The translations under genes and the position numbers were made by a program. A stretch of DNA of 64,000 bases from Candidatus Cryosericum septentrionale. GTDB taxonomy: Bacteria > Caldisericota > Caldisericia > Cryosericales > Cryosericaceae. This document shows, one piece after another, positions 1-64,000 of the stretch (position 1 is the stretch's first letter; every line of letters begins with the position of its first letter). The stretch lies in assembly GCF_003570995.1 (NCBI RefSeq), contig NZ_QXIY01000033.1:1-64000 (forward strand). Direction: 5' to 3'. The notes beneath the pieces are model-generated. The model saw only the letters and a list, made by a program, of their open reading frames with translations, searched no databases and had not been told where the DNA came from.

Positions 1-957
1 AACAGCTTCGGTGAGCGGAATTGCGATTACTTCGGTGCCGCGGAGAGCAGCCATCTTGCCGAATTCGCCGTCATGGATCATCTCGACGGCTTTCACGCCG
101 ACGCGGGATCCCAGGATGCGGTCGAACAGAGTGGGGCTGCCTCCCCGCTGGATGTGCCCTATCGTGGCCGAACGAGTCGAGATTCCCGTCTTCTCCTCGA
201 CGATCTTGGCCACTTCCGGCCCCACACCCCTGTCCTGCAGCAGCATGTGGCCGAAGTCGTCTAGTTTCTCGCTGGTGACCTGCGTGACTTCTACGCCCTC
301 GCTCACGACGATGAAGGCGTACTTCTTGCGCTTGTAGGCGGTCATGACCTGGCGCACCATGGCGTCCCAGTCGACGGGAACCTCGGGGATTAGTGTGTAA
401 TCGGCTCCTGAGCCGATGCCGGTGTAGAGTGCAACCCATCCGGCGTGCCTGCCCATGACTTCCAGGACGATGATGCGCCGATGGGACAGTGCAGTGTCCT
501 TCAGCCTTCGCGAAGCGTCGAGGGCAACACTCACTGCCGTGTCGAATCCGAATGTGAAGTCCGTTCCTGACAGGTCATTGTCCATCGTCTTTGGAACGCC
601 GACGACCTTGACGCCCAGCGCTGCAAGCTTGGTGGCTACACCCAGCGTGTCGTCCCCGCCGATGGCGATGACGGCATCCAGACCCAGGGCCGCGATGTTG
701 GCAATGATCTGCTGGACGAGCACCGGGTCCTTGAACGGGTTGGTCCTCGAGGTGCCCAGAATGGTGCCACCCCGGTCGATGATCTCGTCGACGCGCGCGA
801 GGTCCAGCGGTTCGGTCTCACATGAGAGAAGTCCCTGCCAGCCTCCGACAAGGCCAATGCACTCGTCTCCGTAGTCGAGCGCTCTGAACACCGCGCCGCG
901 TATCGCCGGGTTGAGCCCGGAGCAATCCCCGCCGCCTGTCAGAATTCCGATTTTCAT
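1..957 (-). CDS. pfkA: 6-phosphofructokinase, PPi-type signature (3' end off window)
   Basis: Phosphorylates fructose-6-phosphate at C1 in cytosolic glycolysis. The frame starts at ATG 957 and stays open to base 1, giving 319 codons against roughly 320-345 for the short PFK family, so only a short C-terminus is missing. Visible motifs are TGGGDCSGLNPAIRG at the N-terminus, IGGDDTLGVA, PKTMDNDL and MGRHAGW. ATP-dependent enzymes carry GGDGS and PGTIDND at the phosphate-donor site; Asp in GGDD and Lys in PKT are the classic signature of pyrophosphate-dependent or group III enzymes. I infer PPi or mixed donor use. It is transcribed leftward, divergent from the lipoprotein remnant at 1.1 kb. Confidence 0.92.
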   Translation of the reverse strand, partial: MKIGILTGGGDCSGLNPAIRGAVFRALDYGDECIGLVGGWQGLLSCETEPLDLARVDEIIDRGGTILGTSRTNPFKDPVLVQQIIANIAALGLDAVIAIGGDDTLGVATKLAALGVKVVGVPKTMDNDLSGTDFTFGFDTAVSVALDASRRLKDTALSHRRIIVLEVMGRHAGWVALYTGIGSGADYTLIPEVPVDWDAMVRQVMTAYKRKKYAFIVVSEGVEVTQVTSEKLDDFGHMLLQDRGVGPEVAKIVEEKTGISTRSATIGHIQRGGSPTLFDRILGSRVGVKAVEMIHDGEFGKMAALRGTEVIAIPLTEAV

Positions 958-1112
958 CTGTAAGTCGACCCCCATTCGTACATACTAATAGTAGATGTAG
1001 CGCACCTCCATTGTAGGGTTGCGTCAAGATGAGTCAAGGTGACGTTGTGGAGTGCGAATCTCATGGTCGAACACCGGTCGAAGGAGCGCACATGTCGGCT
1101 GGGGAGGTTGCC

Positions 1113-1655
1113 GTGAATCGTAGATGGGTTATTCTGGTCCTGCTCATCGTCACCGTTGCGGGCTGCAGACCCCGGACCACGTGGCCGGGCGCGAACAAGG
1201 TGGTGTCTGCGGCGGACGAACAGCGTGTTCACGACGCCGTTGCCGAGCTTGCTTCACCAGCCTATGCCGATCGTCGCACTGGAACGCCCTTACAGTTCAA
1301 GGCGATTGGTCTGCAAGAACCTCCCGGGTACAAGGACTATCTTGCCACCTATGACGTACCCCTGTATGTGGTGACCTCATTCACGGGCATCAAGGCAAGC
1401 TTGGTTTATGCTGAGACAGACATTAAGTATTTGGTGCCATCGGCGCAACATAGTGGCTTCCGACCGCGCGAGCGGTCACAGGTAGGTTGGCCACTTCACC
1501 ATTTTTTTCTTGAGGTTGATGGTTCTGCCGTCGACCACGAAGGTGCCGTCCCCGTTGTGATGGATCATCCGGCGTTCCTTGCGCTCCGGATCAGTCCAGG
1601 CCTTGACTACTTCCAGGATGAAGAGGTTGTACTTGTCGACCAGGCTGTTGTCTGA
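1113..1655 (+). pseudogene. Lipoprotein, decayed N-terminal remnant of an M28-type peptidase
   Basis: GTG 1113 follows GGGGAGG at ideal spacing and begins a lipoprotein signal peptide: two Arg, a hydrophobic run and lipobox TVAGC with Cys18. ATG 1092 with its own AAGGAG is an alternative start. After the Cys, ASPAYADRRTGTP and LQFKAIGLQEPPGY resemble the start of secreted M28 aminopeptidases (ASPE..GRGTGTPG...FKAIGL), but the stretch joining the two motifs is missing and no metal-binding core follows. From about 1476 the frame lies antisense to the flavin reductase, so the true 3' part appears deleted. The family assignment is inference from short motifs; an unrelated small lipoprotein is possible. 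Confidence 0.5.
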
Positions 1656-2039
1656 CACCCGGCATTCGAGATTGGCGAGACACTCGGCCACGAGTGGCGA
1701 CTTCACCTTTTCGGCCGACACCGGCGTCAGACCAAAGGCATCGAACTTGTCGACGTCATCACCCGAACAGTTGCCGATCTCGACCACTTTGGATGCGAGA
1801 TCGACCGTGGGAACGGCGATCACGCATTCTCCGGTCGCGCATAGTGCCGTGAAACTGTGATCCCAAGGCCCGATGCTGCAGCCGATCAAAGGCACGCTGC
1901 CGTCCTCGCTGCCGTCCTGTATGATCATGTAATAACTCATCGTCATGATGTTAGTGCTCCCTTTATACGCAGTCGTCATCAGTACGACCGGACCCGGTTC
2001 AAGGAAGCGGTATGCCTTAGATAAAGAAAGTTCGTTCAT
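1476..2039 (-). CDS. Flavin reductase-like FMN-binding split-barrel protein
   Basis: 187 aa. The pattern near the N-terminus (GPVVLMTT, then NIMTMSYYM, then IGCSIGPWDHSF) is that of the flavin reductase domain, in which an FMN sits in a split beta-barrel; family members reduce flavins or act as small NAD(P)H:FMN oxidoreductases. ATG 2039 is chosen because GAGAGGTGG lies just upstream; a GTG at 2048 is in frame but sits inside that ribosome binding site. The gene stands alone, convergent with the lipoprotein remnant, and an inverted repeat at 2065-2083 just upstream may be its operator. Substrate unknown. Confidence 0.8.
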   Translation of the reverse strand: MNELSLSKAYRFLEPGPVVLMTTAYKGSTNIMTMSYYMIIQDGSEDGSVPLIGCSIGPWDHSFTALCATGECVIAVPTVDLASKVVEIGNCSGDDVDKFDAFGLTPVSAEKVKSPLVAECLANLECRVSDNSLVDKYNLFILEVVKAWTDPERKERRMIHHNGDGTFVVDGRTINLKKKMVKWPTYL

Positions 2040-2064
2040 GATGACCACCTCTCTTTCGACCTCA

Positions 2065-2083
2065 GTTATGAAATAATCATAAC
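2065..2083 (-). promoter_or_regulatory. Inverted repeat, candidate operator of the flavin reductase gene
   Basis: GTTATGA and TCATAAC form a perfect 7-bp inverted repeat around a 5-nt AT centre, 26 bp upstream of ATG 2039. A second inverted repeat, AAATAGG / CCTATTT around 6 nt, lies at 2111-2130. Size and position fit a dimeric repressor site; which regulator binds is not visible. Confidence 0.35.
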
Positions 2084-2218
2084 AGCGTAAGAGACAAATT
2101 ACAGTTTAGTAAATAGGGACACACCTATTTGCTGTAATATCACTCAGCGGAATGATAGCGATCTCAACACATGCTGGTATCCGGAGACAAAGCGTAGCCG
2201 CTGTTTGAGATAAACGAT

Positions 2219-3700
2219 CTAGTATGCTAGATAGGTCATCGTAATTGTCTTGGTCGCTTGGTTGTAGTTTACTGTAGCGCCCAGCGACTCTGCGACAAAG
2301 CGGACTGGAAGGAGCGTGCGCCCGGCGACAATGATCGGGACGACCTTTGCATTCGTGTCGATGGGAGTGTTCCGACCGTTGACAACCGCGGTTGCTTTGC
2401 TAAGGGTCAATGTGATGTTGTTCATGCCTCCTGTTATTGTCGCGGTATGCGCTGTTGCATCCCAGGTGACAGTGACACCAAAGGCTTCGGCGATGGCCCG
2501 CAGCGGTACCAGCGTCCTGTTGCCCGAACCCAGGAACGGAGCAGCATCCAGTGTTACCGTCGTTGCACTTCCGTCCCGCGGTGCCACGGTCATTTGTGTC
2601 TTGTTCAGGGTGAGTGTCAAGGTAACATCAATGGAGGGAGTCATCGCGGCGGCACGACGGAAGAGCTTATTGTCGTCGCGCATCCAGGCATAGGCGGTCG
2701 CGTTGGATCCTGTTCCGACTGTCATATACCATGACCATATGTTCTGCGCCGCCAGGCCCGTGAAGGCGGGGACCCAGTGGTCGCCGTTGTCGTCGGAGCG
2801 AACAATGCCGACCGCCGTCGCTGCGTACAGTGTGCGATTTCCTTTCTCGTCGACGGCTAGATGGAGACGGGTCAGGGATCCTGACAGACTACCTTTCGAG
2901 ATCTCCGTCCAGTGAGACCCCTGATCATCAGAGCGGAAGACCGAATAGTCTCCCGGTGGATGCGACGTTGCTACGTAGATGGTCGCGGGCTTCACGGGGT
3001 CGACAATGATTTGCGCAACATACGTGTCGGTAAGGCCGGATGTGCTGAGCCGTTTCCAATGAGCCCCCCGGTCCACAGACCGGAGCACGCCCCCTTGGTC
3101 TCCAGCATAGATCGTTGTTGGAGTTGTAGGGTCGATGGCCATCGTGCCTGCCGATATGTCTGTCCAATGGGCACCGCTGTCGGTGGATCGCCAGAAGCCT
3201 GTCTGTGTGCCGAGCGTGATAGCGTACAGAATAGCGGGCGTCAAGGGGTCAACGACAATGTCATTGATATTTTTTCCCTGAAGGCTGCCCGAGCAATTCG
3301 TCCAATGTACGCCGCGATCTGTGGAGCGGAAGATGTCCATTTTCGACGGCGCCGCGGACACCTTTTCGCACACAATGTACGCTTCTGACGGGGCGACAGC
3401 AATGTGTCTGACTACCGTTCCCGAAAGACCAGCCGAGACATTCGTCCAGTGGAGGCCGCCATCATCAGAACGGAAGGCGGCAGCATTCGTCCCGCTCGAA
3501 CCTCCGGCATACAGCCTGTCCGGGTTCGTCGGATCGACTGTCAGTGTTGTCAAAGGCGTCACTGGGACTGTCGAAACCTGTTCCCAGTGGTCGGCAGGAG
3601 CGTCCTGTGCCGCCCGAACAGCAGGGTTCGGCAACAGCAAAGCGCCAGCGAGTACGAAAACCAAAACAACCTGCAAGACCCAAAGAATTCGATGTTGCAT
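2219..3700 (-). CDS. Secreted BNR beta-propeller protein with C-terminal copper-amine-oxidase-N-like domain
   Basis: 493 aa. ATG 3700 follows AAGGAGGTGG at 8-nt spacing. An N-terminal signal peptide (hydrophobic WVLQVVLVFVLAGALLL, then AVRAAQ) predicts export. Six BNR/sortilin-like repeats follow, each with an FRSDDGGLHWT-type core (FRSTDRGVHW, WRSTDSGAHW, LRSVDRGAHW, FRSDDQGSHW, VRSDDNGDHW), giving a beta-propeller over roughly residues 40-340. The last 130 residues form the domain called Cu_amine_oxidN1, with the paired motifs LVPLRAIAEAFG and LLPVRFVAESLG, common in Firmicutes-type surface proteins and thought to bind the envelope. It is probably a surface-anchored propeller whose ligand is unknown. 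Confidence 0.75.
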   Translation of the reverse strand: MQHRILWVLQVVLVFVLAGALLLPNPAVRAAQDAPADHWEQVSTVPVTPLTTLTVDPTNPDRLYAGGSSGTNAAAFRSDDGGLHWTNVSAGLSGTVVRHIAVAPSEAYIVCEKVSAAPSKMDIFRSTDRGVHWTNCSGSLQGKNINDIVVDPLTPAILYAITLGTQTGFWRSTDSGAHWTDISAGTMAIDPTTPTTIYAGDQGGVLRSVDRGAHWKRLSTSGLTDTYVAQIIVDPVKPATIYVATSHPPGDYSVFRSDDQGSHWTEISKGSLSGSLTRLHLAVDEKGNRTLYAATAVGIVRSDDNGDHWVPAFTGLAAQNIWSWYMTVGTGSNATAYAWMRDDNKLFRRAAAMTPSIDVTLTLTLNKTQMTVAPRDGSATTVTLDAAPFLGSGNRTLVPLRAIAEAFGVTVTWDATAHTATITGGMNNITLTLSKATAVVNGRNTPIDTNAKVVPIIVAGRTLLPVRFVAESLGATVNYNQATKTITMTYLAY

Positions 3701-3733
3701 GTCTTCCACCTCCTTCGTATATCTCGACTCCTC

Positions 3734-3762
3734 TATATATTACAGGGAGCGTGTTAAGTCAA
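3734..3762 (-). promoter_or_regulatory. Sigma-A-type promoter of the BNR protein gene
   Basis: On the minus strand, TTGACT (3762-3757) and TATATA (3739-3734) are separated by exactly 17 nt, 34 bp upstream of ATG 3700. This is among the best -35/-10 pairs in the window. Confidence 0.5.
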
Positions 3763-4046
3763 GTAAAGCAAGTATAAAGTAAAAGACGGAGGACTTAGAT
3801 ACACCATCTCCAACAACCTGGATACATATGCCAGAGCTCTGATACATATGCAACGACTTCAATCCATTTATTGGGACTCTAATTCCTTCCCTCGGGACTT
3901 GGCGAAGAGTTCTGGAGGTCTTCGTTTGCAGGAGTCATCGTGGCTTCCACACCAAGGATGTGTATAGTAATATATATAGTGTCAAGTGGACGTGATGAGC
4001 AAGCACCATGTCGGGGCGTGCGGCTCCGGCGAAGGGATAAGTGCTG
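3763..4046. other. Intergenic region with a 20-bp-phased direct repeat
   Basis: With the promoter region before it, this leaves about 345 bp without a supported gene between the divergent BNR gene and the SdpI operon. It is AT-richer than its surroundings. GATACATATG occurs at 3821-3830 and again at 3841-3850, starts exactly 20 bp (about two helical turns) apart, each containing the palindrome CATATG. This may be a paired regulator site; nothing else was recognised. Confidence 0.3.
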
Positions 4047-4733
4047 ATGGAGACGGTTCTGACAAGCCTTGGGCTCGCGCTGCTGTTCCTGTTCCTCGGG
4101 ATCCCCCTGATGCTAGGCAAGGTGAAACGCAACAGCCTGTACGGCGCCCGGTTCCCTGCCACCATGGCAGACGACCGCGTCTGGGATGTCGTGAATCGGA
4201 AGACGGGATTCGTGTTTGTCGCGGGGGGAGCGGTGGCAGGGATTGTCGACCTGCTTGCCGTCGCCGGGGTCGTCACGCGGGATGTGGGGCAGTACGTTGT
4301 GGGAGCCCTGATGGTCTACATCCTCATCACGAGTGTCTGGCTGTGGCGCTACTCCGAACGGGTTGCGCGGGAAAGGGGCGTCACCGCCCGTGACATGGAC
4401 GTCGGCAGGACCGAACCTCTCTTGGTCGCCATCGGCTGTTTCGCCGTGAGCGTCATAGGGGTTCTGTCGGCGTTCTCCACGCCCAATCCATGGCTTGGTT
4501 TTCGCGTGCCGGCGACGCTTGCCGATCCGGCGGTCTGGCATCAGGTCAACCTCAGGGTGGGACTGACCCTTGCCGGCTTGTCCGGCGTCTTTGGGTTCAT
4601 GTTCCTCGGCCTGCGCAACATGACTGAAGGGGAGCGAAAGCGGCTGTTTTCGGGACTATTCATCGGCTGGCTCGCCGCAATCATCCTCGTGGCGGTAGCC
4701 GGCACCTTATTTGCATACAGCCTCACATACTGA
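4047..4733 (+). CDS. Tandem-duplicated SdpI-family membrane protein
   Basis: 228 aa integral membrane protein with about six helices. It contains two SdpI-like units: RNSLYGARFPATMADDRVW with VNRKTG in the first half and NPWLGFRVPATLADPAVW with VNLRVG in the second. SdpI of Bacillus subtilis confers immunity to the SDP toxin, and its family signature is a G-F/A-R-x-P-x-T-L motif followed by W and a short polar helix. ATG 4047 is preferred over GTG 4041 because of spacing from GAAGGG. It leads a three-gene operon with two PH-like membrane proteins. No toxin gene is visible, so an immunity role is unproven. Confidence 0.7.
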   Translation: METVLTSLGLALLFLFLGIPLMLGKVKRNSLYGARFPATMADDRVWDVVNRKTGFVFVAGGAVAGIVDLLAVAGVVTRDVGQYVVGALMVYILITSVWLWRYSERVARERGVTARDMDVGRTEPLLVAIGCFAVSVIGVLSAFSTPNPWLGFRVPATLADPAVWHQVNLRVGLTLAGLSGVFGFMFLGLRNMTEGERKRLFSGLFIGWLAAIILVAVAGTLFAYSLTY

Positions 4734-4746
4734 GGGGGAGGTCGCC

Positions 4747-5280
4747 ATGCGCTTCGGGCTATCACTTACTGACGGTGCCGTGTTTATGGCCGCATTGTCT
4801 ATAGGCGTACCGGTCCTTATCTGTCTGGTGACACTAGTTAGCCTGAGGAGCATCCCCCGGTCCCAGCGCATTGCCGTGTCCGCGTTTGTCGCTTGCGTCA
4901 CCCTGTTCGTCGGTGCTCTCGGTGTGTTCTTCCTGGTCGCAGAACTCCGTGCGGGTGTCGTGGTTGGTGATCAGATGGTCGTCGAGATCCCTCCGTTTGC
5001 CTCGGTCAGTGTCGAGCGCGCCGACATCCGTCGGGCCCATAGTGTGGCCGACCGGGCACAGGAACCGGACCTGGCTATCGCCGTCAGAACGAACGGTACC
5101 GCCGTCGGATCGTATCTGCTGGGAAACTTCAGACTAGAGGACGGGCGCTCTGCGGTCCTGATGCTGTCTGGACCAGCATGCGTCGTGATCGAGCTCAAAG
5201 ACAGGGTCCTGATGCTGGCTCCTGACGACCTTGACGGATTTGTCCGGGCGTTGCTGGCGTGGGGTGTCCCGGTCCTGTGA
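4747..5280 (+). CDS. Membrane protein with bacterial PH-like domain (bPH_5 type)
   Basis: 177 aa. ATG 4747 follows GAGGGGGAGG, 13 nt after the SdpI stop. Two hydrophobic helices (residues about 12-35 and 42-66) are followed by an extracytoplasmic domain in which YLLGNFRLEDGRSAVL and a closing LAPDDLDGFVRALL match the bPH_5 pattern (LGNFRL.DGR.A...). Such domains commonly co-occur with SdpI/DUF1648 proteins. Function is unknown; the operon points to a membrane or envelope homeostasis module. Confidence 0.6.
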   Translation: MRFGLSLTDGAVFMAALSIGVPVLICLVTLVSLRSIPRSQRIAVSAFVACVTLFVGALGVFFLVAELRAGVVVGDQMVVEIPPFASVSVERADIRRAHSVADRAQEPDLAIAVRTNGTAVGSYLLGNFRLEDGRSAVLMLSGPACVVIELKDRVLMLAPDDLDGFVRALLAWGVPVL

Positions 5281-5296
5281 CCGGCGAGGAGACAGC

Positions 5297-5830
5297 ATGG
5301 TCGAACTGACAGAAGAAGGCCGCGTGTTCCGTCCACGTGTGAGTGGATGGACCCGTGCTTCCACCTGGCTGCTTGCAGTCGTGCTGACAATTCCGTCTTT
5401 CAGCCTCATCATGGTGGGGCATGACGCCTGGGGCGAGTTGTGGTGGACGGTCCTCCTGATGGCTGCCCTCGCGGCGGCTGGCATCGTGGTGTCGGCGTAT
5501 ACCGTCGGCGTCGTCCGCACGATGCGCTACATCCTGACGGCAGATGCAGTCGAGATACGCGCGGGTCGCAATCTGCGCCTCATACCGTTCAAGGATATTG
5601 TCCGCGTCGAGGTGGTCGACCTCGCGTTCAACCCCCTGTCCAGCTACCGTTTGCCGGGGCTTGCTCTGTATGACGTCATATACAGCGACGAAGGTATCGT
5701 GACCATGTTCTCCACGCACGCCCTGAGGGACGTCGTCCTCATAGAGACCGCCGATCACCACAAGTACGGCATCTCACCCGAAGATGAAGCCGAATTCGTG
5801 GGCGATCTGCGGTCCCGACTCCAATTGTGA
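5297..5830 (+). CDS. Membrane protein with PH-like domain
   Basis: 177 aa, start ATG 5297 behind GGCGAGGAG, 16 nt after the preceding stop. Two transmembrane helices (residues about 22-40 and 48-70) precede a compact C-terminal domain (MRYILTADAVEIRAG, FKDIVRVEVV, ISPEDEAEFVGDLR) with the strand pattern and terminal helix of a bacterial PH domain. It is probably the partner of the adjacent bPH_5 protein. The stop codon overlaps the left arm of the inverted repeat at 5822-5868. Confidence 0.55.
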   Translation: MVELTEEGRVFRPRVSGWTRASTWLLAVVLTIPSFSLIMVGHDAWGELWWTVLLMAALAAAGIVVSAYTVGVVRTMRYILTADAVEIRAGRNLRLIPFKDIVRVEVVDLAFNPLSSYRLPGLALYDVIYSDEGIVTMFSTHALRDVVLIETADHHKYGISPEDEAEFVGDLRSRLQL

Positions 5831-5868
5831 ACACCCATTGTGCCTGACACCAAAGGCGTTCACAATTG
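5822..5868. repeat. Perfect 11-bp inverted repeat at the operon end
   Basis: CAATTGTGAAC (5822-5832) and GTTCACAATTG (5858-5868) are perfect inverted arms 25 nt apart; the left arm contains the stop region of the upstream gene and the right arm lies 70 bp before the amidotransferase start. There is no T-tract. It could be a stem-loop 3' end or a DNA-looping operator. Confidence 0.4.
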
Positions 5869-5937
5869 CACCGTAACGCTGGCGGTGTATCCTGAAAGCT
5901 AGGGGGCCGTGGATGGCTTCCCAGTGGAGGAACGCTG

Positions 5938-6666
5938 ATGTGCAGGATGTTTGGAATAGTCGCCACGACGCCACAATCCATAGCTCCTTGGATGACCGAC
6001 ATCGAACCTTCACTACGTTCACTCGCAATTGCCGACAAGTCCGGTCAACCGAACGCGGACGGCTGGGGTATCACATGGTATGACGGCGAACAGGACTGTC
6101 CCCATGTTGTCAAGGAGCCGGGACCTGCAAACGAATCGCCGCTCTTTGAGCAGACTGCCCGCGAAGTCAGCGCCTGCGTTGCTCTTGCTCACATCCGCCG
6201 CCGCAGTCGCACGTCTCGCCGGCTGGCCAATACACACCCGTTCGTCGCGGGACGCTGGGCATTCTGCCACAACGGGTACTGCTCGCGCGAACGTCTGATG
6301 GAGCATCTCCTGCCCAAGTTCAGGAACGGCCTTGAGGGCGAAAACGACAGTGAAGTCTACTTCGCGCTGCTGCTACAGCACCTCGAGTCGGCGACCGACC
6401 CCCTCGATGCTCTGAGGGGTGCTGTCCACGAGGTAGCGTCCGTCGGAGACTTCACCGGCCTCAACTTCCTCCTGTGCGATGGACGACGCATGTATGCGTT
6501 CCACTACAGCACTGATCCGGAGCGACACAGCATGTACCTGCAGCACCAGAGTGGCAGGGAACTCGTCGCCAGCGAACCCCTGGGCGCCGGTTCCTGGGAG
6601 GAGCTGCCCAATGGCTCGCTGGCCGTCCTGACGCCCGCAGGGCACACGCTCGCCTCTCTGATCTGA
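5938..6666 (+). CDS. Class II glutamine amidotransferase domain protein
   Basis: 242 aa. Met-Cys at the start places the Ntn nucleophile Cys at position 2 (exposed after Met removal), as in the GATase_4 / YafJ group. Other active-site motifs are NADGWGITWY, ALAHIRRRSR, THPFVAGRWAFCHNG and ENDSEVYFALLL, which bind glutamine and form the oxyanion hole. No synthetase or isomerase domain follows, so this is a free-standing glutaminase domain whose ammonia acceptor is unknown. ATG 5938 follows GGAGG. It is monocistronic, between the PH operon and uppP. Confidence 0.85.
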   Translation: MCRMFGIVATTPQSIAPWMTDIEPSLRSLAIADKSGQPNADGWGITWYDGEQDCPHVVKEPGPANESPLFEQTAREVSACVALAHIRRRSRTSRRLANTHPFVAGRWAFCHNGYCSRERLMEHLLPKFRNGLEGENDSEVYFALLLQHLESATDPLDALRGAVHEVASVGDFTGLNFLLCDGRRMYAFHYSTDPERHSMYLQHQSGRELVASEPLGAGSWEELPNGSLAVLTPAGHTLASLI

Positions 6667-6791
6667 AACCAGGCCACAGGGACTGGCTCGCAGAAGGATT
6701 CGGCGGTTTCCTGGAAACTACGCCTTTGCTTTTTGGGGGCGTTTGTCTACCATATGGCATGTAATTGAGGTCACACTTGGAGGTACCACTG

Positions 6792-7607
6792 ATGGTCTTG
6801 TGGAAAAGCATCGTGCTCGGAATTGTACAGGGGTTGACCGAGTTCCTGCCTGTCAGCAGCTCGGGGCATCTGGTCGTGTTCTCGGGACTCCTCAAGGCCG
6901 ATTCGACGCTGGCCTTTGACGTGGCCTTGCACTTCGGCAGCCTCATCGCGCTGGTGATCTTCTTCTGGGGTGACATTGTGGGCTTGTTCCGGGGATTTCT
7001 TGCGACCTTCCGTCGCAGTCGGTCTCATGAGGAAGCGCGCAAGCGCAACATGTTCTGGCTCATTGTCGCGGCCATTATTCCGTCTGGAGTCATCGGTGTC
7101 ATGTTCAGTGCGACCATAGAGAAGGCTTTTGCCAGTCTGTACGTTGTAGCGGCCATGTTCCTGGTCACAGCCGCCCTGCTGTTTCTGCAGCGTTTTTCGT
7201 CGACGGCCAGGACTATCCGCGAGGTTGGCTGGAAGGACGCTCTTGCCATCGGCATCGGCCAGGTGTTTGCGCTTCTGCCGGGTCTTTCCCGCAGTGGAAC
7301 GACGATGTCCGTCGGCGTTTATAGGGGTCTCAAGCAGGAGGATGCCGCCCATTTCAGTTTCCTCATGGCAATCCCGACCATCGCGGGCGCCGCGATCTTC
7401 AAGCTCAAGGATTTTCTGCAAGCGGGGATGTCCTCAAGTGCCCTCACCGAAATCGGCATCGGTGTCGTCGTCAGCGTGCTGACCAGCCTCGTCGCGATCG
7501 GGTTGCTGCTCAAGGTTGCGCGGAAAGGCAAGATGCAATGGTTTGCGCTCTATTGTGTTACCGCGGCAGTTTTCACGTTTGCAGCCCACTATTTTGGACT
7601 TATCTGA
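6792..7607 (+). CDS. uppP: Undecaprenyl-diphosphatase (BacA family)
   Basis: 271 aa polytopic membrane protein that dephosphorylates undecaprenyl pyrophosphate, recycling the lipid carrier of peptidoglycan and other envelope polymers. Both active-site signatures are intact: GLTEFLPVSSSGHL near the N-terminus and PGLSRSGTT in the second half, the latter with the catalytic Ser/Arg. Length matches the family (about 265-280 aa). ATG 6792 is chosen behind GGAGGT at 6779-6784; an in-frame upstream start lacks one. Confidence 0.95.
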   Translation: MVLWKSIVLGIVQGLTEFLPVSSSGHLVVFSGLLKADSTLAFDVALHFGSLIALVIFFWGDIVGLFRGFLATFRRSRSHEEARKRNMFWLIVAAIIPSGVIGVMFSATIEKAFASLYVVAAMFLVTAALLFLQRFSSTARTIREVGWKDALAIGIGQVFALLPGLSRSGTTMSVGVYRGLKQEDAAHFSFLMAIPTIAGAAIFKLKDFLQAGMSSSALTEIGIGVVVSVLTSLVAIGLLLKVARKGKMQWFALYCVTAAVFTFAAHYFGLI

Positions 7608-7681
7608 GCTTTGCCCGGTGCACAGCAATCGGATTGAGGGTACAATAATAAAACGTATCACGTGAAAGGGGAGTGTGACCT

Positions 7682-9385
7682 ATGTTCGAAAAAGGAAATG
7701 ACAAGAAAGACATTGGCGGCCTTGCACTGTCGCTGGGTATCCGTGACGAGGAAGTCGATTTCTTTGGCAGATACATGGCCAAGATCGATTACCATATTCT
7801 CAATCGCTTGCAGGATAAACCGGATGGCAAGTACATCGATGTGACAGCTATCACGCCGACACCGTTTGGCGAAGGCAAGACTGTCACGACCATTGGGCTG
7901 GGTATGGCGCTGAACAAACTGGGATTCAAGACGGTCAACACACTGCGCGAACCGTCCATGGGTCCAGTCTTTGGTATCAAGGGCGGTGGAACGGGTGGTG
8001 GCAAGTCTTCTCTCTTCCCGATGGAGCAGATCAACCTGCACTTCACGGGTGACATTCATGCAGTGGAGACAGCAACCAACCTGCTGGCCGCCGTGGTGGA
8101 CAACCATATCTCTCAGGGAAACGAACTGGACATCGATCCTCAGAGCATCAGCTGGCGCCGGACCATGGACGTAGAGGACCGGTCAATGCGCAAGCTCACA
8201 ATTCAGTTGACAGAGAAGCAAAATGGCGTCAAGACGGAGACGTCGTACGAGACTGGCTTCGATATTGCCGCTGCTTCACCCATCATGGCCATCATGGGCC
8301 TGACGACGGGATTCGAAGATCTGCACGAGCGTCTGTCGGAGATTGTTGTTGCGCGTAGCCGCAGTGGAGCGGCTGTGACGGTCGCGGATCTGCGTGCAAC
8401 CGGGGGCCTAGCTGCTGTCCTCAAGGATGCCATCTATCCCAATCTGGTTCAGACCGAAGAAGGCACGCCGGCCTTTGTTCACATCGGACCATTCGCCAAC
8501 ATCGCCTTTGGCAACAACTCGGTGCTGTCCGACCGTACTGCACTGAAACTTGGTGACTATGTCGTGACAGAGAGTGGGTTTGGTGCCGACATGGGTTTCG
8601 AGAAACTCATGGACATCAAAATCCGGCAGGCCGGTATGAAGGCGCCTGACTGTGTGGTCATCGTTGCTACGATCCGCGCGCTCAAGATGCACGGCGGTGC
8701 GTTTAGTATCAGGCCAGGCAAGAAGCTTGATCCCGCTCTTGTTTCAGCTGTCAACATGCCGGCACTCGAGCTGGGCTGCGAGAACCTCCGGGTGCATATC
8801 GAGAATGTTCGTTCCTATGGCCTGCCAGTTGTTATCGCTGTCAACAGATTCCCGGACGACACTGCCGAAGAGGTAGCGATGGTTCAGGCCAAAGCCCTGC
8901 AGTTTGGTGCGCTGGCCGCCGTTCCGCACACGTTCTTTTTGGATGGCAGCGAGGGTGGTCTGGAGCTGGCACGCGCTGTCCAGGAAGTGGCATCGACCTC
9001 CAACGTGGGCGTTGTCCACTATCCATATGAATTGACCGATACCATCGAGGACAAGATGCGCAAACTGGTCCGCGCGATCTATCGTGCCAGTGACATCGAT
9101 CTGACGCCTGTGGCGGCCGAGCGCATCAAGGAGTTCACCGCGGCCGGGTATGACAAGTGGCCCATCTGCATGGCAAAGACGCATCTGTCCATCAGTCATG
9201 ATCCCGATGTCAAGGGCGCACCCTCCGGGTACCTGTTCCCAATTCGCGACATTCGTGCTGCGACCGGTGCGCGTTTCCTGTATCCATTGGGCGGAACGAT
9301 GCAGACCATGCCGGCACTCTCCAAGGTCCCTGCCCTGGTGAATATTGACGTGACCGGAGACGGTGTCATCACTGGCCTTCGCTAA
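7682..9385 (+). CDS. fhs: Formate-tetrahydrofolate ligase
   Basis: 567 aa, close to the usual 555-560. Joins formate to tetrahydrofolate with ATP hydrolysis, the entry step of the methyl branch of the Wood-Ljungdahl pathway and a C1 source for purines. The N-terminal P-loop TPTPFGEGKT, the phosphate-contacting REPSMGPVFGIKGGG and the folate-side segment around FANIAFGNNS are all present. ATG 7682 is preceded by AAAGGGGAG. It is followed at 100 bp by rubrerythrin; both suit an anaerobe. No other Wood-Ljungdahl gene is in the window, so a full acetogenic pathway is not implied. Confidence 0.96.
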   Translation: MFEKGNDKKDIGGLALSLGIRDEEVDFFGRYMAKIDYHILNRLQDKPDGKYIDVTAITPTPFGEGKTVTTIGLGMALNKLGFKTVNTLREPSMGPVFGIKGGGTGGGKSSLFPMEQINLHFTGDIHAVETATNLLAAVVDNHISQGNELDIDPQSISWRRTMDVEDRSMRKLTIQLTEKQNGVKTETSYETGFDIAAASPIMAIMGLTTGFEDLHERLSEIVVARSRSGAAVTVADLRATGGLAAVLKDAIYPNLVQTEEGTPAFVHIGPFANIAFGNNSVLSDRTALKLGDYVVTESGFGADMGFEKLMDIKIRQAGMKAPDCVVIVATIRALKMHGGAFSIRPGKKLDPALVSAVNMPALELGCENLRVHIENVRSYGLPVVIAVNRFPDDTAEEVAMVQAKALQFGALAAVPHTFFLDGSEGGLELARAVQEVASTSNVGVVHYPYELTDTIEDKMRKLVRAIYRASDIDLTPVAAERIKEFTAAGYDKWPICMAKTHLSISHDPDVKGAPSGYLFPIRDIRAATGARFLYPLGGTMQTMPALSKVPALVNIDVTGDGVITGLR

Positions 9386-9487
9386 TCTGCCGAACCCGAC
9401 CGGCACTGTGAATATTCCGCTCTGTGGCGTCCGTGCTGATTGGATACAATGGAGTGCAGCAACATAACTTGCGCATGGAGGTGAGCG

Positions 9488-10066
9488 TTGAAACAAACAT
9501 TTCTCAATCTTGGTGCAGCTTTTGTAGGTGAATCCATGGCCCGCAACCGGTACACCATGTACAACAAGGTGGCCCGGACCGAAGGGTTTGAGCAGATAGC
9601 AGGGATCTTCGCGGAGACCGCTGATCAGGAACGGGAGCATGCGAGCATCCTGTTTCATTTTCTCCAGGACATCAAGAAAAAGAACGGTGGCGAACTGAAG
9701 CTCGCAAACGCGGAAGTCCCGCTGGTGCTGGGGACAACGGCCGAGAACCTGCAGGCGGCCATCGACGGTGAACACTATGAGACGACCACGATGTACCCGG
9801 TCTTTGCCGACATCGCCGATCAGGAAGGCTACAAGGCAATCGCGGAGCGCCTGCGTGCCATTGCGCTAGCTGAGGCCCACCATGAGGAACGGTACAGCAA
9901 GCTCCTCAAGGAAGTCAAGGGCCACTCCGTCTTCAAGAAGGGGCACAAGGTGGTCTGGGTCTGCCGCGAATGTGGGTATGTCTATGAGGGGACCGAGGCG
10001 CCGACCAAGTGCCCCGCCTGTCAGCATGCGCAGAGCTTCTATCAGGTCAAGTCGGAGAACTACTAG
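9488..10066 (+). CDS. rbr: Rubrerythrin
   Basis: 192 aa cytosolic peroxide-scavenging protein of anaerobes. The N-terminal four-helix diiron domain shows ESMARNRYTMY, ETADQEREHA and AEAHHEERY with its Glu/His ligands; the C-terminal rubredoxin-like domain has the two Cys pairs CRECGY and CPAC that hold one FeS4 iron. TTG 9488 is used because GGAGGTGAGCG precedes it at correct spacing and the protein begins exactly as family members do (FLNL..AF.GES). A strong hairpin follows the stop. Confidence 0.95.
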   Translation: MKQTFLNLGAAFVGESMARNRYTMYNKVARTEGFEQIAGIFAETADQEREHASILFHFLQDIKKKNGGELKLANAEVPLVLGTTAENLQAAIDGEHYETTTMYPVFADIADQEGYKAIAERLRAIALAEAHHEERYSKLLKEVKGHSVFKKGHKVVWVCRECGYVYEGTEAPTKCPACQHAQSFYQVKSENY

Positions 10067-10082
10067 AGTCAGAGAGACAGTC

Positions 10083-10108
10083 ATGGGGCCTGCTCCGGCA
10101 GGCCCCAT
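10083..10108 (+). terminator. Hairpin terminator after rubrerythrin
   Basis: An 11-bp perfect stem (ATGGGGCCTGC / GCAGGCCCCAT) with tetraloop TCCG lies 17 bp after the rubrerythrin stop. The downstream sequence is only weakly T-rich. Confidence 0.6.
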
Positions 10109-10123
10109 TGTGTCTGACGGCGC

Positions 10124-10834
10124 ATGAGCACGCGCATCGACAACTGTTTCGTCTGTTCACCGGATAACCCGGCCGGTCTCCATCTCCGTTTTGACATGAG
10201 GGACGGAACCAGCACGGCTGAGTTCTTGCTGGATTCGGCGTTCGATGGGTATCACGGCGTGACGCATGGAGGCATCCAGGCGGCAATCCTGGATGACGCA
10301 ATGGCCAACATCTTTTTCAGCATGGGGCTTCCGGCGTTCACCGTGGACATCCATGTGCGCTACCACCGGCCGATGTATTCCGACCGGAAGTACCGGGTCG
10401 AGGCCAGGCTGGCCGAAGACCGTGGCAGCCGTATCAAGGCGACAGAAGCATGCATCAAAGACCTCGCAAGCGGTGAGGTCGTGACCGAGGCGATGGCGAC
10501 GTTTCTTATCGGCCGAAGTCTCTTGGAGAGTGTCAGGAGTAAAACCGAAGATGAGCACCAACAACAGGAAAGCCACATCGAAATTGAGTCGGACGCAGGA
10601 GCTGCAGAAGAAGTATCCGGGCCACAAGCCCATTCCGCCGAGTACGCGGACAGTGGTCATCACGCTGGCAGCGACAGTCATCCTGTCGCTGTTGCTGGTG
10701 TTCGCCTTCCTCAAGAAGGCTCAGACCCCACAGGCGGTAGGCAACAAGTACGTTGTGCTGGAGACGAGCATGGGCACGATCAAGCTTTTACTCGACGGAG
10801 ACAAGGCTCCCAGGACCGTCACCCAGTTCCTTGA
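10124..10834 (+). CDS. PaaI-type hotdog thioesterase with out-of-frame C-terminal extension
   Basis: Residues 1-135 are a hotdog-fold acyl-CoA thioesterase: CFVCSPDNPAGLHL at the start, then YHGVTHGGIQAAILDDAMA, the active-site helix with its HGG, and VRYHRPM. The fold is complete by about base 10530. The frame then runs on for about 100 low-complexity residues and overlaps the cyclophilin gene by 284 bp in another frame. A TAA at 10540-10542 in a neighbouring frame would give a normal-length protein, so a frameshift or sequencing error near 10500-10540 is possible. The catalytic domain call is firm; the C-terminus is not. Confidence 0.75.
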   Translation: MSTRIDNCFVCSPDNPAGLHLRFDMRDGTSTAEFLLDSAFDGYHGVTHGGIQAAILDDAMANIFFSMGLPAFTVDIHVRYHRPMYSDRKYRVEARLAEDRGSRIKATEACIKDLASGEVVTEAMATFLIGRSLLESVRSKTEDEHQQQESHIEIESDAGAAEEVSGPQAHSAEYADSGHHAGSDSHPVAVAGVRLPQEGSDPTGGRQQVRCAGDEHGHDQAFTRRRQGSQDRHPVP

Positions 10835-11225
10835 GAACGTCGTGGGTGGCAAGTACGATGGACTTACCTTCCATCGGGTCGTGAAGGGATTCATGATCCA
10901 GGGGGGCGACCTCAATGGCAATGGTACGGGAGGCGGAGCGATCCGCTTCGAGAAGACCGACATCGGCCACGTCCGGGGTGTCATCTCCATGGCGGCATCG
11001 TCAGAGGCGGGAGTCACGCAGTCGGACATGCAGTTCTTCATCATGGATGGCGACTACACCAACCTGGATGGCAAGTTCGCAGCGTTTGGCCATGTTGTCG
11101 AAGGTATGGACGTCGTGGACAAGATTGCGAACGTGCCGGTCGGAGAGAATTCCAGCATGCCTGATGAGATGTCGGTCCCTCTCACCAAGATCACTATCAT
11201 TCGGGCGACCGAAGTCGCCAACTAG
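10551..11225 (+). CDS. Membrane-anchored cyclophilin-type peptidyl-prolyl isomerase
   Basis: 224 aa. A basic cytoplasmic stretch (about 30 residues) precedes one transmembrane helix (TVVITLAATVILSLLLVFAF), so the isomerase domain lies outside the membrane, where it would help fold exported proteins. The cyclophilin domain has FHRVVKGFMIQGGD, GTGGGAIRFE and SDMQFFIM. ATG 10551 is preferred; an AGGAG lies about 13 nt upstream. The coding start overlaps the thioesterase frame, and the stop is 9 bp before a second, cytosolic cyclophilin. Confidence 0.85.
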   Translation: MSTNNRKATSKLSRTQELQKKYPGHKPIPPSTRTVVITLAATVILSLLLVFAFLKKAQTPQAVGNKYVVLETSMGTIKLLLDGDKAPRTVTQFLENVVGGKYDGLTFHRVVKGFMIQGGDLNGNGTGGGAIRFEKTDIGHVRGVISMAASSEAGVTQSDMQFFIMDGDYTNLDGKFAAFGHVVEGMDVVDKIANVPVGENSSMPDEMSVPLTKITIIRATEVAN

Positions 11226-11234
11226 GAGTGTCAC

Positions 11235-11720
11235 ATGGAAGAAAAGAACAGGGTTGTCCGTATGGAAACATCCAAGGGTACGATGAAACTCGAGCTGTAC
11301 GCCACTCGGGCGCCCAAGACTGTCGAGCGGTTCATGACGGCCGTAAACGCCGGCAAGTATGACGGCCTCAAGTTCCATCGCATCATCAAGGACTTCATGG
11401 TTCAAGGCGGCGACCCACAGAGCAACGGCATGGGCGGAGGCAGCGTCAAGTTCGAGGGCTCGGACGTCAAGCACATTCCCGGCGTCATCAGCATGGCGGC
11501 TCAGCAGGCACACGTCGACCAGTCCGACATGCAGTTCTTCATCATGACCAGCACGTCTGACCAGCTGGATGGCAACTACACCGCGTTCGGACATGTCACA
11601 AAAGGCATGGAGGTTCTGGGGGCCATCGCGGCGACACCCGTTGCCCAGGCACCGTGGGGCGAATGTTCACGTCCTGTCGAGGACGTGTGCATCGTCAAGG
11701 CGTCCGAGATTCTCGACTAG
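11235..11720 (+). CDS. Cytosolic cyclophilin-type peptidyl-prolyl isomerase
   Basis: 161 aa single-domain cyclophilin with the catalytic FHRIIKDFMVQGGDP, the MGGGSVKFEG loop and SDMQFFIM; no signal or membrane segment. It is paralogous to the membrane-anchored gene just upstream and shares its operon (TAGGAG between them). The last 85 bp of this gene, together with the following spacer, are repeated at 12623-12716 upstream of the second degV copy, showing that its 3' end was inside a tandem duplication unit. Confidence 0.9.
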   Translation: MEEKNRVVRMETSKGTMKLELYATRAPKTVERFMTAVNAGKYDGLKFHRIIKDFMVQGGDPQSNGMGGGSVKFEGSDVKHIPGVISMAAQQAHVDQSDMQFFIMTSTSDQLDGNYTAFGHVTKGMEVLGAIAATPVAQAPWGECSRPVEDVCIVKASEILD

Positions 11721-11739
11721 GAGGAATTGGAAGGCCCTC

Positions 11740-12582
11740 ATGGCTATTCACATTGTAACGGACTCCACAAGTTACCTTCCCACTGGTTTTGCCGAACAGC
11801 ACGACCTTCCCGTCGTGCCGCTCAAGGTTTCGGTCGACGGAATATTCTTCCGCGAGTTTGTGGAGATATCTGCTGATGTCTTCTACGCGAAGCAGAAAGC
11901 TGGAGCCAAGTCTGGCACCACGCAGCCCGGCCCCGAGGATTTCATCACGGTCTACACCAAGTTGCTCGCAAAACCGGACGACGAAGTGTTGAGCATTCAC
12001 CTGTCAGCTGCCATGAGTGGAACACTCAACAGCGCGTACATTGCAGCGGAGCAGACCGATCCCAGGCGCATCCATCTCTATGATGTGCGGACGTCAGGTC
12101 TCGGGCTCGGGTTCATGGTCATGCAGGCCGTCAAGCTGGTTGCGGGCGGAGCCGGCATCGACGGCATTATCACGATGCTGGACGGGATGCAGCCACGCAC
12201 GCATATCTACTTTCTCGTTGGCACAATGAAGTATCTCGTCGAAGGCGGACGTGTCGGGAAGGCGGCCGGCGTCGCAGCCGGCATCCTGCAGATCAAGCCC
12301 ATCCTCACGGTCAAGGACGGTATCGTCGACGTGTTCGAACGGCCGCGAACCATGCGGACAGCCCGAGACCATATGTGGGCAATCATCGACCAGGCGGTCG
12401 TACGGGGTATCGAGCACATTGGGTTCCACTATGCGGGTAACAGAGCCGAGGTCGAGGCCATGCGGACTGAGTTCACGAGGCGCACAGGTATTCCCTCCGT
12501 CCTCAGCCAGCTGGGCCCTTGTATCGGGTGTCATACGGGACCCGAGGCCATGGCAGTCGTCATCGTCGACAAAGCAGTCTGA
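11740..12582 (+). CDS. DegV family protein, tandem copy 1
   Basis: 280 aa EDD-fold DegV/FakB family; characterised members bind a fatty acid and present it to a kinase (FakA) or carry lipids. Signatures: HIVTDSTSYLP, GTTQPGPEDF, SIHLSAAMSGTLNSA and YLVEGGRVGKAAGVAAGI. In the third motif this copy and copy 2 have Ala where copies 3-5 have a second Ser (HISS), which could alter ligand contacts. ATG 11740 lies 10 bp further from GGAGG than in copy 2 and uses an extra GGAAGG. No fakA gene is in the window. Confidence 0.9.
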   Translation: MAIHIVTDSTSYLPTGFAEQHDLPVVPLKVSVDGIFFREFVEISADVFYAKQKAGAKSGTTQPGPEDFITVYTKLLAKPDDEVLSIHLSAAMSGTLNSAYIAAEQTDPRRIHLYDVRTSGLGLGFMVMQAVKLVAGGAGIDGIITMLDGMQPRTHIYFLVGTMKYLVEGGRVGKAAGVAAGILQIKPILTVKDGIVDVFERPRTMRTARDHMWAIIDQAVVRGIEHIGFHYAGNRAEVEAMRTEFTRRTGIPSVLSQLGPCIGCHTGPEAMAVVIVDKAV

Positions 12583-12622
12583 ACAAGATGGCTAACCTGG
12601 GCGCAGCGGCGAACTCGGACAA

Positions 12623-12716
12623 AACCTGTCGCCCAGGCACCGTGGGGCGAACGTTCACATCCTGTCGAGGACGTGCGCATCGTTAAGGCGTCCGAGATTC
12701 TCGACTAGGAGGAATT
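12623..12716. repeat. Duplicated cyclophilin 3' end marking the degV duplication junction
   Basis: Bases 12623-12716 repeat 11635-11728 (the 3' end of the cytosolic cyclophilin gene plus its GGAGGAATT leader) at a constant offset of 988 bp with a handful of substitutions. The reading frame is no longer used here. The other side of the junction is the spacer ending GAACTCGGACAA after copy 1, which in the spacers after copies 2 and 3 continues differently. The duplicated unit was therefore cyclophilin tail plus degV plus part of the spacer. Confidence 0.9.
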
Positions 12717-12717
12717 T

Positions 12718-13560
12718 ATGGCTATTCACATTGTAACGGACTCCACAAGCTGCCTTCCCATTGGTTTTGCCGAACAGCACGACCTTCCCGTCGTGCCGCT
12801 CAAGGTTTCGGTCGACGGAGTATTCTTCCGCGAGTTCGCGGAGATATCTCCTGATGCCTTCTACGCGAAGCAGAAAGCTGGAGCCAAGTCTGGCACCACG
12901 CAGCCCGGCCCCGAGGATTTCATCGCGGTCTACACCAGGTTGCTCGCAAACCCGGACGACGAAGTGCTGAGCATTCACCTGTCAGCTGCCACGAGTGGGA
13001 CACTCAACAGCGCCCACATTGCAGCCGAGCAGACCGATTCCAGGCGCATCCATCTCTACGATGTGCGGACGACAGGTCTCGGGCTCGGGTTCATGGTCAT
13101 GCAGGCCGTCAAGCTGGTTGCGGGCGGAGCCGGCATCGACGGCATTATCACGATGCTGGACGGGATGCAGCCTCGCACCCATATCTACTTCCTCGTTGGC
13201 ACAATGAAGTATCTCGTCGAAGGCGGACGTGTCGGGAAGGCGGCGGGCGTCGCAGCCGGCATCCTGCAGATCAAGCCCATCCTCACGTTCAAGGACGGGA
13301 TCGTCGACGTGTTCGAACGGCCGCGAACCATGCGTGTCGCGAAGGAGCGCATCAGGGTACTTATCGACCAGGCGGTCGTACGGGGCATCGAGTACATTGG
13401 GTTCCACTATGCGGGCAACAGAGCCGAGGTCGAGGCCATGCAGACTGAGTTCACGAGGCGCACAGGTATTCCGTCCGTCCTTAGCCAGTTGGGCCCTGTC
13501 CTCGGGTGCCTTACGGGACCCGAGACCGTGGCAGTCGTCATCGTCGACAAAGCAGTCTGA
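12718..13560 (+). CDS. DegV family protein, tandem copy 2
   Basis: 280 aa, nearly identical to copy 1 over its whole length, so these two are the youngest pair. It keeps HIVTDSTS, TTQPGPEDF and EGGRVGKAAG; the third motif reads SIHLSAATSGTLNSA. Near the C-terminus copy 1 has PCIGCHTGPE and this copy PVLGCLTGPE. The start is behind GGAGGAATTT at ideal spacing. The following 64-bp spacer is almost the same as that after copy 3, implying an older duplication with the same boundaries. Confidence 0.9.
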   Translation: MAIHIVTDSTSCLPIGFAEQHDLPVVPLKVSVDGVFFREFAEISPDAFYAKQKAGAKSGTTQPGPEDFIAVYTRLLANPDDEVLSIHLSAATSGTLNSAHIAAEQTDSRRIHLYDVRTTGLGLGFMVMQAVKLVAGGAGIDGIITMLDGMQPRTHIYFLVGTMKYLVEGGRVGKAAGVAAGILQIKPILTFKDGIVDVFERPRTMRVAKERIRVLIDQAVVRGIEYIGFHYAGNRAEVEAMQTEFTRRTGIPSVLSQLGPVLGCLTGPETVAVVIVDKAV

Positions 13561-13624
13561 ACAAGATGGCCAACTTGGGCGCAGCGGCGAATTCGGACAA
13601 GAATGAGTCGGAAAGGGGCCAAGC

Positions 13625-14467
13625 GTGAGCATCCATATTGTAACGGACTCCACAAGCTATCTTCCCATTGGTTTTGCCGAACAGCACGACCTTCCCGTCG
13701 TGCCGGTCAAGGTCTCGGTCGACGGAGTATTCTTCCGCGAGTTTGTGGAGATATCTCCTGATGTCTTCTACGCGAAACAGAAAGCTGGAGCCAAGTATGG
13801 CACCACGCAGCCCGGCCCTGAGGATTTCATCACGGTCTACACCAAGTTGCTGGCAAACCTGGACGATGAAGTGCTGAGCATTCACCTATCATCCCGCGTG
13901 AGTGGGACGCTCAATAGCGCGTACATTGCAGCCGAGCAGACCGATCCCAGGCGTGTCCATCTCTATGATTCGCGGACGTCCGGTCTCGGGCTCGGGTTTA
14001 TGGTCATGCAGGCCGTCAAGCTGGTTTCGGGTGGAGCCGGCATCGACGGCATTATCAAGGCGCTGGACGGGATGCAGCTACGCACGCATATCTACTTCCT
14101 TGTCGGTACAATGAAGTATCTCATCAAGAGCGGGCGCATCGGCAAGGCGGCGGGCGTCGCAGCCAGCATCCTGCAGATCAAGCCCATCCTCACGGTCAAG
14201 GACGGTATAATCGATGTGTATGACAGGCCGCGCACCATGCGGGCCGCCCTAGACCGCATGTGGGGGCTCATCGACCAAGCGGTCGTACGGGGCATCGAGC
14301 ATATTGGGTTCCACTATGTGAGCAATAGAGCCGAGGTCGAGGCAATGCAGACTGAGTTCACGAGGCGCACAGGTATTCCGTCCGTCCTTAGCCAGCTGGG
14401 GCCGGGCGTCGGGTGTCATATGGGACCCGAGACCGTGGCAGTTGTCATCGTCGACAAAGCAGTCTGA
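13625..14467 (+). CDS. DegV family protein, tandem copy 3
   Basis: 280 aa, GTG start behind GGAAAGGGG. It is close to copies 1 and 2 over most of its length but differs in regions likely to touch ligand: SIHLSSRVSGTLNSA (second Ser present) and YLIKSGRIGKAAGVAASI instead of VEGGRV. The second half (DVYDRPRTMRAA) matches copy 4 better than copies 1 and 2, which have DVFERPRTMR, so this gene may be a recombinant between lineages. Confidence 0.9.
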   Translation: MSIHIVTDSTSYLPIGFAEQHDLPVVPVKVSVDGVFFREFVEISPDVFYAKQKAGAKYGTTQPGPEDFITVYTKLLANLDDEVLSIHLSSRVSGTLNSAYIAAEQTDPRRVHLYDSRTSGLGLGFMVMQAVKLVSGGAGIDGIIKALDGMQLRTHIYFLVGTMKYLIKSGRIGKAAGVAASILQIKPILTVKDGIIDVYDRPRTMRAALDRMWGLIDQAVVRGIEHIGFHYVSNRAEVEAMQTEFTRRTGIPSVLSQLGPGVGCHMGPETVAVVIVDKAV

Positions 14468-14531
14468 ACAAGATGGCCAACCTGGGCGTAGCGGCGAATT
14501 CGGACAAGAATGAGTCGGAAAGGGGCCAAGC

Positions 14532-15374
14532 GTGAGCATCCATATTGTAACGGATTCAACCAGCTATTTGCCGGCGGGTTACGCACAACAGCACGGGGTC
14601 GACGTTGTTCCCCTCCGGATCACGATCGATGGAGTGCTTTACCGGGAATTCGTGGACATTGCTTCAGATGAATTCTATATGAGACAGGAGTCCGGCGCGA
14701 AGGCTGTAACATCGCAGCCGGGACCGGAGGAGTTTGTCGGGCTCTACAAGAGGTTGTTGCAGAACCCGGAGGATGAGGTTCTCAGTATTCATATCTCCAG
14801 CCTCATGAGTGGAACGCTGAATAGTGCGCATGCGGCAGCCGCGATGATAGAGTCGCAGCGGGTGGTCCTGTATGACAGCAGAAGCAGTGGTCTGGGCCTT
14901 GGATTCATGGTCATGGAAGCCGTTCATCTGGCTGAGACAGAAGCAACCGTGCCTGACATTGTGGCGGCGTTGGATGCGATGCAGGCTCGCATACATATCT
15001 ACTTCCTGGTGGGCACGCTGGAATACCTGGTGGCGGGGGCTCGTATCGGCAAAGCGGCCGGTGTTGCGGGCAGCATCCTGCAGATCAAGCCAATCCTGAC
15101 GATCAAGGACGGCATGATCGATGTGTACGACAGGCCGCGCACCATGCGTGTCGCGAGGGAGCGCATCTGGGCACTTATCGACGGCGCAGTTGGGCACGGA
15201 GTCGACCATGTGGGATTTCACTATGCGGGCAACCGTGCCGAAGTCGAAGCTCTTCAACAGGAGTTTGAACGCCGGACAGGTATTCCGTCTGTCCTCAGCC
15301 AGCTGGGCCCTGTCGTCGGCGGCAATACGGGGCCCGAGACGCTGGGCGTTGTCATCGTCGACAAAGCAGTGTAA
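14532..15374 (+). CDS. DegV family protein, tandem copy 4
   Basis: 280 aa, GTG start, with the same 64-bp spacer upstream as copy 3 but a clearly more diverged coding sequence (HGVDVVPLRITIDGVLYREF, KAVTSQPGPEEF, SIHISSLMSGTLNSA). The end, TGPETLGVVIVDKAV, is still shared with copies 1-3. It is therefore an older paralogue with its own ligand-pocket residues. A hairpin after its stop may separate it from copy 5. Confidence 0.9.
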   Translation: MSIHIVTDSTSYLPAGYAQQHGVDVVPLRITIDGVLYREFVDIASDEFYMRQESGAKAVTSQPGPEEFVGLYKRLLQNPEDEVLSIHISSLMSGTLNSAHAAAAMIESQRVVLYDSRSSGLGLGFMVMEAVHLAETEATVPDIVAALDAMQARIHIYFLVGTLEYLVAGARIGKAAGVAGSILQIKPILTIKDGMIDVYDRPRTMRVARERIWALIDGAVGHGVDHVGFHYAGNRAEVEALQQEFERRTGIPSVLSQLGPVVGGNTGPETLGVVIVDKAV

Positions 15375-15375
15375 T

Positions 15376-15408
15376 GTGAAACGGGGGAGAGAAACCTCCC
15401 CCTTTCAC
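15376..15408 (+). terminator. Hairpin after degV copy 4
   Basis: GTGAAA-C-GGGGGAG pairs with CTCCCCC-TTTCAC around the loop AGAAAC, a 13-bp stem with one bulged C, beginning just after the stop. There is no long T-tract, so partial termination or processing is as likely as full termination. Confidence 0.5.
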
Positions 15409-15474
15409 GGCCATGTGAGCAGTCCCGCTGTCTCCGCCGGCGGGACGAATGCGCAAGCGGAGAAGGAGTCGACA

Positions 15475-16323
15475 ATGGCCATCCACATCGTAACAGACAG
15501 CACGGCGTGCCTGCCGCAAGGGTATGCCGAAGAGCATGGCGTCACGGTCGTTCCACTCAAAGTCTCACTCGACGGCGAGTACTTCCGGGATGGCATCGAC
15601 ATTGCGAACGACGAGTTCTACCGCCGCCTCGTGGCAGGCGCAACAGCGGCCAGCACGCAGCCGTCACCCGACGAGTTCGCGTCCGCATATCGCGCCATTC
15701 TGGACAAGGATCCCGAAGGAGACATCGTCTCGATTCACATCAGTTCACGCATGTCGGGCACGCTCAATGCGGCTCTCACTGGGCGCAACCAGCTGGACAC
15801 GGTTCACGTCCGGCTGGTGGATACCTGGAATGCTGCTCTGGGTGTCGGATTTCCGACGATGCGAGCAGTGGAGCTCGCCGCGGCAGGGGCGCTGCTGTGG
15901 CAGGTCGTCGCCGAGGTGGAGGCGCTGTGTCTGCGGACCCATACCTACTTCGTGCTCGACTCCCTCAAATACCTCGAGAGAGGCGGGCGCATCGCAAAGG
16001 CTGCTGCCATCGCCGCCAGCATCCTGAAGATCAAGCCCATCCTCACTTACATCGAGGGGGTCGTGGATGTCGTGGACCGTCCCCGCACCAAGAAAGTTGC
16101 GCTGGAGCATCTGTGGGCAATCATCGACAAGCATGTGCAGAAGGGGATCGAATACCTCGGGTTCCACTACGGCGCCAACCGGGTCGAGCTGGAGGACTTC
16201 CAGCGTGAGTTCACGTCCAGGTACAACCTGCCGAGCATTCTGACCCAGCTTGGGCCTGTCGTCGGGACATATTCGGGGCCCGACTTGATCGGAGTCGTCA
16301 TTACGGAGAAGAAGTCACCATAG
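15475..16323 (+). CDS. DegV family protein, tandem copy 5
   Basis: 282 aa, the most diverged of the five: TACLPQGYAEEHGVTVVPLK, AASTQPSPDEF, SIHISSRMSGTLNAA, YLERGGRIAKAAAIAASILKIKPIL. ATG 15475 follows GGAGAAGGAG. It shares fold and order of motifs but little of the near-identity seen among copies 1-3. It ends 22 bp before the TPR/CofE-like gene and may be cotranscribed with it. Confidence 0.9.
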   Translation: MAIHIVTDSTACLPQGYAEEHGVTVVPLKVSLDGEYFRDGIDIANDEFYRRLVAGATAASTQPSPDEFASAYRAILDKDPEGDIVSIHISSRMSGTLNAALTGRNQLDTVHVRLVDTWNAALGVGFPTMRAVELAAAGALLWQVVAEVEALCLRTHTYFVLDSLKYLERGGRIAKAAAIAASILKIKPILTYIEGVVDVVDRPRTKKVALEHLWAIIDKHVQKGIEYLGFHYGANRVELEDFQREFTSRYNLPSILTQLGPVVGTYSGPDLIGVVITEKKSP

Positions 16324-16345
16324 CCGACAACGGACGGGAGAAACC

Positions 16346-17650
16346 ATGATCTACGCCATTGCCTCGCTGTGCGACTGGTTTGGCGCCAAGCGCGTCGCCA
16401 TGCGGTTATTTGCTTCGGCTCCACGTTCAGACTATGGCGCATGGTGGGGGGCGGTCGGTCTCATGCAGACCGGCAGGGACGAGGAGGCACTGGGCCTCCT
16501 GACACGTATACGCGCCATTCATCCCGGATGGAAGCGCACCAAGCGGCTTCTGGCAACACTGTACCTTCGTCGCGACCCCGAGAAAGCCGTTCAGCTCTAT
16601 AGTCCTCCAATGGGCATCTGGGAAGAGGTCTTCCTGGGGGACCTGCTGTACTTCTTTCTTCACCGCGAGGACGAGGGGATACAATGGTGGCGTCAGGCAT
16701 ATGAGAGGGTGGACTGGAATACTGCCCGCGAACTGGACAATCCCGCGCGTCTCCTGCTCAAAAGGCTGTGTCGCATCACCAGCGACCCCGTGTTGCTCGA
16801 GCGGTTTGCGGAGCTGGACACCGACAACTTCCGCCAACAGGACATCGTCAACTATGTCGGCATCTTGGCATCGCGCGGCGAGATGGACAAGGCGAGGGAG
16901 ATGCTCGACCGTGGTTTCTACATCTATCGCGGGGACCCGATACTGACAGCGTGCTGGGAGAGGCTCGGATTTGGCCAGCTGCCTCCGTACAAGGTGAAGA
17001 CCTCGGGGACGGCGTCCGTCCGACACAACGTGTACACCGGGCTGCTCACCGAGGCGAGCGACCTCTCGTCGATCGTGGACAGGGTCCACCGGGAGTACCC
17101 GACGGGCGTCGTTACGATTGCCAGCAGTGTGATGACCATGTGCGAGGGGACGCTGATGTGGGTTGGCACGTTCAAGCCGTCACGCCTGGCGCGGTTCCTC
17201 GGTCCCTACACAGGGCACGGCGGTGGAAAGTTCATTCACTGGTACAGCTATCCGATGGAAGCAGCGTGGAAGGTTCAGGCATACATCGAGCTGGCAGGAA
17301 CTTTCCGCGTCCTTCTTGGGGCGGGCGCCACGGTACTGGGAAAGCTGCTCCATCGCAAGGGCTGGTTCTATGCGGTGGTTGGTCCCGTGGCCAAGGCGGT
17401 CGATAGCGACAAGGTGATGCCCTATGATGTGTGCCTCGTCCCCGGCCCACTCGACGTAGAGACGAGCATCGCCACCCTGGCACGCAAGGGGGCTCACGTG
17501 AGCGTCGTTGACGTCAATGATGTCTTTGGCGCTGAGATCGTTGCGTCGACCGAAGGCGTCGACGAGGACTGGCTCAGGCGGTCGCTGGAGGACAACCCGG
17601 CGGGCAACGACGACTCCATGACGCCCATCGTCGTGGTGATGCCGGAGTAG
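16346..17650 (+). CDS. TPR-like N-terminal region fused to CofE-like (F420-0:gamma-glutamyl ligase family) domain
   Basis: 434 aa, no signal peptide. Residues 1-220 are helical with TPR-like spacing (AWWGAVGLMQTGRDEEALGL, ILASRGEMDKAREMLDRG). Residues about 225-434 carry the pattern of the F420-0:glutamate ligase family: an opening DLSSIVDRVHREY, VVTIASSVMTMCEG, KPSRLARFLGP, KGWFYAVVGPVAKAVD, VDVNDVFGAEIV and the closing DNPAGNDDSMTPIVVV. Enzymes of that family add glutamate to coenzyme F420, but no F420 genes are nearby and the enzyme domain normally stands alone. The family call is by motif; the activity is not proven. Confidence 0.65.
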   Translation: MIYAIASLCDWFGAKRVAMRLFASAPRSDYGAWWGAVGLMQTGRDEEALGLLTRIRAIHPGWKRTKRLLATLYLRRDPEKAVQLYSPPMGIWEEVFLGDLLYFFLHREDEGIQWWRQAYERVDWNTARELDNPARLLLKRLCRITSDPVLLERFAELDTDNFRQQDIVNYVGILASRGEMDKAREMLDRGFYIYRGDPILTACWERLGFGQLPPYKVKTSGTASVRHNVYTGLLTEASDLSSIVDRVHREYPTGVVTIASSVMTMCEGTLMWVGTFKPSRLARFLGPYTGHGGGKFIHWYSYPMEAAWKVQAYIELAGTFRVLLGAGATVLGKLLHRKGWFYAVVGPVAKAVDSDKVMPYDVCLVPGPLDVETSIATLARKGAHVSVVDVNDVFGAEIVASTEGVDEDWLRRSLEDNPAGNDDSMTPIVVVMPE

Positions 17651-17675
17651 CCAGAAGGGAACGTATGCAATGAAA

Positions 17676-17703
17676 AAGGCGGGAGCAGTGATGCCCCCGC
17701 CTT
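17676..17703. terminator. Bidirectional hairpin between convergent genes
   Basis: AAGGCGGG and CCCGCCTT form an 8-bp stem around a 12-nt loop, with an A-run before and TTGT after, between the CofE-like gene and the convergent gene at 17.7-18.2 kb. Confidence 0.65.
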
Positions 17704-17725
17704 GTACATTTCCTGTGTCCTGAGG

Positions 17726-18232
17726 TCAGTTGGTGGCTGAGGTCTTCGGCAACACGCCGGCATAGACGATGAGCTGCGTCGCCTGTGTCGTCGTACCGTT
17801 GGATGAGACCGGCGTCACAACCAGGACCACGACCGAGTCTTTGGCATACCCCTCACTGACCGTCGTGTCACCGAAACTGTTGTTCTCGACATCACCTGCG
17901 AAACCTTGCTGGCGCAGCCACGCGTCGATGTTCACAGCTTCGTCCGAGGTCGCCGACTTGGCCATTATGACGACGCCCGAGAGGTTCAGCTGCGTCGGGT
18001 TGCCCTGGCCGGTGGCGACGTACCAGTCAAAGCTGTGCGGTACAGCCATGGAGAACTTGAGGCTGCTGTTTGTCTTCAGGTTGCTCAGGAGTTGCCGGGC
18101 GGGGGCAATGTCGGTTGTCGGAACCGGCGTTCCCTGCTGCTGACTCCCATGCCCGAGCATATACCATGCGACCCCGGCGGCCACGATCAGCACAGCCAGG
18201 AGAATGACCAGCACCTTGATTGCGATTTTCAT
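17726..18232 (-). CDS. Membrane-anchored hypothetical protein
   Basis: 168 aa. An N-terminal helix (IKVLVILLAVLIVAAGVAWY) serves as signal or anchor, then a Gln/Thr/Pro linker (SQQQGTPVPTT) and a roughly 125-residue extracytoplasmic domain with alternating strands ending in VVVLVVTPVSSNG and LIVYAGVLP. No family is recognised. It has its own promoter-like sequence upstream and shares a terminator with the convergent gene. Confidence 0.6.
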   Translation of the reverse strand: MKIAIKVLVILLAVLIVAAGVAWYMLGHGSQQQGTPVPTTDIAPARQLLSNLKTNSSLKFSMAVPHSFDWYVATGQGNPTQLNLSGVVIMAKSATSDEAVNIDAWLRQQGFAGDVENNSFGDTTVSEGYAKDSVVVLVVTPVSSNGTTTQATQLIVYAGVLPKTSATN

Positions 18233-18270
18233 TCAGCAAAACCCCCAGACTGTTGTCAAATAGATAGTTT

Positions 18271-18297
18271 ATTATACCACATTCGCCGTTGCTTCAA
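18271..18297 (-). promoter_or_regulatory. Extended -10 promoter for the 17.7-18.2 kb gene
   Basis: On the minus strand TGGTATAAT (a perfect -10 with the TGn extension) lies at 18279-18271, with TTGAAG 15 nt upstream at 18297-18292. The short spacer is tolerable for an extended -10 promoter. Confidence 0.45.
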
Positions 18298-18431
18298 CCT
18301 TGAAAAAGCGATGATGGTCCAATGACATTGACGTTGCCCAGGACGCGAAGGTTCCGCAGGGACATGTTGACGTTTTGTCCAGCCAGCCTAGCATGATTAG
18401 TACAGGTGTGTCGAAGGCGGAGGTATATCGC

Positions 18432-19091
18432 ATGCAGATCGAAATAGCGTGGCGTGACGAACGGGTCAACGTGTTTGCTCTGAGCGGCGTGAGCATGGGC
18501 ATACGACTGGAGCCACAGTTGTTCGTCTGCAAGAAGCGTCCCATCGGGCACCGTGGGCCGTTCGTCCTCGACCCGCGCAAGGGTCGCCCTCGGTTTCAGT
18601 TGTCGCAGCTCGGCGCCACAGCTCAGGAGACAGCCAATCGGACTGAGTATGTCCTGTCCTACGTGGCCGAAGTGAACAGCTACCTGCATATCCCTGTCAA
18701 CTACGACGTATTTGCGGGACTGTGCGCTGAGGGCTGGTTCTCGCTGTGGAACCCCTCGGCGCCGCTAGCCTACTTTGAAGATCTGCATGACGGTTACCTC
18801 GCGCTGATGCGGGTCTCACGACTTGATGCCGAGGTCCCGGAGCAACTGCTCGAGCATGGCAGGTCCGGTGCCAACTTTATCTACTACCTCGACCCACCCG
18901 TCACTGTGCAGAAGATGCACCCCATCCTCCACCCCGATGTGTATGAGCGCCGCAAGTGCGACCTCATGACCTTCCTGTCCGACCACAACTGGCTCCTCGG
19001 CGAGGAAGGTCCGACTGCGTCAAGGGAAGTGGAGACAGAAAGCCTGTTTGACGCGTCGGAGTCGTCCGAGAGACCTGCTCGAAGAAGATAG
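18432..19091 (+). CDS. Hypothetical protein paired with a putative nuclease
   Basis: 219 aa soluble protein that I do not recognise. ATG 18432 follows GGCGGAGG at 8-nt spacing; earlier in-frame starts lack a ribosome site. It opens with strand-rich MQIEIAWRDERVNVFALSG, contains aromatic-rich FAGLCAEGWFSLWNPSAP and NFIYYLDPPVTVQKMHPILH, and ends in an acidic then basic tail (ESLFDASESSERPARRR). It lies 12 bp before the nuclease-like gene in the same operon, which suggests a joint role. Confidence 0.6.
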   Translation: MQIEIAWRDERVNVFALSGVSMGIRLEPQLFVCKKRPIGHRGPFVLDPRKGRPRFQLSQLGATAQETANRTEYVLSYVAEVNSYLHIPVNYDVFAGLCAEGWFSLWNPSAPLAYFEDLHDGYLALMRVSRLDAEVPEQLLEHGRSGANFIYYLDPPVTVQKMHPILHPDVYERRKCDLMTFLSDHNWLLGEEGPTASREVETESLFDASESSERPARRR

Positions 19092-19103
19092 GAGAGGACC
19101 AAC

Positions 19104-19844
19104 ATGAAGCAGCACGAAGCCGTTATCGAGGCGATGGAGCGCGAGGGTGGATATGCGACACTTGGGCGACTCTATCAGGTTGTACCAACCATCACAGAGT
19201 GCGCATGGGGGACAAAGACGCCCTTCGCATCGATTCGCAGAATCGTGCAGGACCCGCGTTTCTTCTTCAGAATTCGTCCGGGCCTTTGGGCGCTGAACGA
19301 CTGTCGAGACCGTTTGCCCGAAAGCGTCTTGCCATCCGGGAAGACCCCTGTTGCCAAAGTGAGCGAGAACACTCATGCATACTACCAGGGGCTAATTGCC
19401 CAAGTCGGTGCTATGCGCCACATGGAGACTTTTGTGCCGTTGCAGGACAAGAATAAGCCGTTCATGCAACAAACCTTGGCCTCGGTCACAACTGTTCCGA
19501 CGATGTACAAGTTCACGTATGACGAGACGCTGAGAAAGGCTCAGACTGTGGACGTCGTGTGGTTCAACGAAAGGAAGATGCCTGAGACCTTCTTTGAGGT
19601 CGAGAACTCGACAGATATGCTGAATGCACTGTCAAAGTTCGTGCAGTTGCAGGACTTCGCAGCTGGCTTTTTCATTGTGGCTGACGCCTTGCGGAAGCGC
19701 GAATTCACGGACAAGGTAGCTTTGACAGCATTCGGTGACGTGCACAATCGAGTTCTGTTTGAAAGCTATGAACATGTCGCAGTTTTGCATGCGAAGCTAA
19801 CAGAGCTGGCCCTGCTCGAACAAGGCGAGGGCCAAACACTGTAA
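19104..19844 (+). CDS. Putative PD-(D/E)XK-type nuclease with N-terminal winged-helix-like domain
   Basis: 246 aa. The first 80 residues (EAMEREGGYATLGRLYQVV, then PFASIRRIVQD, FFRIRPGLWAL) match the HARE-HTH-like winged helix often fused to restriction endonucleases. In the second half, TVDVVWFNER followed by TFFEVENSTDML has the Asp...Glu-x-Glu/Asn arrangement and the strand-helix order of a PD-(D/E)XK core. Related proteins are standalone or restriction-associated nucleases. No methyltransferase adjoins; the only neighbour is an unknown gene 12 bp upstream. Nuclease activity is inferred from the motif, and the catalytic Lys is not certain. Confidence 0.55.
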   Translation: MKQHEAVIEAMEREGGYATLGRLYQVVPTITECAWGTKTPFASIRRIVQDPRFFFRIRPGLWALNDCRDRLPESVLPSGKTPVAKVSENTHAYYQGLIAQVGAMRHMETFVPLQDKNKPFMQQTLASVTTVPTMYKFTYDETLRKAQTVDVVWFNERKMPETFFEVENSTDMLNALSKFVQLQDFAAGFFIVADALRKREFTDKVALTAFGDVHNRVLFESYEHVAVLHAKLTELALLEQGEGQTL

Positions 19845-19962
19845 CACGCTGGCTGGCTTCTCCGCCTACCGACCTTCGGCTACGAGTGTATTAGGACGTT
19901 CATGGCAAGCTGCCGTGCCCCGCAACTTGTGGCTGCAGGGCACTTCGGGTCTCATCGTTGTG

Positions 19963-20358
19963 CTACTTGGCTGTGACTGTGATGGTTTTGGTCTGGGCAG
20001 GAAGAACACTTTCCCACGGGCGGGCGTAGGCCAGGGTAATTGTTGTCGTTCCCTTCCCGACAGCCTTGAACGTGAAGGTGTCCGTGCCGCCCCCTCCAAC
20101 AACCTGAGGATCGCGGGCTTCTGCCACATATGCGTTGTCGACGAACGCAACCACGTTCGTGTCCTTTGTCGTCTGGCTCCAATTGTACCCGGTGGTGGCG
20201 TTGGCGTCCAGTGAGATGGTGAACGTCTTCCCGACAGTCGTTTCGAACGTATCCCCGGTGATCTTGCCCCCTCCGGAAGCTCGGGTCAGCACAAGGGCGA
20301 CGATTACGGCGGCAACCGCCACCACAATCACGACGACAGCCAGTATTCTCTTCTTCAT
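19963..20358 (-). CDS. Chagasin/ICP-type (I42) cysteine protease inhibitor, membrane anchored
   Basis: 131 aa. The N-terminal helix (ILAVVVIVVAVAAVIVALVL) directs export. The domain carries the three chagasin loops in order: NATTGYNW (family NPTTGY-W), a Gly-rich loop VVGGGGTDTFTF and RPWE near the C-terminus. These loops plug the active-site cleft of papain-like proteases. No obvious target protease is encoded nearby, so the target may be secreted by the cell itself or by competitors. It is convergent with the nuclease gene. Confidence 0.8.
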   Translation of the reverse strand: MKKRILAVVVIVVAVAAVIVALVLTRASGGGKITGDTFETTVGKTFTISLDANATTGYNWSQTTKDTNVVAFVDNAYVAEARDPQVVGGGGTDTFTFKAVGKGTTTITLAYARPWESVLPAQTKTITVTAK

Positions 20359-20504
20359 GATCTCATCTCCTTGAACCAGTCGGTGTCTCCGACCGTCATC
20401 CCTAGGACGTATGGAGTGCCGACACGGTTCCCGGGGTTACCCGGCCGACTGTGGACTGTTGCCCAGCATCGCGTATCCTGATATAATACAAAAAGAGGTA
20501 TTCC

Positions 20505-20831
20505 ATGGCGACAAACGAGCTTCACGGTAAGCAGTCCCGGCTGGTCGACCTCATCACGGTCCAGCCGGGAGCAGTTGTCAGCAAGACGCTGATCGAGCGG
20601 CCAACGGGGACAGTTACGCTGTTCGCGTTTGACAAGGGGCAGAAGCTGAGTGAGCACACGGCCCCGTTTGACGCGCTCGTGGCAGTACTCCAGGGGAGCG
20701 TCGACATCATCCTTGACGGCGTGCACCACACCCTGACAGCGGGGGACGCCATCGTCATGCCGGGTGGTGTCGTTCACGCAGTGGATGCGCTGGAACCATG
20801 TATCTGGCTGCTGACGATGATCCGGTCCTGA
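20505..20831 (+). CDS. Small cupin-domain protein
   Basis: 108 aa single cupin barrel. Motif 1 is FDKGQKLSEHTAPFDALVAVLQG, with one His and a Glu, and motif 2 is GDAIVMPGGVVHAV with the C-terminal His, so a metal site is plausible. Such small cupins bind metals, sugars or small acids, and the substrate cannot be read from sequence. ATG 20505 lies behind AAAGAGG, with TATAAT-like sequence just upstream. Confidence 0.8.
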   Translation: MATNELHGKQSRLVDLITVQPGAVVSKTLIERPTGTVTLFAFDKGQKLSEHTAPFDALVAVLQGSVDIILDGVHHTLTAGDAIVMPGGVVHAVDALEPCIWLLTMIRS

Positions 20832-21029
20832 CACCTGGAGGGACACGCAAATCCCTTCGCGAGGTTATGGTCCCCGCCGTCTTTGCACGTCGATTCAACC
20901 CGAAAGTGCTTGCGAACTGATGATTCGACCGGTCAGTCGATGGCTGTGACCTGTGTGTTTTCGCACAATGGTGTACTATATTGAAGTAGTGACAATGGCC
21001 GGTGGGCCAACATCGATGGAGGTGTGCGC

Positions 21030-22922
21030 ATGGACGACAACGTCGCCAAGTTTCTGGAGGAACGGCTCGGCGGGGAGCAGTACGCGAAGCTCACCAAGAT
21101 CTCAAATGGGAAACTGTACGATTTCATTGCCCACTTCATCAAGTTGCTCGATCCAGCGAGTGTCTTCGTCTGTGATGACTCGACCGGGGATCTCTCCTAC
21201 ATTAGCGAGAAGGCCATCCACGATGGGGAGGAGCAGCGCCTGGCAATGAATGGCCATACGATTCACTTCGATTCGCCTCTCGATCAGGGTCGCGACAAAG
21301 AGCACACGAACATCCTGGTAGACCCGGGCGAAGAGATGGGTCCCGAGATTTCCACTCGCGACCGCACCGAGGGTCTCAAAGACATAGGCGAGGTCATGGA
21401 CGGCATTATGCGCGGACGTCAGATGCTGATCGTCTTTGCTACGCTGGGGCCGAACGGTTCCGAGTTCGCTATCCCCGCAGTTCAACTTACCGACAGCCCC
21501 TATGTCGCACATTCGGAGAAGCTGCTGTATCGGCCTGGCTATGAGGAGTTTATCCGCCAGGGTGAGCAGGCACACTTTTTCAAGTTCGTGCACTCCGAGG
21601 GCGAGCTGACCGAGAGCAAGACGACGAAGAACATAGACAAACGCCGTATCTACATCGACCTCAAGGACGATACTGTCTATAGCGCCAACACACAGTATGC
21701 CGGCAACACGCTGGGCATGAAGAAGATGGCCATGCGCCTTGCCATCCACCGCGGGTCGCAGGAGGGCTGGCTGTGCGAGCACATGCTGGTCATGGGCATC
21801 CACGGGCCTCATGGTCGCGTCACCTACTTCACGGGCGCGTTCCCCTCGATGTGTGGCAAGACCTCGACCGCTATGTTGGACGGCGAGAGCATCGTTGGCG
21901 ACGACATCGCCTATCTCCGTAAGATCGATGGTGTCGTGCGAGCAGTCAACTGCGAGCACGGCATGTTTGGTATCATCCTGGGTGTCAACAGCAAAGACGA
22001 CCCTATCCAGTGGAAGGCACTTCATGCGCCCGGTCATCAAGTCATTTTCAGCAACGTCCTCAGGACCGATGACGGCGGGGTATACTGGGAGGGCAAGGAC
22101 GCAGCGGTCCCTGAGCACGGTGTCAACTTCAAGGGCGAGTGGACCCCGGGCAAGCTCGACAAGGATGGCAAGCCCGTGCCCGCTTCTCACGCAAATGCCC
22201 GCTTCACGCTGGGACTGGGCATGCTTGAGAACCTGGACAAGAACGTGGACAATCCTGACGGTGTCGAGGTCAGCGCATATGTCTACGGCGGTCGCGATTC
22301 GGACACTTGGGTCCCAGTAGAGGAATCCATCGACTGGGCTCATGGCATCGTCGCCTTTGGCGCATCTATCGAGTCCGAAACGACAGCTGCGACCATTGGC
22401 AAGGCCGGCGTGCGTCAGCACAACCCGATGTCAAACCTGGACTTCCTATCCATCCCGCTGGGCAAGTACCTGCAGATCAACGTCGATTTCGCCAAGGGAG
22501 CCAAGTGGCTGCCAAAGATCTTCGGCGTCAACTACTTCCTCCAGAGCCGCCACGGCAAGTTTCTCAACGGCAAGAATGATAAGAAGGTCTGGTACAAATG
22601 GATGGAGCTGCGCTGCAACGGTGACGTCAAGGCCATCAAGACCGTAACGGGCTGGATCCCGGAGTACAAAGACCTTGCCCCGCTGTTCAAGGACATCATC
22701 GGTCGCGAGTACACGCACGAGGAGTACGAGGCCGAGTTCTCACTGCGCATCCCCGAGAACCTGAGCAAGATCGACCGCGTCATTGCAAGCTGGAAGAACA
22801 GCACGCACGACACGCCTGAGGTCCTGTTCACCGAGCTCGAGGCCCAGCGTGCACGTCTGCTGGAAGCACAGAAGACCTTCGGCGACGAGGTCAAGCCCTC
22901 GCAATGGAGTGTCATCGCCTAG
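21030..22922 (+). CDS. pckG: Phosphoenolpyruvate carboxykinase (GTP)
   Basis: 630 aa, longer than the ATP-type enzyme and typical of the GTP group. Interconverts oxaloacetate and PEP with GTP/GDP in gluconeogenesis or anaplerosis. The P-loop reads FPSMCGKTSTAML (family FPSACGKTNLAM) with the hyper-reactive Cys, followed by the metal-binding VGDDIAYLR; the PEP/oxaloacetate region NTQYAGNTLGMKK is also intact. ATG 21030 follows GGAGGT by 6 nt. A hairpin follows the stop. With a PPi-type PFK in the same genome, the cell's phosphoanhydride economy may be unusual. Confidence 0.95.
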   Translation: MDDNVAKFLEERLGGEQYAKLTKISNGKLYDFIAHFIKLLDPASVFVCDDSTGDLSYISEKAIHDGEEQRLAMNGHTIHFDSPLDQGRDKEHTNILVDPGEEMGPEISTRDRTEGLKDIGEVMDGIMRGRQMLIVFATLGPNGSEFAIPAVQLTDSPYVAHSEKLLYRPGYEEFIRQGEQAHFFKFVHSEGELTESKTTKNIDKRRIYIDLKDDTVYSANTQYAGNTLGMKKMAMRLAIHRGSQEGWLCEHMLVMGIHGPHGRVTYFTGAFPSMCGKTSTAMLDGESIVGDDIAYLRKIDGVVRAVNCEHGMFGIILGVNSKDDPIQWKALHAPGHQVIFSNVLRTDDGGVYWEGKDAAVPEHGVNFKGEWTPGKLDKDGKPVPASHANARFTLGLGMLENLDKNVDNPDGVEVSAYVYGGRDSDTWVPVEESIDWAHGIVAFGASIESETTAATIGKAGVRQHNPMSNLDFLSIPLGKYLQINVDFAKGAKWLPKIFGVNYFLQSRHGKFLNGKNDKKVWYKWMELRCNGDVKAIKTVTGWIPEYKDLAPLFKDIIGREYTHEEYEAEFSLRIPENLSKIDRVIASWKNSTHDTPEVLFTELEAQRARLLEAQKTFGDEVKPSQWSVIA

Positions 22923-22966
22923 CCCTGTAACATCAGGTACTTTGGGGACAGGCCACACTAGTGTTA

Positions 22967-22994
22967 CAGCGCCTCTCCATGTGGAGGGGCGCTG
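22967..22994 (+). terminator. Hairpin terminator after pckG
   Basis: CAGCGCCTCTCCA pairs with TGGAGGGGCGCTG (13 bp with one G-T wobble) around a very short loop, 45 bp after the pckG stop, followed by TCGTCATTT. Confidence 0.6.
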
Positions 22995-23112
22995 TCGTCA
23001 TTTCTGGCCGATTCCTCTTGCCTGAGGCGGACCGGCCTGTCAGCATCATCGGTGTTGACCCCGGGGCGTGCTGGTGCTAGATTGGCTCGAAGCGCACTGG
23101 TGGGAGGTTCGC

Positions 23113-23871
23113 ATGGAGTCGTCTTACACGGCACCATTTGCACAGGCATACAACCAACGATGGACCGGGTTTGTAACGCTGGTCGGGCCGAGGCTGCGGA
23201 CCTTGTACGAGGAGGTCTGTCCCCGGGGCGAGCGGTCGCTGCTCGACGTCTGCTGTGGCACTGGGCAGCTGGCGCTGCAGTTCCTGCAGGCGGGGTATGT
23301 CGTGACTGGTCTGGACAACTCGGAACCCATGCTAGCCCATGCGCGCATCAATTGCGCTTCGTTCGTATCCTCTGGCGAGGTCTCCCTTGTCCAGGGTGAC
23401 GCGGCCGACTTCTCGCTATCCTCGCGGTTTGGGCTTGCCGTGTCGACGTTCGACGCCCTCAACCACCTGTCCGGCATCGACAGCTTGCTGTCCTGTTTCG
23501 CCTGTGTGCACCAATGTCTGCTGCCTGGAGGCTTGTTTGTGTTTGACCTCAATACGGTGATGGGACTGCGACGCTGGAACAATGTGACCGTGGAGGACGC
23601 CCTGGATGCGATGGTTATCAACCGCGGCATGTACGACGAAGGCAAGCGTCAGGGGCGCATCAAGATCTCTGGATTTGTCCGGCAGGAGTCGGGCAGCTGG
23701 CTTCGCTTCGACGAGACATTCGTGGAAAACGCGTGGTCGGTGCGAGAGGTGACCACGGCGTTGCTGGAGGTCGGGTTCAGTGCGGTCTACCAGGCGCGTG
23801 CCGCAGACCTGACCGTACCTCTTGCCGACCCGGAGTCTGAGCCCCGCGTCTTCTTCGTCGCTCGGGTGTAA
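23113..23871 (+). CDS. SAM-dependent methyltransferase (class I)
   Basis: 252 aa. Rossmann motif I is LLDVCCGTGQLALQF, motif II region VVTGLDNSEPML and the post-acidic QGDAADF; the remainder follows the Methyltransf_25 pattern with LLPGGLFVFDLN. ATG 23113 lies behind GGAGG; a longer in-frame start at 23068 lacks a site. Small-molecule methylation is likely, but the substrate is not recognisable. It is convergent with ptsI and shares its terminator. Confidence 0.85.
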   Translation: MESSYTAPFAQAYNQRWTGFVTLVGPRLRTLYEEVCPRGERSLLDVCCGTGQLALQFLQAGYVVTGLDNSEPMLAHARINCASFVSSGEVSLVQGDAADFSLSSRFGLAVSTFDALNHLSGIDSLLSCFACVHQCLLPGGLFVFDLNTVMGLRRWNNVTVEDALDAMVINRGMYDEGKRQGRIKISGFVRQESGSWLRFDETFVENAWSVREVTTALLEVGFSAVYQARAADLTVPLADPESEPRVFFVARV

Positions 23872-23912
23872 CAGAAGTGGGGTCTTTCCCCATTGTTTCA
23901 CGGCAGTAGCAG

Positions 23913-23942
23913 AACCGGCCCCGCCTTTGAACGGGGCCGGTT
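23913..23942. terminator. Bidirectional terminator between methyltransferase gene and ptsI
   Basis: AACCGGCCCCG / CGGGGCCGGTT is a perfect 11-bp stem with an 8-nt loop, T-rich on both outer sides, located between the convergent stops. Confidence 0.75.
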
Positions 23943-23966
23943 GTTGTTCCACGAGAAAAGAGGCGG

Positions 23967-25592
23967 CTAGAGGGACAGGATGATCTGCTTGGCGCGCGGG
24001 ATCTTTGCGGAGGACATGGACAGTTCGTCGATGCCCATGGCGATAAGAACAGGGATTGCCTGCGGGTCGCCTGCCAATTCCCCACAGACGCCCACCCATT
24101 TGCCATGGGCGTGTGCCGCTTCGATGGTCATGCGGATGAGTGATAGCACGGCTGGATGCAGCGGCTGGTACAGATAGTTGAGGTCGCGGTTCGTTCGATC
24201 GGCGGCAAAGGTGTACTGTGTCAGGTCGTTGGTACCGATTGAGAAGAAGTCGACTCTGTCGGCAAGACGCTCCGCATCGAGGGCCGCAGACGGGATTTCC
24301 ACCATGATGCCGACCTCGAGGTCGTGGTCATACGCGATCTCTTCTGCGTCCAGTTCCTTGCGCACGCTCTGGAGCAGGAGATTGGTCTGTTCGATCTCTT
24401 CAGCGACGGCGATCATCGGGTACATGATTCGCGTCGTGCCAGCCGTGCTCGCCCGCAGAATGGCGCGCAGCTGAGTCTTGAACAGTGTTGGTCTGCGCAG
24501 GCCAAGACGGGTCGCGCGTACGCCGAGGAACGGGTTGGCCTCGGCGGGCAGGTGCAGGTATGGGATCTGTTTGTCTCCTCCGATATCAAGGGTCCGAATG
24601 ATGACAGGCTTGCTGCCAAATGCAGTGAGAACAGCGCGGTACGCTTCGACCTGCTCTTCCTCGGTGGGTGGGCTGTCCCGGTCGAGGAACAGGAACTCCG
24701 TGCGATACAGGCCGACCCCGTCGGCGCCGAACCGCAGGGCCGTGGCGACGTCACCAGGGCCGCCGATGTTGGCAGAAACCTCAATACGCTTGCCGTTCCT
24801 GAGGGCCACTTCCTTATCCTTGTACTGGGTCAGGAGCTCCTGTTCTGCTGCAAGAGCGCGGGCGCGCTCTTCGAGGGTCGCACGTTCCTCGGGGGTGGGG
24901 TCCAGAACAACCGTCCCGGCGGCTCCGTCGACGCCCAGGCGTACGTGTTCATCGACGCCTGCAAGCGCCGTGCCTAGGCCGACGACGGCGGGAAGGCCGA
25001 GTGCCTGAGCAAGGATGGCCGTATGGCTTGTTGTGCTACCCTGCTCTGTCACAAAGCCCAGCACATTCTCGCGGTCGACGGATGCGGTATCCGCTGGAGC
25101 AAGGTCACGCGCAACGACGATCGCCGGGTACGGCAGGGCGCGCAGGTCGGCCTTGGGCATCCCCAACAGGGCGCGGACCACACGATCCCCGACATCCCGG
25201 ATATCCTTGGCCCGCTCACGGAAGTAGGCGTCGGCCAGGTTGTCCATTAGCTGGGCACTGTCCTCATAGGCACGGTGTACGGCTGCTGCGGTGCTGTATC
25301 CTTCTCGCGCATACCGTTCCATGGCCTGCTGCAGCGTCGGGTCGTCCAGGAACATCTCATAGGCGGAGAAGATCTCGGCTTCCTTGCTCTTGCCCTGCTC
25401 TTTCATACGTGTGTATAGCGCTTTGACCTGACGATGGACGCTCTCGTTTGCTAGACTGATCGCCTTGAGTTTCTCCTCCCCGGAGATGGAGTCGTGAGAT
25501 TCGAGATCCAGGATGATGTCGTCCGGGCGGTAGATGTATACTCGACCGATGGCGATGCCTGCTGATGCAGCAATTCCTTTGAGGGTGCTCAT
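23967..25592 (-). CDS. ptsI: PTS enzyme I (phosphoenolpyruvate-protein phosphotransferase)
   Basis: 541 aa cytosolic first enzyme of the PTS: it autophosphorylates from PEP and passes phosphate to HPr. The phosphohistidine lies in GSTTSHTAILAQALGLPAV, the Mg/PEP-binding barrel shows GLYRTEFLFLDRD and VGIMVEIPSA, and the catalytic Cys is in WVGVCGELAGD. The start overlaps the ptsH stop by 4 bp (ATGA), so translation is coupled. It must serve both sugar-specific PTS clusters at 46-52 and 59-62 kb unless another copy exists elsewhere. Confidence 0.96.
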   Translation of the reverse strand: MSTLKGIAASAGIAIGRVYIYRPDDIILDLESHDSISGEEKLKAISLANESVHRQVKALYTRMKEQGKSKEAEIFSAYEMFLDDPTLQQAMERYAREGYSTAAAVHRAYEDSAQLMDNLADAYFRERAKDIRDVGDRVVRALLGMPKADLRALPYPAIVVARDLAPADTASVDRENVLGFVTEQGSTTSHTAILAQALGLPAVVGLGTALAGVDEHVRLGVDGAAGTVVLDPTPEERATLEERARALAAEQELLTQYKDKEVALRNGKRIEVSANIGGPGDVATALRFGADGVGLYRTEFLFLDRDSPPTEEEQVEAYRAVLTAFGSKPVIIRTLDIGGDKQIPYLHLPAEANPFLGVRATRLGLRRPTLFKTQLRAILRASTAGTTRIMYPMIAVAEEIEQTNLLLQSVRKELDAEEIAYDHDLEVGIMVEIPSAALDAERLADRVDFFSIGTNDLTQYTFAADRTNRDLNYLYQPLHPAVLSLIRMTIEAAHAHGKWVGVCGELAGDPQAIPVLIAMGIDELSMSSAKIPRAKQIILSL

Positions 25593-25858
25593 TCCTCTTC
25601 GCCGATGGTGGTTGTCAGCAGAGTCTCCAGAGCGTCGAGTGCTACAGTCTCATCAGCTCCTTCAGCCTCCACCTCGATGACAGAGTTCTTGCCAGCGCCC
25701 AAGGAAAGCACGCCGAGGATACTCTTGGCATCTACTGTACGGCCTTCACGGGTGATTCTGATCCTTGACTTGAAGTGCACCGCTGTCTGAACGAACAACG
25801 TGGCAGGACGTGCATGCAACCCACTCTTGTTGTGAACAGTAAACGTTCGCGCTGTCAT
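25589..25858 (-). CDS. ptsH: PTS phosphocarrier HPr
   Basis: 89 aa. The EI-phosphorylated His is in NKSGLHARPAT, and the regulatory Ser site SILGVLSLGAG matches the HPr-kinase target of Gram-positive-type HPr, so Ser phosphorylation and carbon catabolite control are possible although no hprK is in the window. It is first gene of the ptsHI operon; GGCGACGGCAC precedes the ATG with only a weak ribosome site. Confidence 0.95.
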   Translation of the reverse strand: MTARTFTVHNKSGLHARPATLFVQTAVHFKSRIRITREGRTVDAKSILGVLSLGAGKNSVIEVEAEGADETVALDALETLLTTTIGEEE

Positions 25859-25989
25859 AGTGCCGTCGCCTCCCCGGGCGTTCCCCGCCTTTTCCGTCGT
25901 GGTGGGGCGTCGACTGTCAGTCTACTTCGGATGTAGAAAATGTAACACAGAATCGTGAACAGCAGTGAATCGCCGCTCCTGAGCTGTCG

Positions 25990-27009
25990 TCAGTCTTGGG
26001 GTATGCCTGTGCGGGGAGCCTCTGGGGTTCGGAACGTGGTGTCCGATCCTGTCGTGAGGTTGCCATCTGGTGCGACCCGCACCAGACGCGTGTGATATAG
26101 CGTGTCTGGTTTGAGCCCCGTGACTGCAAGGTCGACATTGCATGTCACGTATCCGAGAAGTGGACCCTGCTTGTCCGTGGCGTAGTCGTAGGTTTCCGAA
26201 GCACCATATTCGAAGAACCAAAGGGCTGGCTGACCATCAGGCCTGATGACTCCCTTCAGCATTGCCGACGTCGACGTTATCGATGACGGAGCAAGCGTCG
26301 TGACAAGACTTTCGGGTTCGACTGGTTCGGGTTGAGGGTTGAGAATCGTGGCAGGGACTGAACTTCTCGTCGTCACGGCAGGCTGGGCCACAACGGCTGT
26401 CTTTGCAGAAGTTGCAGGCTTGGGAGCCACTGCGACGGTGACCGGCGACTTGACGATGTGGTAGTACTTGACGTACGTCCAGCCGCTGAACAGCCAGCCT
26501 AGGGTTGTTTTCTTCCGGTCATACGTGTGGGCGTTGAAAAGGGGTTGGCCGTTCGACTGCTTGGCCGAGACAAATACGGCGTGACGCAGGCCCAGCCAGT
26601 TGCCGAAAATGGCGACATCGCCGGGTTGCAGGCCGGTCGGTGCACGCGAACTCGAGGACATCTTCCAGACAGTGGCTTTGAGGGTGTTCGTCAGGAAAGT
26701 GTCCAGGTTCATGCAGAGCGCAATGCAACCCCTCGTGTCGGCCGAAGAGCTTGCCCGCAGGTTGAGGCCGCCTGCAATAAGGCACTGTGAAACAAAGTTG
26801 GCACAATCACCGAAGCCGTAGCTCTGGAACTTGGGATTGCGCTTGTTCCACCACTGGTCCGCATACTGGATGGCTTTGAGAGGGTTGTACGTCCCAGCGC
26901 TGACGCGTGGGGCAGGAGAGAGAACCACCGAGGAGGCTGTCGCTACGATGATGGCTAGAACGACGGCGATCTGCCTTCTCCAGCGTGCTTCTGCTTTTGA
27001 GTTTGTCAC
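25990..27009 (-). CDS. Secreted amidase-domain (Amidase_6) protein with C-terminal Fn3-like domain
   Basis: 339 aa from GTG 27009, which follows AAAGGAG at 7 nt; longer in-frame starts have no such site and add an implausible N-terminus. The signal peptide is residues 1-40. Residues about 45-190 match the Amidase_6 pattern: YNPLKAIQYADQWWNKRNP, then FGDCANFVSQCLIAGG with the candidate catalytic Cys, and a later RHAVFVSA His. A Pro/Val/Thr-rich linker leads to an Fn3-like module (SAMLKGVIRPDG, VTGLKPDTLYHTRLV). Role in cell-wall or peptide amide hydrolysis is inferred. Confidence 0.75.
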   Translation of the reverse strand: MTNSKAEARWRRQIAVVLAIIVATASSVVLSPAPRVSAGTYNPLKAIQYADQWWNKRNPKFQSYGFGDCANFVSQCLIAGGLNLRASSSADTRGCIALCMNLDTFLTNTLKATVWKMSSSSRAPTGLQPGDVAIFGNWLGLRHAVFVSAKQSNGQPLFNAHTYDRKKTTLGWLFSGWTYVKYYHIVKSPVTVAVAPKPATSAKTAVVAQPAVTTRSSVPATILNPQPEPVEPESLVTTLAPSSITSTSAMLKGVIRPDGQPALWFFEYGASETYDYATDKQGPLLGYVTCNVDLAVTGLKPDTLYHTRLVRVAPDGNLTTGSDTTFRTPEAPRTGIPQD

Positions 27010-27145
27010 AGTACAACTCCTTTCTTCCCGCGTGGTCCGACTTGGGATGGCCAAATAAGGGGCACCCTTCCCTTCTGCCGAGTTCATTAAAGCCAAGCCG
27101 GTTGTCTTGTCAAGAGCGCAAGAGCGTGAGCTGCCCGTTCTGCCG

Positions 27146-28423
27146 CTAACGAAGGAGATTGCGAAGCGTGTCGACCAGGAGAAGGACGTTGAGGCCACTG
27201 ACGACGACCGTCGTCGTCCACAGGAGGACGCGGTCGAGTATAGTGTTCACATACTTTCCCATCACGCGCGGGTTTGAGGTGAGCAGAATCTGCAGGATGA
27301 TCGTCCACGGTAGCTGAATGGAGAGTGCTATCTGGCTGAAGATCAGGCCCTTGAACGGGTTGGTGATCACGAGCGCAATCAGCAGAGCCCCAAGCAGTGT
27401 TATCATGATGCCCAGCCTAGTGTGATTGTCCGACGGATCATAGGGTTCCCCCGACATGCCGGCAACAATACTGCCACCTGCCATGCCCGCAGTAACTGAA
27501 GATGAGAGGCCGGCCATGAGTAGTGCTCCACCGAAGACGATGGCGGCTGCCTGACCCAGCATGGGCCGCAACATGGCCTGTGCCTGTCCAAGTTCTGTGA
27601 CGGTGGTTCTGCTGGCAAAAAAGGTCGCTGCGGCAAGGATGATCATGGAGCTGTTGATGGCCCAGCCGACCACCATGGAGTTCAGGGTGTCCACGAACTC
27701 GAACCGGAGTTGCTTTTCTATGACGTCTGTACCCTTCTGGTTCAGCTGGCGGCTCTGGATGATCTCGCTGTGCAGGAAGAGGTTATGCGGCATGACGACG
27801 GCGCCGAGGACACTCATGATGACAGGAATGGAGCCCAGGGGTATGGCGGGGGTAACCCACCCGGTCGCCACCTCTGCCCAGGGGATACGCACGAGCGACA
27901 ACTCATACAGGAAAGAAAGCCCTATCAGCGACACGAATGCGATGATGAGCTTCTCGATGCGCCGGTAGCCGTTGCTGAGAAGGAGCCAGATGACAGCGGT
28001 CGACACGAGAATGGCGCCGATACGCAGAGGCAGCTTGAACAGCAGGTTGAGCCCGATGGCGGCTCCCATGATCTCCGCAAGGGCCGTGGAGATGCAGGCG
28101 GCAACGGCCGAGCCCAGAACAAGGTGAGCGAACCAGGGACGTATGAACTTCGTGGCTGCCTCGGAGATGCACAGACCCGTGACAATGCCCAGGTGGGCGG
28201 CATTGTGCTGCAGGACGATAAGCATCAGTGTCGACAGTGTCACCATCCACAGGAGGCGGTACCCATAGAGCGAGCCTGCAGCGACATTCGATGCCCAGTT
28301 GCCGGGATCGATGAAGCCCACGGTTACGAGAAAGCCGGGACCAATGTACTTCAGGAGTTCCAATGCCTGAAGACGCGGAGTATGACCGTTGAATGATTTC
28401 TGGATCCGTGTGCGCAGATTCAT
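27146..28423 (-). CDS. mntH: Nramp-family Mn2+/Fe2+ transporter
   Basis: 425 aa, eleven predicted helices, proton-coupled divalent metal importer. Helix 1 keeps the canonical metal site IDPGN and helix 6 keeps VVMPHNLFLHS, so Mn or Fe transport is expected. The second Nramp gene in this window (34.8-36.0 kb) has lost both motifs. It stands alone, divergent from the Cas6-like gene, with about 215 bp of shared upstream region. No Fur/MntR-type box was recognised. Confidence 0.93.
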   Translation of the reverse strand: MNLRTRIQKSFNGHTPRLQALELLKYIGPGFLVTVGFIDPGNWASNVAAGSLYGYRLLWMVTLSTLMLIVLQHNAAHLGIVTGLCISEAATKFIRPWFAHLVLGSAVAACISTALAEIMGAAIGLNLLFKLPLRIGAILVSTAVIWLLLSNGYRRIEKLIIAFVSLIGLSFLYELSLVRIPWAEVATGWVTPAIPLGSIPVIMSVLGAVVMPHNLFLHSEIIQSRQLNQKGTDVIEKQLRFEFVDTLNSMVVGWAINSSMIILAAATFFASRTTVTELGQAQAMLRPMLGQAAAIVFGGALLMAGLSSSVTAGMAGGSIVAGMSGEPYDPSDNHTRLGIMITLLGALLIALVITNPFKGLIFSQIALSIQLPWTIILQILLTSNPRVMGKYVNTILDRVLLWTTTVVVSGLNVLLLVDTLRNLLR

Positions 28424-28557
28424 GAGCTGAGTATATGTGGCCCGGGAATGTCATCAAGCGTCTGCGGGCAGGTCTTGCCCGTTCCTCTTGAAGTTGTGGT
28501 TGCACCGCGCCTGACAACTCCTACAATAATATTATCTATAGCAGGACATTCGAACGA

Positions 28558-28577
28558 GCACCCCAGTGGCGGGGTGC
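28558..28577 (+). promoter_or_regulatory. Hairpin in the leader of the Cas6-like gene
   Basis: GCACCCC / GGGGTGC form a perfect 7-bp stem around AGTGGC, 62 bp before ATG 28639 and about 20 bp after a promoter-like CTGACA...TATCTA pair at 28511-28538. The hairpin is therefore probably in the 5' untranslated RNA. CRISPR repeat hairpins have similar stems, so it may be a binding site for the protein itself; that is speculation. Confidence 0.35.
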
Positions 28578-28638
28578 GTCATGGCCATAATGGCTCACCT
28601 TTCCGGTTGTCTGTTCTCTGAATTGAGTGGAGGTTTTC

Positions 28639-30306
28639 ATGCGTATCAGGATCGAAGTACAGAGCGCTCTCGACAAGTTCATTTTGCCTCAGGGGTACAA
28701 CCCCTACGTGCAGGGGCTTGTCAATGCGTGCATCCCCGAAGACATCAAGTGGTCTGGCATCGCGACGGGCACGGAAGAGGTCCATTTCAAGCTCTTCACC
28801 TTCTCGCAGCTCTATGCGAAGTCGGTGGAGCGCATCGACATCGCCCCGCGTGAAGAAGCTGAAGCGGATGGACACGTTCACTATCAGTTGGTGATGTCCT
28901 CACCTGTCTGGTTCTACCTGTCGTCGCCCAGCCCCGAGTTCATCGAGGCGCTTTCGCCTCGCCTGGAGCAGGCCCATGACCTTCACCTCGAGCGGAACCT
29001 CGTGCAATCGGTGCGTGTCAGTGCCGCCTACCCCGTTACCATACCCGCTCACGGGTTGGTGACATGGCGCATTCGCACCATCAGCCCCATCACCGTGTAC
29101 CAGAGCGAGAGCAAGGACAGCAACTCCGCACGTTACTTTGCGCCCGACGACCCGTTATTCGCCAAGATTGTTCTGGACAATGCCGTGCGCAAGTACTACG
29201 CCTGGACACAGGAGAAGGCACCCAGCGATGGTTTCAGCATCATCTGTCTCGACCATACGCCGCATCTGGCTGTCATCTCGTTCAAGGACACGCCTGTGCG
29301 CGGCTATACAGGACGTTTCCAGTTGACTGGAGATGCCAAGCTGCTGTCGTTCCTGTACGAGTCGGGCCTGGGAGGCAAGAACTCTCATGGGTTCGGGATG
29401 TTCGACATCGCGCCTGAGGGAGAGGACGACGCTCATTGGCGTCGCAGGACAGAAGAAGATACCCATGAGGTGCGCAGGACTCCTTCGACGCCTATGGCCG
29501 CTGCCGATCAGGACAAACCGGACCGCCACGAGCGATCGAACAATCGTGGACAGGAAGGGCACGTGTGGCACGGCGAGCATCACGGTGCCGCTGGCGAGAG
29601 CAGCCCCTCGGGAAGTGCGGGATCCAAAGACGATCGGACGCATGTCAGCCGCCCGCGTCCCCAGGGTGAGCATTCAGATCGTCCGCATACCGACCGCCCT
29701 TATTCGGACAGGCCGCACACAGAGCGTTCTGCCTCGGACCGTCCACATACAGATAGACCGTATTCAGATCGTCCGCATACCGACAGGCCCTACTCTGACC
29801 GTCCCAGGACGGAGGGGCCGCGACTCGATGGCACGCCAGGAACGAGCCGGGGAACGGGGCGTCCAGGTACGGACAATCGAAGGTTTCAGTCTTCTCCGCG
29901 CGGTGGTACTTCTGATCGGAGAGGCCCTCGCGGCACAGAGGAACCGAATCGCAAGTTTGTAAGCCGCTATGCTCCCGACATCAAGCCGGTGAGCCACGAG
30001 AAGGCGGCTACCGGTTCCTACAGCATCTGGGATGGCAAGGCGAAGACCGAGCTGCCGCGCTTCGTCCGTCCGGACGGCACCGAGAGCACTGGCGGTCCTC
30101 GTCCGAACGAGCATCGTGGGGGACCTCGTCCTGATGCTTCTGGTCGTTCTTCAAGTGGAGACGGGCGCCCCCAGGGTGACAGACGTGGTGGGAGTTTTGG
30201 TGCTTCCAGACCAAGCGGAAGCTCTGGTTCAGTGCACCGTCCCAGCGGAGGGCACGGTGATCCGCGCGATCATAGGGGAGGCAAGGGCGGCCCCTACAAC
30301 CACTAG
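28639..30306 (+). CDS. Orphan Cas6-like RAMP endoribonuclease domain fused to long disordered tail
   Basis: 555 aa; ATG 28639 follows GGAGG by 5 nt. Residues 1-265 match Cas6, which cuts CRISPR precursor RNA: YNPYVQGLV and FKLFTFS near the N-terminus, ISPITVY mid-domain, then GYTGRFQLTG and the glycine-rich RNA-binding loop GLGGKNSHGFGMF at 243-255. The catalytic His and Tyr of Pyrococcus Cas6 have no clear equivalents: Asn29 replaces the Tyr and the region before Lys51 lacks the usual LHE; His49 is nearby. Residues 265-555 are disordered, Arg/Gly/Pro/Ser/His/Asp-rich, with SDRPHTDRPY repeats at 346-394. No CRISPR array or other cas gene is in the window. Confidence 0.75.
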   Translation: MRIRIEVQSALDKFILPQGYNPYVQGLVNACIPEDIKWSGIATGTEEVHFKLFTFSQLYAKSVERIDIAPREEAEADGHVHYQLVMSSPVWFYLSSPSPEFIEALSPRLEQAHDLHLERNLVQSVRVSAAYPVTIPAHGLVTWRIRTISPITVYQSESKDSNSARYFAPDDPLFAKIVLDNAVRKYYAWTQEKAPSDGFSIICLDHTPHLAVISFKDTPVRGYTGRFQLTGDAKLLSFLYESGLGGKNSHGFGMFDIAPEGEDDAHWRRRTEEDTHEVRRTPSTPMAAADQDKPDRHERSNNRGQEGHVWHGEHHGAAGESSPSGSAGSKDDRTHVSRPRPQGEHSDRPHTDRPYSDRPHTERSASDRPHTDRPYSDRPHTDRPYSDRPRTEGPRLDGTPGTSRGTGRPGTDNRRFQSSPRGGTSDRRGPRGTEEPNRKFVSRYAPDIKPVSHEKAATGSYSIWDGKAKTELPRFVRPDGTESTGGPRPNEHRGGPRPDASGRSSSGDGRPQGDRRGGSFGASRPSGSSGSVHRPSGGHGDPRDHRGGKGGPYNH

Positions 30307-30331
30307 CTTCGATCGAGATTGAGCTGACCAC

Positions 30332-30355
30332 GAGAGGCGCCATACGGCGCCTCTC
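30332..30355 (+). terminator. Hairpin terminator after the Cas6-like gene
   Basis: GAGAGGCGCC / GGCGCCTCTC, a perfect 10-bp stem with loop ATAC, lies 26 bp past the stop and is followed by TTCTGT. Confidence 0.65.
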
Positions 30356-30382
30356 TTCTGTATGAGGGATCCGTGCCATTTC

Positions 30383-30410
30383 TTGTTCGTAGTACGAATA
30401 AGGGTATACT
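30383..30410 (+). promoter_or_regulatory. Promoter-like sequence upstream of the MATE operon
   Basis: TTGTTC (30383-30388) and TATACT (30405-30410) with a 16-nt spacer lie 53 bp before the first MATE start. Confidence 0.4.
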
Positions 30411-30462
30411 ACTAGACGTCTGAAGCAGGTGCGGGTTTGTGCCCCACCGTCTGGAGGAGACC

Positions 30463-31923
30463 GTGGCAAGAACCGCATCAAGAAAAGAGATACTCGAGGG
30501 ACCCATCGTCCGGATCATGTTCAGACTGGCATGGCCGTTGATGATTTCCAGCCTGCTGCACTACCTGTACAATATGGCCGATACCTTCTGGGTAGGTCAC
30601 TTGCCCGTGTCGGAGAATGCCTCCGCGGTCGCCGGACTTCAGATAGCCGGCCCGGTCATTTTCTTCCTCATGGCATTTGCCTTCGGGTTCAACTCCGGAG
30701 GGCTGGCGCTCGTGTCCCAGTACATGGGTGCTCATCGGAAGGAGGAAGCGAATACGGCAGCTGCCAAGACGCTTTCGCTGTCGATTGTCTTCGGGCTGTT
30801 CATCATGGTTACAGGCGTCATCTTCTCACCTGCCCTGCTGAGGCTCCTCACCTCAGACCCTGCTGTTGCCCGCGCCGGAACGGTCTACACGCGTATCATC
30901 TTCATCGGCATGCCCTTTGAGTTCGTCGCGGCGGCGTATGCCCAGGTCATGGCAGCGTACGGGGATACGATCACGCCCATGCTCGTAAACTTGGCGACCG
31001 TCCTCGCTAATATTGTCCTGGACCCATTCATGATCTTCGGGTGGGGGCCCTTCGCGCGCATGACGGTGGCAGGGGCTGCGGTGGCCACCATTATCTGCCA
31101 GGCCATCGCCGCAGTCATCTCACTGGTCATACTGTTCAGGGGGAGACATGGTCTCCGTGTCAGCTGGCGCGACCTTCTTCCGGACTGGTTCTGGTACAGG
31201 CGCATTCTCAAGATCGGCCTTCCTGCTTCCATTGGTGTCTCTGGGACGTCATTCGGGTTTCTGGTTCTGACGGGCATCATCGGCCGTGTGCCCAACGCTA
31301 CAGTAGCACTCTCGGCATATGGCATCGGTGACCGCTTCATCAACATCAGTTTCGTTGCCATCGATGGTCTGTCGCTGGCCATCTCGACGATGGTCGGGCA
31401 TGCTTTGGGCGGGGACCTGCGGAAACGAGCCAACAGTGTCGTATGGACTGGCACTGCGCTGATGTTTGGCATGCTTGTGGGTGAAGGGATCCTTCTGTGG
31501 GTTTTCACGCCATGGTTGTTCAGGGCCTTCATTCCAACACAGCCAGCGATCATCAGCGAAGGCATCCTGTTCATGTCCCTGTTCCTCCCCTCCATTCCGT
31601 TCTTTGGCATCGTCAACGGGGTCCAGTCGGCGTTCCAGGGTTCAGGGCACAACACGCCGCCCATGATCATGCAGCTCGTACGTCTCTGGGGTCTTCGCGT
31701 CCCGCTGTCATGGTTCTTTGGGTTTGCCATGCACATGGGATCGCGCGGTATCTGGACCGGTATGCTGATCAGCAACGTCCTTGCGGCTGTTCTGGCACTG
31801 GTGTTTCTTGCAACGGCCGACTGGCACCACAAGGTCATTGAACACAGGCTTGCACTGGCTGAGGCGACCGATGAGACGGGCACGTCAGAGTTGATCCCGA
31901 CGCCGGCCGAGCCCGGGGTGTAG
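30463..31923 (+). CDS. MATE-family efflux transporter, copy 1
   Basis: 486 aa, twelve predicted helices in two halves; cation-coupled export of drugs or metabolites. Characteristic patterns include WPLMISSLLHYLYNMADTFWVG, FAFGFNSGGLALVSQYMGA and QSAFQGSGHN. GTG 30463 is chosen because GGAGG lies 5 nt upstream, whereas GTG 30439 has none. It is followed at 11 bp by a close paralogue; the pair may form a heteromer or reflect recent duplication with substrate divergence. Confidence 0.92.
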   Translation: MARTASRKEILEGPIVRIMFRLAWPLMISSLLHYLYNMADTFWVGHLPVSENASAVAGLQIAGPVIFFLMAFAFGFNSGGLALVSQYMGAHRKEEANTAAAKTLSLSIVFGLFIMVTGVIFSPALLRLLTSDPAVARAGTVYTRIIFIGMPFEFVAAAYAQVMAAYGDTITPMLVNLATVLANIVLDPFMIFGWGPFARMTVAGAAVATIICQAIAAVISLVILFRGRHGLRVSWRDLLPDWFWYRRILKIGLPASIGVSGTSFGFLVLTGIIGRVPNATVALSAYGIGDRFINISFVAIDGLSLAISTMVGHALGGDLRKRANSVVWTGTALMFGMLVGEGILLWVFTPWLFRAFIPTQPAIISEGILFMSLFLPSIPFFGIVNGVQSAFQGSGHNTPPMIMQLVRLWGLRVPLSWFFGFAMHMGSRGIWTGMLISNVLAAVLALVFLATADWHHKVIEHRLALAEATDETGTSELIPTPAEPGV

Positions 31924-31934
31924 GGGGGGCGGAC

Positions 31935-33407
31935 ATGAGCCGGCGTCCGACGATGCCCACGCGCGAGGAGATCCTTCACGGTCCAGTGGTGGCGACAATG
32001 TTCCGGCTGTCCTGGCCCGTCATGGTAAGCTCCCTGCTCAACATGGTGTACAACATGACCGATACGTTCTGGGTCGGGCACCTTCCAAAGACCGAGAACG
32101 CGGCAGCAGTCGCTGGGCTTCAGGTGTCAGGCCCTGTTGTATGGTTCCTCGTCGCATTCGCGTTCGGATTCGGGTCCGCAGGTCTCGCTCTCGTTTCGCA
32201 GTTCATGGGAGCGCACAACGAGGTTGACGCGGAGAAGGCGGCTGGTCAGACCATGTCTCTGGCAATCCTGCTTGGATTCGCTGTGGCGATCATCGGCGTG
32301 GTGCTGTCGCCGATTCTTCTCCCCGTCCTGACTCCAGACCGGGCCATTTCGGCGATGGCGATAAGCTACACGCGGATCATCTTCATCGGGATGCCCGCCA
32401 TCTTCGTCTCGGCCCTGTACGCGCAGATCATGAATGCTTATGGAGATACTGTTACGCCGATGCTCATCAACACGATCACCGTCGGTCTGAATGTCATCCT
32501 GGACCCGCTGATGATCTTCGGATGGGGCCCGTTTGTCCACATGGGTGTAGCCGGTGCCGCTCTTGCGACCGTCCTATGTCAGGTCCTGTCCGCCGTTATC
32601 TCGCTCTCGGTTCTCATGACCGGGAGGCGAAAGCTGAGAGTGACCTGGGGCGACCTGCGTCCCGAGATTGGCTGGGTCAAACGCATCCTCCGCATCGGAC
32701 TTCCCGCATCAGTCGGGGCATCCGGTACGTCCTTTGGGTTCATTGTCCTGACGGGCATCATCGGCCGCGTCCCCAACCCCACGGTTGCGTTGTCGGCGTA
32801 TGGGATTGGTGATAGGATGTTCAGTATCACTTCCCTCATCAACGATGGGGCTGGCATGGGCATAGCCACGATGGTGGGACGGGCGTTGGGTGCCGGCATG
32901 AAGGAACGGGCCACAGCCGTCGTGCGACAGGGGACGACTGCCATCATCGGCCTGATGGCAGTTGCGAGCGTTCTTCTGCGCCTCATTACGCCCCTGGTGT
33001 TCCGGGCGTTCATTCCGAGCCAGCCGGAAATCATCGCCGAAGGCGTTCTCTTCATGTCAATCTTTCTCTGGGCCAACCCGTTCTTTGGGCTCATGATGGG
33101 TGTCCAGTCGGCGTTCCAGGGCTCAGGACACAACGTTCCAAACATGATTCTGGACCTGGTTCGGCTATGGGGCCTGCGCGTGCCGCTGGCGTGGTTCTTT
33201 GCCATGACCCTTAAACTCGGATCACGTGGCGTCTGGATTGGCATGACTGCCAGCAACGTGGTGGCAGGTTTCCTCTCGCTCATTCTTGTGTTCACGATCG
33301 ACTGGCGCCAGAATGTCATCGAGCACTTGCTTCTTCCTGAGGCTCTCCTCATGGGCGAGGAAGCCATATCATCCATCTCCAGCGTTGAGGTCGACGACCG
33401 TCCGTAG
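31935..33407 (+). CDS. MATE-family efflux transporter, copy 2
   Basis: 490 aa, similar to copy 1 along its entire length (MVSSLLNMVYNMTDTFWVGHLP, GTSFGFIVLTGIIGRVPN and QSAFQGSGHN match almost word for word), so the two arose by tandem duplication. Differences cluster in TM7-TM8 (ISFVAIDGLSLAIST versus ITSLINDGAGMGIAT), a region facing the substrate cavity in MATE structures. ATG 31935 sits behind GGGGGGGCGG. Confidence 0.92.
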   Translation: MSRRPTMPTREEILHGPVVATMFRLSWPVMVSSLLNMVYNMTDTFWVGHLPKTENAAAVAGLQVSGPVVWFLVAFAFGFGSAGLALVSQFMGAHNEVDAEKAAGQTMSLAILLGFAVAIIGVVLSPILLPVLTPDRAISAMAISYTRIIFIGMPAIFVSALYAQIMNAYGDTVTPMLINTITVGLNVILDPLMIFGWGPFVHMGVAGAALATVLCQVLSAVISLSVLMTGRRKLRVTWGDLRPEIGWVKRILRIGLPASVGASGTSFGFIVLTGIIGRVPNPTVALSAYGIGDRMFSITSLINDGAGMGIATMVGRALGAGMKERATAVVRQGTTAIIGLMAVASVLLRLITPLVFRAFIPSQPEIIAEGVLFMSIFLWANPFFGLMMGVQSAFQGSGHNVPNMILDLVRLWGLRVPLAWFFAMTLKLGSRGVWIGMTASNVVAGFLSLILVFTIDWRQNVIEHLLLPEALLMGEEAISSISSVEVDDRP

Positions 33408-33459
33408 GCCGTCTGCGCCTGCGTTCACCCTGCTGATTGCCGCGTCTTCACGGGTGTGC

Positions 33460-33488
33460 TTGACACCGCAAGCCATCATGCGTAGCAT
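33460..33488 (+). promoter_or_regulatory. Sigma-A-type promoter of the PRC/MgtE-N/CBS and Nramp-like operon
   Basis: Consensus TTGACA (33460-33465) and TAGCAT (33483-33488) with 17-nt spacing, 38 bp before ATG 33527. Confidence 0.5.
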
Positions 33489-33526
33489 ACAGGCGCTGTG
33501 CTATTCTCTCGCCCCAGGAGGCGCGA

Positions 33527-34750
33527 ATGTTCTACCTCAGTAACATTCTTGGCATGCGCGTTCTGGATCGAAAGCAAGCCGTAGTCGGCTCGATAGCTGA
33601 CCTTGAAGTGGCGACTGGCGAGAAGTTCCCGGTCGTCGTGGCTGTTCTCGTCAAGACGCAGCGCGGCTTGACGCGCGTGGCGTGGCATAACGTGCGCGGC
33701 CTGGGCATCACAGAGTGTACTCTCAAACTCGCTGATGCCGAACTTCAGCCCAACTTCAAGCTGGAAGACACCTCCATGCTGTTGCTCAACCATGTGTTGG
33801 ACAAACAGATTGTCGACATCCACGGTGCGAAGGTCGTGCGTGTGAACGATATCGAGCTGGCGGAAAGTCACGGGCAGCTACGTGTCATAGCGGCCGATGC
33901 CGGGTTCCGGAGCTTCATGCGCAGAGCTGGATTCGCGTGGCTCATCCACATTATCGAACGGCGACGCCATCACAAGATTGGCGAGAACTCGATTCCGTGG
34001 AGCTTTGTAGAGCCCCTCGGGCGTGATGTTCGCAGCGTGCAGGTGAGGGCGACGTGGAAAGAGCTCTCGAAACTGCACCCTTCGGATTTGGCGGACATCG
34101 CGGACGACCTGGATTTTAATGAGCGCGACGCTCTGTTCAAAGCGCTGAACGACGAGCAGGCAGCCGATACGCTGGCCGAACTGGAGGACGACAAAGTCAA
34201 GGTCAGTATCTTGGAACGGCTCGGTGTGGCCCGTGCGGCCGACATTCTGGAAGAGATGGACCCAGATGACGCTGCGGATATCCTGCAGGACACGCGGGCT
34301 GAAACGCAGGAGGCGATGCTTCAGGAAATGGATCCGGAAGAACGTGAGGACGTTCGTGAGCTGCTGGCCTATGACGAGGATACAGCCGGTGGCCTCATGA
34401 CCAACGACTATCTCGAGATCAGACAGGAGATGTCGGCCGAGCAGGTCATCGAGGTTCTCCGTCGGGAGGCTCCAGACACGGAGACCATCTACTACCTGTA
34501 TGTAACTGATGATGACGGGCATCTGGTGGGGATCTTGTCGCTGCGGGCGCTGATTGTCGCGCAGCCCGGCACCGCCGTAGCCGACATCATGCAGAAACGC
34601 ACCGTTTCCGTGTTCGTGGACGATCCGAAGGGCAAAGTGGCGGAGATCATCGACAAGTACAGCTACCTTGCGCTGCCGGTTGTTGACCACGAGGGCGTCC
34701 TGCAGGGTATTGTCACGGTCGATGACGTCCTCGACCAGGCCATGGACTAG
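33527..34750 (+). CDS. Soluble PRC-barrel / MgtE-N / CBS-pair protein
   Basis: 407 aa, no membrane segment. Residues 1-80 and 88-135 form two PRC-barrel units (LGMRVLDRKQAVVGSIADL; DKQIVDIHGAKVVRVNDIEL). Residues about 175-280 are the helical MgtE N domain (LHPSDLADIADDLDFNER, then LEEMDPDDAADILQD), and 285-405 a CBS pair (GGLMTNDYLE, VTDDDGHLVGILSLRALI, VVDHEGVLQGIVTVDDVLD). In MgtE these N and CBS domains bind Mg2+ and gate the channel, but here the channel domain is missing and an Nramp-like transporter starts 9 bp downstream. I infer an Mg2+ sensor acting on that transporter. Confidence 0.85.
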   Translation: MFYLSNILGMRVLDRKQAVVGSIADLEVATGEKFPVVVAVLVKTQRGLTRVAWHNVRGLGITECTLKLADAELQPNFKLEDTSMLLLNHVLDKQIVDIHGAKVVRVNDIELAESHGQLRVIAADAGFRSFMRRAGFAWLIHIIERRRHHKIGENSIPWSFVEPLGRDVRSVQVRATWKELSKLHPSDLADIADDLDFNERDALFKALNDEQAADTLAELEDDKVKVSILERLGVARAADILEEMDPDDAADILQDTRAETQEAMLQEMDPEEREDVRELLAYDEDTAGGLMTNDYLEIRQEMSAEQVIEVLRREAPDTETIYYLYVTDDDGHLVGILSLRALIVAQPGTAVADIMQKRTVSVFVDDPKGKVAEIIDKYSYLALPVVDHEGVLQGIVTVDDVLDQAMD

Positions 34751-34759
34751 CCTGGCGCC

Positions 34760-36037
34760 ATGGCACGAATCTGGGAACGCGTCAGGGGCAAGTTCCAGCG
34801 TTTTGCGCTGACACTGCCCATCATGCTCGCCGTTCTTGGACCCGGCATCATTACGGGCAACGTCGACAACGATGCAGGGGGCATTACCACCTACAGTGTC
34901 ATCGGGGCCAGGTTCGGGTACTCCATGTTGTGGATGCTCCTGCTGATTACGTTTACGTTGGCCATGATCCAGGAGATGTGCGCCCGCATGGGCGTGGTCA
35001 CGGGCAAGGGACTGGCAGACCTGATCCGCGAACGGTTTGGCATTCGCGTGACCATGGTGGTCATGCTGCTGCTGGTGTTTACCAACCTGACCAATACCAT
35101 GGGAGAATTTGCCGGCGTAGCGGGAGCCAGCTCGATCCTGGGCCTGAACCGTTTCCTCGTCATTCCTGTCGTTGCATTTTTCGTCTGGCTTCTGGTCGTC
35201 AAGGGTTCATATCGTGCTGTGGAGAAGGTTTTGCTCGTGTTCTGTGTCCTGTACCTGACCTATGTCATCAGTGCTTTCATGGCACATCCCAACTGGGGAG
35301 TTGTTGCCAAGTCCGTTGTCGTTCCGACGTTTCAGATGAACCCCGAGTTCATCTCGCTGTTCATCGCGACGATAGGAACCACGATTGCGCCCTGGATGCA
35401 GTTCTACCAGCAGTCTTCGGTCGCGGAGAAGGCGATCGATCTGAAGCAGTATCGCTATGAGGTTCTGGACACCTATATTGGCAGTTTCCTCACCAACTTC
35501 GTCTCCTTTTTCATCATCGTCGCGTGCGCAAGTACTCTGTTTGTGGCGGGCGTCCGGGTCAATACAGCGGCAGAAGCGGCAGGCGCGCTGGCACCACTCG
35601 CGGGAAAATACGCGTCGATTCTCTTTGCCATCGGCTTGATCAACGCCTCGATCATGGCTGCTGGGGTCCTTCCTCTCTCGACGGCGTATTCCGTGGCAGA
35701 AGCATTTGGCTGGGAGTCGGGGGTCGGAAAGTCATTCCGCGAGGCCCCTCTCTTCTATAGTCTATATACGGCTCTTATCGTGCTGGGTGCGGGAACGATC
35801 ATGTTCGTACCGGAGAGCAAGCTCATCGGCATCATGCTGTTTTCGCAGGCGGCGAATGGGGTCCTGCTTCCTCTGATACTTATCCTCATGCTGAAACTGA
35901 TCAATGACAAGTCATTGATGGGTGAGTACGTCAACAGTCGGGGCAAGAACATCGCGGTATGGGCGCAGGCGATCGTCATGATCATCCTGGCGACGACGCT
36001 GACGGTCCAGACCGTGCTCCAGATGGTGAGGAACTAG
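34760..36037 (+). CDS. Nramp-related transporter with altered metal site (possible Mg2+ transporter)
   Basis: 425 aa with the Nramp fold pattern, LGPGIITGN in helix 1. The canonical DPGN reads DAGG (NVDNDAGG), and the helix 6 Met-Pro-His reads IAPWMQFYQQ, replacing the soft Met ligand with Ala. Loss of that Met is described for Nramp-related Mg2+ transporters (NRMT), which pass hydrated Mg2+ rather than Mn2+. The preceding gene encodes a free-standing MgtE-type Mg2+ sensor, which supports magnesium as substrate. Substrate remains inference. Confidence 0.75.
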   Translation: MARIWERVRGKFQRFALTLPIMLAVLGPGIITGNVDNDAGGITTYSVIGARFGYSMLWMLLLITFTLAMIQEMCARMGVVTGKGLADLIRERFGIRVTMVVMLLLVFTNLTNTMGEFAGVAGASSILGLNRFLVIPVVAFFVWLLVVKGSYRAVEKVLLVFCVLYLTYVISAFMAHPNWGVVAKSVVVPTFQMNPEFISLFIATIGTTIAPWMQFYQQSSVAEKAIDLKQYRYEVLDTYIGSFLTNFVSFFIIVACASTLFVAGVRVNTAAEAAGALAPLAGKYASILFAIGLINASIMAAGVLPLSTAYSVAEAFGWESGVGKSFREAPLFYSLYTALIVLGAGTIMFVPESKLIGIMLFSQAANGVLLPLILILMLKLINDKSLMGEYVNSRGKNIAVWAQAIVMIILATTLTVQTVLQMVRN

Positions 36038-36109
36038 GTTCTTGACTCTACAACAACGAGAGTAGACTGTAGCCATCGGATAATTCGGTTAGCGAAAGGA
36101 AGAGACTGA

Positions 36110-37432
36110 GTGAACATTCGAAAGCGGCTACCGGCTTTTGAGTCCAAAGACTACCGGCTCTGGTTTGCCGGCCAGAGTGTATCTCTTGTCGGTACGTGGC
36201 TCCAGAACACAGGGCAGTCCTGGCTGGTTCTCAAACTGACAAACTCACCCCTCAAGCTCGGGGTGCTGACCAGCATCCAGTTTCTCCCGTCTCTGATCCT
36301 CTCGGTGTTCATTGGACCGATCATCGATCGTTTTCCAAAGCGCTCGATCCTGTTGTTCACGCAGATCATGTATGCGCTGGCCGCCGCCGCTCTGGCTGCC
36401 GTGACGTTTGGGGGTCATGCGCAGTACTGGCAGGTGCTGGTTATTGCCGCCGTCACAGGCCTCATCAGTGCTATCGACTGGCCGACCAGACAGGCGTTTG
36501 TGGGTGAACAGGTGAACGACAGGTCTGCCGTCGTCAATGCTGTTGCCCTCAACAGCACGATGTTCAACATCGCCCGTGTTATCGGTCCTGGTATCGGCGG
36601 GGTCCTGATCGCCATCGTGGGCATTCCTTGGACATTTGCCCTGAACTCGGTCAGCTTCATAGCCGTCATCATCAGCCTGCTCCTGATGAAAGCAGGCCGC
36701 AAGCCGACCAAGAGCAAGATGGGGAGCTATGCCCAGGAAGTCCGCGAGGGCACGCAGTACATTGCCCAGAATCAAGTCATCATAAGCCTCTTGGCGATAG
36801 CAGGCATCATCAGCCTGTTCCTGCTCAATTTCAACATCACCATTCCCAGCTTTGCCCAGCTGACTCTTGGCCTACAGGCAGATGGCTACGGGGGACTGAT
36901 GTCGGCAATGGGAGTAGGCGCACTCGCCGCCGGGGTACTCATGTCTCTCGGTGGAGCACGCCTGGAACCGACTCCTGCCTACATTTATGGTTCGGGGTTC
37001 ATCCTGGCGGTTGCGATGATCCTCGTCGGAATACAGCGGAATTTTTACTTGACCGGCTTGCTGCTGGTCTTCTGTGGATTCGGCATGGCGGCTTTGTCGA
37101 CGATGTGCAACACGGCGCTCCAGATGCAGTCACCCGACAACATGCGCGCCCGTGTCATGGCTGCCTACAACCTCGTCTTCGTGGGTTCGACCCCCATCGG
37201 CGCGCTCTATGCGGGCAAGATCTCGGATGCCCTCGGTGCCAATATGGGCTTCTTCGTCAGTGGGGTCATTGGTGTCGTATTCCTGGGGGTGATGCTGGTC
37301 TTCGTTACCCCCCGCGCCTTCCGGGGCCTGCGAACATTCGCCGTGGCTGACTCATCCGCCGGAGGCGGTTCTCAGACGGTCGGTTCCTCCGATGGGCTGG
37401 ACGCCCGAGCGGCTGGAGTGGACAAAGACTGA
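36110..37432 (+). CDS. MFS transporter (EntS/MFS_3-like exporter)
   Basis: 440 aa, twelve predicted helices. The start ESKDYRLWFAGQSVSLVGTW and the A-loop motif GPIIDRFPKRSILL are typical of the MFS_3 group that includes the enterobactin exporter EntS. GTG 36110 follows AAGGAAGAG. The cargo is unknown and no siderophore genes are present. Its 3' end overlaps the convergent histidine kinase gene by 61 bp, so the two transcripts are antisense at their tails. Confidence 0.85.
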   Translation: MNIRKRLPAFESKDYRLWFAGQSVSLVGTWLQNTGQSWLVLKLTNSPLKLGVLTSIQFLPSLILSVFIGPIIDRFPKRSILLFTQIMYALAAAALAAVTFGGHAQYWQVLVIAAVTGLISAIDWPTRQAFVGEQVNDRSAVVNAVALNSTMFNIARVIGPGIGGVLIAIVGIPWTFALNSVSFIAVIISLLLMKAGRKPTKSKMGSYAQEVREGTQYIAQNQVIISLLAIAGIISLFLLNFNITIPSFAQLTLGLQADGYGGLMSAMGVGALAAGVLMSLGGARLEPTPAYIYGSGFILAVAMILVGIQRNFYLTGLLLVFCGFGMAALSTMCNTALQMQSPDNMRARVMAAYNLVFVGSTPIGALYAGKISDALGANMGFFVSGVIGVVFLGVMLVFVTPRAFRGLRTFAVADSSAGGGSQTVGSSDGLDARAAGVDKD

Positions 37433-39648
37433 CGCACACGTGTGGCCAGTTCCTGAAGCGTGTAAGGTTTCGGGATGAAGGCCACGAATCCCGTACTGGC
37501 GAAAGGAGTGTCAGTCGCATCGTAGCCGGACATCAGGATTGCGGCCACCGACGGATTGATCTCACGAAGCTTCTCGAACAAGTCCTTGCCATTCATGTGC
37601 GGCATCATCATGTCGACCAGGACAAGGTCGATAGACCGCCATGAATCCTTGTAGATAGCGAGCGCGTTCACTGGATCGGCGGTGTCGGTGACGTGATATC
37701 CGAGACCCGAGAGGACCTTGACGGCAACACTGCGGACAACATCTTCGTCATCCACGATGAGCACCGATTCTCCCCGCACTGACCGAGGCATCGACCCGGA
37801 GACGGGTGTCTGGCGAGCCCTTCCCTGTGCTTCGGCACGGGAGACAGCCGGAAGGTACAGTGTGAACGTCGTTCCCTGGTTTGGCACTGAAGCCACGGTG
37901 ATGATTCCCTTGTGGTCGTGCACGACGCGCCAGACGATGGACAGTCCCAACCCGGTTCCTTCAGGCCGCGTCGTGAAGAACGGTTCGAACAGGTGGTCCC
38001 TGGCCTCAGGTGATAGACCGCAACCAGTATCTGACACCCTGATCTGTACGTAGCTGCCGTCTGGGAGAACAGGAACGCCGTGGCTGACGCAGAAGGATTC
38101 GTCGATGATGACGTTGCAGGCGTCGACCGTGAGTGTGCCGTCGTGGTGTCCCATAGCATCGCGGGCATTGATGACCAGGTTCAGGATGACCTCTTCCAAC
38201 TGCGTCCGGTCACCGAGAACGTATGCCAAATCTGGAGAGATGCTTTGTACTAGGGCAGTGCGTTTGTCAAAGCCCGGCATGGTGATCGAGAGCGTATCCG
38301 CCAGGACCTCGCCGATATCGACGTCGGCGATTGTCGGTGTGCCGTTGCGCGAGAAGGACAGCAATCGGTGCGTTAGTTCAGCGGCACGCCTCGCGGCGCG
38401 TTCAATGGTGTCCAGTCCCTGGTAGAGTTCAGTCCCTTGCATTGCGTCGACCCTGAGCAGCGACGCATGCCCCATGATCCCACCCATGATATTGTTGAAG
38501 TCGTGTGCGATTCCCCCTGCGAGTCTGCCGACGGCTTCCATCTTCTGTGACTGCAAGAGCTCTTTTTCCAGCTGCCGAGTTCGTTCCTCTGTGAGTCGCT
38601 GTTCTGTGACATCCCGGAAGATTCCTTGGACAATTGAAGCCCCGGCAGATGGTATGGACTGCAGGGAAGCCTCACAGATGACCTGTCGGCCGTCATGGGT
38701 GACGAAGGCCCAGTCAAACCGCTGTGCCTGTCCGGCAAGGGCCTGGTCTTCGAACGTGCGCATGGCGTCGGCAGATGGACGGCCGTCGGGCTGCATGGTG
38801 GGACTGATATTCGGGATGATCTTTCCTGTCAACTGTTTGGTTGTGGTGCCAAGCACTCGCCCTGCGGCGGTGTTTGCCTGTGTAATGACGTAGTCGCTGA
38901 CGATCAGAATGGGATCGGGAGCTTCATCGAACAGAGCGTGATACTGCTGGTACGCCGTGCGAACGGTCTGTTCGGCTTTGAGCTGGTCCCGCAGGTCACG
39001 TGCGACGATGAGCACCCGTTTGCTTGGAGCCTGCAGGTTCGACATCATGACTTCGACAGGGATGAGGGCTCTGTCAAATGTGACAAACTGCCACAGCGTT
39101 GACGTAAGGCTTCGGTCCAGCAGAGACGTCAGGGTTTTCGACACATCTGCCTGTCCGACGAACATGATGGACCCCAGTGTGGCGCCGAGCAGGTCAGACT
39201 CTTTTCGAGCAAGAAGCGAACACAGTGCTCTGTTGACGGCCTCGATGCGCAGCTGTCCGTCAGCGCTGTCCACAAGCAGGGCCGGTTCCGGGACTGCTGC
39301 AAACAGCTGCTGATAGTAGGCGGCCCGGTCACGGGCGGCGCGTGCCGCGCGTTCACGTGAAGTAAGCAGGTAGATGACGAGCAGGACGGTGGCGATACCC
39401 CCGAGGACCAGCATTGTCGTTCCCAACCGATCGCTGCCGGCGTAGATGTTGGCGGCAACCACCAGCTGGGGAGGTGGCACGACCGGAGTGGTGGCATCGA
39501 CCCGGGATATCGGTATGAGAAGCAGGACTGCGACGACAGCAAGCCCGACTGCGCGACGCATGGCGTACTGCGCTGCGAATGCTCCCCGGTACCCAGAACG
39601 ACCAGTATTCACCGAGGTTACCATCCCCACTCTACCCACTGTCAGCAT
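37372..39648 (-). CDS. Hybrid sensor histidine kinase (PAS-PAS-HisKA-HATPase-REC)
   Basis: 758 aa. A signal/transmembrane helix (residues about 33-50) and a second helix (78-97) bracket a short external loop. Two PAS domains follow (about 110-230 and 240-355), then the HisKA phospho-acceptor GRLAGGIAHDFNN, an HATPase with N-box LNLVINARDAM and G boxes VSDTGCGL and EGTGLGLSIV, and a receiver domain with VLIVDDED, the acceptor Asp in LVLVDMMMPHMNG and the conserved Lys in IPKPY. No separate response regulator adjoins. The start is uncertain: ATG 39648, 39624 or 39561 are all in frame with weak ribosome sites. Confidence 0.88.
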   Translation of the reverse strand: MLTVGRVGMVTSVNTGRSGYRGAFAAQYAMRRAVGLAVVAVLLLIPISRVDATTPVVPPPQLVVAANIYAGSDRLGTTMLVLGGIATVLLVIYLLTSRERAARAARDRAAYYQQLFAAVPEPALLVDSADGQLRIEAVNRALCSLLARKESDLLGATLGSIMFVGQADVSKTLTSLLDRSLTSTLWQFVTFDRALIPVEVMMSNLQAPSKRVLIVARDLRDQLKAEQTVRTAYQQYHALFDEAPDPILIVSDYVITQANTAAGRVLGTTTKQLTGKIIPNISPTMQPDGRPSADAMRTFEDQALAGQAQRFDWAFVTHDGRQVICEASLQSIPSAGASIVQGIFRDVTEQRLTEERTRQLEKELLQSQKMEAVGRLAGGIAHDFNNIMGGIMGHASLLRVDAMQGTELYQGLDTIERAARRAAELTHRLLSFSRNGTPTIADVDIGEVLADTLSITMPGFDKRTALVQSISPDLAYVLGDRTQLEEVILNLVINARDAMGHHDGTLTVDACNVIIDESFCVSHGVPVLPDGSYVQIRVSDTGCGLSPEARDHLFEPFFTTRPEGTGLGLSIVWRVVHDHKGIITVASVPNQGTTFTLYLPAVSRAEAQGRARQTPVSGSMPRSVRGESVLIVDDEDVVRSVAVKVLSGLGYHVTDTADPVNALAIYKDSWRSIDLVLVDMMMPHMNGKDLFEKLREINPSVAAILMSGYDATDTPFASTGFVAFIPKPYTLQELATRVRQSLSTPAARASSPSEEPTV

Positions 39649-39834
39649 ATATTTATAATATCCCGTAAACTTCCTCTGTAAAGCTCAAATCTGGCGTGCG
39701 CGGCTATCCTGCGGCGCGTTGAGGGGCTCAGTCTGAGGAGGAAAGTTCTGACAAGTGGGGATATGGAACAAGTAGAGAGGCTCGGCCGTCTAAAATATGC
39801 GTGTATACTGTATTTGTGTTGGAGGTATTGTGAA

Positions 39835-41322
39835 ATGGTACATAAGCTCAGGGTCTTGTCTCGAAAAGCGTTGTGTGGTGTCGTAACACTGATACTCTTG
39901 TGTGCACCGGTGCCGGCTGCACACGCCCGAAGCACAATGGTTGTCCTTACGACGGGCAGTGCACGGGCGGTTGTAGACGGTCGCACGGTAACCATGCTCG
40001 TTCCCCCGATGATTGACCAGGCTTCTCAACAGACACTCGTCCCGATCGGGTTTGTTGCGAGGCAGTTCGGTTTTGGTGTGTCGGCAGTGCCCCAGAGCCT
40101 GGCCATCACGCTTTCAAGCGTCGAGCACACGATACGTGTGAGTCCAGGCAGTCTCGAGGTTCTCTTAGACGGTTACGTCGTCGGACTCTCCGTGACCCCG
40201 CGAGGGTTGATCGGTGAAGTGCTGGTCGCTGCTGCTGATGTGCAGCTACTGCTCTCTGTGCAGTATTCGCGCAGTTCGGTCGACCGCGAGTCGGTGTTCA
40301 CGAAGGTTACCCCGGATCCAGTTGTGGTGGGACCTGTCGATTTTGGCGCCGTCACTTTTGAGACTCGTCGCGAACAGGTGTTCATGCAGACAGTGGACTT
40401 TAATATCATCCGTATCGACATGACGGGCAAGGGAATCCACGTTCTGAGCTGCCAGTCCATGGGTGGTCTGGGAACCGCTCGCTTCCCATCTACGTACGTG
40501 AGCAGTCTGAAACCGCTTGTACTCATGAACGCGACACCTTTCAATATGACGAGCTATATCATGAGTGGATCGGTTCAGGACCAGGGCACGCCTGTTTACT
40601 ACTCGGGAACGTATGTCTCGACGATTGGTATTGACACAGACAATACCCCCTTTTATGTCGAAGGCACAGCTCACGTGGTCGTACGGCTGGACACGGGCAA
40701 GGAGTTTTCCGTAGCTCGCATCAACCAGCCCCCGGCCGCACCGTCGTCACAATCGCTTTCTCTGTACTCCAACTACTTCAGGGGCGGCCTGTCCGTCGGG
40801 GCGACCGAGGTGCTTGCGGTGCTTCAGCAAGGGAAGGTTGTCCGACTCATGTCCGGCAAGTACTTCACGCCGCGGACGCTGGCTGCGGGACAGATAGCAC
40901 TGTATGCACGGAATCCTGCCGTCGCTGCGGCTTTGCGAATGTCGCCCGGAGCAGACCTGCGCTCCTACGTGGGTACGCGTGATTGTACTGGTTCTACGTT
41001 TGTGCAGTGTGGACCCGTCGTCGTGCTCGGAGGCAAGCCATATGTCGACTATCGGAAGTACAAGGACATTAGTCGCACCGCCAAGCTTGGTTCCCGTGCA
41101 TTCATCGGCATGGACGACCAGAAGCATCTATATTTCATCGTGACGCCGGCAAAGGTGCGCCTGCAGTTCGGCGACGTCAGCCTGGCGCTGTCCCGGCTCG
41201 GACTCTTCACAAACGTGGTGACGCTCGACGGCGGAAGTTCGACGACCCTGTACTACAAGGGGCAGTATATCATAAAGGGAACTCGAGCATTGACCAACGT
41301 GCTGTGCGTCCCATCAATGTAG
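39835..41322 (+). CDS. Secreted phosphodiester-glycosidase (NAGPA) domain protein with Cu-amine-oxidase-N-like module
   Basis: 495 aa; ATG 39835 is 10 nt after GGAGG. The signal peptide ends near AAHARS. Residues about 35-140 resemble the Cu_amine_oxidN1 module (LVPIGFVARQFGFGVSAV), shared with the propeller protein at 2.2-3.7 kb. The C-terminal 300 residues follow the NAGPA fold, with the end motif VTLDGGSSTTLYYKG that carries the catalytic Asp-Gly-Gly. NAGPA enzymes remove GlcNAc phosphodiesters or process exopolysaccharide and wall polymers. Envelope polymer processing is therefore likely; the substrate is unknown. Confidence 0.75.
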   Translation: MVHKLRVLSRKALCGVVTLILLCAPVPAAHARSTMVVLTTGSARAVVDGRTVTMLVPPMIDQASQQTLVPIGFVARQFGFGVSAVPQSLAITLSSVEHTIRVSPGSLEVLLDGYVVGLSVTPRGLIGEVLVAAADVQLLLSVQYSRSSVDRESVFTKVTPDPVVVGPVDFGAVTFETRREQVFMQTVDFNIIRIDMTGKGIHVLSCQSMGGLGTARFPSTYVSSLKPLVLMNATPFNMTSYIMSGSVQDQGTPVYYSGTYVSTIGIDTDNTPFYVEGTAHVVVRLDTGKEFSVARINQPPAAPSSQSLSLYSNYFRGGLSVGATEVLAVLQQGKVVRLMSGKYFTPRTLAAGQIALYARNPAVAAALRMSPGADLRSYVGTRDCTGSTFVQCGPVVVLGGKPYVDYRKYKDISRTAKLGSRAFIGMDDQKHLYFIVTPAKVRLQFGDVSLALSRLGLFTNVVTLDGGSSTTLYYKGQYIIKGTRALTNVLCVPSM

Positions 41323-41407
41323 CAACTAAAGTTCGAGCTGTGGTTTGAAGGGTAACTAACCGCCTTCTTTGATGAACCGAAGGGGGTTGTGACGCAGGGG
41401 CATTGGT

Positions 41408-41560
41408 ATGGCTCTGATGTTCGACGAGATGGCCAACCTCTGGATGAGAAGGGCCTCGCTCGGGTGGCTGGCCGTGGAGAAGGATGCACGCAGTTTCTCT
41501 GAACGCGCTGGGATGAGCGTGATGCATAGGTACGCTGCTCTGTGCAAGTCGTTGCCGTGA
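41408..41560 (+). other. Gene-poor interval with a doubtful 50-codon ORF
   Basis: Bases 41323-41665 hold no confident gene. The best candidate is a 50-codon frame from ATG 41408 (MALMFDEMANLWMRRASLGW...) with an amphipathic look but no good ribosome binding site and no recognised family. Confidence 0.2.
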
Positions 41561-41582
41561 GCGAGACCGTATTCCCTTGCTT

Positions 41583-41612
41583 TTGACCAATTTGGACTAC
41601 GATAGTATCGTA
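41583..41612 (+). promoter_or_regulatory. Promoter overlapped by a 15-bp palindromic operator
   Basis: TTGACC (41583-41588), 17 nt, then TATCGT (41606-41611). A perfect palindrome TACGATA-G-TATCGTA (41598-41612) covers the -10 box, the standard position for a repressor that blocks RNA polymerase. It lies 54 bp before the small membrane protein start. Confidence 0.5.
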
Positions 41613-41665
41613 TTCCTGACAGATTGGTCAACTCGCAATGCTTGTTGACTGTGGAGGAACCAGAA

Positions 41666-41947
41666 ATGGGTGAACACAAGAACAAGGCCGGTTCGCCGGT
41701 ACGAAATGGTCGGCACGGTTCGGAGCCGCGCACACGACAGACTTGGTCGACGATGGACAATGCTGCCAAGCGTCTGTTTATGGCCGTGCTGGTCGTGATG
41801 GCAGGAGCTCTTCTGTCCATGGTACCCGGGGCAAGGATTCCAGGGTACGTTGTGAGCGCCATCGGTTTCGTGTCGTACGTCCTCCTCCGTCTCATACCCG
41901 CGTGGTGGACTCGGCGTTCTTCGAGGCATGTGCCGGGAGCGCAGTAA
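41666..41947 (+). CDS. Small two-helix membrane protein
   Basis: 93 aa; ATG 41666 is behind TGTGGAGG. A polar, basic N-terminus of about 38 residues precedes two hydrophobic helices (LFMAVLVVMAGALLSMV and YVVSAIGFVSYVLLRLIP) and a basic tail (WWTRRSSRH), suggesting both ends in the cytoplasm. No family recognised. The palindrome over its promoter suggests tight regulation. Confidence 0.55.
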   Translation: MGEHKNKAGSPVRNGRHGSEPRTRQTWSTMDNAAKRLFMAVLVVMAGALLSMVPGARIPGYVVSAIGFVSYVLLRLIPAWWTRRSSRHVPGAQ

Positions 41948-42187
41948 AGAATCCCAACTCAATCATGAATTGTATAGTGCCTTGTCGCAATGCTCAGTCT
42001 TTCCAGAGAAGGCGACACTGCTATTGGAGACATGAGGCGGAGCTTCCCATGGTCAGCCCCGCAGGCGTCTCCGTAGCAGTAGGGAATGCAGGCAGAACAA
42101 TGCAAGTTGCCGCTCGATTCGTGGTGCCATCGAACGAAGGCCTCGGTGTCCTGGTTGCAGTTGAGCCGTTTGTGAAGGGAGAATGCG

Positions 42188-43480
42188 ATGCTTGAGACTG
42201 GATGTGGAAGCGCCGTCATCACCCCTCGTGCCGGGTTGCAGATGGCTGGATTTCTTGGCAAACGCATTGCCGAGGGCGTTCATGACGACCTCATGGCCAG
42301 GGTAGTGTATCTGGCAGACGGACCCGGGAATCGCATGATGCTCATCGTCGTGGACACACTCGAGGTAGACCGACAGTTCGTGGACGAGGTACGGAGACGG
42401 GTGGAGCAGGAGACCGGCGTACCTGCCGTCTGTTGTTTGGTTGCGGCTATTCATACGCATTCCGGACCTTCCGGGCTCGGACGGGTCGCTTTGCCGGGAG
42501 CGGCGGAAGACACCCAGCTTCTTGGGACTTTTGACGAGAGGCTGTTCAAGCGCACGGTCGCAGGATGTGTCACCGCTGCCAGAAAAGCTTGCAGGTGGGC
42601 TCGCGAAGGCACTATCAATAGCGGCATAACGAGCATGCAGCAACCGATCTGTGGTAATCGACGCGTTCATACCACAGAGCAGGTGCAGATGCGCGTGCTG
42701 GAAGTGGAAACAACCACACGATGCGCAGTGATCTATAACCTCGACTGCCACCCCACTGTCCTTCACGAGGAGAACCGCTTGTACAGCGCGGACTTCCCGG
42801 GGTTCGCCGCCAGCATCATGCCTCTCTTCGAGCCCTTTGTCACAATGCCCGTGTTCCTCAATGGGGCTGCCGGCGACATGAGTACGCGCTTCTACCGGCA
42901 GAGCTCCGACTTTGCAGAGGTGGAGCGTATTGGTACCATCGTGGCCGAGAGTGTTGCTGCAAGTCTGGATGTGCTGGAGCCAATGAAGGGACCGTTTGCG
43001 GTGCGGGCTGTCGAAGTTCCCCTGAGGCTGAAAGCCAGGCAGTTCCCCTCGGCGCAGGACCTTGAGCGCCGCATTGCTGACGCCCGGAAGAAGCTGGAAG
43101 TAGCTCGGTTGGAGCGGGTGCGGAATCTGAGGCCCCTGCAATCGGCTATCGAGGGACTGACTTTTGCGGCCAGGATAGCCGACAGTGCAGGCAGTGTGGA
43201 ATACATCGACTCACGTCTGTCGCTGGTTCGATTTGGTGACATACTCGTGGCCGGGATTCCCGGGGAGCTGTTTTCCAGCCTGGGGAATGACATTCGAGCT
43301 GCATTTCCAGACCATGTTGTGCTGGTCGCCGGGTACTGCGGAGATTATGTGGGGTATATCCCCGATGCAGCAGCATATGACGAGGGTGGCTACGAGGCGT
43401 TCACGACATTCATCGCCAAAGGCGAGGGGGAGCAGTTGCGGGATGCTGCCATCAACGGGCTGCGTGCACTCTTGGCGTGA
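42188..43480 (+). CDS. Neutral ceramidase-like N-terminal-domain protein
   Basis: 430 aa, no signal peptide. The pattern GCGSAVITPRAGLQMAGF at the start, AAIHTHSGPSGLG with two His, LDCHPTVLHEENRLYSADFPG and FLNGAAGDMSTRF is that of the alkaline/neutral ceramidase N-terminal domain, with plausible zinc His ligands. Many bacterial members are not ceramidases and sit beside sugar genes. ATG 42188 follows AAGGGAG. It ends 13 bp before a SIS sugar isomerase, so an amide-bearing sugar substrate is possible. The 240 bp upstream (41948-42187) hold nothing I can support. Confidence 0.7.
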   Translation: MLETGCGSAVITPRAGLQMAGFLGKRIAEGVHDDLMARVVYLADGPGNRMMLIVVDTLEVDRQFVDEVRRRVEQETGVPAVCCLVAAIHTHSGPSGLGRVALPGAAEDTQLLGTFDERLFKRTVAGCVTAARKACRWAREGTINSGITSMQQPICGNRRVHTTEQVQMRVLEVETTTRCAVIYNLDCHPTVLHEENRLYSADFPGFAASIMPLFEPFVTMPVFLNGAAGDMSTRFYRQSSDFAEVERIGTIVAESVAASLDVLEPMKGPFAVRAVEVPLRLKARQFPSAQDLERRIADARKKLEVARLERVRNLRPLQSAIEGLTFAARIADSAGSVEYIDSRLSLVRFGDILVAGIPGELFSSLGNDIRAAFPDHVVLVAGYCGDYVGYIPDAAAYDEGGYEAFTTFIAKGEGEQLRDAAINGLRALLA

Positions 43481-43493
43481 CAGGGAGGGACCA

Positions 43494-44576
43494 GTGGAAC
43501 AGCGGCTGATGATCCAGGAAGTGCGTGAGACGGTTTCAGTTCTCGAGCGCCTTGCGCACGAGGAAGGGCCGTCGATCGAGGGAATCGGGCAGCGGTTTGC
43601 CGCCACTGATCCTGACGTCGTCATTGAATCGGGACGTGGAACGTCGGACCATGCCTGCATGTACGGTCAGTATCTTATTGAATCGCTCTTGCGAATTCCC
43701 GTGGCTCTGGCGCTTGGGTCGTTGTACACGAACTACGGTCTGCCTCCCCGCATGCGGCGCGGCGCCGTCATCGCCATTTCGCAGTCGGGCGAGACGGAAG
43801 ATGTTTGCAAGGTTGCGGAGCAAGCCGTCAAAGACGGCACCTTTACAGTCGGCGTCATGAATGTCCAGGGCAGCACTCTCGATCGGACAGTAGCTCCTAA
43901 TTCGCTGTTTCTGCGGGCGGGACCCGAAGAGAGTATCGCCGCTACGAAGACCTTTACTGCATCACTGGCGGCACTCCTCCTTCTGGTCCACGCCGTCCGG
44001 GGCGACGCCTTTGACATCAGTACCGTCCTCGAATGTCTGGGAGGCATCGTCGAGCGAGAAGAAGAAGTGCGTCAGCAAGCACTGCGCTACACGTTCACTG
44101 ATGACTTTGTCGTGTTGGGCACAGGCTATTGCTACGCGAATGCCCTGGAGGGCGCTCTGAAGCTGAAGGAGACCTGCTATATCAATGCGCAGGGTCTCTC
44201 CTCGGTTGACCTTATCCATGGGCCGCTGGCTGTCCTCAATCCAGATCTGCCTGTCATCATGTTTGCTCCGAACGACGCATGTCTGGACCTCAACATAGCA
44301 GTTCTGGAGCGTATCAAGTCGACGCGGGCTCATGTGCTGGTGGTCTCCGACAGTGACAGAGCCTTGCAGTACGGTGACATTGCGTTTCGCATCCCCCATG
44401 CGGACCCGACTGTCTATCCACTGGAGAACGCCCTGTTCGCGCAACTGTTTGCCTACAGCCTCTCGATTGCACGTAAGCTGAACCCGGACAAACCCCGTTT
44501 TCTCCGCAAGATCAGTCTCGTCCAAGACAACGAACGTCGTGCAGGCAACCCCGATGCGGACACTCTGCATCCCTGA
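43494..44576 (+). CDS. Double-SIS-domain aminosugar isomerase/deaminase-like protein
   Basis: 360 aa from GTG 43494, behind GGGAGG. Two SIS domains as in the isomerase half of GlmS: ESGRGTSDHACMYGQYLIE and AISQSGETEDVCK in the first, ATKTFTASLAAL between, and GYCYANALEGALKLKETCYI with DLIHGPLAVLN in the second. There is no glutaminase domain, so it resembles FrlB/AgaS-type sugar phosphate deaminases or deglycases rather than GlmS itself. Operon partner of the ceramidase-like gene. The left terminal repeat of an IS begins 32 bp after the stop. Confidence 0.82.
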   Translation: MEQRLMIQEVRETVSVLERLAHEEGPSIEGIGQRFAATDPDVVIESGRGTSDHACMYGQYLIESLLRIPVALALGSLYTNYGLPPRMRRGAVIAISQSGETEDVCKVAEQAVKDGTFTVGVMNVQGSTLDRTVAPNSLFLRAGPEESIAATKTFTASLAALLLLVHAVRGDAFDISTVLECLGGIVEREEEVRQQALRYTFTDDFVVLGTGYCYANALEGALKLKETCYINAQGLSSVDLIHGPLAVLNPDLPVIMFAPNDACLDLNIAVLERIKSTRAHVLVVSDSDRALQYGDIAFRIPHADPTVYPLENALFAQLFAYSLSIARKLNPDKPRFLRKISLVQDNERRAGNPDADTLHP

Positions 44577-44608
44577 ACTACAGCACAGAAATCGATATGG
44601 CTATTGCG

Positions 44609-45870
44609 TGTCAACTCACGTAAGAATGTACGTGAACGATCAGGTCGTGAACTCACCAGAAACGGAGGCGTAGCTGCCACGTCTTTTGATGACCAACGGC
44701 TGCCTCCTTTTGGCAATTGCATCCAATTGGTCCTGGCAGAGGAAGATCTCATGGAGGAGGCTGGTCATGTCCAGTTCTGCACGGGTGGCAAGAAGAGGTT
44801 TCTTTGTCTCTTCGGGGACATCCTGCCGTGCGAGCATGTGTGCACAGGGGGTCTGTGCTGTGTTATACACCTTGGTGATGTGGCTCCCGGTCCTTTCCTT
44901 GTGGAGGAGCTTCTGGCTGGGAAGGAACCAGTTTACCAGGAGATGCAGTGCCTTGTACAGCCGGTTCAGCAGATCAATCTCCTCCCGGGTGTCATACCGG
45001 TCGTACCCCACGAACTTGCGGATGACAGAGTTATTCTTCTCTTCCACATGGGCGTTGTCGTTCCCCTGATACGGACGGGAACGGGTGAAGGTGATCCCCC
45101 GGGTATGCCAGAAGCGGACGAGATGGCCGTTCATGAACTCAGACCCATTATCCGCATGCAGGGAGATGACTCTCCCTGGGTACCTGCGGAGACACGACTC
45201 CAGTGCAGCCACTACATACACTTCTGCTTTCGTCCGTACGGCACCTGCTTCGGTCCATCCGGTGCTCCGGTCGGTGATGGTCAAGGTCCAGTTGAAGTCA
45301 TCCACCGCTTGTCCTCCGTCATGACCCACCAGGTCCACGGCCAGGACACCAGGGAGATCCAGGGGAGGGTCCATGCAGGTCTGTATGGGAATCCTGTCCC
45401 GCAGCGGGGTGCTCCGGGTATGGGAGATCCCATGGAGACGGTACCTCTTTCGCTCTCCAGAGAGGAGTCTCGGGGTCGTGGCAGGACTCATCTGGAGGAG
45501 GAGCCTTCGGGTCTCCTCATCGATACGGAGATGTCCATGGGTGACCAGGTTCTCCACGAAGAGGGCCATGCCTGCTGCCAGACGGACAGGACCCAGGAAC
45601 GTGCTTGCACTCCAGATGGCGATCAGTGCCTTCTGGACCGCAGGACCATACCGAGGTGGACGGTACTGGTGGATATGCTTCGTGGGGTCAGCCACCAGGA
45701 TGGTCTCTCTCAGAACGTACCGCTGTCCAGCCTGGTGCAGGACACGGGCCGCATATCTCCTGCAATACTCAGTGGATTCACAGAAGTCGTCCAGCATCAC
45801 CGACTTCTTTGCTTTCCTCGCCTTCAGACATGTTCGTGCTTTGACCATCGTGAGCTCCATTCCCGCTGTT
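44609..45870 (-). mobile_element. DDE-type insertion sequence, copy 1 (intact transposase)
   Basis: The outer end (44609-44636) is a terminal repeat, TCAACTCACGTAAGAATGTA and following, shared with the ends of copy 2. At the other side (45861-45977) I find no matching repeat, although the leader up to about 45925 is still alignable with the leader of copy 2; the inner end seems lost or altered where the AT-rich island begins. Coordinates of that end are therefore approximate. It is inverted relative to copy 2 at 52.3 kb. Confidence 0.75.
44640..45860 (-). CDS. rve/DDE integrase-type transposase (IS481/IS1202-like)
   Basis: 406 aa. N-terminal helical DNA-binding region, then an RNase H-fold core with the catalytic carboxylates in LAVDLVGHDGG, HADNGSEFMNGH and NAHVEEKNN. 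The frame is intact, so the element may be active. Compared with copy 2 it lacks about 22 residues after MELT. Exact IS family is not certain. The opposite strand also holds a long open frame, which is a shadow of this gene. Confidence 0.85.
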   Translation of the reverse strand: MELTMVKARTCLKARKAKKSVMLDDFCESTEYCRRYAARVLHQAGQRYVLRETILVADPTKHIHQYRPPRYGPAVQKALIAIWSASTFLGPVRLAAGMALFVENLVTHGHLRIDEETRRLLLQMSPATTPRLLSGERKRYRLHGISHTRSTPLRDRIPIQTCMDPPLDLPGVLAVDLVGHDGGQAVDDFNWTLTITDRSTGWTEAGAVRTKAEVYVVAALESCLRRYPGRVISLHADNGSEFMNGHLVRFWHTRGITFTRSRPYQGNDNAHVEEKNNSVIRKFVGYDRYDTREEIDLLNRLYKALHLLVNWFLPSQKLLHKERTGSHITKVYNTAQTPCAHMLARQDVPEETKKPLLATRAELDMTSLLHEIFLCQDQLDAIAKRRQPLVIKRRGSYASVSGEFTT

Positions 45871-45977
45871 TCTTTCCCACTCGAAGGGCCAGCAGCATTG
45901 TGCCCTCCTCGACCTCCATTTTGGATGAGGTGATGCGCTCATACAAGAATCTGCCAAATATGGTGTAGACTTAATTT

Positions 45978-47957
45978 ATGGTTGAGATTAGAGGGAGAGA
46001 TATTGAAGTTATTCTGTATCTTCTCGCACAGAAGTATCCTGTTTCTCCGTCTAAGATTTCCAAAGAAATCGATGTCAATATCAACACCCTCAGAAAGGAC
46101 ATTCCTCAGTTTAGAAAGTTCTTAGAAGAAAATGGATTGTCGCTCATAGCTAAGCCGAAGATAGGCTTAAGAATAGATGGCCCTCCTGAAAAAAAAGAAA
46201 ACCTCAGGGAAAAGCTCAATTCCCTTGGAAATAGGATCCTTCCCAGAAAAAGGAGAATATGGTACATAGCAGAAAGTTTCCTTTCTGAGGAACGAATCCC
46301 GACGATTGAAGATTTGTGCGAAACGCTTGATATTTCAAGACCTACTACTCTCAAATACATTCGTGAAGTCAAAGAGTGGCTTTCAAAAAAAGGAATTGAG
46401 GTTTTCGGAAAACCTGGTTTTGGCTATTATATTAAGGGAGACGAAGAAGACATAAGAGATGCCACAATAGACTCCATCAAGAATTTCTTAGAGTTTGAAT
46501 TTCAAACGGCGGCTTTGGAATTTTCACAGGGAAATCTAAGACATAATCTGCTTGGAGTTTTCGAGAATACAAACTTAGATGCAATTGAAAAATGCATAGA
46601 TGAGGTTCAAACACACATCAAGAAGAGATTTGTTGATGAAGATTTGCTGAACCTTGCAATTTCTCTCGCAGTATCTATTAAGCGTATAAAGAGAGACCAC
46701 AAAATAAACCTTGAAACAAAAAGGATTACTGAAATTCTATCCAACCCAATATCCCCAATTGTAGGAAGCAGTATTTCTTCACTCAAGGATCAATCTCAAG
46801 TAAGGTTTACGGACGACGAAATATCATATTTGACATTAAAGTTTATTGGTTCGAGAACGCAGGATGTGGAAGGCACAAGAGGCTTTACAACCACTTCGCA
46901 ATTCAAGAGAATTGCAGAGGAAATTGCACAGTTAGCCGGTAGATTATTGGGTTTGCCAATAGACAAAGAGGGTGAATTCGTCTCAATGCTAGCTCATCAT
47001 CTCGAATCTACAATCACAAAGATCAAAATGGGCGTTAAAATAGAAAACCCTATATTGGAGATGGTTAAGAAAGAATATCCCATCGCTTACGCTATTGCAG
47101 AAAGGGCTTCTAAAATGATCAAAGATAGATTTCATTTAGAAATGCCCGATGAAGAAAAAGGCTACATCGCAATGTATATTGCGGCTTCTCTTGAAAAAAT
47201 AAAACAACCAACAAAAAGAAAAGTTGTAGTTATTTGTCCAATGGGTGTTGCAACTTCAAAACTATTATACTACAAATTAACTAATGAAATCCCGGAAATT
47301 GAAATAGTTCAGGTTGGGTCGATTAAAGAGCTTGAAGAAGGGGAAATCCAACAGATAGTAGACCTTATAATCTCTACAGTGCCGCTATCAGGAGTAAAAG
47401 GAGTAAAGATTCCTTATGCTGTTGTCTCTCCATTTTTAAGAACAGAAGATAGAAAATTAATCAAAGAGATACTAAAAATACGAAAAGGAGAGTTGACAAG
47501 TGATATAGCAGAAGAAGGTGTGTTCGATGAGAGGCTAATTTTCCTGCAAATTAGTGTTAATTCATCAAGAGAAGTCATTAAACTCCTTGGAAATGTGCTC
47601 ATAAAAAATGGGTTTGCAAAAGATGGGTTAGTGGAAGACATTTTATCAAGAGAAAAGAAATTTCCAACAGGTATAAATACAGACATCCCAATTGCTATCC
47701 CTCACACAAGTCCAGAGTTTACAATTAAGAAAGGACTTGCAATTGCAACCCTCAAAAATCCCGTTAAGTTTCGGGAAATGGGTAACCCACAAAAATCCTT
47801 GGATGTAAGAATTGTAATAACGCCAGTTTTAACGGGGAAAGAAGAAGACGGAAAAGAGTTTTATGAGGTGATACAAAAATTAAGAGATTATAAAGTAGCT
47901 AATGAATTACTGCAGTGTTATTCTCCTCAAACAATTGAAAAAGTTTTTATAAAGTAA
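45978..47957 (+). CDS. PRD-containing BglG/MtlR-type PTS regulator with EIIB and EIIA domains
   Basis: 659 aa. Two N-terminal HTH domains (ISKEIDVNINTLRKDI; LCETLDISRPTTLKYIREV), two PTS regulation domains (about 185-395, with LAHHLESTI), an EIIB-like domain with its Cys in VVICPMGVATSKLL, and an EIIA-type C-terminus with IPIAIPHTSPEF. PTS phosphorylation of these sites sets activator activity. It probably controls the EIIA-EIIB-EIIC operon just downstream. Base composition is markedly AT-richer than the host flanks, a sign of acquisition. No good ribosome site precedes ATG 45978. Confidence 0.88.
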   Translation: MVEIRGRDIEVILYLLAQKYPVSPSKISKEIDVNINTLRKDIPQFRKFLEENGLSLIAKPKIGLRIDGPPEKKENLREKLNSLGNRILPRKRRIWYIAESFLSEERIPTIEDLCETLDISRPTTLKYIREVKEWLSKKGIEVFGKPGFGYYIKGDEEDIRDATIDSIKNFLEFEFQTAALEFSQGNLRHNLLGVFENTNLDAIEKCIDEVQTHIKKRFVDEDLLNLAISLAVSIKRIKRDHKINLETKRITEILSNPISPIVGSSISSLKDQSQVRFTDDEISYLTLKFIGSRTQDVEGTRGFTTTSQFKRIAEEIAQLAGRLLGLPIDKEGEFVSMLAHHLESTITKIKMGVKIENPILEMVKKEYPIAYAIAERASKMIKDRFHLEMPDEEKGYIAMYIAASLEKIKQPTKRKVVVICPMGVATSKLLYYKLTNEIPEIEIVQVGSIKELEEGEIQQIVDLIISTVPLSGVKGVKIPYAVVSPFLRTEDRKLIKEILKIRKGELTSDIAEEGVFDERLIFLQISVNSSREVIKLLGNVLIKNGFAKDGLVEDILSREKKFPTGINTDIPIAIPHTSPEFTIKKGLAIATLKNPVKFREMGNPQKSLDVRIVITPVLTGKEEDGKEFYEVIQKLRDYKVANELLQCYSPQTIEKVFIK

Positions 47958-48179
47958 TAATTCTACAAATAGTCAAAAAAAATACCACAATTTCTTTCCT
48001 ATCATAATAAATATCTGATTGACATTTGAACGCAAACCAATATCGTTACCTTAAGAAGGATAATGTGAACTTTGAAGATATGTTAAGAGAAGACTTAGTC
48101 TTTACAAAGGGGATTAAATCCTGATAAACCTCATAATTTATCAGCAGTTGTTAAAATTTAAAACTAAACGAGGCAATTT
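47958..48179 (+). other. AT-rich intergenic region with a short orphan ORF
   Basis: Between the regulator and the PTS operon. TTGACA at 48019-48024 with TATCGT 16 nt downstream is a weak promoter candidate. A 32-codon frame from TTG 48026 to TGA 48124 (ending FEDMLREDLVFTKGIKS) reads like the C-terminus of a longer protein and may be a gene remnant. An inverted AT-rich stretch (GATAAACCTCATAATTTATC) at 48122-48141 could be a regulator site. Confidence 0.3.
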
Positions 48180-48638
48180 ATGGAATACTCATTAAAAGAG
48201 TTATTGGTTAAGAACGCAGTGAAAGCGAAAGCGCAGGTAGCTGATCGAAATGAGGCTATTGATTATGTTGGTAATCTGTTAGTCAAGTCTGGCTCGATCA
48301 CAGGTGATTATATATTGGCGATGAAGAATGTTTTTGCGAAATTAGGACCATATCAGGTTGTTGTTCCTGGCATCGTTCTTTTACACGCACATCCGGGAAA
48401 CAGTGTGATTAAGACTTGTATTGGGTTTGTTACCCTAAAAAAGCCTATAGCCTTTGCTAATTCGCAGAATGATCCTGTTGATATCGTAATTGTTTTAGGA
48501 GCTCGTGACCGAAAAAGTCATATCAAAGCACTCGCTGAGCTAGCAAACCTACTCTCGAACCAACAGTACTTAACTAAGATCAGGAAAACCAAGAGCTCTA
48601 AAGAATTGTATAATTTGATTATATCATTAATAAGATAG
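48180..48638 (+). CDS. PTS EIIA (PTS_EIIA_2, ascorbate/galactitol type)
   Basis: 152 aa cytosolic phosphocarrier that takes phosphate from HPr. The active His69 is in PGIVLLHAHPG (family PGxALPHAR), followed by the strand FVTLKKPIAF and VLGARDRKSHIKAL, as in UlaC/SgaA. First gene of an EIIA-EIIB-EIIC-nagA-SIS operon. The ribosome site (CGAGGC) is weak. Confidence 0.88.
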   Translation: MEYSLKELLVKNAVKAKAQVADRNEAIDYVGNLLVKSGSITGDYILAMKNVFAKLGPYQVVVPGIVLLHAHPGNSVIKTCIGFVTLKKPIAFANSQNDPVDIVIVLGARDRKSHIKALAELANLLSNQQYLTKIRKTKSSKELYNLIISLIR

Positions 48639-48658
48639 GATTAAGAAAGGAGAGAAAA

Positions 48659-48982
48659 ATGCGTATTACTACATTGTGCGGAATGGGATTTGGAACGAGT
48701 ATGATGTTGAAACTTTTTATTGAGGATATTCTTAAAGAAAACAAAATGAAGAATGTAGAAGTAGTACCCACTGATCTAGGTTCTTTCAAAGGCCAAGAAG
48801 CTTCCACAGATATTGTTGTTGCACCGTTTGACATGGAGCGGCACCTAAAAAGCAGCACTTGTGTAGTAGTATTGATTAGAAATCTTGTTGACAAGCAAGA
48901 AATAAGGGAGAAGGTTCTGGATGCGATTGAGAAAGCAGAGCAAAGGAAAGGAGGTGATGAAATCGGGGAAGAAAAAAGTTAA
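48659..48982 (+). CDS. PTS EIIB (UlaB/SgaB type)
   Basis: 107 aa. The phosphocysteine is Cys7 in TTLCGMGFGTSMMLK, the P-loop-like signature of the ascorbate/galactitol EIIB family. It passes phosphate from EIIA to sugar at EIIC. A Lys/Glu-rich tail ends the protein. AAGGAGAG precedes the ATG. Confidence 0.9.
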   Translation: MRITTLCGMGFGTSMMLKLFIEDILKENKMKNVEVVPTDLGSFKGQEASTDIVVAPFDMERHLKSSTCVVVLIRNLVDKQEIREKVLDAIEKAEQRKGGDEIGEEKS

Positions 48983-49038
48983 ATTTTTGTATAGAGAAAA
49001 GGTAAATTATTAATAATCTAAAAAATAGGAGGTAAAGA

Positions 49039-50358
49039 ATGGGAGTTATAAATGCAATTATTGCGTTTGTTACATTACCCGCGATTATGCTTGGTATAAT
49101 TGCTTTGGTTGGTCTGCTCCTGCAGAAAAAGCCTGCAAGTGAAGTAATATCAGGCACCTTTAAGACTGTATTGGGACTACTTATCCTGGGTATTGGTACT
49201 GGTGCTTTAATTGCTGCATTAAATCCTATCCAGCAATTGTTTCAGTTAGGTATCCCTACTAGCAGCAAACTAATCACTTTTGTTACATTTGACGAAGGTG
49301 TAGTTGGTGCTGTTCAATCTGGCAATATTGGCAATATTGGCACTGAACTTGCCTTAACCATGCTGTTTGGTTACATCATTCATATTCTTCTTGCACGCTT
49401 CACCAAGTTCAAATATTTGTACTTAACTGGTCATATGATTTGGATCCATGCAGGAGCATTCGCTCTTCTCTTTCACTCTTTTGGCTTGCCTCTATGGCAA
49501 GTTGTCCTTTATGCATCTATTGTAGATGGTTTATATATGACTTTATCTCCTGCTTTGGCACAACCTATTATGCGTAAGATCACTGGTACAAATGATGTTG
49601 CTTTTGGTCATGGACAGACTTCTCTGAACATGGTCTGTGCCTGGCTAGGTAAACTCGTTGGCAAGCCAGAAGATTCTGCAGAAAAGGTTAAAGTCAAGGA
49701 TTCCCTAAGTTTTTTCCGTGACATGGCAATTTCCATCTCTCTCATCATGCTTATTGTATCTTTAATAGCTGGAATCATGGCTGTGGCTCGAGTTGGATCA
49801 GCAGCAGTTGAAAAACAAGTCAGTGGAGGCCAGAACTGGGTGGTATTTGCCATACTTCAAGGTCTTGGATTTACAGCTGGTGTACTTGTCTTACTACAAG
49901 GCGTGCGTATGTTGATTGCTGAGATCGTCCCTGCTTTCAAAGGTATCGGCGAAAAATTCATCAAGGGTGCCATCCCCGCACTTGACTGTCCAGTAATATA
50001 TCCATTCGCTCCCAATTCCCTAGTGTATGGCTTAATCTCTGGCGTTATTGGTCAGGTAGTTGGAATGATCACTCTTGCTTTAATAGGCTGGCCTATACCG
50101 CTGCCCAGCATGATTGCAGCCTTCTTCGCTTCCGGCTCAGGTGCCATCTTTGGTAACGCTACCGGTGGCAGAAGAGGTGCATGGCTTGGCGGTTTCGTTT
50201 GGGGATTCGTAGGTTGGCTTATGATTAGTTTTGCTTATAAGTTTCAAGTCTTTGGAAACTTAAGCGCTCTTGGTGCTACTAGTCTTGGCTTTACTTGTCC
50301 CGATGCAATTATTCCTAGCACTGTTATATGGCTAGTCGCTAAGTTATTTGGAGTTTAA
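49039..50358 (+). CDS. PTS EIIC permease (UlaA/SgaT-like, EIIC-GAT)
   Basis: 439 aa, about eleven helices. GNIGNIGTELALTMLFGYIIH, HMIWIHAGAFALLFHSFGLP and GHGQTSLNMV follow the ascorbate-type EIIC pattern. Sugar specificity cannot be read directly; the following nagA and SIS genes indicate an N-acetylated amino sugar rather than ascorbate. Composition is AT-richer than host genes but less extreme than the regulator. TAGGAGG precedes ATG 49039. Confidence 0.88.
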   Translation: MGVINAIIAFVTLPAIMLGIIALVGLLLQKKPASEVISGTFKTVLGLLILGIGTGALIAALNPIQQLFQLGIPTSSKLITFVTFDEGVVGAVQSGNIGNIGTELALTMLFGYIIHILLARFTKFKYLYLTGHMIWIHAGAFALLFHSFGLPLWQVVLYASIVDGLYMTLSPALAQPIMRKITGTNDVAFGHGQTSLNMVCAWLGKLVGKPEDSAEKVKVKDSLSFFRDMAISISLIMLIVSLIAGIMAVARVGSAAVEKQVSGGQNWVVFAILQGLGFTAGVLVLLQGVRMLIAEIVPAFKGIGEKFIKGAIPALDCPVIYPFAPNSLVYGLISGVIGQVVGMITLALIGWPIPLPSMIAAFFASGSGAIFGNATGGRRGAWLGGFVWGFVGWLMISFAYKFQVFGNLSALGATSLGFTCPDAIIPSTVIWLVAKLFGV

Positions 50359-50369
50359 TTATTAGTGAT

Positions 50370-51527
50370 ATGAAAGTGATCATCCATCCCTATCAGATAT
50401 TTACCCCTTACAATCTTTTAGAAAACACTGCCATTCAGATAGGAGATGGAAAAATTATCGATTTGATCGCTGCAGATAAGGCTAAATTTTTTCCAGATTT
50501 TGAATACATCCGCTTAGAAAAATTGATTGTCACACCGGGCTTAATCGATGTACATACCCATGGTGCCTGGGGTGGAGATACAATGGATGCGACCTTAGAG
50601 TCCCTTAACAAAATGAGTAACTTTTATGCGTCACATGGTGTGACTGCTTTTTACCCCACCACCTTGGCTGCAAGTGAAATAGAAATTCTCAAAGCTCTGA
50701 AAAATGTAACTCAAAATAGAAACAAAGTTGCTGGTGCACAGGTACTCGGAGTGCATCTGGAGGGACCATACTTGTCTCAGGAGTTTAGAGGTGCACAGTC
50801 ACCAAATGTATTACGCTTGCCCGATAGAAATGAGTATAAAAAATGGTTTGATTTTGATATTATCAGCCTAATTACTATTGCTCCAGAACTGGCAGGTAGC
50901 CAAGAGTTAATTGAATATGGAGTGAACAACGGCGCTGAGTTCGCAATTGGACACAGCGCCGCATCCTATGAAGAGGTTATCCACGCAGCAGACTTGGGTG
51001 TGCGACAAGCTACTCACGTATTCAACGGCATGAAGGGACTTCATCATCGTGAACCCGGCACAGTAGGAGGCATCCTGACAGATGACCGCATATATGCTCA
51101 GGTAATTGCAGATGGTGTTCATGTCCATCCTGCTGTTGTGAAGTTAATTATCCGCGCCAAAGGTTTTCACCGTACTATATTGATTACTGATTCAATTCGT
51201 GCCACTAGTTTGGCGGACGGTAATTATGAGCTTGGTGACATGATAATTAGAGTTAACGGTGGCATTGCTAGAACCTCATCCGGCGGACTTGCTGGCAGTA
51301 CCTTGACGCTGGATCAGGCCATTAGGAATGTAATTAAATTTGCTCAGATTTCATTCCAGGATGCCATTACAATGGCCACTTATTCTCCAGCAGAAGCCTT
51401 GCGTATACAGGATCGTAAGGGCCAGATTCGGGCAGGAGCAGATGCAGATCTTACTTTTTTTGATGAACGATATCAAGTAGTGGCAACTATGGTAAAAGGC
51501 AAACTTGTTTTTGGGAAAATAAAATAA
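50370..51527 (+). CDS. nagA: N-acetylglucosamine/galactosamine-6-phosphate deacetylase
   Basis: 385 aa amidohydrolase that removes acetate from GlcNAc-6-P or GalNAc-6-P delivered by the PTS. Metal and substrate motifs are VHTHGAWGGDT, GVHLEGPYLS with the ligand Glu, FAIGHSAASYEE, ATHVFNGMKGLHHREPG and ITDSIRATS with the catalytic Asp. It starts 11 bp after EIIC, with translational coupling likely because no strong ribosome site is seen. In the Aga pathway the same reaction is done by AgaA. Confidence 0.93.
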   Translation: MKVIIHPYQIFTPYNLLENTAIQIGDGKIIDLIAADKAKFFPDFEYIRLEKLIVTPGLIDVHTHGAWGGDTMDATLESLNKMSNFYASHGVTAFYPTTLAASEIEILKALKNVTQNRNKVAGAQVLGVHLEGPYLSQEFRGAQSPNVLRLPDRNEYKKWFDFDIISLITIAPELAGSQELIEYGVNNGAEFAIGHSAASYEEVIHAADLGVRQATHVFNGMKGLHHREPGTVGGILTDDRIYAQVIADGVHVHPAVVKLIIRAKGFHRTILITDSIRATSLADGNYELGDMIIRVNGGIARTSSGGLAGSTLTLDQAIRNVIKFAQISFQDAITMATYSPAEALRIQDRKGQIRAGADADLTFFDERYQVVATMVKGKLVFGKIK

Positions 51528-51557
51528 TAAAATAAAACGATAGAGGAGGTACATTAA

Positions 51558-52304
51558 ATGTCAAAATTGTCAAAGGAGTATTTAAAGCAAGTAATTAACC
51601 TAATTGAAAAGATCAGTGTTGAAGAAGAAGATGCTATTAATCAGGCTGCCAATATGATGGCAGATGCTATTCAAAAAGGCCACAAGATTTTTGCATTTGG
51701 CTGTTCGCACTCTTCCTTGCCCGTCCAGGACATCTATTATCGCGCTGGTGGTCTAATGTTGATCAACCCTATTTTTGCACCAGGCATTGCCTCTCTGGAT
51801 ATTCACCCGGTCACAATGACTTCTGGATTGGAACGATTAGAGGGACTCGCCAAAGTGTTATTAGATAACTATCCTACTCAAAAAGATGATGTGCTCATTC
51901 TCGTCTCCGTCTCCGGACGTAATGCAGTGCCAATTGAAATGGCGAAGATTGCTAAAGAGCGTGGAACCAAGGTAATAGGGGTCACTTCCCGGAAATATAC
52001 GGAAGGGGTTACGTCCCGTCACTCATCTGGCAGGAAAATGTACGAGTATGCCGACGTGGTTCTGGATAATAAGGTAGACAAGGGCGATGCTGTCATAGAA
52101 GTAGAAGGTGTCGCGGAGAGATTTACTCCAGCTTCGGGCGTTACTAGCACCGCCCTGCTACACGCATTGATCACAGCTACTATCGAGGAATTATTGAAGC
52201 GTGGCATCACTCCACCGATCTATGTTGCAGCCAATGTAGATGGAGGCGAAGAGCATAATGCCAAATTAAAGCAACAGTATAAAGATCAAATACTTAACTG
52301 GTAA
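51558..52304 (+). CDS. SIS-domain sugar isomerase (UPF0309 type)
   Basis: 248 aa single SIS domain: FAFGCSHSSLPVQDIYYRAG, ILVSVSGRNAVPIEMAK, VTSRKYTEG, TSRHSSGRKMYEYADVVLDN and the end motif YVAANVDGGEEHN. This group accompanies amino-sugar PTS operons, but the exact reaction is not established. A host-like paralogue, broken by an amber codon, lies at 62.4 kb in the second PTS cluster. Strong AGAGGAGG ribosome site. The stop is 9 bp before the terminal repeat of IS copy 2. Confidence 0.88.
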   Translation: MSKLSKEYLKQVINLIEKISVEEEDAINQAANMMADAIQKGHKIFAFGCSHSSLPVQDIYYRAGGLMLINPIFAPGIASLDIHPVTMTSGLERLEGLAKVLLDNYPTQKDDVLILVSVSGRNAVPIEMAKIAKERGTKVIGVTSRKYTEGVTSRHSSGRKMYEYADVVLDNKVDKGDAVIEVEGVAERFTPASGVTSTALLHALITATIEELLKRGITPPIYVAANVDGGEEHNAKLKQQYKDQILNW

Positions 52305-52420
52305 ATCTCGCATCGACTCATCAATAATGTACGTGAAATGTCTCCGTCAACTCATGAGAAAACGGAGGTGAAGAATGACAGAATACTGCTGGTCCTTGGG
52401 ATGAGAACAGGGCAGCGGGA

Positions 52421-53695
52421 ATGGAGCTTACGATGCCCCCGAGGATATTAGTCCAATCCGAGGGGCGGTTCCAGGAAGGCAAGAAACTCACGATGGTCAA
52501 GGCAGAGGCATATCTGAAGGCAGGGAAGACAAGGAAGTCGGAGGTGTTGGACGATTTCCGTGAGGAGGCGGGATACTGCAGGAGACATGCTGCCCGTGTC
52601 CTGCAGCAGGCAGGACAGCGGTACCTCCTGGGAGAGGAGATCCTGGTCGCTGATCCCACGAAGCATATCCACCGGTACTGTCCTTCCTGGTACGGCCCTC
52701 TTGTCCAGCAGGCACTGATCACCGTCTGGAGTGCAAGCACGTTCCTGGGACCGGTCCGTCTGGCAGCAGGCATGGCCCTCTTCGTGGAGAACCTCATGAC
52801 CCATGGGCATCTCCATGTCGATGAGGAGACCCGGCAGCTGCTCCTCCAGATGAGTCCTGCCACCATCGGGAGACTTCTGGCAACAGAGCGGCACATGTAC
52901 CGCCTGCATGAAGTCTCCTATACCCGGAGCACTCCTCTGGGTGGCAGGATTCCCGTTCAGACGTGCATGGACCCTCCTCTCCCCATCCTTGGCGTCCCCC
53001 GTGGACCTGGTGGGTCATGACGGAGGACAAGCGGTGGATGACTTCAACTGGACCTTGACCGTCACCGACCGGAGCACCGGATGGACCGAGGCAGGAGCCG
53101 TCCGCACGAAAGCAGAGATCTATGTGGTCGCTGCCCTGGAGACCTGCCTGCACAGGTACCCAAGGCATGTGGTCTCTCTCCATTCCGACAACGGGAGTGA
53201 ATTTATGAACGGACATCTCGTCCGCTTCTGCCGTACCAGGGGGATCACCTTCACCCGGTCCCGTCCGTATCACAAGAACGGGGCGCCCATGTGGAGGAGA
53301 AGAACAACTCCATCATCCGCAAGTTTGTGGGGTATGACCGGCATGACACCCAGGAAGAGGTGAACCTCCTGAACCGGTTGTACAAGGCACTGCATCTCCT
53401 GGTAAACTGGTTCCTTCCCAGTCAGAAGCTCCTCCACAAGGAGAGGACCGGGAGCCACATCACCAAGGTGTATGACCAAGCACAGACTCCCTGTGCCAGG
53501 ATGCTGGCACGGATGGATGTTCCAGAAGAGACAAAGAAACAGTTGCGATCAACATGTGCAGCACTGGACCTGACGAGCCTGCACCACGAGATCCTCCACT
53601 GCCAGGAACACCTGAATGCAATTGCCAAAAGGAGACAATCTTTGGTCATCAACGGTGGCAGCTACGCCTCCGTTTCTGGAGAGTTCACGACCTGA
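52421..53695 (+). pseudogene. Frameshifted transposase of IS copy 2
   Basis: Homologous throughout to the 406-aa transposase at 44.6 kb but split over three frames: the first open to 53020, the second carrying VDLVGHDGGQAVDDFNW to HSDNGSEFMNGH, the third from about 53285 (VEEKNNS) to the stop. One frameshift lies near 52990-53010, before the first catalytic Asp; another near 53275-53290, before the catalytic Glu. It cannot make an intact enzyme, though copy 1 could act on its ends. Confidence 0.88.
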
Positions 53696-53712
53696 TGGTT
53701 CACGTACATTCT

Positions 53713-53950
53713 CGTACGATGGAGGGAGATACTATTGAGAGTCATATGGATGAGAGGAATGGGTAGACCGTACGTACATTGAAGCAATGAGGGATCCTCA
53801 TGAGCTTGTACGATAGATGGATCGCCCTTCCAAAGTTTGTGTAGTATCAGAAGCGGAAGAAGGTTCTTCCAGCTTGGGTTGTGGACGAAATGAAACACTC
53901 ATGGAAGGGCAACCCATTACAAACTCTCCTCATATGCAAGGAGGTTTCGT
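53713..53950 (+). ncRNA. Candidate bridge RNA region of the IS110 element
   Basis: In the IS110 group the non-coding end upstream of the transposase encodes a bridge RNA with a target-binding and a donor-binding loop. Here ACGTACATT (53772-53780) repeats the nine bases left of the CT core in the target (53702-53710), and further on GTAGTAT (53841-53847) repeats the seven bases left of the CT at the element's own right end (54958-54964). Order, target guide then donor guide, is as in IS621. Matching right-side guides were not found by eye; exact RNA ends are unknown. Confidence 0.5.
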
Positions 53951-54949
53951 ATGACAGAGTATATCGGCATTGATGTTTCAAAGCAATCGTTGGAGCTCTG
54001 GGATGGAACACAGGAGGAGGAAGTTCCAAACGAAAGAAGACTAACAACCCTGAAGAAGTTACTCAAGAAGAGGTATGGAGGAGAGTGGAATCAGCAAGTA
54101 AGGTTCATCTATGAACCAACAGGGCCCTATTCCAACTATCTGCGTGTATTTGCTTCAGAGAATGAACTCAAAGTTCATGAGGTGAATCCAAAGAAGAGTG
54201 CGAACTTCGCAAAAGTGCTGGGGAACAGATCGAAAACAGATGCCATTGATGCGAAGATGCTCTCCGCCTTCCATGCCTTGCTCGCAGAAGAAGACTTCTG
54301 TATCCCTGCGATGGACGAGAGAGCGGAACAGCTCGGAGCATACCTCGGGAGCTATGAGATCATCCAGAAGACAAGGACCATGCTCTCCAACCACGTGCAT
54401 GCTCTGGAGGAGAAAAGTGGTGTGACGAGGAAGCTGAAGGACTCACTGGAGAAGGAGCTGGGGCGTCTTGGTACGATGGAGGAACAGCTTGAGAAAGAGA
54501 TGGGGGCAGTTGCAGAGGATCATGAGGAGACACGAGAAGCCCTCCACAATCTTCTTTCCATGAACGGGATAGGGATCATCTCTGCCATGAGTCTCCTGTA
54601 CCTCTTCAGAAAGTATCCTGGTGCTCATAGAAATGAGATCACAGCACTTGCGGGACTGGACCCAGGACAGAGGCAATCAGGTTCTTCCCTCCAGGGCGGA
54701 AGAAAAATCAGTAGAGCAGGAGACCCTCTCCTCAGAAAGGTCCTCTCCCTGGCTTGTATGAACAGTATCCAACACAATGAGTGCATACAAGCGTTCTACA
54801 AGCATCTCGTGAGCGATAACCACAAGAAGCCCAAAGTTGCATTGGTCGCTTGCATGAGAAAACTTCTTTTCATCGCCCACCACCTCTATGTGACAACATC
54901 GAAGTACCGGGCTCTTCACCATGATGCCAATCTATGTTTGTCCTCTTGA
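53951..54949 (+). CDS. IS110-family transposase (DEDD recombinase)
   Basis: 332 aa. N-terminal RuvC-like DEDD domain: YIGIDVSKQSLELW, IYEPTGPYSNYL, NRSKTDAIDAKML. C-terminal Transposase_20 domain: LLSMNGIGIISAMSLLYLF, EITALAGLDPGQRQSG and GGRKISRAGDPLLRK, holding the candidate catalytic Ser. The frame is intact and ATG 53951 follows AAGGAGG. Characterised relatives use a bridge RNA to choose target and donor. Confidence 0.93.
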   Translation: MTEYIGIDVSKQSLELWDGTQEEEVPNERRLTTLKKLLKKRYGGEWNQQVRFIYEPTGPYSNYLRVFASENELKVHEVNPKKSANFAKVLGNRSKTDAIDAKMLSAFHALLAEEDFCIPAMDERAEQLGAYLGSYEIIQKTRTMLSNHVHALEEKSGVTRKLKDSLEKELGRLGTMEEQLEKEMGAVAEDHEETREALHNLLSMNGIGIISAMSLLYLFRKYPGAHRNEITALAGLDPGQRQSGSSLQGGRKISRAGDPLLRKVLSLACMNSIQHNECIQAFYKHLVSDNHKKPKVALVACMRKLLFIAHHLYVTTSKYRALHHDANLCLSS

Positions 54950-54982
54950 CACGGATCGTAGTATCTTTACGTGAGTTGACAC

Positions 54983-55170
54983 GGTAGAAGCACTAATAAA
55001 AAATGGTCCAGAGGGTAGTTGTCTGATGCTTGGTGTTAAGTGCAAGGGTTTTGAAGCAGGAAGTGAAAATAATAGTATTATTGTAGAGCAGCCTATGGTT
55101 TCGGAAGTAAAGAAGAAGTAGAAACACTTGATTTGGCATTAAGTCAGCCTTTAGATTTATTAAGGTATTT
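54983..55170 (+). pseudogene. Truncated 3' gene remnant beside the IS
   Basis: From the IS end, one frame reads GPEGSCLMLGVKCKGFEAG and continues to TAG near 55121; another picks up VETLDLALSQPLDLLRYLK to TAA near 55176. Together they look like the C-terminus of a gene cut by the IS insertion and then frameshifted. AT-rich, like the following KbaZ gene. Family not recognised; in a GalNAc operon a kinase would fit, but nothing in the sequence proves it. Confidence 0.35.
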
Positions 55171-55194
55171 GAAATAATGGTGAGGAGGAGTATT

Positions 55195-56508
55195 GTGGAT
55201 AATTTACATCCATTGATACATATAGTGAAAAGTCAAAAAAATGGCATTGCCAAAGGTATTTATTCTGCTTGTAGTGCAAATGAATATGTAATTGAAGCAG
55301 TTTTAGAAAGGGCTCTTTTAAATGCTGACTATGCATTAATAGAAGCTACGGCCAATCAGGTAAATCAATTTGGCGGATATACGGGAATGAAACCGGAGGG
55401 TTTTAGAAAATTTGTTTATTCCATTGCAGAAAAGGTGAAATTTCCATTTCAAAAAATAATTTTAGGAGGAGATCACCTAGGACCGCTTACCTGGCAAAAT
55501 GAAAATACTCAAGAAGCAATGCAAAAATCTGCTGAACTCATTCGAGAGTATGTACTTGCAGGTTTTACAAAAATACACATTGATACCAGTATGCAATTGA
55601 AAGAAGACAACCCTTCTGCTCACCTTAATACAAAAGTTATAGCGGATAGGGGTGCTAGACTTTGTTTAGCAGCGGAAAAAGCCTTTGGAGAGTTGCAAAA
55701 AAAAGATGCAGCTTCTGTACACCCTGTTTATATAATTGGAAGTGAAGTCCCAATTCCTGGAGGCAGTCAGGAAAAAAAAGATTTGGTAAACGTTACAAAG
55801 GTATCTGATTTTGAAAATACTGTTGATACTTTTAAAGAGGCATTTCGCAGAAACAATTTGGAGAGGGCATGGGGAAATGTCATAGCAGTGGTTGTGCAGC
55901 CTGGTGTTGAATTTGGAGATGAAACGATCCATAGTTACAACAGAGAAGAATCAAAGGATTTGATAAAAGCTCTTAAAAAATATCCAAGCTTTGTATTTGA
56001 AGGGCATTCTACAGATTATCAAACCGCATATTCTTTAAAAGAAATGGTAGAAGACGGCATTGCCATATTGAAAGTTGGACCTGCTCTGACATTTGCTCTT
56101 AGAGAAGGCTTATTTGCTTTGAATTATATGGAGAATGAGTTGTTTAGATATAACCCTGAAATTCAGCTCTCCAATTTTATTGAAACACTTGACAAGGAAA
56201 TGTTGAGAAAGCCTGATAACTGGCGAAACTATTACCATGGGAACTCAGATAAAATAAGGTTTGCCAGAAAGTATAGTTACTCGGACAGGTGCAGATATTA
56301 TCTTCCTGTGGAGGATGTAAAAGAGTCAGTTAAGCTTCTTATAGACAACTTGAAAACAGTAAAAATCCCTTTGACCTTGATTAAGCAGTTTATGCCGTTG
56401 CAATATGACAAAATAAGAAATAACAGGCTTAAAAATGATCCAGAAGCTTTATTAAAGGATATAATAATACATTGCATAGAGGACTACATCTATGCAACAA
56501 CCCCATAA
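55195..56508 (+). CDS. kbaZ: Tagatose-1,6-bisphosphate aldolase accessory subunit, GatZ/KbaZ family
   Basis: 437 aa. Pattern GIYSACSANEYVIEAVLERAL, IEATANQVNQFGGYTGMKP, IILGGDHLGPLTWQ, HIDTSMQLKED, VYIIGSEVPIPGG, FEGHSTDYQT and ILKVGPALTFALREGLFAL is that of GatZ/KbaZ/AgaZ, which stabilises the class II aldolase GatY/KbaY. GTG 55195 follows GAGGAGGAG; ATG 55177 has none. A KbaY-like aldolase is encoded 1.1 kb downstream with an AgaS-like gene between, the layout of an aga operon. Strongly AT-rich codon use. Confidence 0.9.
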   Translation: MDNLHPLIHIVKSQKNGIAKGIYSACSANEYVIEAVLERALLNADYALIEATANQVNQFGGYTGMKPEGFRKFVYSIAEKVKFPFQKIILGGDHLGPLTWQNENTQEAMQKSAELIREYVLAGFTKIHIDTSMQLKEDNPSAHLNTKVIADRGARLCLAAEKAFGELQKKDAASVHPVYIIGSEVPIPGGSQEKKDLVNVTKVSDFENTVDTFKEAFRRNNLERAWGNVIAVVVQPGVEFGDETIHSYNREESKDLIKALKKYPSFVFEGHSTDYQTAYSLKEMVEDGIAILKVGPALTFALREGLFALNYMENELFRYNPEIQLSNFIETLDKEMLRKPDNWRNYYHGNSDKIRFARKYSYSDRCRYYLPVEDVKESVKLLIDNLKTVKIPLTLIKQFMPLQYDKIRNNRLKNDPEALLKDIIIHCIEDYIYATTP

Positions 56509-56569
56509 CAGAAGGATCAATTTTATTGACAAACCGCCATACTAAATAAAGGAATAGGGAGGTAAAAAA

Positions 56570-57610
56570 ATGTACTTAACCGAACAGGAAATCATGGCAA
56601 CCGGAGACGCCCTGGGCAAAACCTATCATCAAATACTCGCACAAGAGGAAGAAGTGAAAGAATTCTTCCGTGCAAACAGACAACGTAAATTTGTTTTCAT
56701 GGGATGCGGCTCCAGTTATATGTTATCCAAAAGCTGCGAGCGTATGTTCGTCAGTCGCCCCAACACTTCCGCTGTAGCCATTGCGGGAGGAGACTATTTA
56801 GTTAACCCTGGTACTTATAGTAATACCATCAACGGCAGTATTGTGATGGTACTGTCTCGTTCTGGCATGACTACGGAGATTATCCGCGCGATCGAGCATA
56901 TAAAAAGAGTGAGTAATGCCAAGGTAATTTCTGTCACAATGAAAGAAAAGAATGAACTGGCGAAGTTATCCGACTTAAGCATTGTGCTGCCGTGGGCATA
57001 TGACAGCAGTGTCTGCCAAACACGGTCTGTCACCAATCTGTATGCTTCCGCCCTTCTAATTAATGCCACCTGTTATGATGATCAGGAACTAAGGGCTGCT
57101 GTGAAGGAATCCATAGACCAGAACAAAAAACATATGGATCGATACCGTCCTTTGTTGGAGGATGTGGCAAAAAGAGATTTCAGCGATGTAGTTGTCCTCG
57201 CTGATGGCGTGCTTTGCGGCATTGCGGAGGAGGGTGCTCTAGTGTTTACCGAGGTTGCCCTTATCAGTGGAAAATACTTTAATATGCTGGATTATCGTCA
57301 CGGCCCCAAAGTGCTTAATTCCAGCAAAACCCTTACCATTTTTGCAGTGCAGCCCAATGAAAGTAGCTACCAGCAAAGCATGATAGCCGATGTAAAAAAA
57401 CATGGCGGTACGGTAGTCACTTTTGGCTCTGAAAAGTCAAATCAGTACAACTCGGATTTTCATGTGTCCATCAGCGGGATCAGCCGTTTTGAGGCCTATG
57501 GCATTCCATTTATATACACCATGCAAATGATAGCTCTGACCAAAGCAATCCGTATCGGAGTAAACCCTGACATGCCTACGGGACTGGACGCATACATTAC
57601 ATTAAAATAG
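56570..57610 (+). CDS. agaS: SIS-domain galactosamine-6-phosphate deaminase/isomerase-like (AgaS)
   Basis: 346 aa with two SIS domains: FVFMGCGSSYMLSKSCERM, MVLSRSGMTTEIIRAI, SVTNLYASALLI and the second-domain LDYRHGPKVLNSS. AgaS deaminates and isomerises galactosamine-6-phosphate to tagatose-6-phosphate. The neighbours (KbaZ, aldolase, NagA on the other side of the IS cluster) fit this, although FrlB-type deglycases look alike. Composition is closer to balanced than the AT-rich KbaZ gene. TAGGGAGG precedes ATG 56570. Confidence 0.8.
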   Translation: MYLTEQEIMATGDALGKTYHQILAQEEEVKEFFRANRQRKFVFMGCGSSYMLSKSCERMFVSRPNTSAVAIAGGDYLVNPGTYSNTINGSIVMVLSRSGMTTEIIRAIEHIKRVSNAKVISVTMKEKNELAKLSDLSIVLPWAYDSSVCQTRSVTNLYASALLINATCYDDQELRAAVKESIDQNKKHMDRYRPLLEDVAKRDFSDVVVLADGVLCGIAEEGALVFTEVALISGKYFNMLDYRHGPKVLNSSKTLTIFAVQPNESSYQQSMIADVKKHGGTVVTFGSEKSNQYNSDFHVSISGISRFEAYGIPFIYTMQMIALTKAIRIGVNPDMPTGLDAYITLK

Positions 57611-57626
57611 CGGGAGGAAAGCTAAT

Positions 57627-58475
57627 ATGCTAGTAACAACAAAAAGAATATTAAATGATGCCAAAAAAGGTGGATATGCGGTAGGCGCCTTTAATGCGGA
57701 AAATGCCGAGATGGTTTGGGCCATTGTCAATGCTGCTGAGGAGCTAAACTCTCCGGTAATCGTCCAAACCACATCCTCTACCCTGAAATATTTTCCGCCT
57801 GTCTATTTTGCAAATATTGTGAAAGCGGCCGCGGCTATCGCCAGCGTGCCAGTGGCGATCCATCTTGATCATAGTGCCAGCTATGAACTGGCGAAGGCGT
57901 GTATCGACAGTGGTTACACATCGGTTATGATTGACGGGTCTGCGCTTTCCTACGAAGAAAATATAAGCGTTACACAAAAAGTATGTGCATACGCGGAGAA
58001 CTTCGGCGTTCCTGTGGAGGCGGAATTAGGAAAAATCGGTGGGAAAGAAGACGACACGGAATGCAGCGAAGATCAGTATACCGATCCCAATCAGGCGGTG
58101 AATTTTGTCGAGCGCACGGGGATTTCTTCTCTGGCCATAGCGATAGGTACCGCTCATGGTATTTATGCCAAAACACCAGAGTTGGATCTAAACCATGTTG
58201 CGAATATCAGGAAGGTGGTTTCCATCCCTTTGGTCATGCATGGTGCCTCCGGTCTTTCTGACACTGTGATAAGAGATAGTGTAAAAAAAGGAATATCAAA
58301 AATCAATTTTGCCACCGAGCTAAGAATTGCCTTTACCGATACGGTAAAGACTTATTTCGTAGAGTATCCTGGTGATATAGACCCTAAAAAATATATGGGT
58401 GCAGCCAGAGTTGCAGTAAAAGGGCTGGTAAAATCCAAAATGCTTGTATGTGGGAGCGCTGGAATGGCCAAATAA
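57627..58475 (+). CDS. kbaY: Class II fructose/tagatose-bisphosphate aldolase
   Basis: 282 aa zinc aldolase cleaving tagatose- or fructose-1,6-bisphosphate into DHAP and glyceraldehyde-3-phosphate. Zinc and phosphate motifs: VGAFNAENAEM, HLDHSASYELA, EAELGKIGGKEDD, AIGTAHGIY, VMHGASGLSDTVI and INFATELR. The KbaZ-family gene upstream makes tagatose-1,6-bisphosphate the better guess. Starts 16 bp after the SIS gene behind GGGAGGAAAG. Confidence 0.88.
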   Translation: MLVTTKRILNDAKKGGYAVGAFNAENAEMVWAIVNAAEELNSPVIVQTTSSTLKYFPPVYFANIVKAAAAIASVPVAIHLDHSASYELAKACIDSGYTSVMIDGSALSYEENISVTQKVCAYAENFGVPVEAELGKIGGKEDDTECSEDQYTDPNQAVNFVERTGISSLAIAIGTAHGIYAKTPELDLNHVANIRKVVSIPLVMHGASGLSDTVIRDSVKKGISKINFATELRIAFTDTVKTYFVEYPGDIDPKKYMGAARVAVKGLVKSKMLVCGSAGMAK

Positions 58476-58504
58476 CCGGATTACTGTTGCAGCCATAACT
58501 ATAG

Positions 58505-58551
58505 GCTGCCAGTAACTCCTAACGCTTTATGCGCTAGGAGTTACTGGCAGC
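58505..58551. terminator. Long 21-bp inverted repeat after the aldolase gene
   Basis: GCTGCCAGTAACTCCTAACGC (58505-58525) pairs with 58531-58551 over 20 of 21 positions around a 5-nt loop, TTTAT. No T-run follows. It may terminate the kbaZ-agaS-kbaY transcript or be one end of a small mobile element. Confidence 0.55.
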
Positions 58552-58859
58552 TCATGTACAAGACAATGTACAACCAAAATTCAGCTCAAATTGAAAGACT
58601 ATTTCAGTAAAGTCAATAAAAAAGAGGAGGATTGATATAGTTGTTATCGCATATATTTTCTATAGTTTTAAAGAAGTTAAGTACAGAGCAAAAGAATAAC
58701 AAGTCAAAGAAAAAACCGTAGTTTGAGGCAGGTTGCTAGAGTTTTTTCTTTATATTGGACGAATTGTAAGATTAAGTGCAATACCTAAAAAATAAAAAGT
58801 TCATGACATCTTTGTGTAAAATATAGGTAACCACACGCACAGCAACACGGAGGAATGTC

Positions 58860-59294
58860 ATGAACTCCCGAATAGCGGCCATAACAAACCTACCAAGGTT
58901 TCTACAGAAGTTGTAGAGAATCATCTTGCCAAGAAGGTTGTTCCAGTAAAGAGAGAGAATCCTTACCGATTGTGGAGCAAAGTCTACGACCTGGCATGAG
59001 GAAGCAGTACCAAACCACGAATTTGAGAAGACATGCAACAGACTTGGGATAAAGCACACCACGACCAAAGTAAAGCATCCCTGAACCAATGGTTACGGAG
59101 AGAGGCTCAATAAAACACTCTTAGACGAATTCTACGCTGTTGCCTTCTGAAAGAAGCGATATGAGCGTAGTGAGGAGTTGCAACCTGATCTGGATAATGT
59201 TATGGATTCTTACAACTACCGAAGAACACATCAGGGATACAACCTAAAAAAGAATGGTTTTAGAAAGCCAGCGGAAGCACACTTTTCGGAAGAC
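58860..59294 (+). pseudogene. IS481-type transposase remnant
   Basis: Start MNSRIAAITNLPRF is followed by a stop and internal loss; the 3' half still reads, across stops and a frameshift, FEKTCNRLGIKHTTTKVKHP, TNGYGERLNKTLLDEFYAV, YERSEELQPDLDNVMDSYN and YRRTHQGYN, the C-terminal rve core of IS481-family transposases including the ERLN Glu region. Clearly dead. With its flanks it fills the 1.2-kb gap 58476-59676, in which I see no intact gene. Confidence 0.75.
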
Positions 59295-59333
59295 TTGACA
59301 TTAATAATTGACATTAATAATTGACATTAATAA
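59295..59333. repeat. Three perfect 13-bp tandem repeats
   Basis: TTGACATTAATAA is repeated three times without change, directly at the 3' end of the IS481 remnant. Each unit holds a -35 consensus TTGACA, so the array could be a slippage expansion or a regulator binding array; none of the units has a -10 at 17 nt. Confidence 0.85.
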
Positions 59334-59676
59334 GCATAGTGCTAGCCTAAAAGCGGAATGAATCAGAGGCGAAAAGGGGGTGGAAGAAAATTTGACTTTT
59401 ACCCATGATTCTGTTGAAACAGAGAACACAAATAAGGAGGTTCTGCAGCATCGATTTCTAGCCACATCTTGAAGCCAGGATACTTTCATGATTCTGGCCA
59501 TAAGGGGTTGCAATCGGTTGTAGCTGTCTGTTGTCGCGTGAAAGGCATGTGAGTGGAAGGTGATCGTGGAGCACAGTGGCGCGCAAGCGCTTCCCGGGCT
59601 TCGATGAATGAGATGCTAAAGACTGATGAACGTTCTCTTGGAGGTATTACGGTATCCTGGTGAGGAGGTTTTGTCC

Positions 59677-61290
59677 ATGGCTAACGGTTACGGTATCGGA
59701 ATTGCACTGATTCTGGCGATCTGGTCGTACATTCAGATTATTGCCCTGCTGGGTCCTGCCTGGCTGCTCTCTGACCCGGTTGTTAGTGGGCTGTTTGTTG
59801 GTGCCGTTGTTGGAAACATTCCTTTGGGTCTTGGCATCGGCGGGACTCTGGAGCTGATGTCACTCGGTCTGTGGTCATACGGTGGTGCGACGATCCCTGA
59901 CTACACCACGGGCGCTATCGTCGGCACAGCCTTCGCTGCACTGTCCAAGTTAGCCCCGACAGAGGCAATGGCAGCTGGCTTGGCCGTCGCAGTCCCTGTT
60001 TCGCTGTTCATGACTCAGCTCGACGTCCTCAGCCGTTCGTTGACCACTGTGTTTATCCATGGAGCGGACCGTGCCGTGGAGAAGCAGGACGATGCTGCTT
60101 TCTCGGGGTGGCATCTGTGGGGTCAGCTTCCATGGGGTCTCTCTCGTGCCATTCCCGTCTTCTTTGCTGTGTGGCTCGGCTCAGGGCCCATTCAAGTCCT
60201 CATCAACAACATCCCGGCCTGGCTGACCCGCGGCCTGGGTACCATGGGCCACATCCTGCCGGCTCTCGGTTTTGGCATCTTGCTGACCTTCCTGCCCATC
60301 GAGAAGTGGTGGTCGTTCTTTGTTCTGGGCTTTGTCATGTTCGCGTACCTGAACGTTCCGCTGGTTGGCATCGCGCTTGCTGCCTTGGCGGTGGTCATCA
60401 TCTACTTCTCGCTCAAGCCCGTCCAGACTGGTGAGCAGCAGGCTGAAGAAGCCACCGCTGCGAAGGTCGAGGAAACCAAGAGCCCTGTCACGCATGGAGA
60501 TCTCGTCAAGGCCATGTGGCGGCACAACCTGACTCTGCAGCTTTCCTGGAACTATGAGCGCATGCAGGCCCTTGGCTATGCGTGGTCCATTGCGCCCATC
60601 CTCAAGAAGGTGTTTCCGAAGAAGGATGAATACTTTGCAGCTCTCAAGCGTCATATGGTGTTCTACAACACGCACCCCTTTGTCGGTGGGCCGGTGATTT
60701 TTGGTGCCGACTGTGCTCTTGAGGAAAAGAGGCAGCCTGCGGTGGGCGACAGCCTGAAGGTTTCCCTGATGGGTCCCTTCGCAGCCATCGGCGACACCGT
60801 CAACGGTATTCTGGTGAGGCCTATCTTCGCCGTGTTTGCAGGGTCGCTGGCTCTCCGGGGCAGTGTCGGCGGTGCCTGGCTCATGCTGCTCCTTGGCTTC
60901 ATCTGGTTCTACCAGGAATTCCCTGAATTCTGGCTTGGCTACAAGCAGGGTCTCGGCCTTGTACGGCAAGTCAGCAGCGGCGCTATCACCCGTATCGTCG
61001 ACATAGCCAGCACAGCGGCTCTGTTCATCATGGGTGGCTTCATCCCGAGCATTCTGGCGGGAGTGAAGACTCCTCTCGAGATCACCAAGCATGTCATGAT
61101 CGAGGGCAAAGACGTTGTCCAATCCGTCAAGATCCAGGACACCTTCGACAAGATCCTTCCGTATATGTTGCCGTTGGCTCTTGTGTTCTGTGTCTACTGG
61201 CTGCTGAAGAAGAAGCATTGGACCAACCTTCAGGTTCTGCTTCTTCTGGCTGCCGCCGGGATCATTCTGGGAGCTTTCAAGATTTTGTAG
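59677..61290 (+). CDS. PTS mannose-family EIIC-EIID fusion permease
   Basis: 537 aa from ATG 59677, which follows GAGGAGG at 8 nt; the longer frame from 59626 lacks such a site. Residues 1-255 are EIIC-like (GPAWLLSDPVVSGLFVGAVVGN, GIGGTLELMSLGLW), then a linker with Gln/Glu/Ala-rich sequence, and from about 285 an EIID domain (RHNLTLQLSWNYERMQALGYAW, HMVFYNTHPFVGGPVIFG, SLMGPFAAIGDTVNG). In most bacteria EIIC and EIID are separate chains. GC-rich, host-like; first gene of the second PTS operon. Confidence 0.9.
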   Translation: MANGYGIGIALILAIWSYIQIIALLGPAWLLSDPVVSGLFVGAVVGNIPLGLGIGGTLELMSLGLWSYGGATIPDYTTGAIVGTAFAALSKLAPTEAMAAGLAVAVPVSLFMTQLDVLSRSLTTVFIHGADRAVEKQDDAAFSGWHLWGQLPWGLSRAIPVFFAVWLGSGPIQVLINNIPAWLTRGLGTMGHILPALGFGILLTFLPIEKWWSFFVLGFVMFAYLNVPLVGIALAALAVVIIYFSLKPVQTGEQQAEEATAAKVEETKSPVTHGDLVKAMWRHNLTLQLSWNYERMQALGYAWSIAPILKKVFPKKDEYFAALKRHMVFYNTHPFVGGPVIFGADCALEEKRQPAVGDSLKVSLMGPFAAIGDTVNGILVRPIFAVFAGSLALRGSVGGAWLMLLLGFIWFYQEFPEFWLGYKQGLGLVRQVSSGAITRIVDIASTAALFIMGGFIPSILAGVKTPLEITKHVMIEGKDVVQSVKIQDTFDKILPYMLPLALVFCVYWLLKKKHWTNLQVLLLLAAAGIILGAFKIL

Positions 61291-61356
61291 TCGTATTTTC
61301 ATACCGAAATGTCGTCCCGGGCTGCGTAGGCAGCCGGGATCGGAAAGGAATCCATT

Positions 61357-61806
61357 ATGATTGGAATCGTCGTTGTTACCCACGGAGAGCTTGCTGGTGG
61401 CATTGCAAGTGCCGTCACGCTCATTGCGGGACCCCAGGAACAGTTCGAGACTGTAGCGCTTCGTGAGGGAGACAGTATCGATGGACTCAAGGAACGCATC
61501 CAGACGGCCATTGACAAAACGGACACGGGTTCGGGCTCGTTGTTGTTCGTGGATATGCTGGGAGCATCTCCTTCCAATGCTGCGGCGTACCTCGTGACTG
61601 ACCGTGTAGAGATCATTACAGGGGTGAACCTGCCGATGATCCTTGAGATTCTGGCTGTCCGAGGCGACATGACACTGACCGATGTTGCAGAAATGGCCAT
61701 GAATGCAGGCAAGGAGTCTATCCAGAGTTTGAGTGCAATAATGCGTCAAGCATTGAACAATAATCCGGGTCACAATGATATGGGTGCAGCACCATCTTCA
61801 ACCTGA
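61357..61806 (+). CDS. PTS mannose-family EIIA
   Basis: 149 aa. Phosphorylated His9 lies in IGIVVVTHGELAGG; LLFVDMLGASPSNAA and GVNLPMILEIL complete the family pattern. Receives phosphate from HPr. A short hairpin-like CCCGGGCTGCG...CAGCCGGGA at 61316-61338 lies between it and the permease gene and may tune expression. Confidence 0.92.
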   Translation: MIGIVVVTHGELAGGIASAVTLIAGPQEQFETVALREGDSIDGLKERIQTAIDKTDTGSGSLLFVDMLGASPSNAAAYLVTDRVEIITGVNLPMILEILAVRGDMTLTDVAEMAMNAGKESIQSLSAIMRQALNNNPGHNDMGAAPSST

Positions 61807-61818
61807 TAGGAGCGAATC

Positions 61819-62310
61819 ATGGCATTCTTTCTACACATTGACAATCGTCTTATTCATGGACAGGTTACCGTAACCTGGTGCAGCTATTATGGCGCCAAGC
61901 GTATTATTGTTGCCGACGACAAGGTCGCAGCCGATCCGATTCAGCGCATTGTGCTGCCGCAGGCCGCGCGTGGGCTCCCAACTTCGGTCGTCACTATTGC
62001 AGATGGTTTGAAGCTGCTGTCTTCGATGGATCCTGCCCATGAAAATGTTCTTATCATTGCGCGCAATGCACAGGGTGCACTGGCACTTATGGAGGGTGGG
62101 CTCAAGCCGAAGAGCATCAATGTCGGCAATCAGGCTCCGGTCCAGGGGACGAAGTATGTGATGGTTCTACCGTGGATAGCTGTGACCAGGGAGGACGCTG
62201 AGGCGTTCAAGGCTATTGGGGATATGGGCTACAAGATTACGCCCCAGCGCAGCGGCAGTGACCGTGCGCTGGACCTGGTCGAACTTCTCCGAAAGAAGGG
62301 CTTGCTGTAG
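61819..62310 (+). CDS. PTS mannose-family EIIB
   Basis: 163 aa. Phosphorylated His13 is in HIDNRLIHGQVTVTW, the universal EIIB-Man signature, followed by IIVADDKVAAD and INVGN. Passes phosphate to the sugar at the EIIC-EIID fusion. ATG 61819 is behind TAGGAGCG, 12 bp after EIIA. Confidence 0.93.
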   Translation: MAFFLHIDNRLIHGQVTVTWCSYYGAKRIIVADDKVAADPIQRIVLPQAARGLPTSVVTIADGLKLLSSMDPAHENVLIIARNAQGALALMEGGLKPKSINVGNQAPVQGTKYVMVLPWIAVTREDAEAFKAIGDMGYKITPQRSGSDRALDLVELLRKKGLL

Positions 62311-62357
62311 ACTGACCGCTGTCGGCAGGAACAGCGGATACGAATTGGGAGGTTTGT

Positions 62358-63059
62358 ATGGCACTGGAATTCTTTGACAAGATCGAGGAACTGATTCCTG
62401 TCCTGAAGCAGGAAGAGGGCAACATGCGCAAGGCAGGCCATATTGTTGCGCAGAGCATTATGGGCGGCGGAATCCTGCAGGCGTTTGGCAGCGGGCATTC
62501 TGCATCTGTTGCCGTCGAGATTTGTGGGCGCGCGGGCGGCCTTATTCCATCCAAACAGGTCAAGGAACTATCGGGCGGCCATTATGAACGCATCGAAGGC
62601 GTGGGAACGACATTCGCCGAGATATGGGACATCCGGAACAACGATTGTCTGTTTATCATCAGCAACTCGGGCCGGAATCCTCTGATCATCGAGATGGCAA
62701 TGGTTGCACGGTCGATTGGCATACCGGTCATTGCCGTCACCGCTCTCGAGGTTGGCAAACACAGTACGTCGCGCCATTCCAGTGGCAAGATGCTGTGGCA
62801 ACTTGCAGACGTCATCCTGGACAATCACAGTGTCGAAGGGGATGCTACTATCGAACTTCCGGGTCTTCCTACCAAGATCGCCGGAACGTCGAGCATCAGT
62901 TCAGACATCCTGGTCGATTAGACGATGGTCTTTGCTATCCGCGAGATGTTGGAGGCTGGCTACGTTCCACCCGTGTTCATGAGCGCCAACGTGGACGGGG
63001 GCCCTGAATTCAACAAGCAGTACACAGCCAAGTACGCAGACCGCCTGTACCGTGTCTGA
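62358..63059 (+). pseudogene. UPF0309 SIS gene interrupted by an in-frame amber codon
   Basis: Frame 62358-62921 gives 187 residues (AFGSGHSASVAVEICGRAGG, FIISNSGRNPLIIEMA, TSRHSSGKMLWQLADVILDN) and stops at TAG 62919-62921. The same frame then continues without a break to TGA 63057-63059, encoding the family's normal C-terminus FAIREMLEAGYVPP and SANVDGGPEFN. Alignment with the intact paralogue at 51.6 kb puts the TAG opposite an ordinary Ala with no indel. One point mutation, a sequencing error or readthrough are the options. Full length would be 233 aa. Confidence 0.85.
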
Positions 63060-63063
63060 GCAA

Positions 63064-64000
63064 ATGCAGCCGGTTCGGCTTGGCCTTGCGGGAACTGGTT
63101 TCATCGGCCGCATCCACTGGATGTGTTATCGGGCACTGCCCGGGATGTACGCAGAAGTTCCGGCGCGAGTCATGTTTGACACGGTCTATACGTCGCACCC
63201 GAATGAGGCTGATCGGTTCGAGTTTTCGCGAGCCCTCCCTTATGAATCCGTGCCTTCGACGTGCGCCCAGATCGACATGCTGGACGTGTGCACCCCAAAC
63301 GCTGAGCATCGCGTTCTTGTTGAGGCAGCTGTCGCGGCACATGTCCCTGTCTACTGTGAGAAACCGGTCGACCTGAATGGCGAGCTCACGCTTGAACTGG
63401 CCCGGAAGGCAGACGATGCGGGGATCTTCAACCAGACTGCCCTCGTGTATCGCTTCCTTCCTGCTATGGCGGCTGCGCGCGCGATCGTTCGAGCGGGCGT
63501 CATCGGCAATGTCGTGACATGGAGGGCTGTCCTGCTGCATGCCAGTTATCTCAACACCCAGCGAGCAATGACGTGGCGCTTGAGTCGCAAGGAATCTGGT
63601 GGTGGTGCGCTCGTCGATCTGGGTCTTCATATGGTCGACGCTGTGCGCATGGTCGTCGGCGAATTCGAAGCAGTGCGCTGCGTGACCAGAACTGTCGTTG
63701 GTGAGCGTCCCAGTACGGGAGCCCCAGATGAAATGTCCCGTGTCGACGTGGACGACTGGGCACTGGTCACTGCAGACCTGGTAAATGGCAGCACGGGAAC
63801 GATTGAGGTTTCCCGGGTACACGCCGGGCGTGAAGGAACCTTTGCCTTTGAGGTCTTTGGAACGAAGGGTTCTGTGTCAATCGATCTTCAGCGCGGGCGA
63901 GTGGTCGTCGTGGATGCGGCTTCGCGTGACGTCACGCAGGACGTCATCCTGGACGACCCGTGGGTAACGTATCTGAAGACTGCGTTTCCAAGTTCGAAAA
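63064..64000 (+). CDS. Gfo/Idh/MocA-family oxidoreductase (3' end off window)
   Basis: 312 codons to the window edge. N-terminal Rossmann GLAGTGFIGRIHW binds NAD(P); VYCEKPVDLNGE holds the conserved catalytic-region Lys, and GGGALVDLGLHMVDAVRMVVG is the C-terminal-domain signature with its His. Likely oxidises or epimerises a sugar or inositol-type substrate linked to the adjacent PTS. ATG 63064 is used; GTG 63052 in the same frame overlaps the upstream stop. No clear ribosome site, so coupling to the SIS gene is likely. Confidence 0.9.
   Translation, partial: MQPVRLGLAGTGFIGRIHWMCYRALPGMYAEVPARVMFDTVYTSHPNEADRFEFSRALPYESVPSTCAQIDMLDVCTPNAEHRVLVEAAVAAHVPVYCEKPVDLNGELTLELARKADDAGIFNQTALVYRFLPAMAAARAIVRAGVIGNVVTWRAVLLHASYLNTQRAMTWRLSRKESGGGALVDLGLHMVDAVRMVVGEFEAVRCVTRTVVGERPSTGAPDEMSRVDVDDWALVTADLVNGSTGTIEVSRVHAGREGTFAFEVFGTKGSVSIDLQRGRVVVVDAASRDVTQDVILDDPWVTYLKTAFPSSK

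Follow-up and report, generated by a model that had tools for sequence, protein, structure and literature searches.

The 64,000-nt stretch of Candidatus Cryosericum DNA analysed here (the window) carries on its forward strand, at 28639..30306, a gene for a tailed Cas6 homologue of 555 aa. The ORF begins with the ATG at 28639 and its stop codon ends at 30306, exactly as delimited in the first-pass annotation. The Cas6 pattern that had been noticed in the N-terminal part is genuine. Residues 1-257 (28639..29409, forward strand) are a true Cas6 homologue, matching Pfam PF01881 (6.9e-27; 95.2 bits against a cut-off of 23), NCBIfam TIGR01877 (2.6e-26; 93.3 bits against a cut-off of 58.65) and, over the same residues, the PADLOC model for Cas6b (3.5e-45). 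The predicted fold is Cas6-like as well. An AF2 model of this domain, for which 27 relatives were aligned, has a mean pLDDT of 83.5 and the tandem ferredoxin-like RAMP fold; in a Foldseek comparison with the PDB its top matches were all Cas6 or Cas6-related (5yi6, the Pyrococcus protein PH0350 (3qjj), 3ufc and 3i4h), with TM values to solved Cas6 of at most 0.77 by target length. A profile search based on sequence only returned the same set of PDB entries.

The remaining 298 residues form a tail rich in Arg (15%), Gly (14%), Pro (11%) and Ser (11%). The first-pass annotation had described a repetitive tail rich in Arg, Gly, Pro, Ser, Asp and His, and had emphasised its SDRPHTDRPY-type repeats. 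Such a tail is present, and the decapeptide repeats lie at residues 346-395 (29674..29823, forward strand), but they are its least conserved part, with a copy number that varies from 0 to 5 across the orthologues. The conserved part is an island of 59 residues, 435-493 (29941..30117, forward strand; RKFVSRYAPDIKPVSHEKA..GSYSIWDGK..LPRFVRPDGTESTG). Invariant columns make up 75% of the island, compared with 66% of the Cas6 domain and 7-15% of the remaining tail. Identity to the most divergent orthologue, that of genome G003 (UBA4822), is 85% for the island, 72% for the Cas6 domain and 26-31% for other parts of the tail, and dN/dS of the island is 0.03-0.24. The island is confined to this gene in the genus: it was found neither in other Cryosericum proteins nor in viral contigs, and 39 other genomes of the phylum yielded a single match, at E 0.08. 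It is a candidate docking motif or second RNA-binding element, and is the most specific new lead to emerge from the analysis. A structure model of the full-length protein is of low confidence throughout (mean pLDDT 35) and says nothing on the disorder of the tail or on the island.

Roughly 100 nt upstream of the start codon show conservation, and the last 45 nt hardly vary, the most divergent genomes included. From the alignments a candidate promoter was read at 28500..28527 (forward strand), consisting of a weak -35 element (TTGCAC), a spacing of 16 bp, and a conserved -10 element that is TACAAT in the window and TATAAT in most relatives; it is tentative because a consensus scan did not report it. 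A candidate 5'-UTR hairpin (GCACCCC-AGTGGC-GGGGTGC; 28558..28577, forward strand) has altered versions in G006 and G003 that keep most of the pairs. The consensus fold of the leader shows little covariation, and a slid version of the hairpin scores similarly on that measure; together, the alignments lend weak support to a conserved hairpin. Self-regulation through the leader would be a reasonable guess. Copies of the leader elsewhere in the genomes, as in a regulon, were limited to short chance matches, and an Rfam scan of the window gave no match. Downstream of the gene, a terminator-like hairpin was matched at 30332..30355 (forward strand) by a scan that gives no more such matches than shuffled sequence does; similar hairpins lie 3' of the gene in most orthologues.

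The Cas6 domain is present at 72-100% identity in 12 of the 15 Candidatus Cryosericum genomes, and orthologues at 95% identity occur in records named Ca. Cryosericum hinesii and terrychapinii. Two further genomes (G007, G014) have only the tail, at a contig end, and one (G006) has the leader and first codons (MRVRIEV), again at a contig end. With these two tail pieces and one leader piece, the gene or part of it is found in 15/15 genomes. Flanking genes are alike in those loci of the main clade that have readable flanks: an Nramp transporter lies upstream on the opposite strand, and downstream follow two MATE genes, an MgtE_N/CBS protein and a second Nramp. The neighbourhood seems different in G014 and G006. 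In G014 (L090, G014:C183) the tail end of the orthologue adjoins other genes, with two ORFs of more than 1400 aa, and the gene may sit elsewhere there. In the window itself the MATE-type transporters (30439-33407) are related tandem genes directly downstream, and they stay together across the genus.

Other parts of the window have features of their own. Two very similar tandem ORFs of 280 aa at 12718-14467 (xIHIVTDSTSxLPIGFAEQHDLP...) look DegV-like by eye and point to a recent duplication. The region 44000-60000, with sugar-metabolism-like genes, has a GC content of 41-48% compared with ~58% and was probably acquired; an apparent IS110-like transposase, also recognised by eye, lies within this low-GC stretch (53951-54949).

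Pairwise dN/dS among orthologues is 0.04-0.12 for the Cas6 domain, i.e. purifying selection is strong, and reading frames are intact except at contig ends and at one assembly gap. The tailed Cas6 homologue is a core gene of Candidatus Cryosericum, present genus-wide. In a maximum-likelihood tree the 12 orthologues form one clade (100/100), which is sister to the CRISPR-linked Cas6 of genome G004 (100/99); because the branches are long, the exact sister relation is uncertain. The stem of the orthologue clade measures 1.67 changes per column and the branches within it are short. This is the pattern expected of a single change of role, after which the protein was held fixed.

Most CRISPR-type relatives from the same class carry the motifs LIYxxFS...LHxxG......FKLFTFS (alignment A1, 28 sequences). 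According to the first-pass annotation the glycine-rich loop and Lys51 were kept and the usual catalytic His and Tyr were missing, and the alignments bear this out. At the position of the catalytic Tyr (LIY motif) the protein has Asn29 (28723..28725, forward strand; alignments A1 and A2), which is invariant among the orthologues in A2. At the position of the catalytic His (LHxxG motif) it has Ile41 (28759..28761, forward strand; A1), replaced by Asp in G003/UBA4822. Both replacements hold for 12/12 orthologues that cover these positions. Lys51 of the FKLFTFS motif (28789..28791, forward strand) is invariant in 28/28 sequences of A1, and the glycine-rich loop GLGGKNSHGFGMF (29365..29403, forward strand) is invariant in the orthologues and aligns with the loop of solved Cas6 structures. 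The canonical CRISPR-linked Cas6 of G004 has kept Tyr, His and Lys. As judged from these alignments, the tailed homologue appears to have lost the usual cutting residues.

An enzyme might nevertheless be built on other residues. The protein could be an active endoribonuclease for a housekeeping RNA, with a catalytic site made of Lys51 and perhaps His49 or further residues, and with the tail aiding substrate capture. The invariance of Lys51 fits this, as does that of His49 in the orphan clade, although in CRISPR-type Cas6 the residue aligned with the latter varies. The motif His is moreover not universal: four related Cas6 from another family in the class (L023, L025, L026, L029) have Tyr instead, thus loss of His alone is no proof of lost cutting, and in Sulfolobus, Cas6 enzymes cleave although they lack the canonical His. 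However, here both Tyr and His are lost throughout the clade, the region around them (KWSGIATG) has been rebuilt, and a conserved substrate-like repeat was looked for and none was found. We consider a nuclease of this kind possible, but rather unlikely.

The first-pass annotation stated that the 64 kb hold no CRISPR array or other cas gene. No array was found in the 64,000-nt window, and the neighbours that were examined include no cas gene. The same is true of the orthologues, which lie outside CRISPR loci: no array was found near any of them, and their neighbours are the same non-cas genes. What holds for the locus does not hold for the genome, as a type I-G system is present on another contig of the window's own genome (G000, contig C45; L072, 7883-16142). 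Here, an array of 15 repeats of 36 nt adjoins csb2, csb1, a gene that encodes 737 aa where csx17/cas8g would be expected, and cas3, which is a type I-G arrangement; cas1 was not found in G000. In type I-G, the nuclease that processes crRNA is Csb2 (PMC9638904), thus the system on C45 should not need the tailed Cas6 homologue. In G004, one contig carries an array together with cas1, cas3 and a canonical cas6 of its own; type III RAMP genes and more arrays lie on others. A second Cas1 in G004 (L041 / G004:C40:2382-3242) lies within an open frame of 866 residues and may be a fusion protein; the array beside it shares its repeat with the contig of the type III locus.

Across the 15 genomes, matches were obtained for Cas1 in 1/15, RAMPs in 1/15, Csb2 in 1/15, Cas3 above the cut-off in 2/15, and arrays in 2/15. 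CRISPR-Cas was thus recognised in two genomes, G000 and G004. The other 13, many of them incomplete, had no Cas1, RAMP, Csb2, Cas3 above the cut-off or TTGAAAS-type array. The array search covered repeats holding TTGAAAS-type sequences and no other types; among cas proteins the searches took in Cas1, RAMPs, Csb2 and Cas3, but no class 2 effectors. Solitary copies of the I-B-like repeat of G004, which might have survived as a ligand, numbered 0 in G000, and one match with 3 mismatches in G009 is compatible with chance.

Cas6 acting in trans is known in the field, and the first-pass annotation had offered a trans-acting Cas6 as its alternative. The protein would then serve arrays that are gained and lost within the genus, as the systems in 2/15 genomes, the window's own included, might suggest. 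This is disfavoured: both genomes that bear CRISPR bring their own processor (Csb2 in G000, canonical cas6 in G004), 13/15 genomes with the gene have no CRISPR by the searches run, the catalytic residues are lost, and solitary repeats of the G004 type are absent elsewhere but for the one mismatched copy. Such a role seems to us improbable.

More doubtful still is a role against CRISPR, in which the protein would bind repeat RNA as a decoy and thereby impede CRISPR-Cas systems entering the cell, or would be a regulator of defence that sequesters crRNA. A Cas6 fold and glycine-rich loop kept without the cutting residues, in a genus where CRISPR is rare, would suit a decoy. Yet G000 and G004 have both the gene and CRISPR systems, and anti-CRISPRs are usually mobile and variable, whereas the tailed Cas6 is a syntenic core gene; we regard this as very unlikely. 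Lost catalytic residues and a repetitive tail can also give the impression of decay, as if the gene remained from a lost CRISPR locus and owed its tail to read-through into low-complexity sequence. This is hardly credible given the dN/dS values for Cas6 domain and island, the intact frames and the presence of the gene in every genome, and a pseudogene was rejected on these grounds.

We therefore favour, with a probability of about 0.57, a domesticated and probably non-cleaving RNA-binding protein of Cas6 type, with a probably disordered tail and a putative docking island, which acts outside CRISPR immunity. The homology and fold, the loss of Tyr and His, the genus-wide retention, the selection, the conserved island and the lack of linkage to CRISPR were computed directly. 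A domesticated RAMP protein had been proposed in the first-pass annotation, and presence across the genus, synteny, purifying selection, the lost Tyr and His and the 13/15 genomes without recognisable CRISPR speak for it; that the genome itself has CRISPR speaks against it. Other points against this reading are that Lys51 is kept, that a protein may lack Tyr and His and still cleave, and that the systems in G000 and G004 may mean a link to CRISPR in some strains. Neither of the two results that the first-pass annotation had named as refuting its proposal was obtained, namely a predicted fold unlike a tandem ferredoxin RAMP, or homologues that sit within CRISPR-Cas loci. Domestication is well supported by comparative evidence, and from sequence we infer the molecular function: binding of RNA, absence of cleavage, and the roles of tail and island.

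Compared with Cas6 proteins of TIGR01877/PF01881 (Cas6b-type, e.g., PDB 5yi6 and 3i4h), the window protein has in common the sequence family, the predicted RAMP fold, the glycine-rich loop and Lys51. It differs in the replacement of Tyr and His, the position outside a CRISPR locus, the 298-residue tail and the status of a genus-wide core gene. Pyrococcus PH0350 (3qjj) and 3ufc, among the best fold matches, are described as non-catalytic Cas6-related proteins, and canonical catalytic residues are missing there as they are here. In a sequence profile alignment PH0350 lacks the aligned Tyr and Lys, and according to the title of entry 3qjj it binds RNA. Unlike the window protein these two have no such tail or island and come from CRISPR-bearing archaea, whereas the window protein keeps Lys51 and its gene persists where CRISPR was not found. 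Csb2 (GSU0054), the Cas5-Cas6 fusion of type I-G found on C45 of G000, shares a distant Cas6-like domain, but it lies in an I-G operon beside an array, in 1/15 genomes, and has its own role in processing.

With its RAMP fold and glycine-rich loop, the Cas6 domain of the domesticated protein would most likely bind structured RNAs of the cell, either a single one or a small specific set. As the Tyr and His used for cutting are lost, it would act mainly by binding and not as a crRNA-processing nuclease; the effect might be masking, stabilising, refolding or translational control, with cutting lost or minor. The Arg/Gly-rich, probably disordered tail may make weak multivalent contacts with RNA or with itself, and the 59-residue island may dock a protein partner or provide a second site for RNA. 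Cryosericum records are from cold lake sediments and thawing permafrost. The N-terminal region of IF2 is a disordered RNA-related region that phase-separates in the cold (PMC11838494), and it resembles the tail if this is indeed a disordered extension on an RNA-related domain; there is no relation in sequence, and condensates of the window protein would be an analogy. In such cold habitats, factors that act on RNA structure and have disordered regions are plausible, but the link to the window protein is speculative.

On the evolutionary side, we suggest that a Cas6 gene moved out of CRISPR immunity and was then fixed in the core genome of Candidatus Cryosericum. Exaptation would have taken place in the ancestor of the genus, where the protein, gaining the putatively disordered tail and the conserved island for docking, would have become an indispensable, CRISPR-independent RNA regulator; we lean slightly towards this scenario. 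Host-repurposed CRISPR components are of active interest, and most known cases keep a guide RNA or transposons. In the open-access papers searched we found no report of Cas6 domestication of this kind, and nothing relevant on CRISPR or a lone Cas6 in Cryosericum. A lone TIGR01877 annotation need not imply CRISPR activity. If the reading is true, a Cas6 fixed as a core gene where CRISPR is scarce would be a clean example from nature of how an RNA-binding protein of CRISPR turns into a housekeeping factor, and Candidatus Cryosericum would offer a concrete system for asking what RNA has taken the place of the repeat and to what the island in the tail binds.
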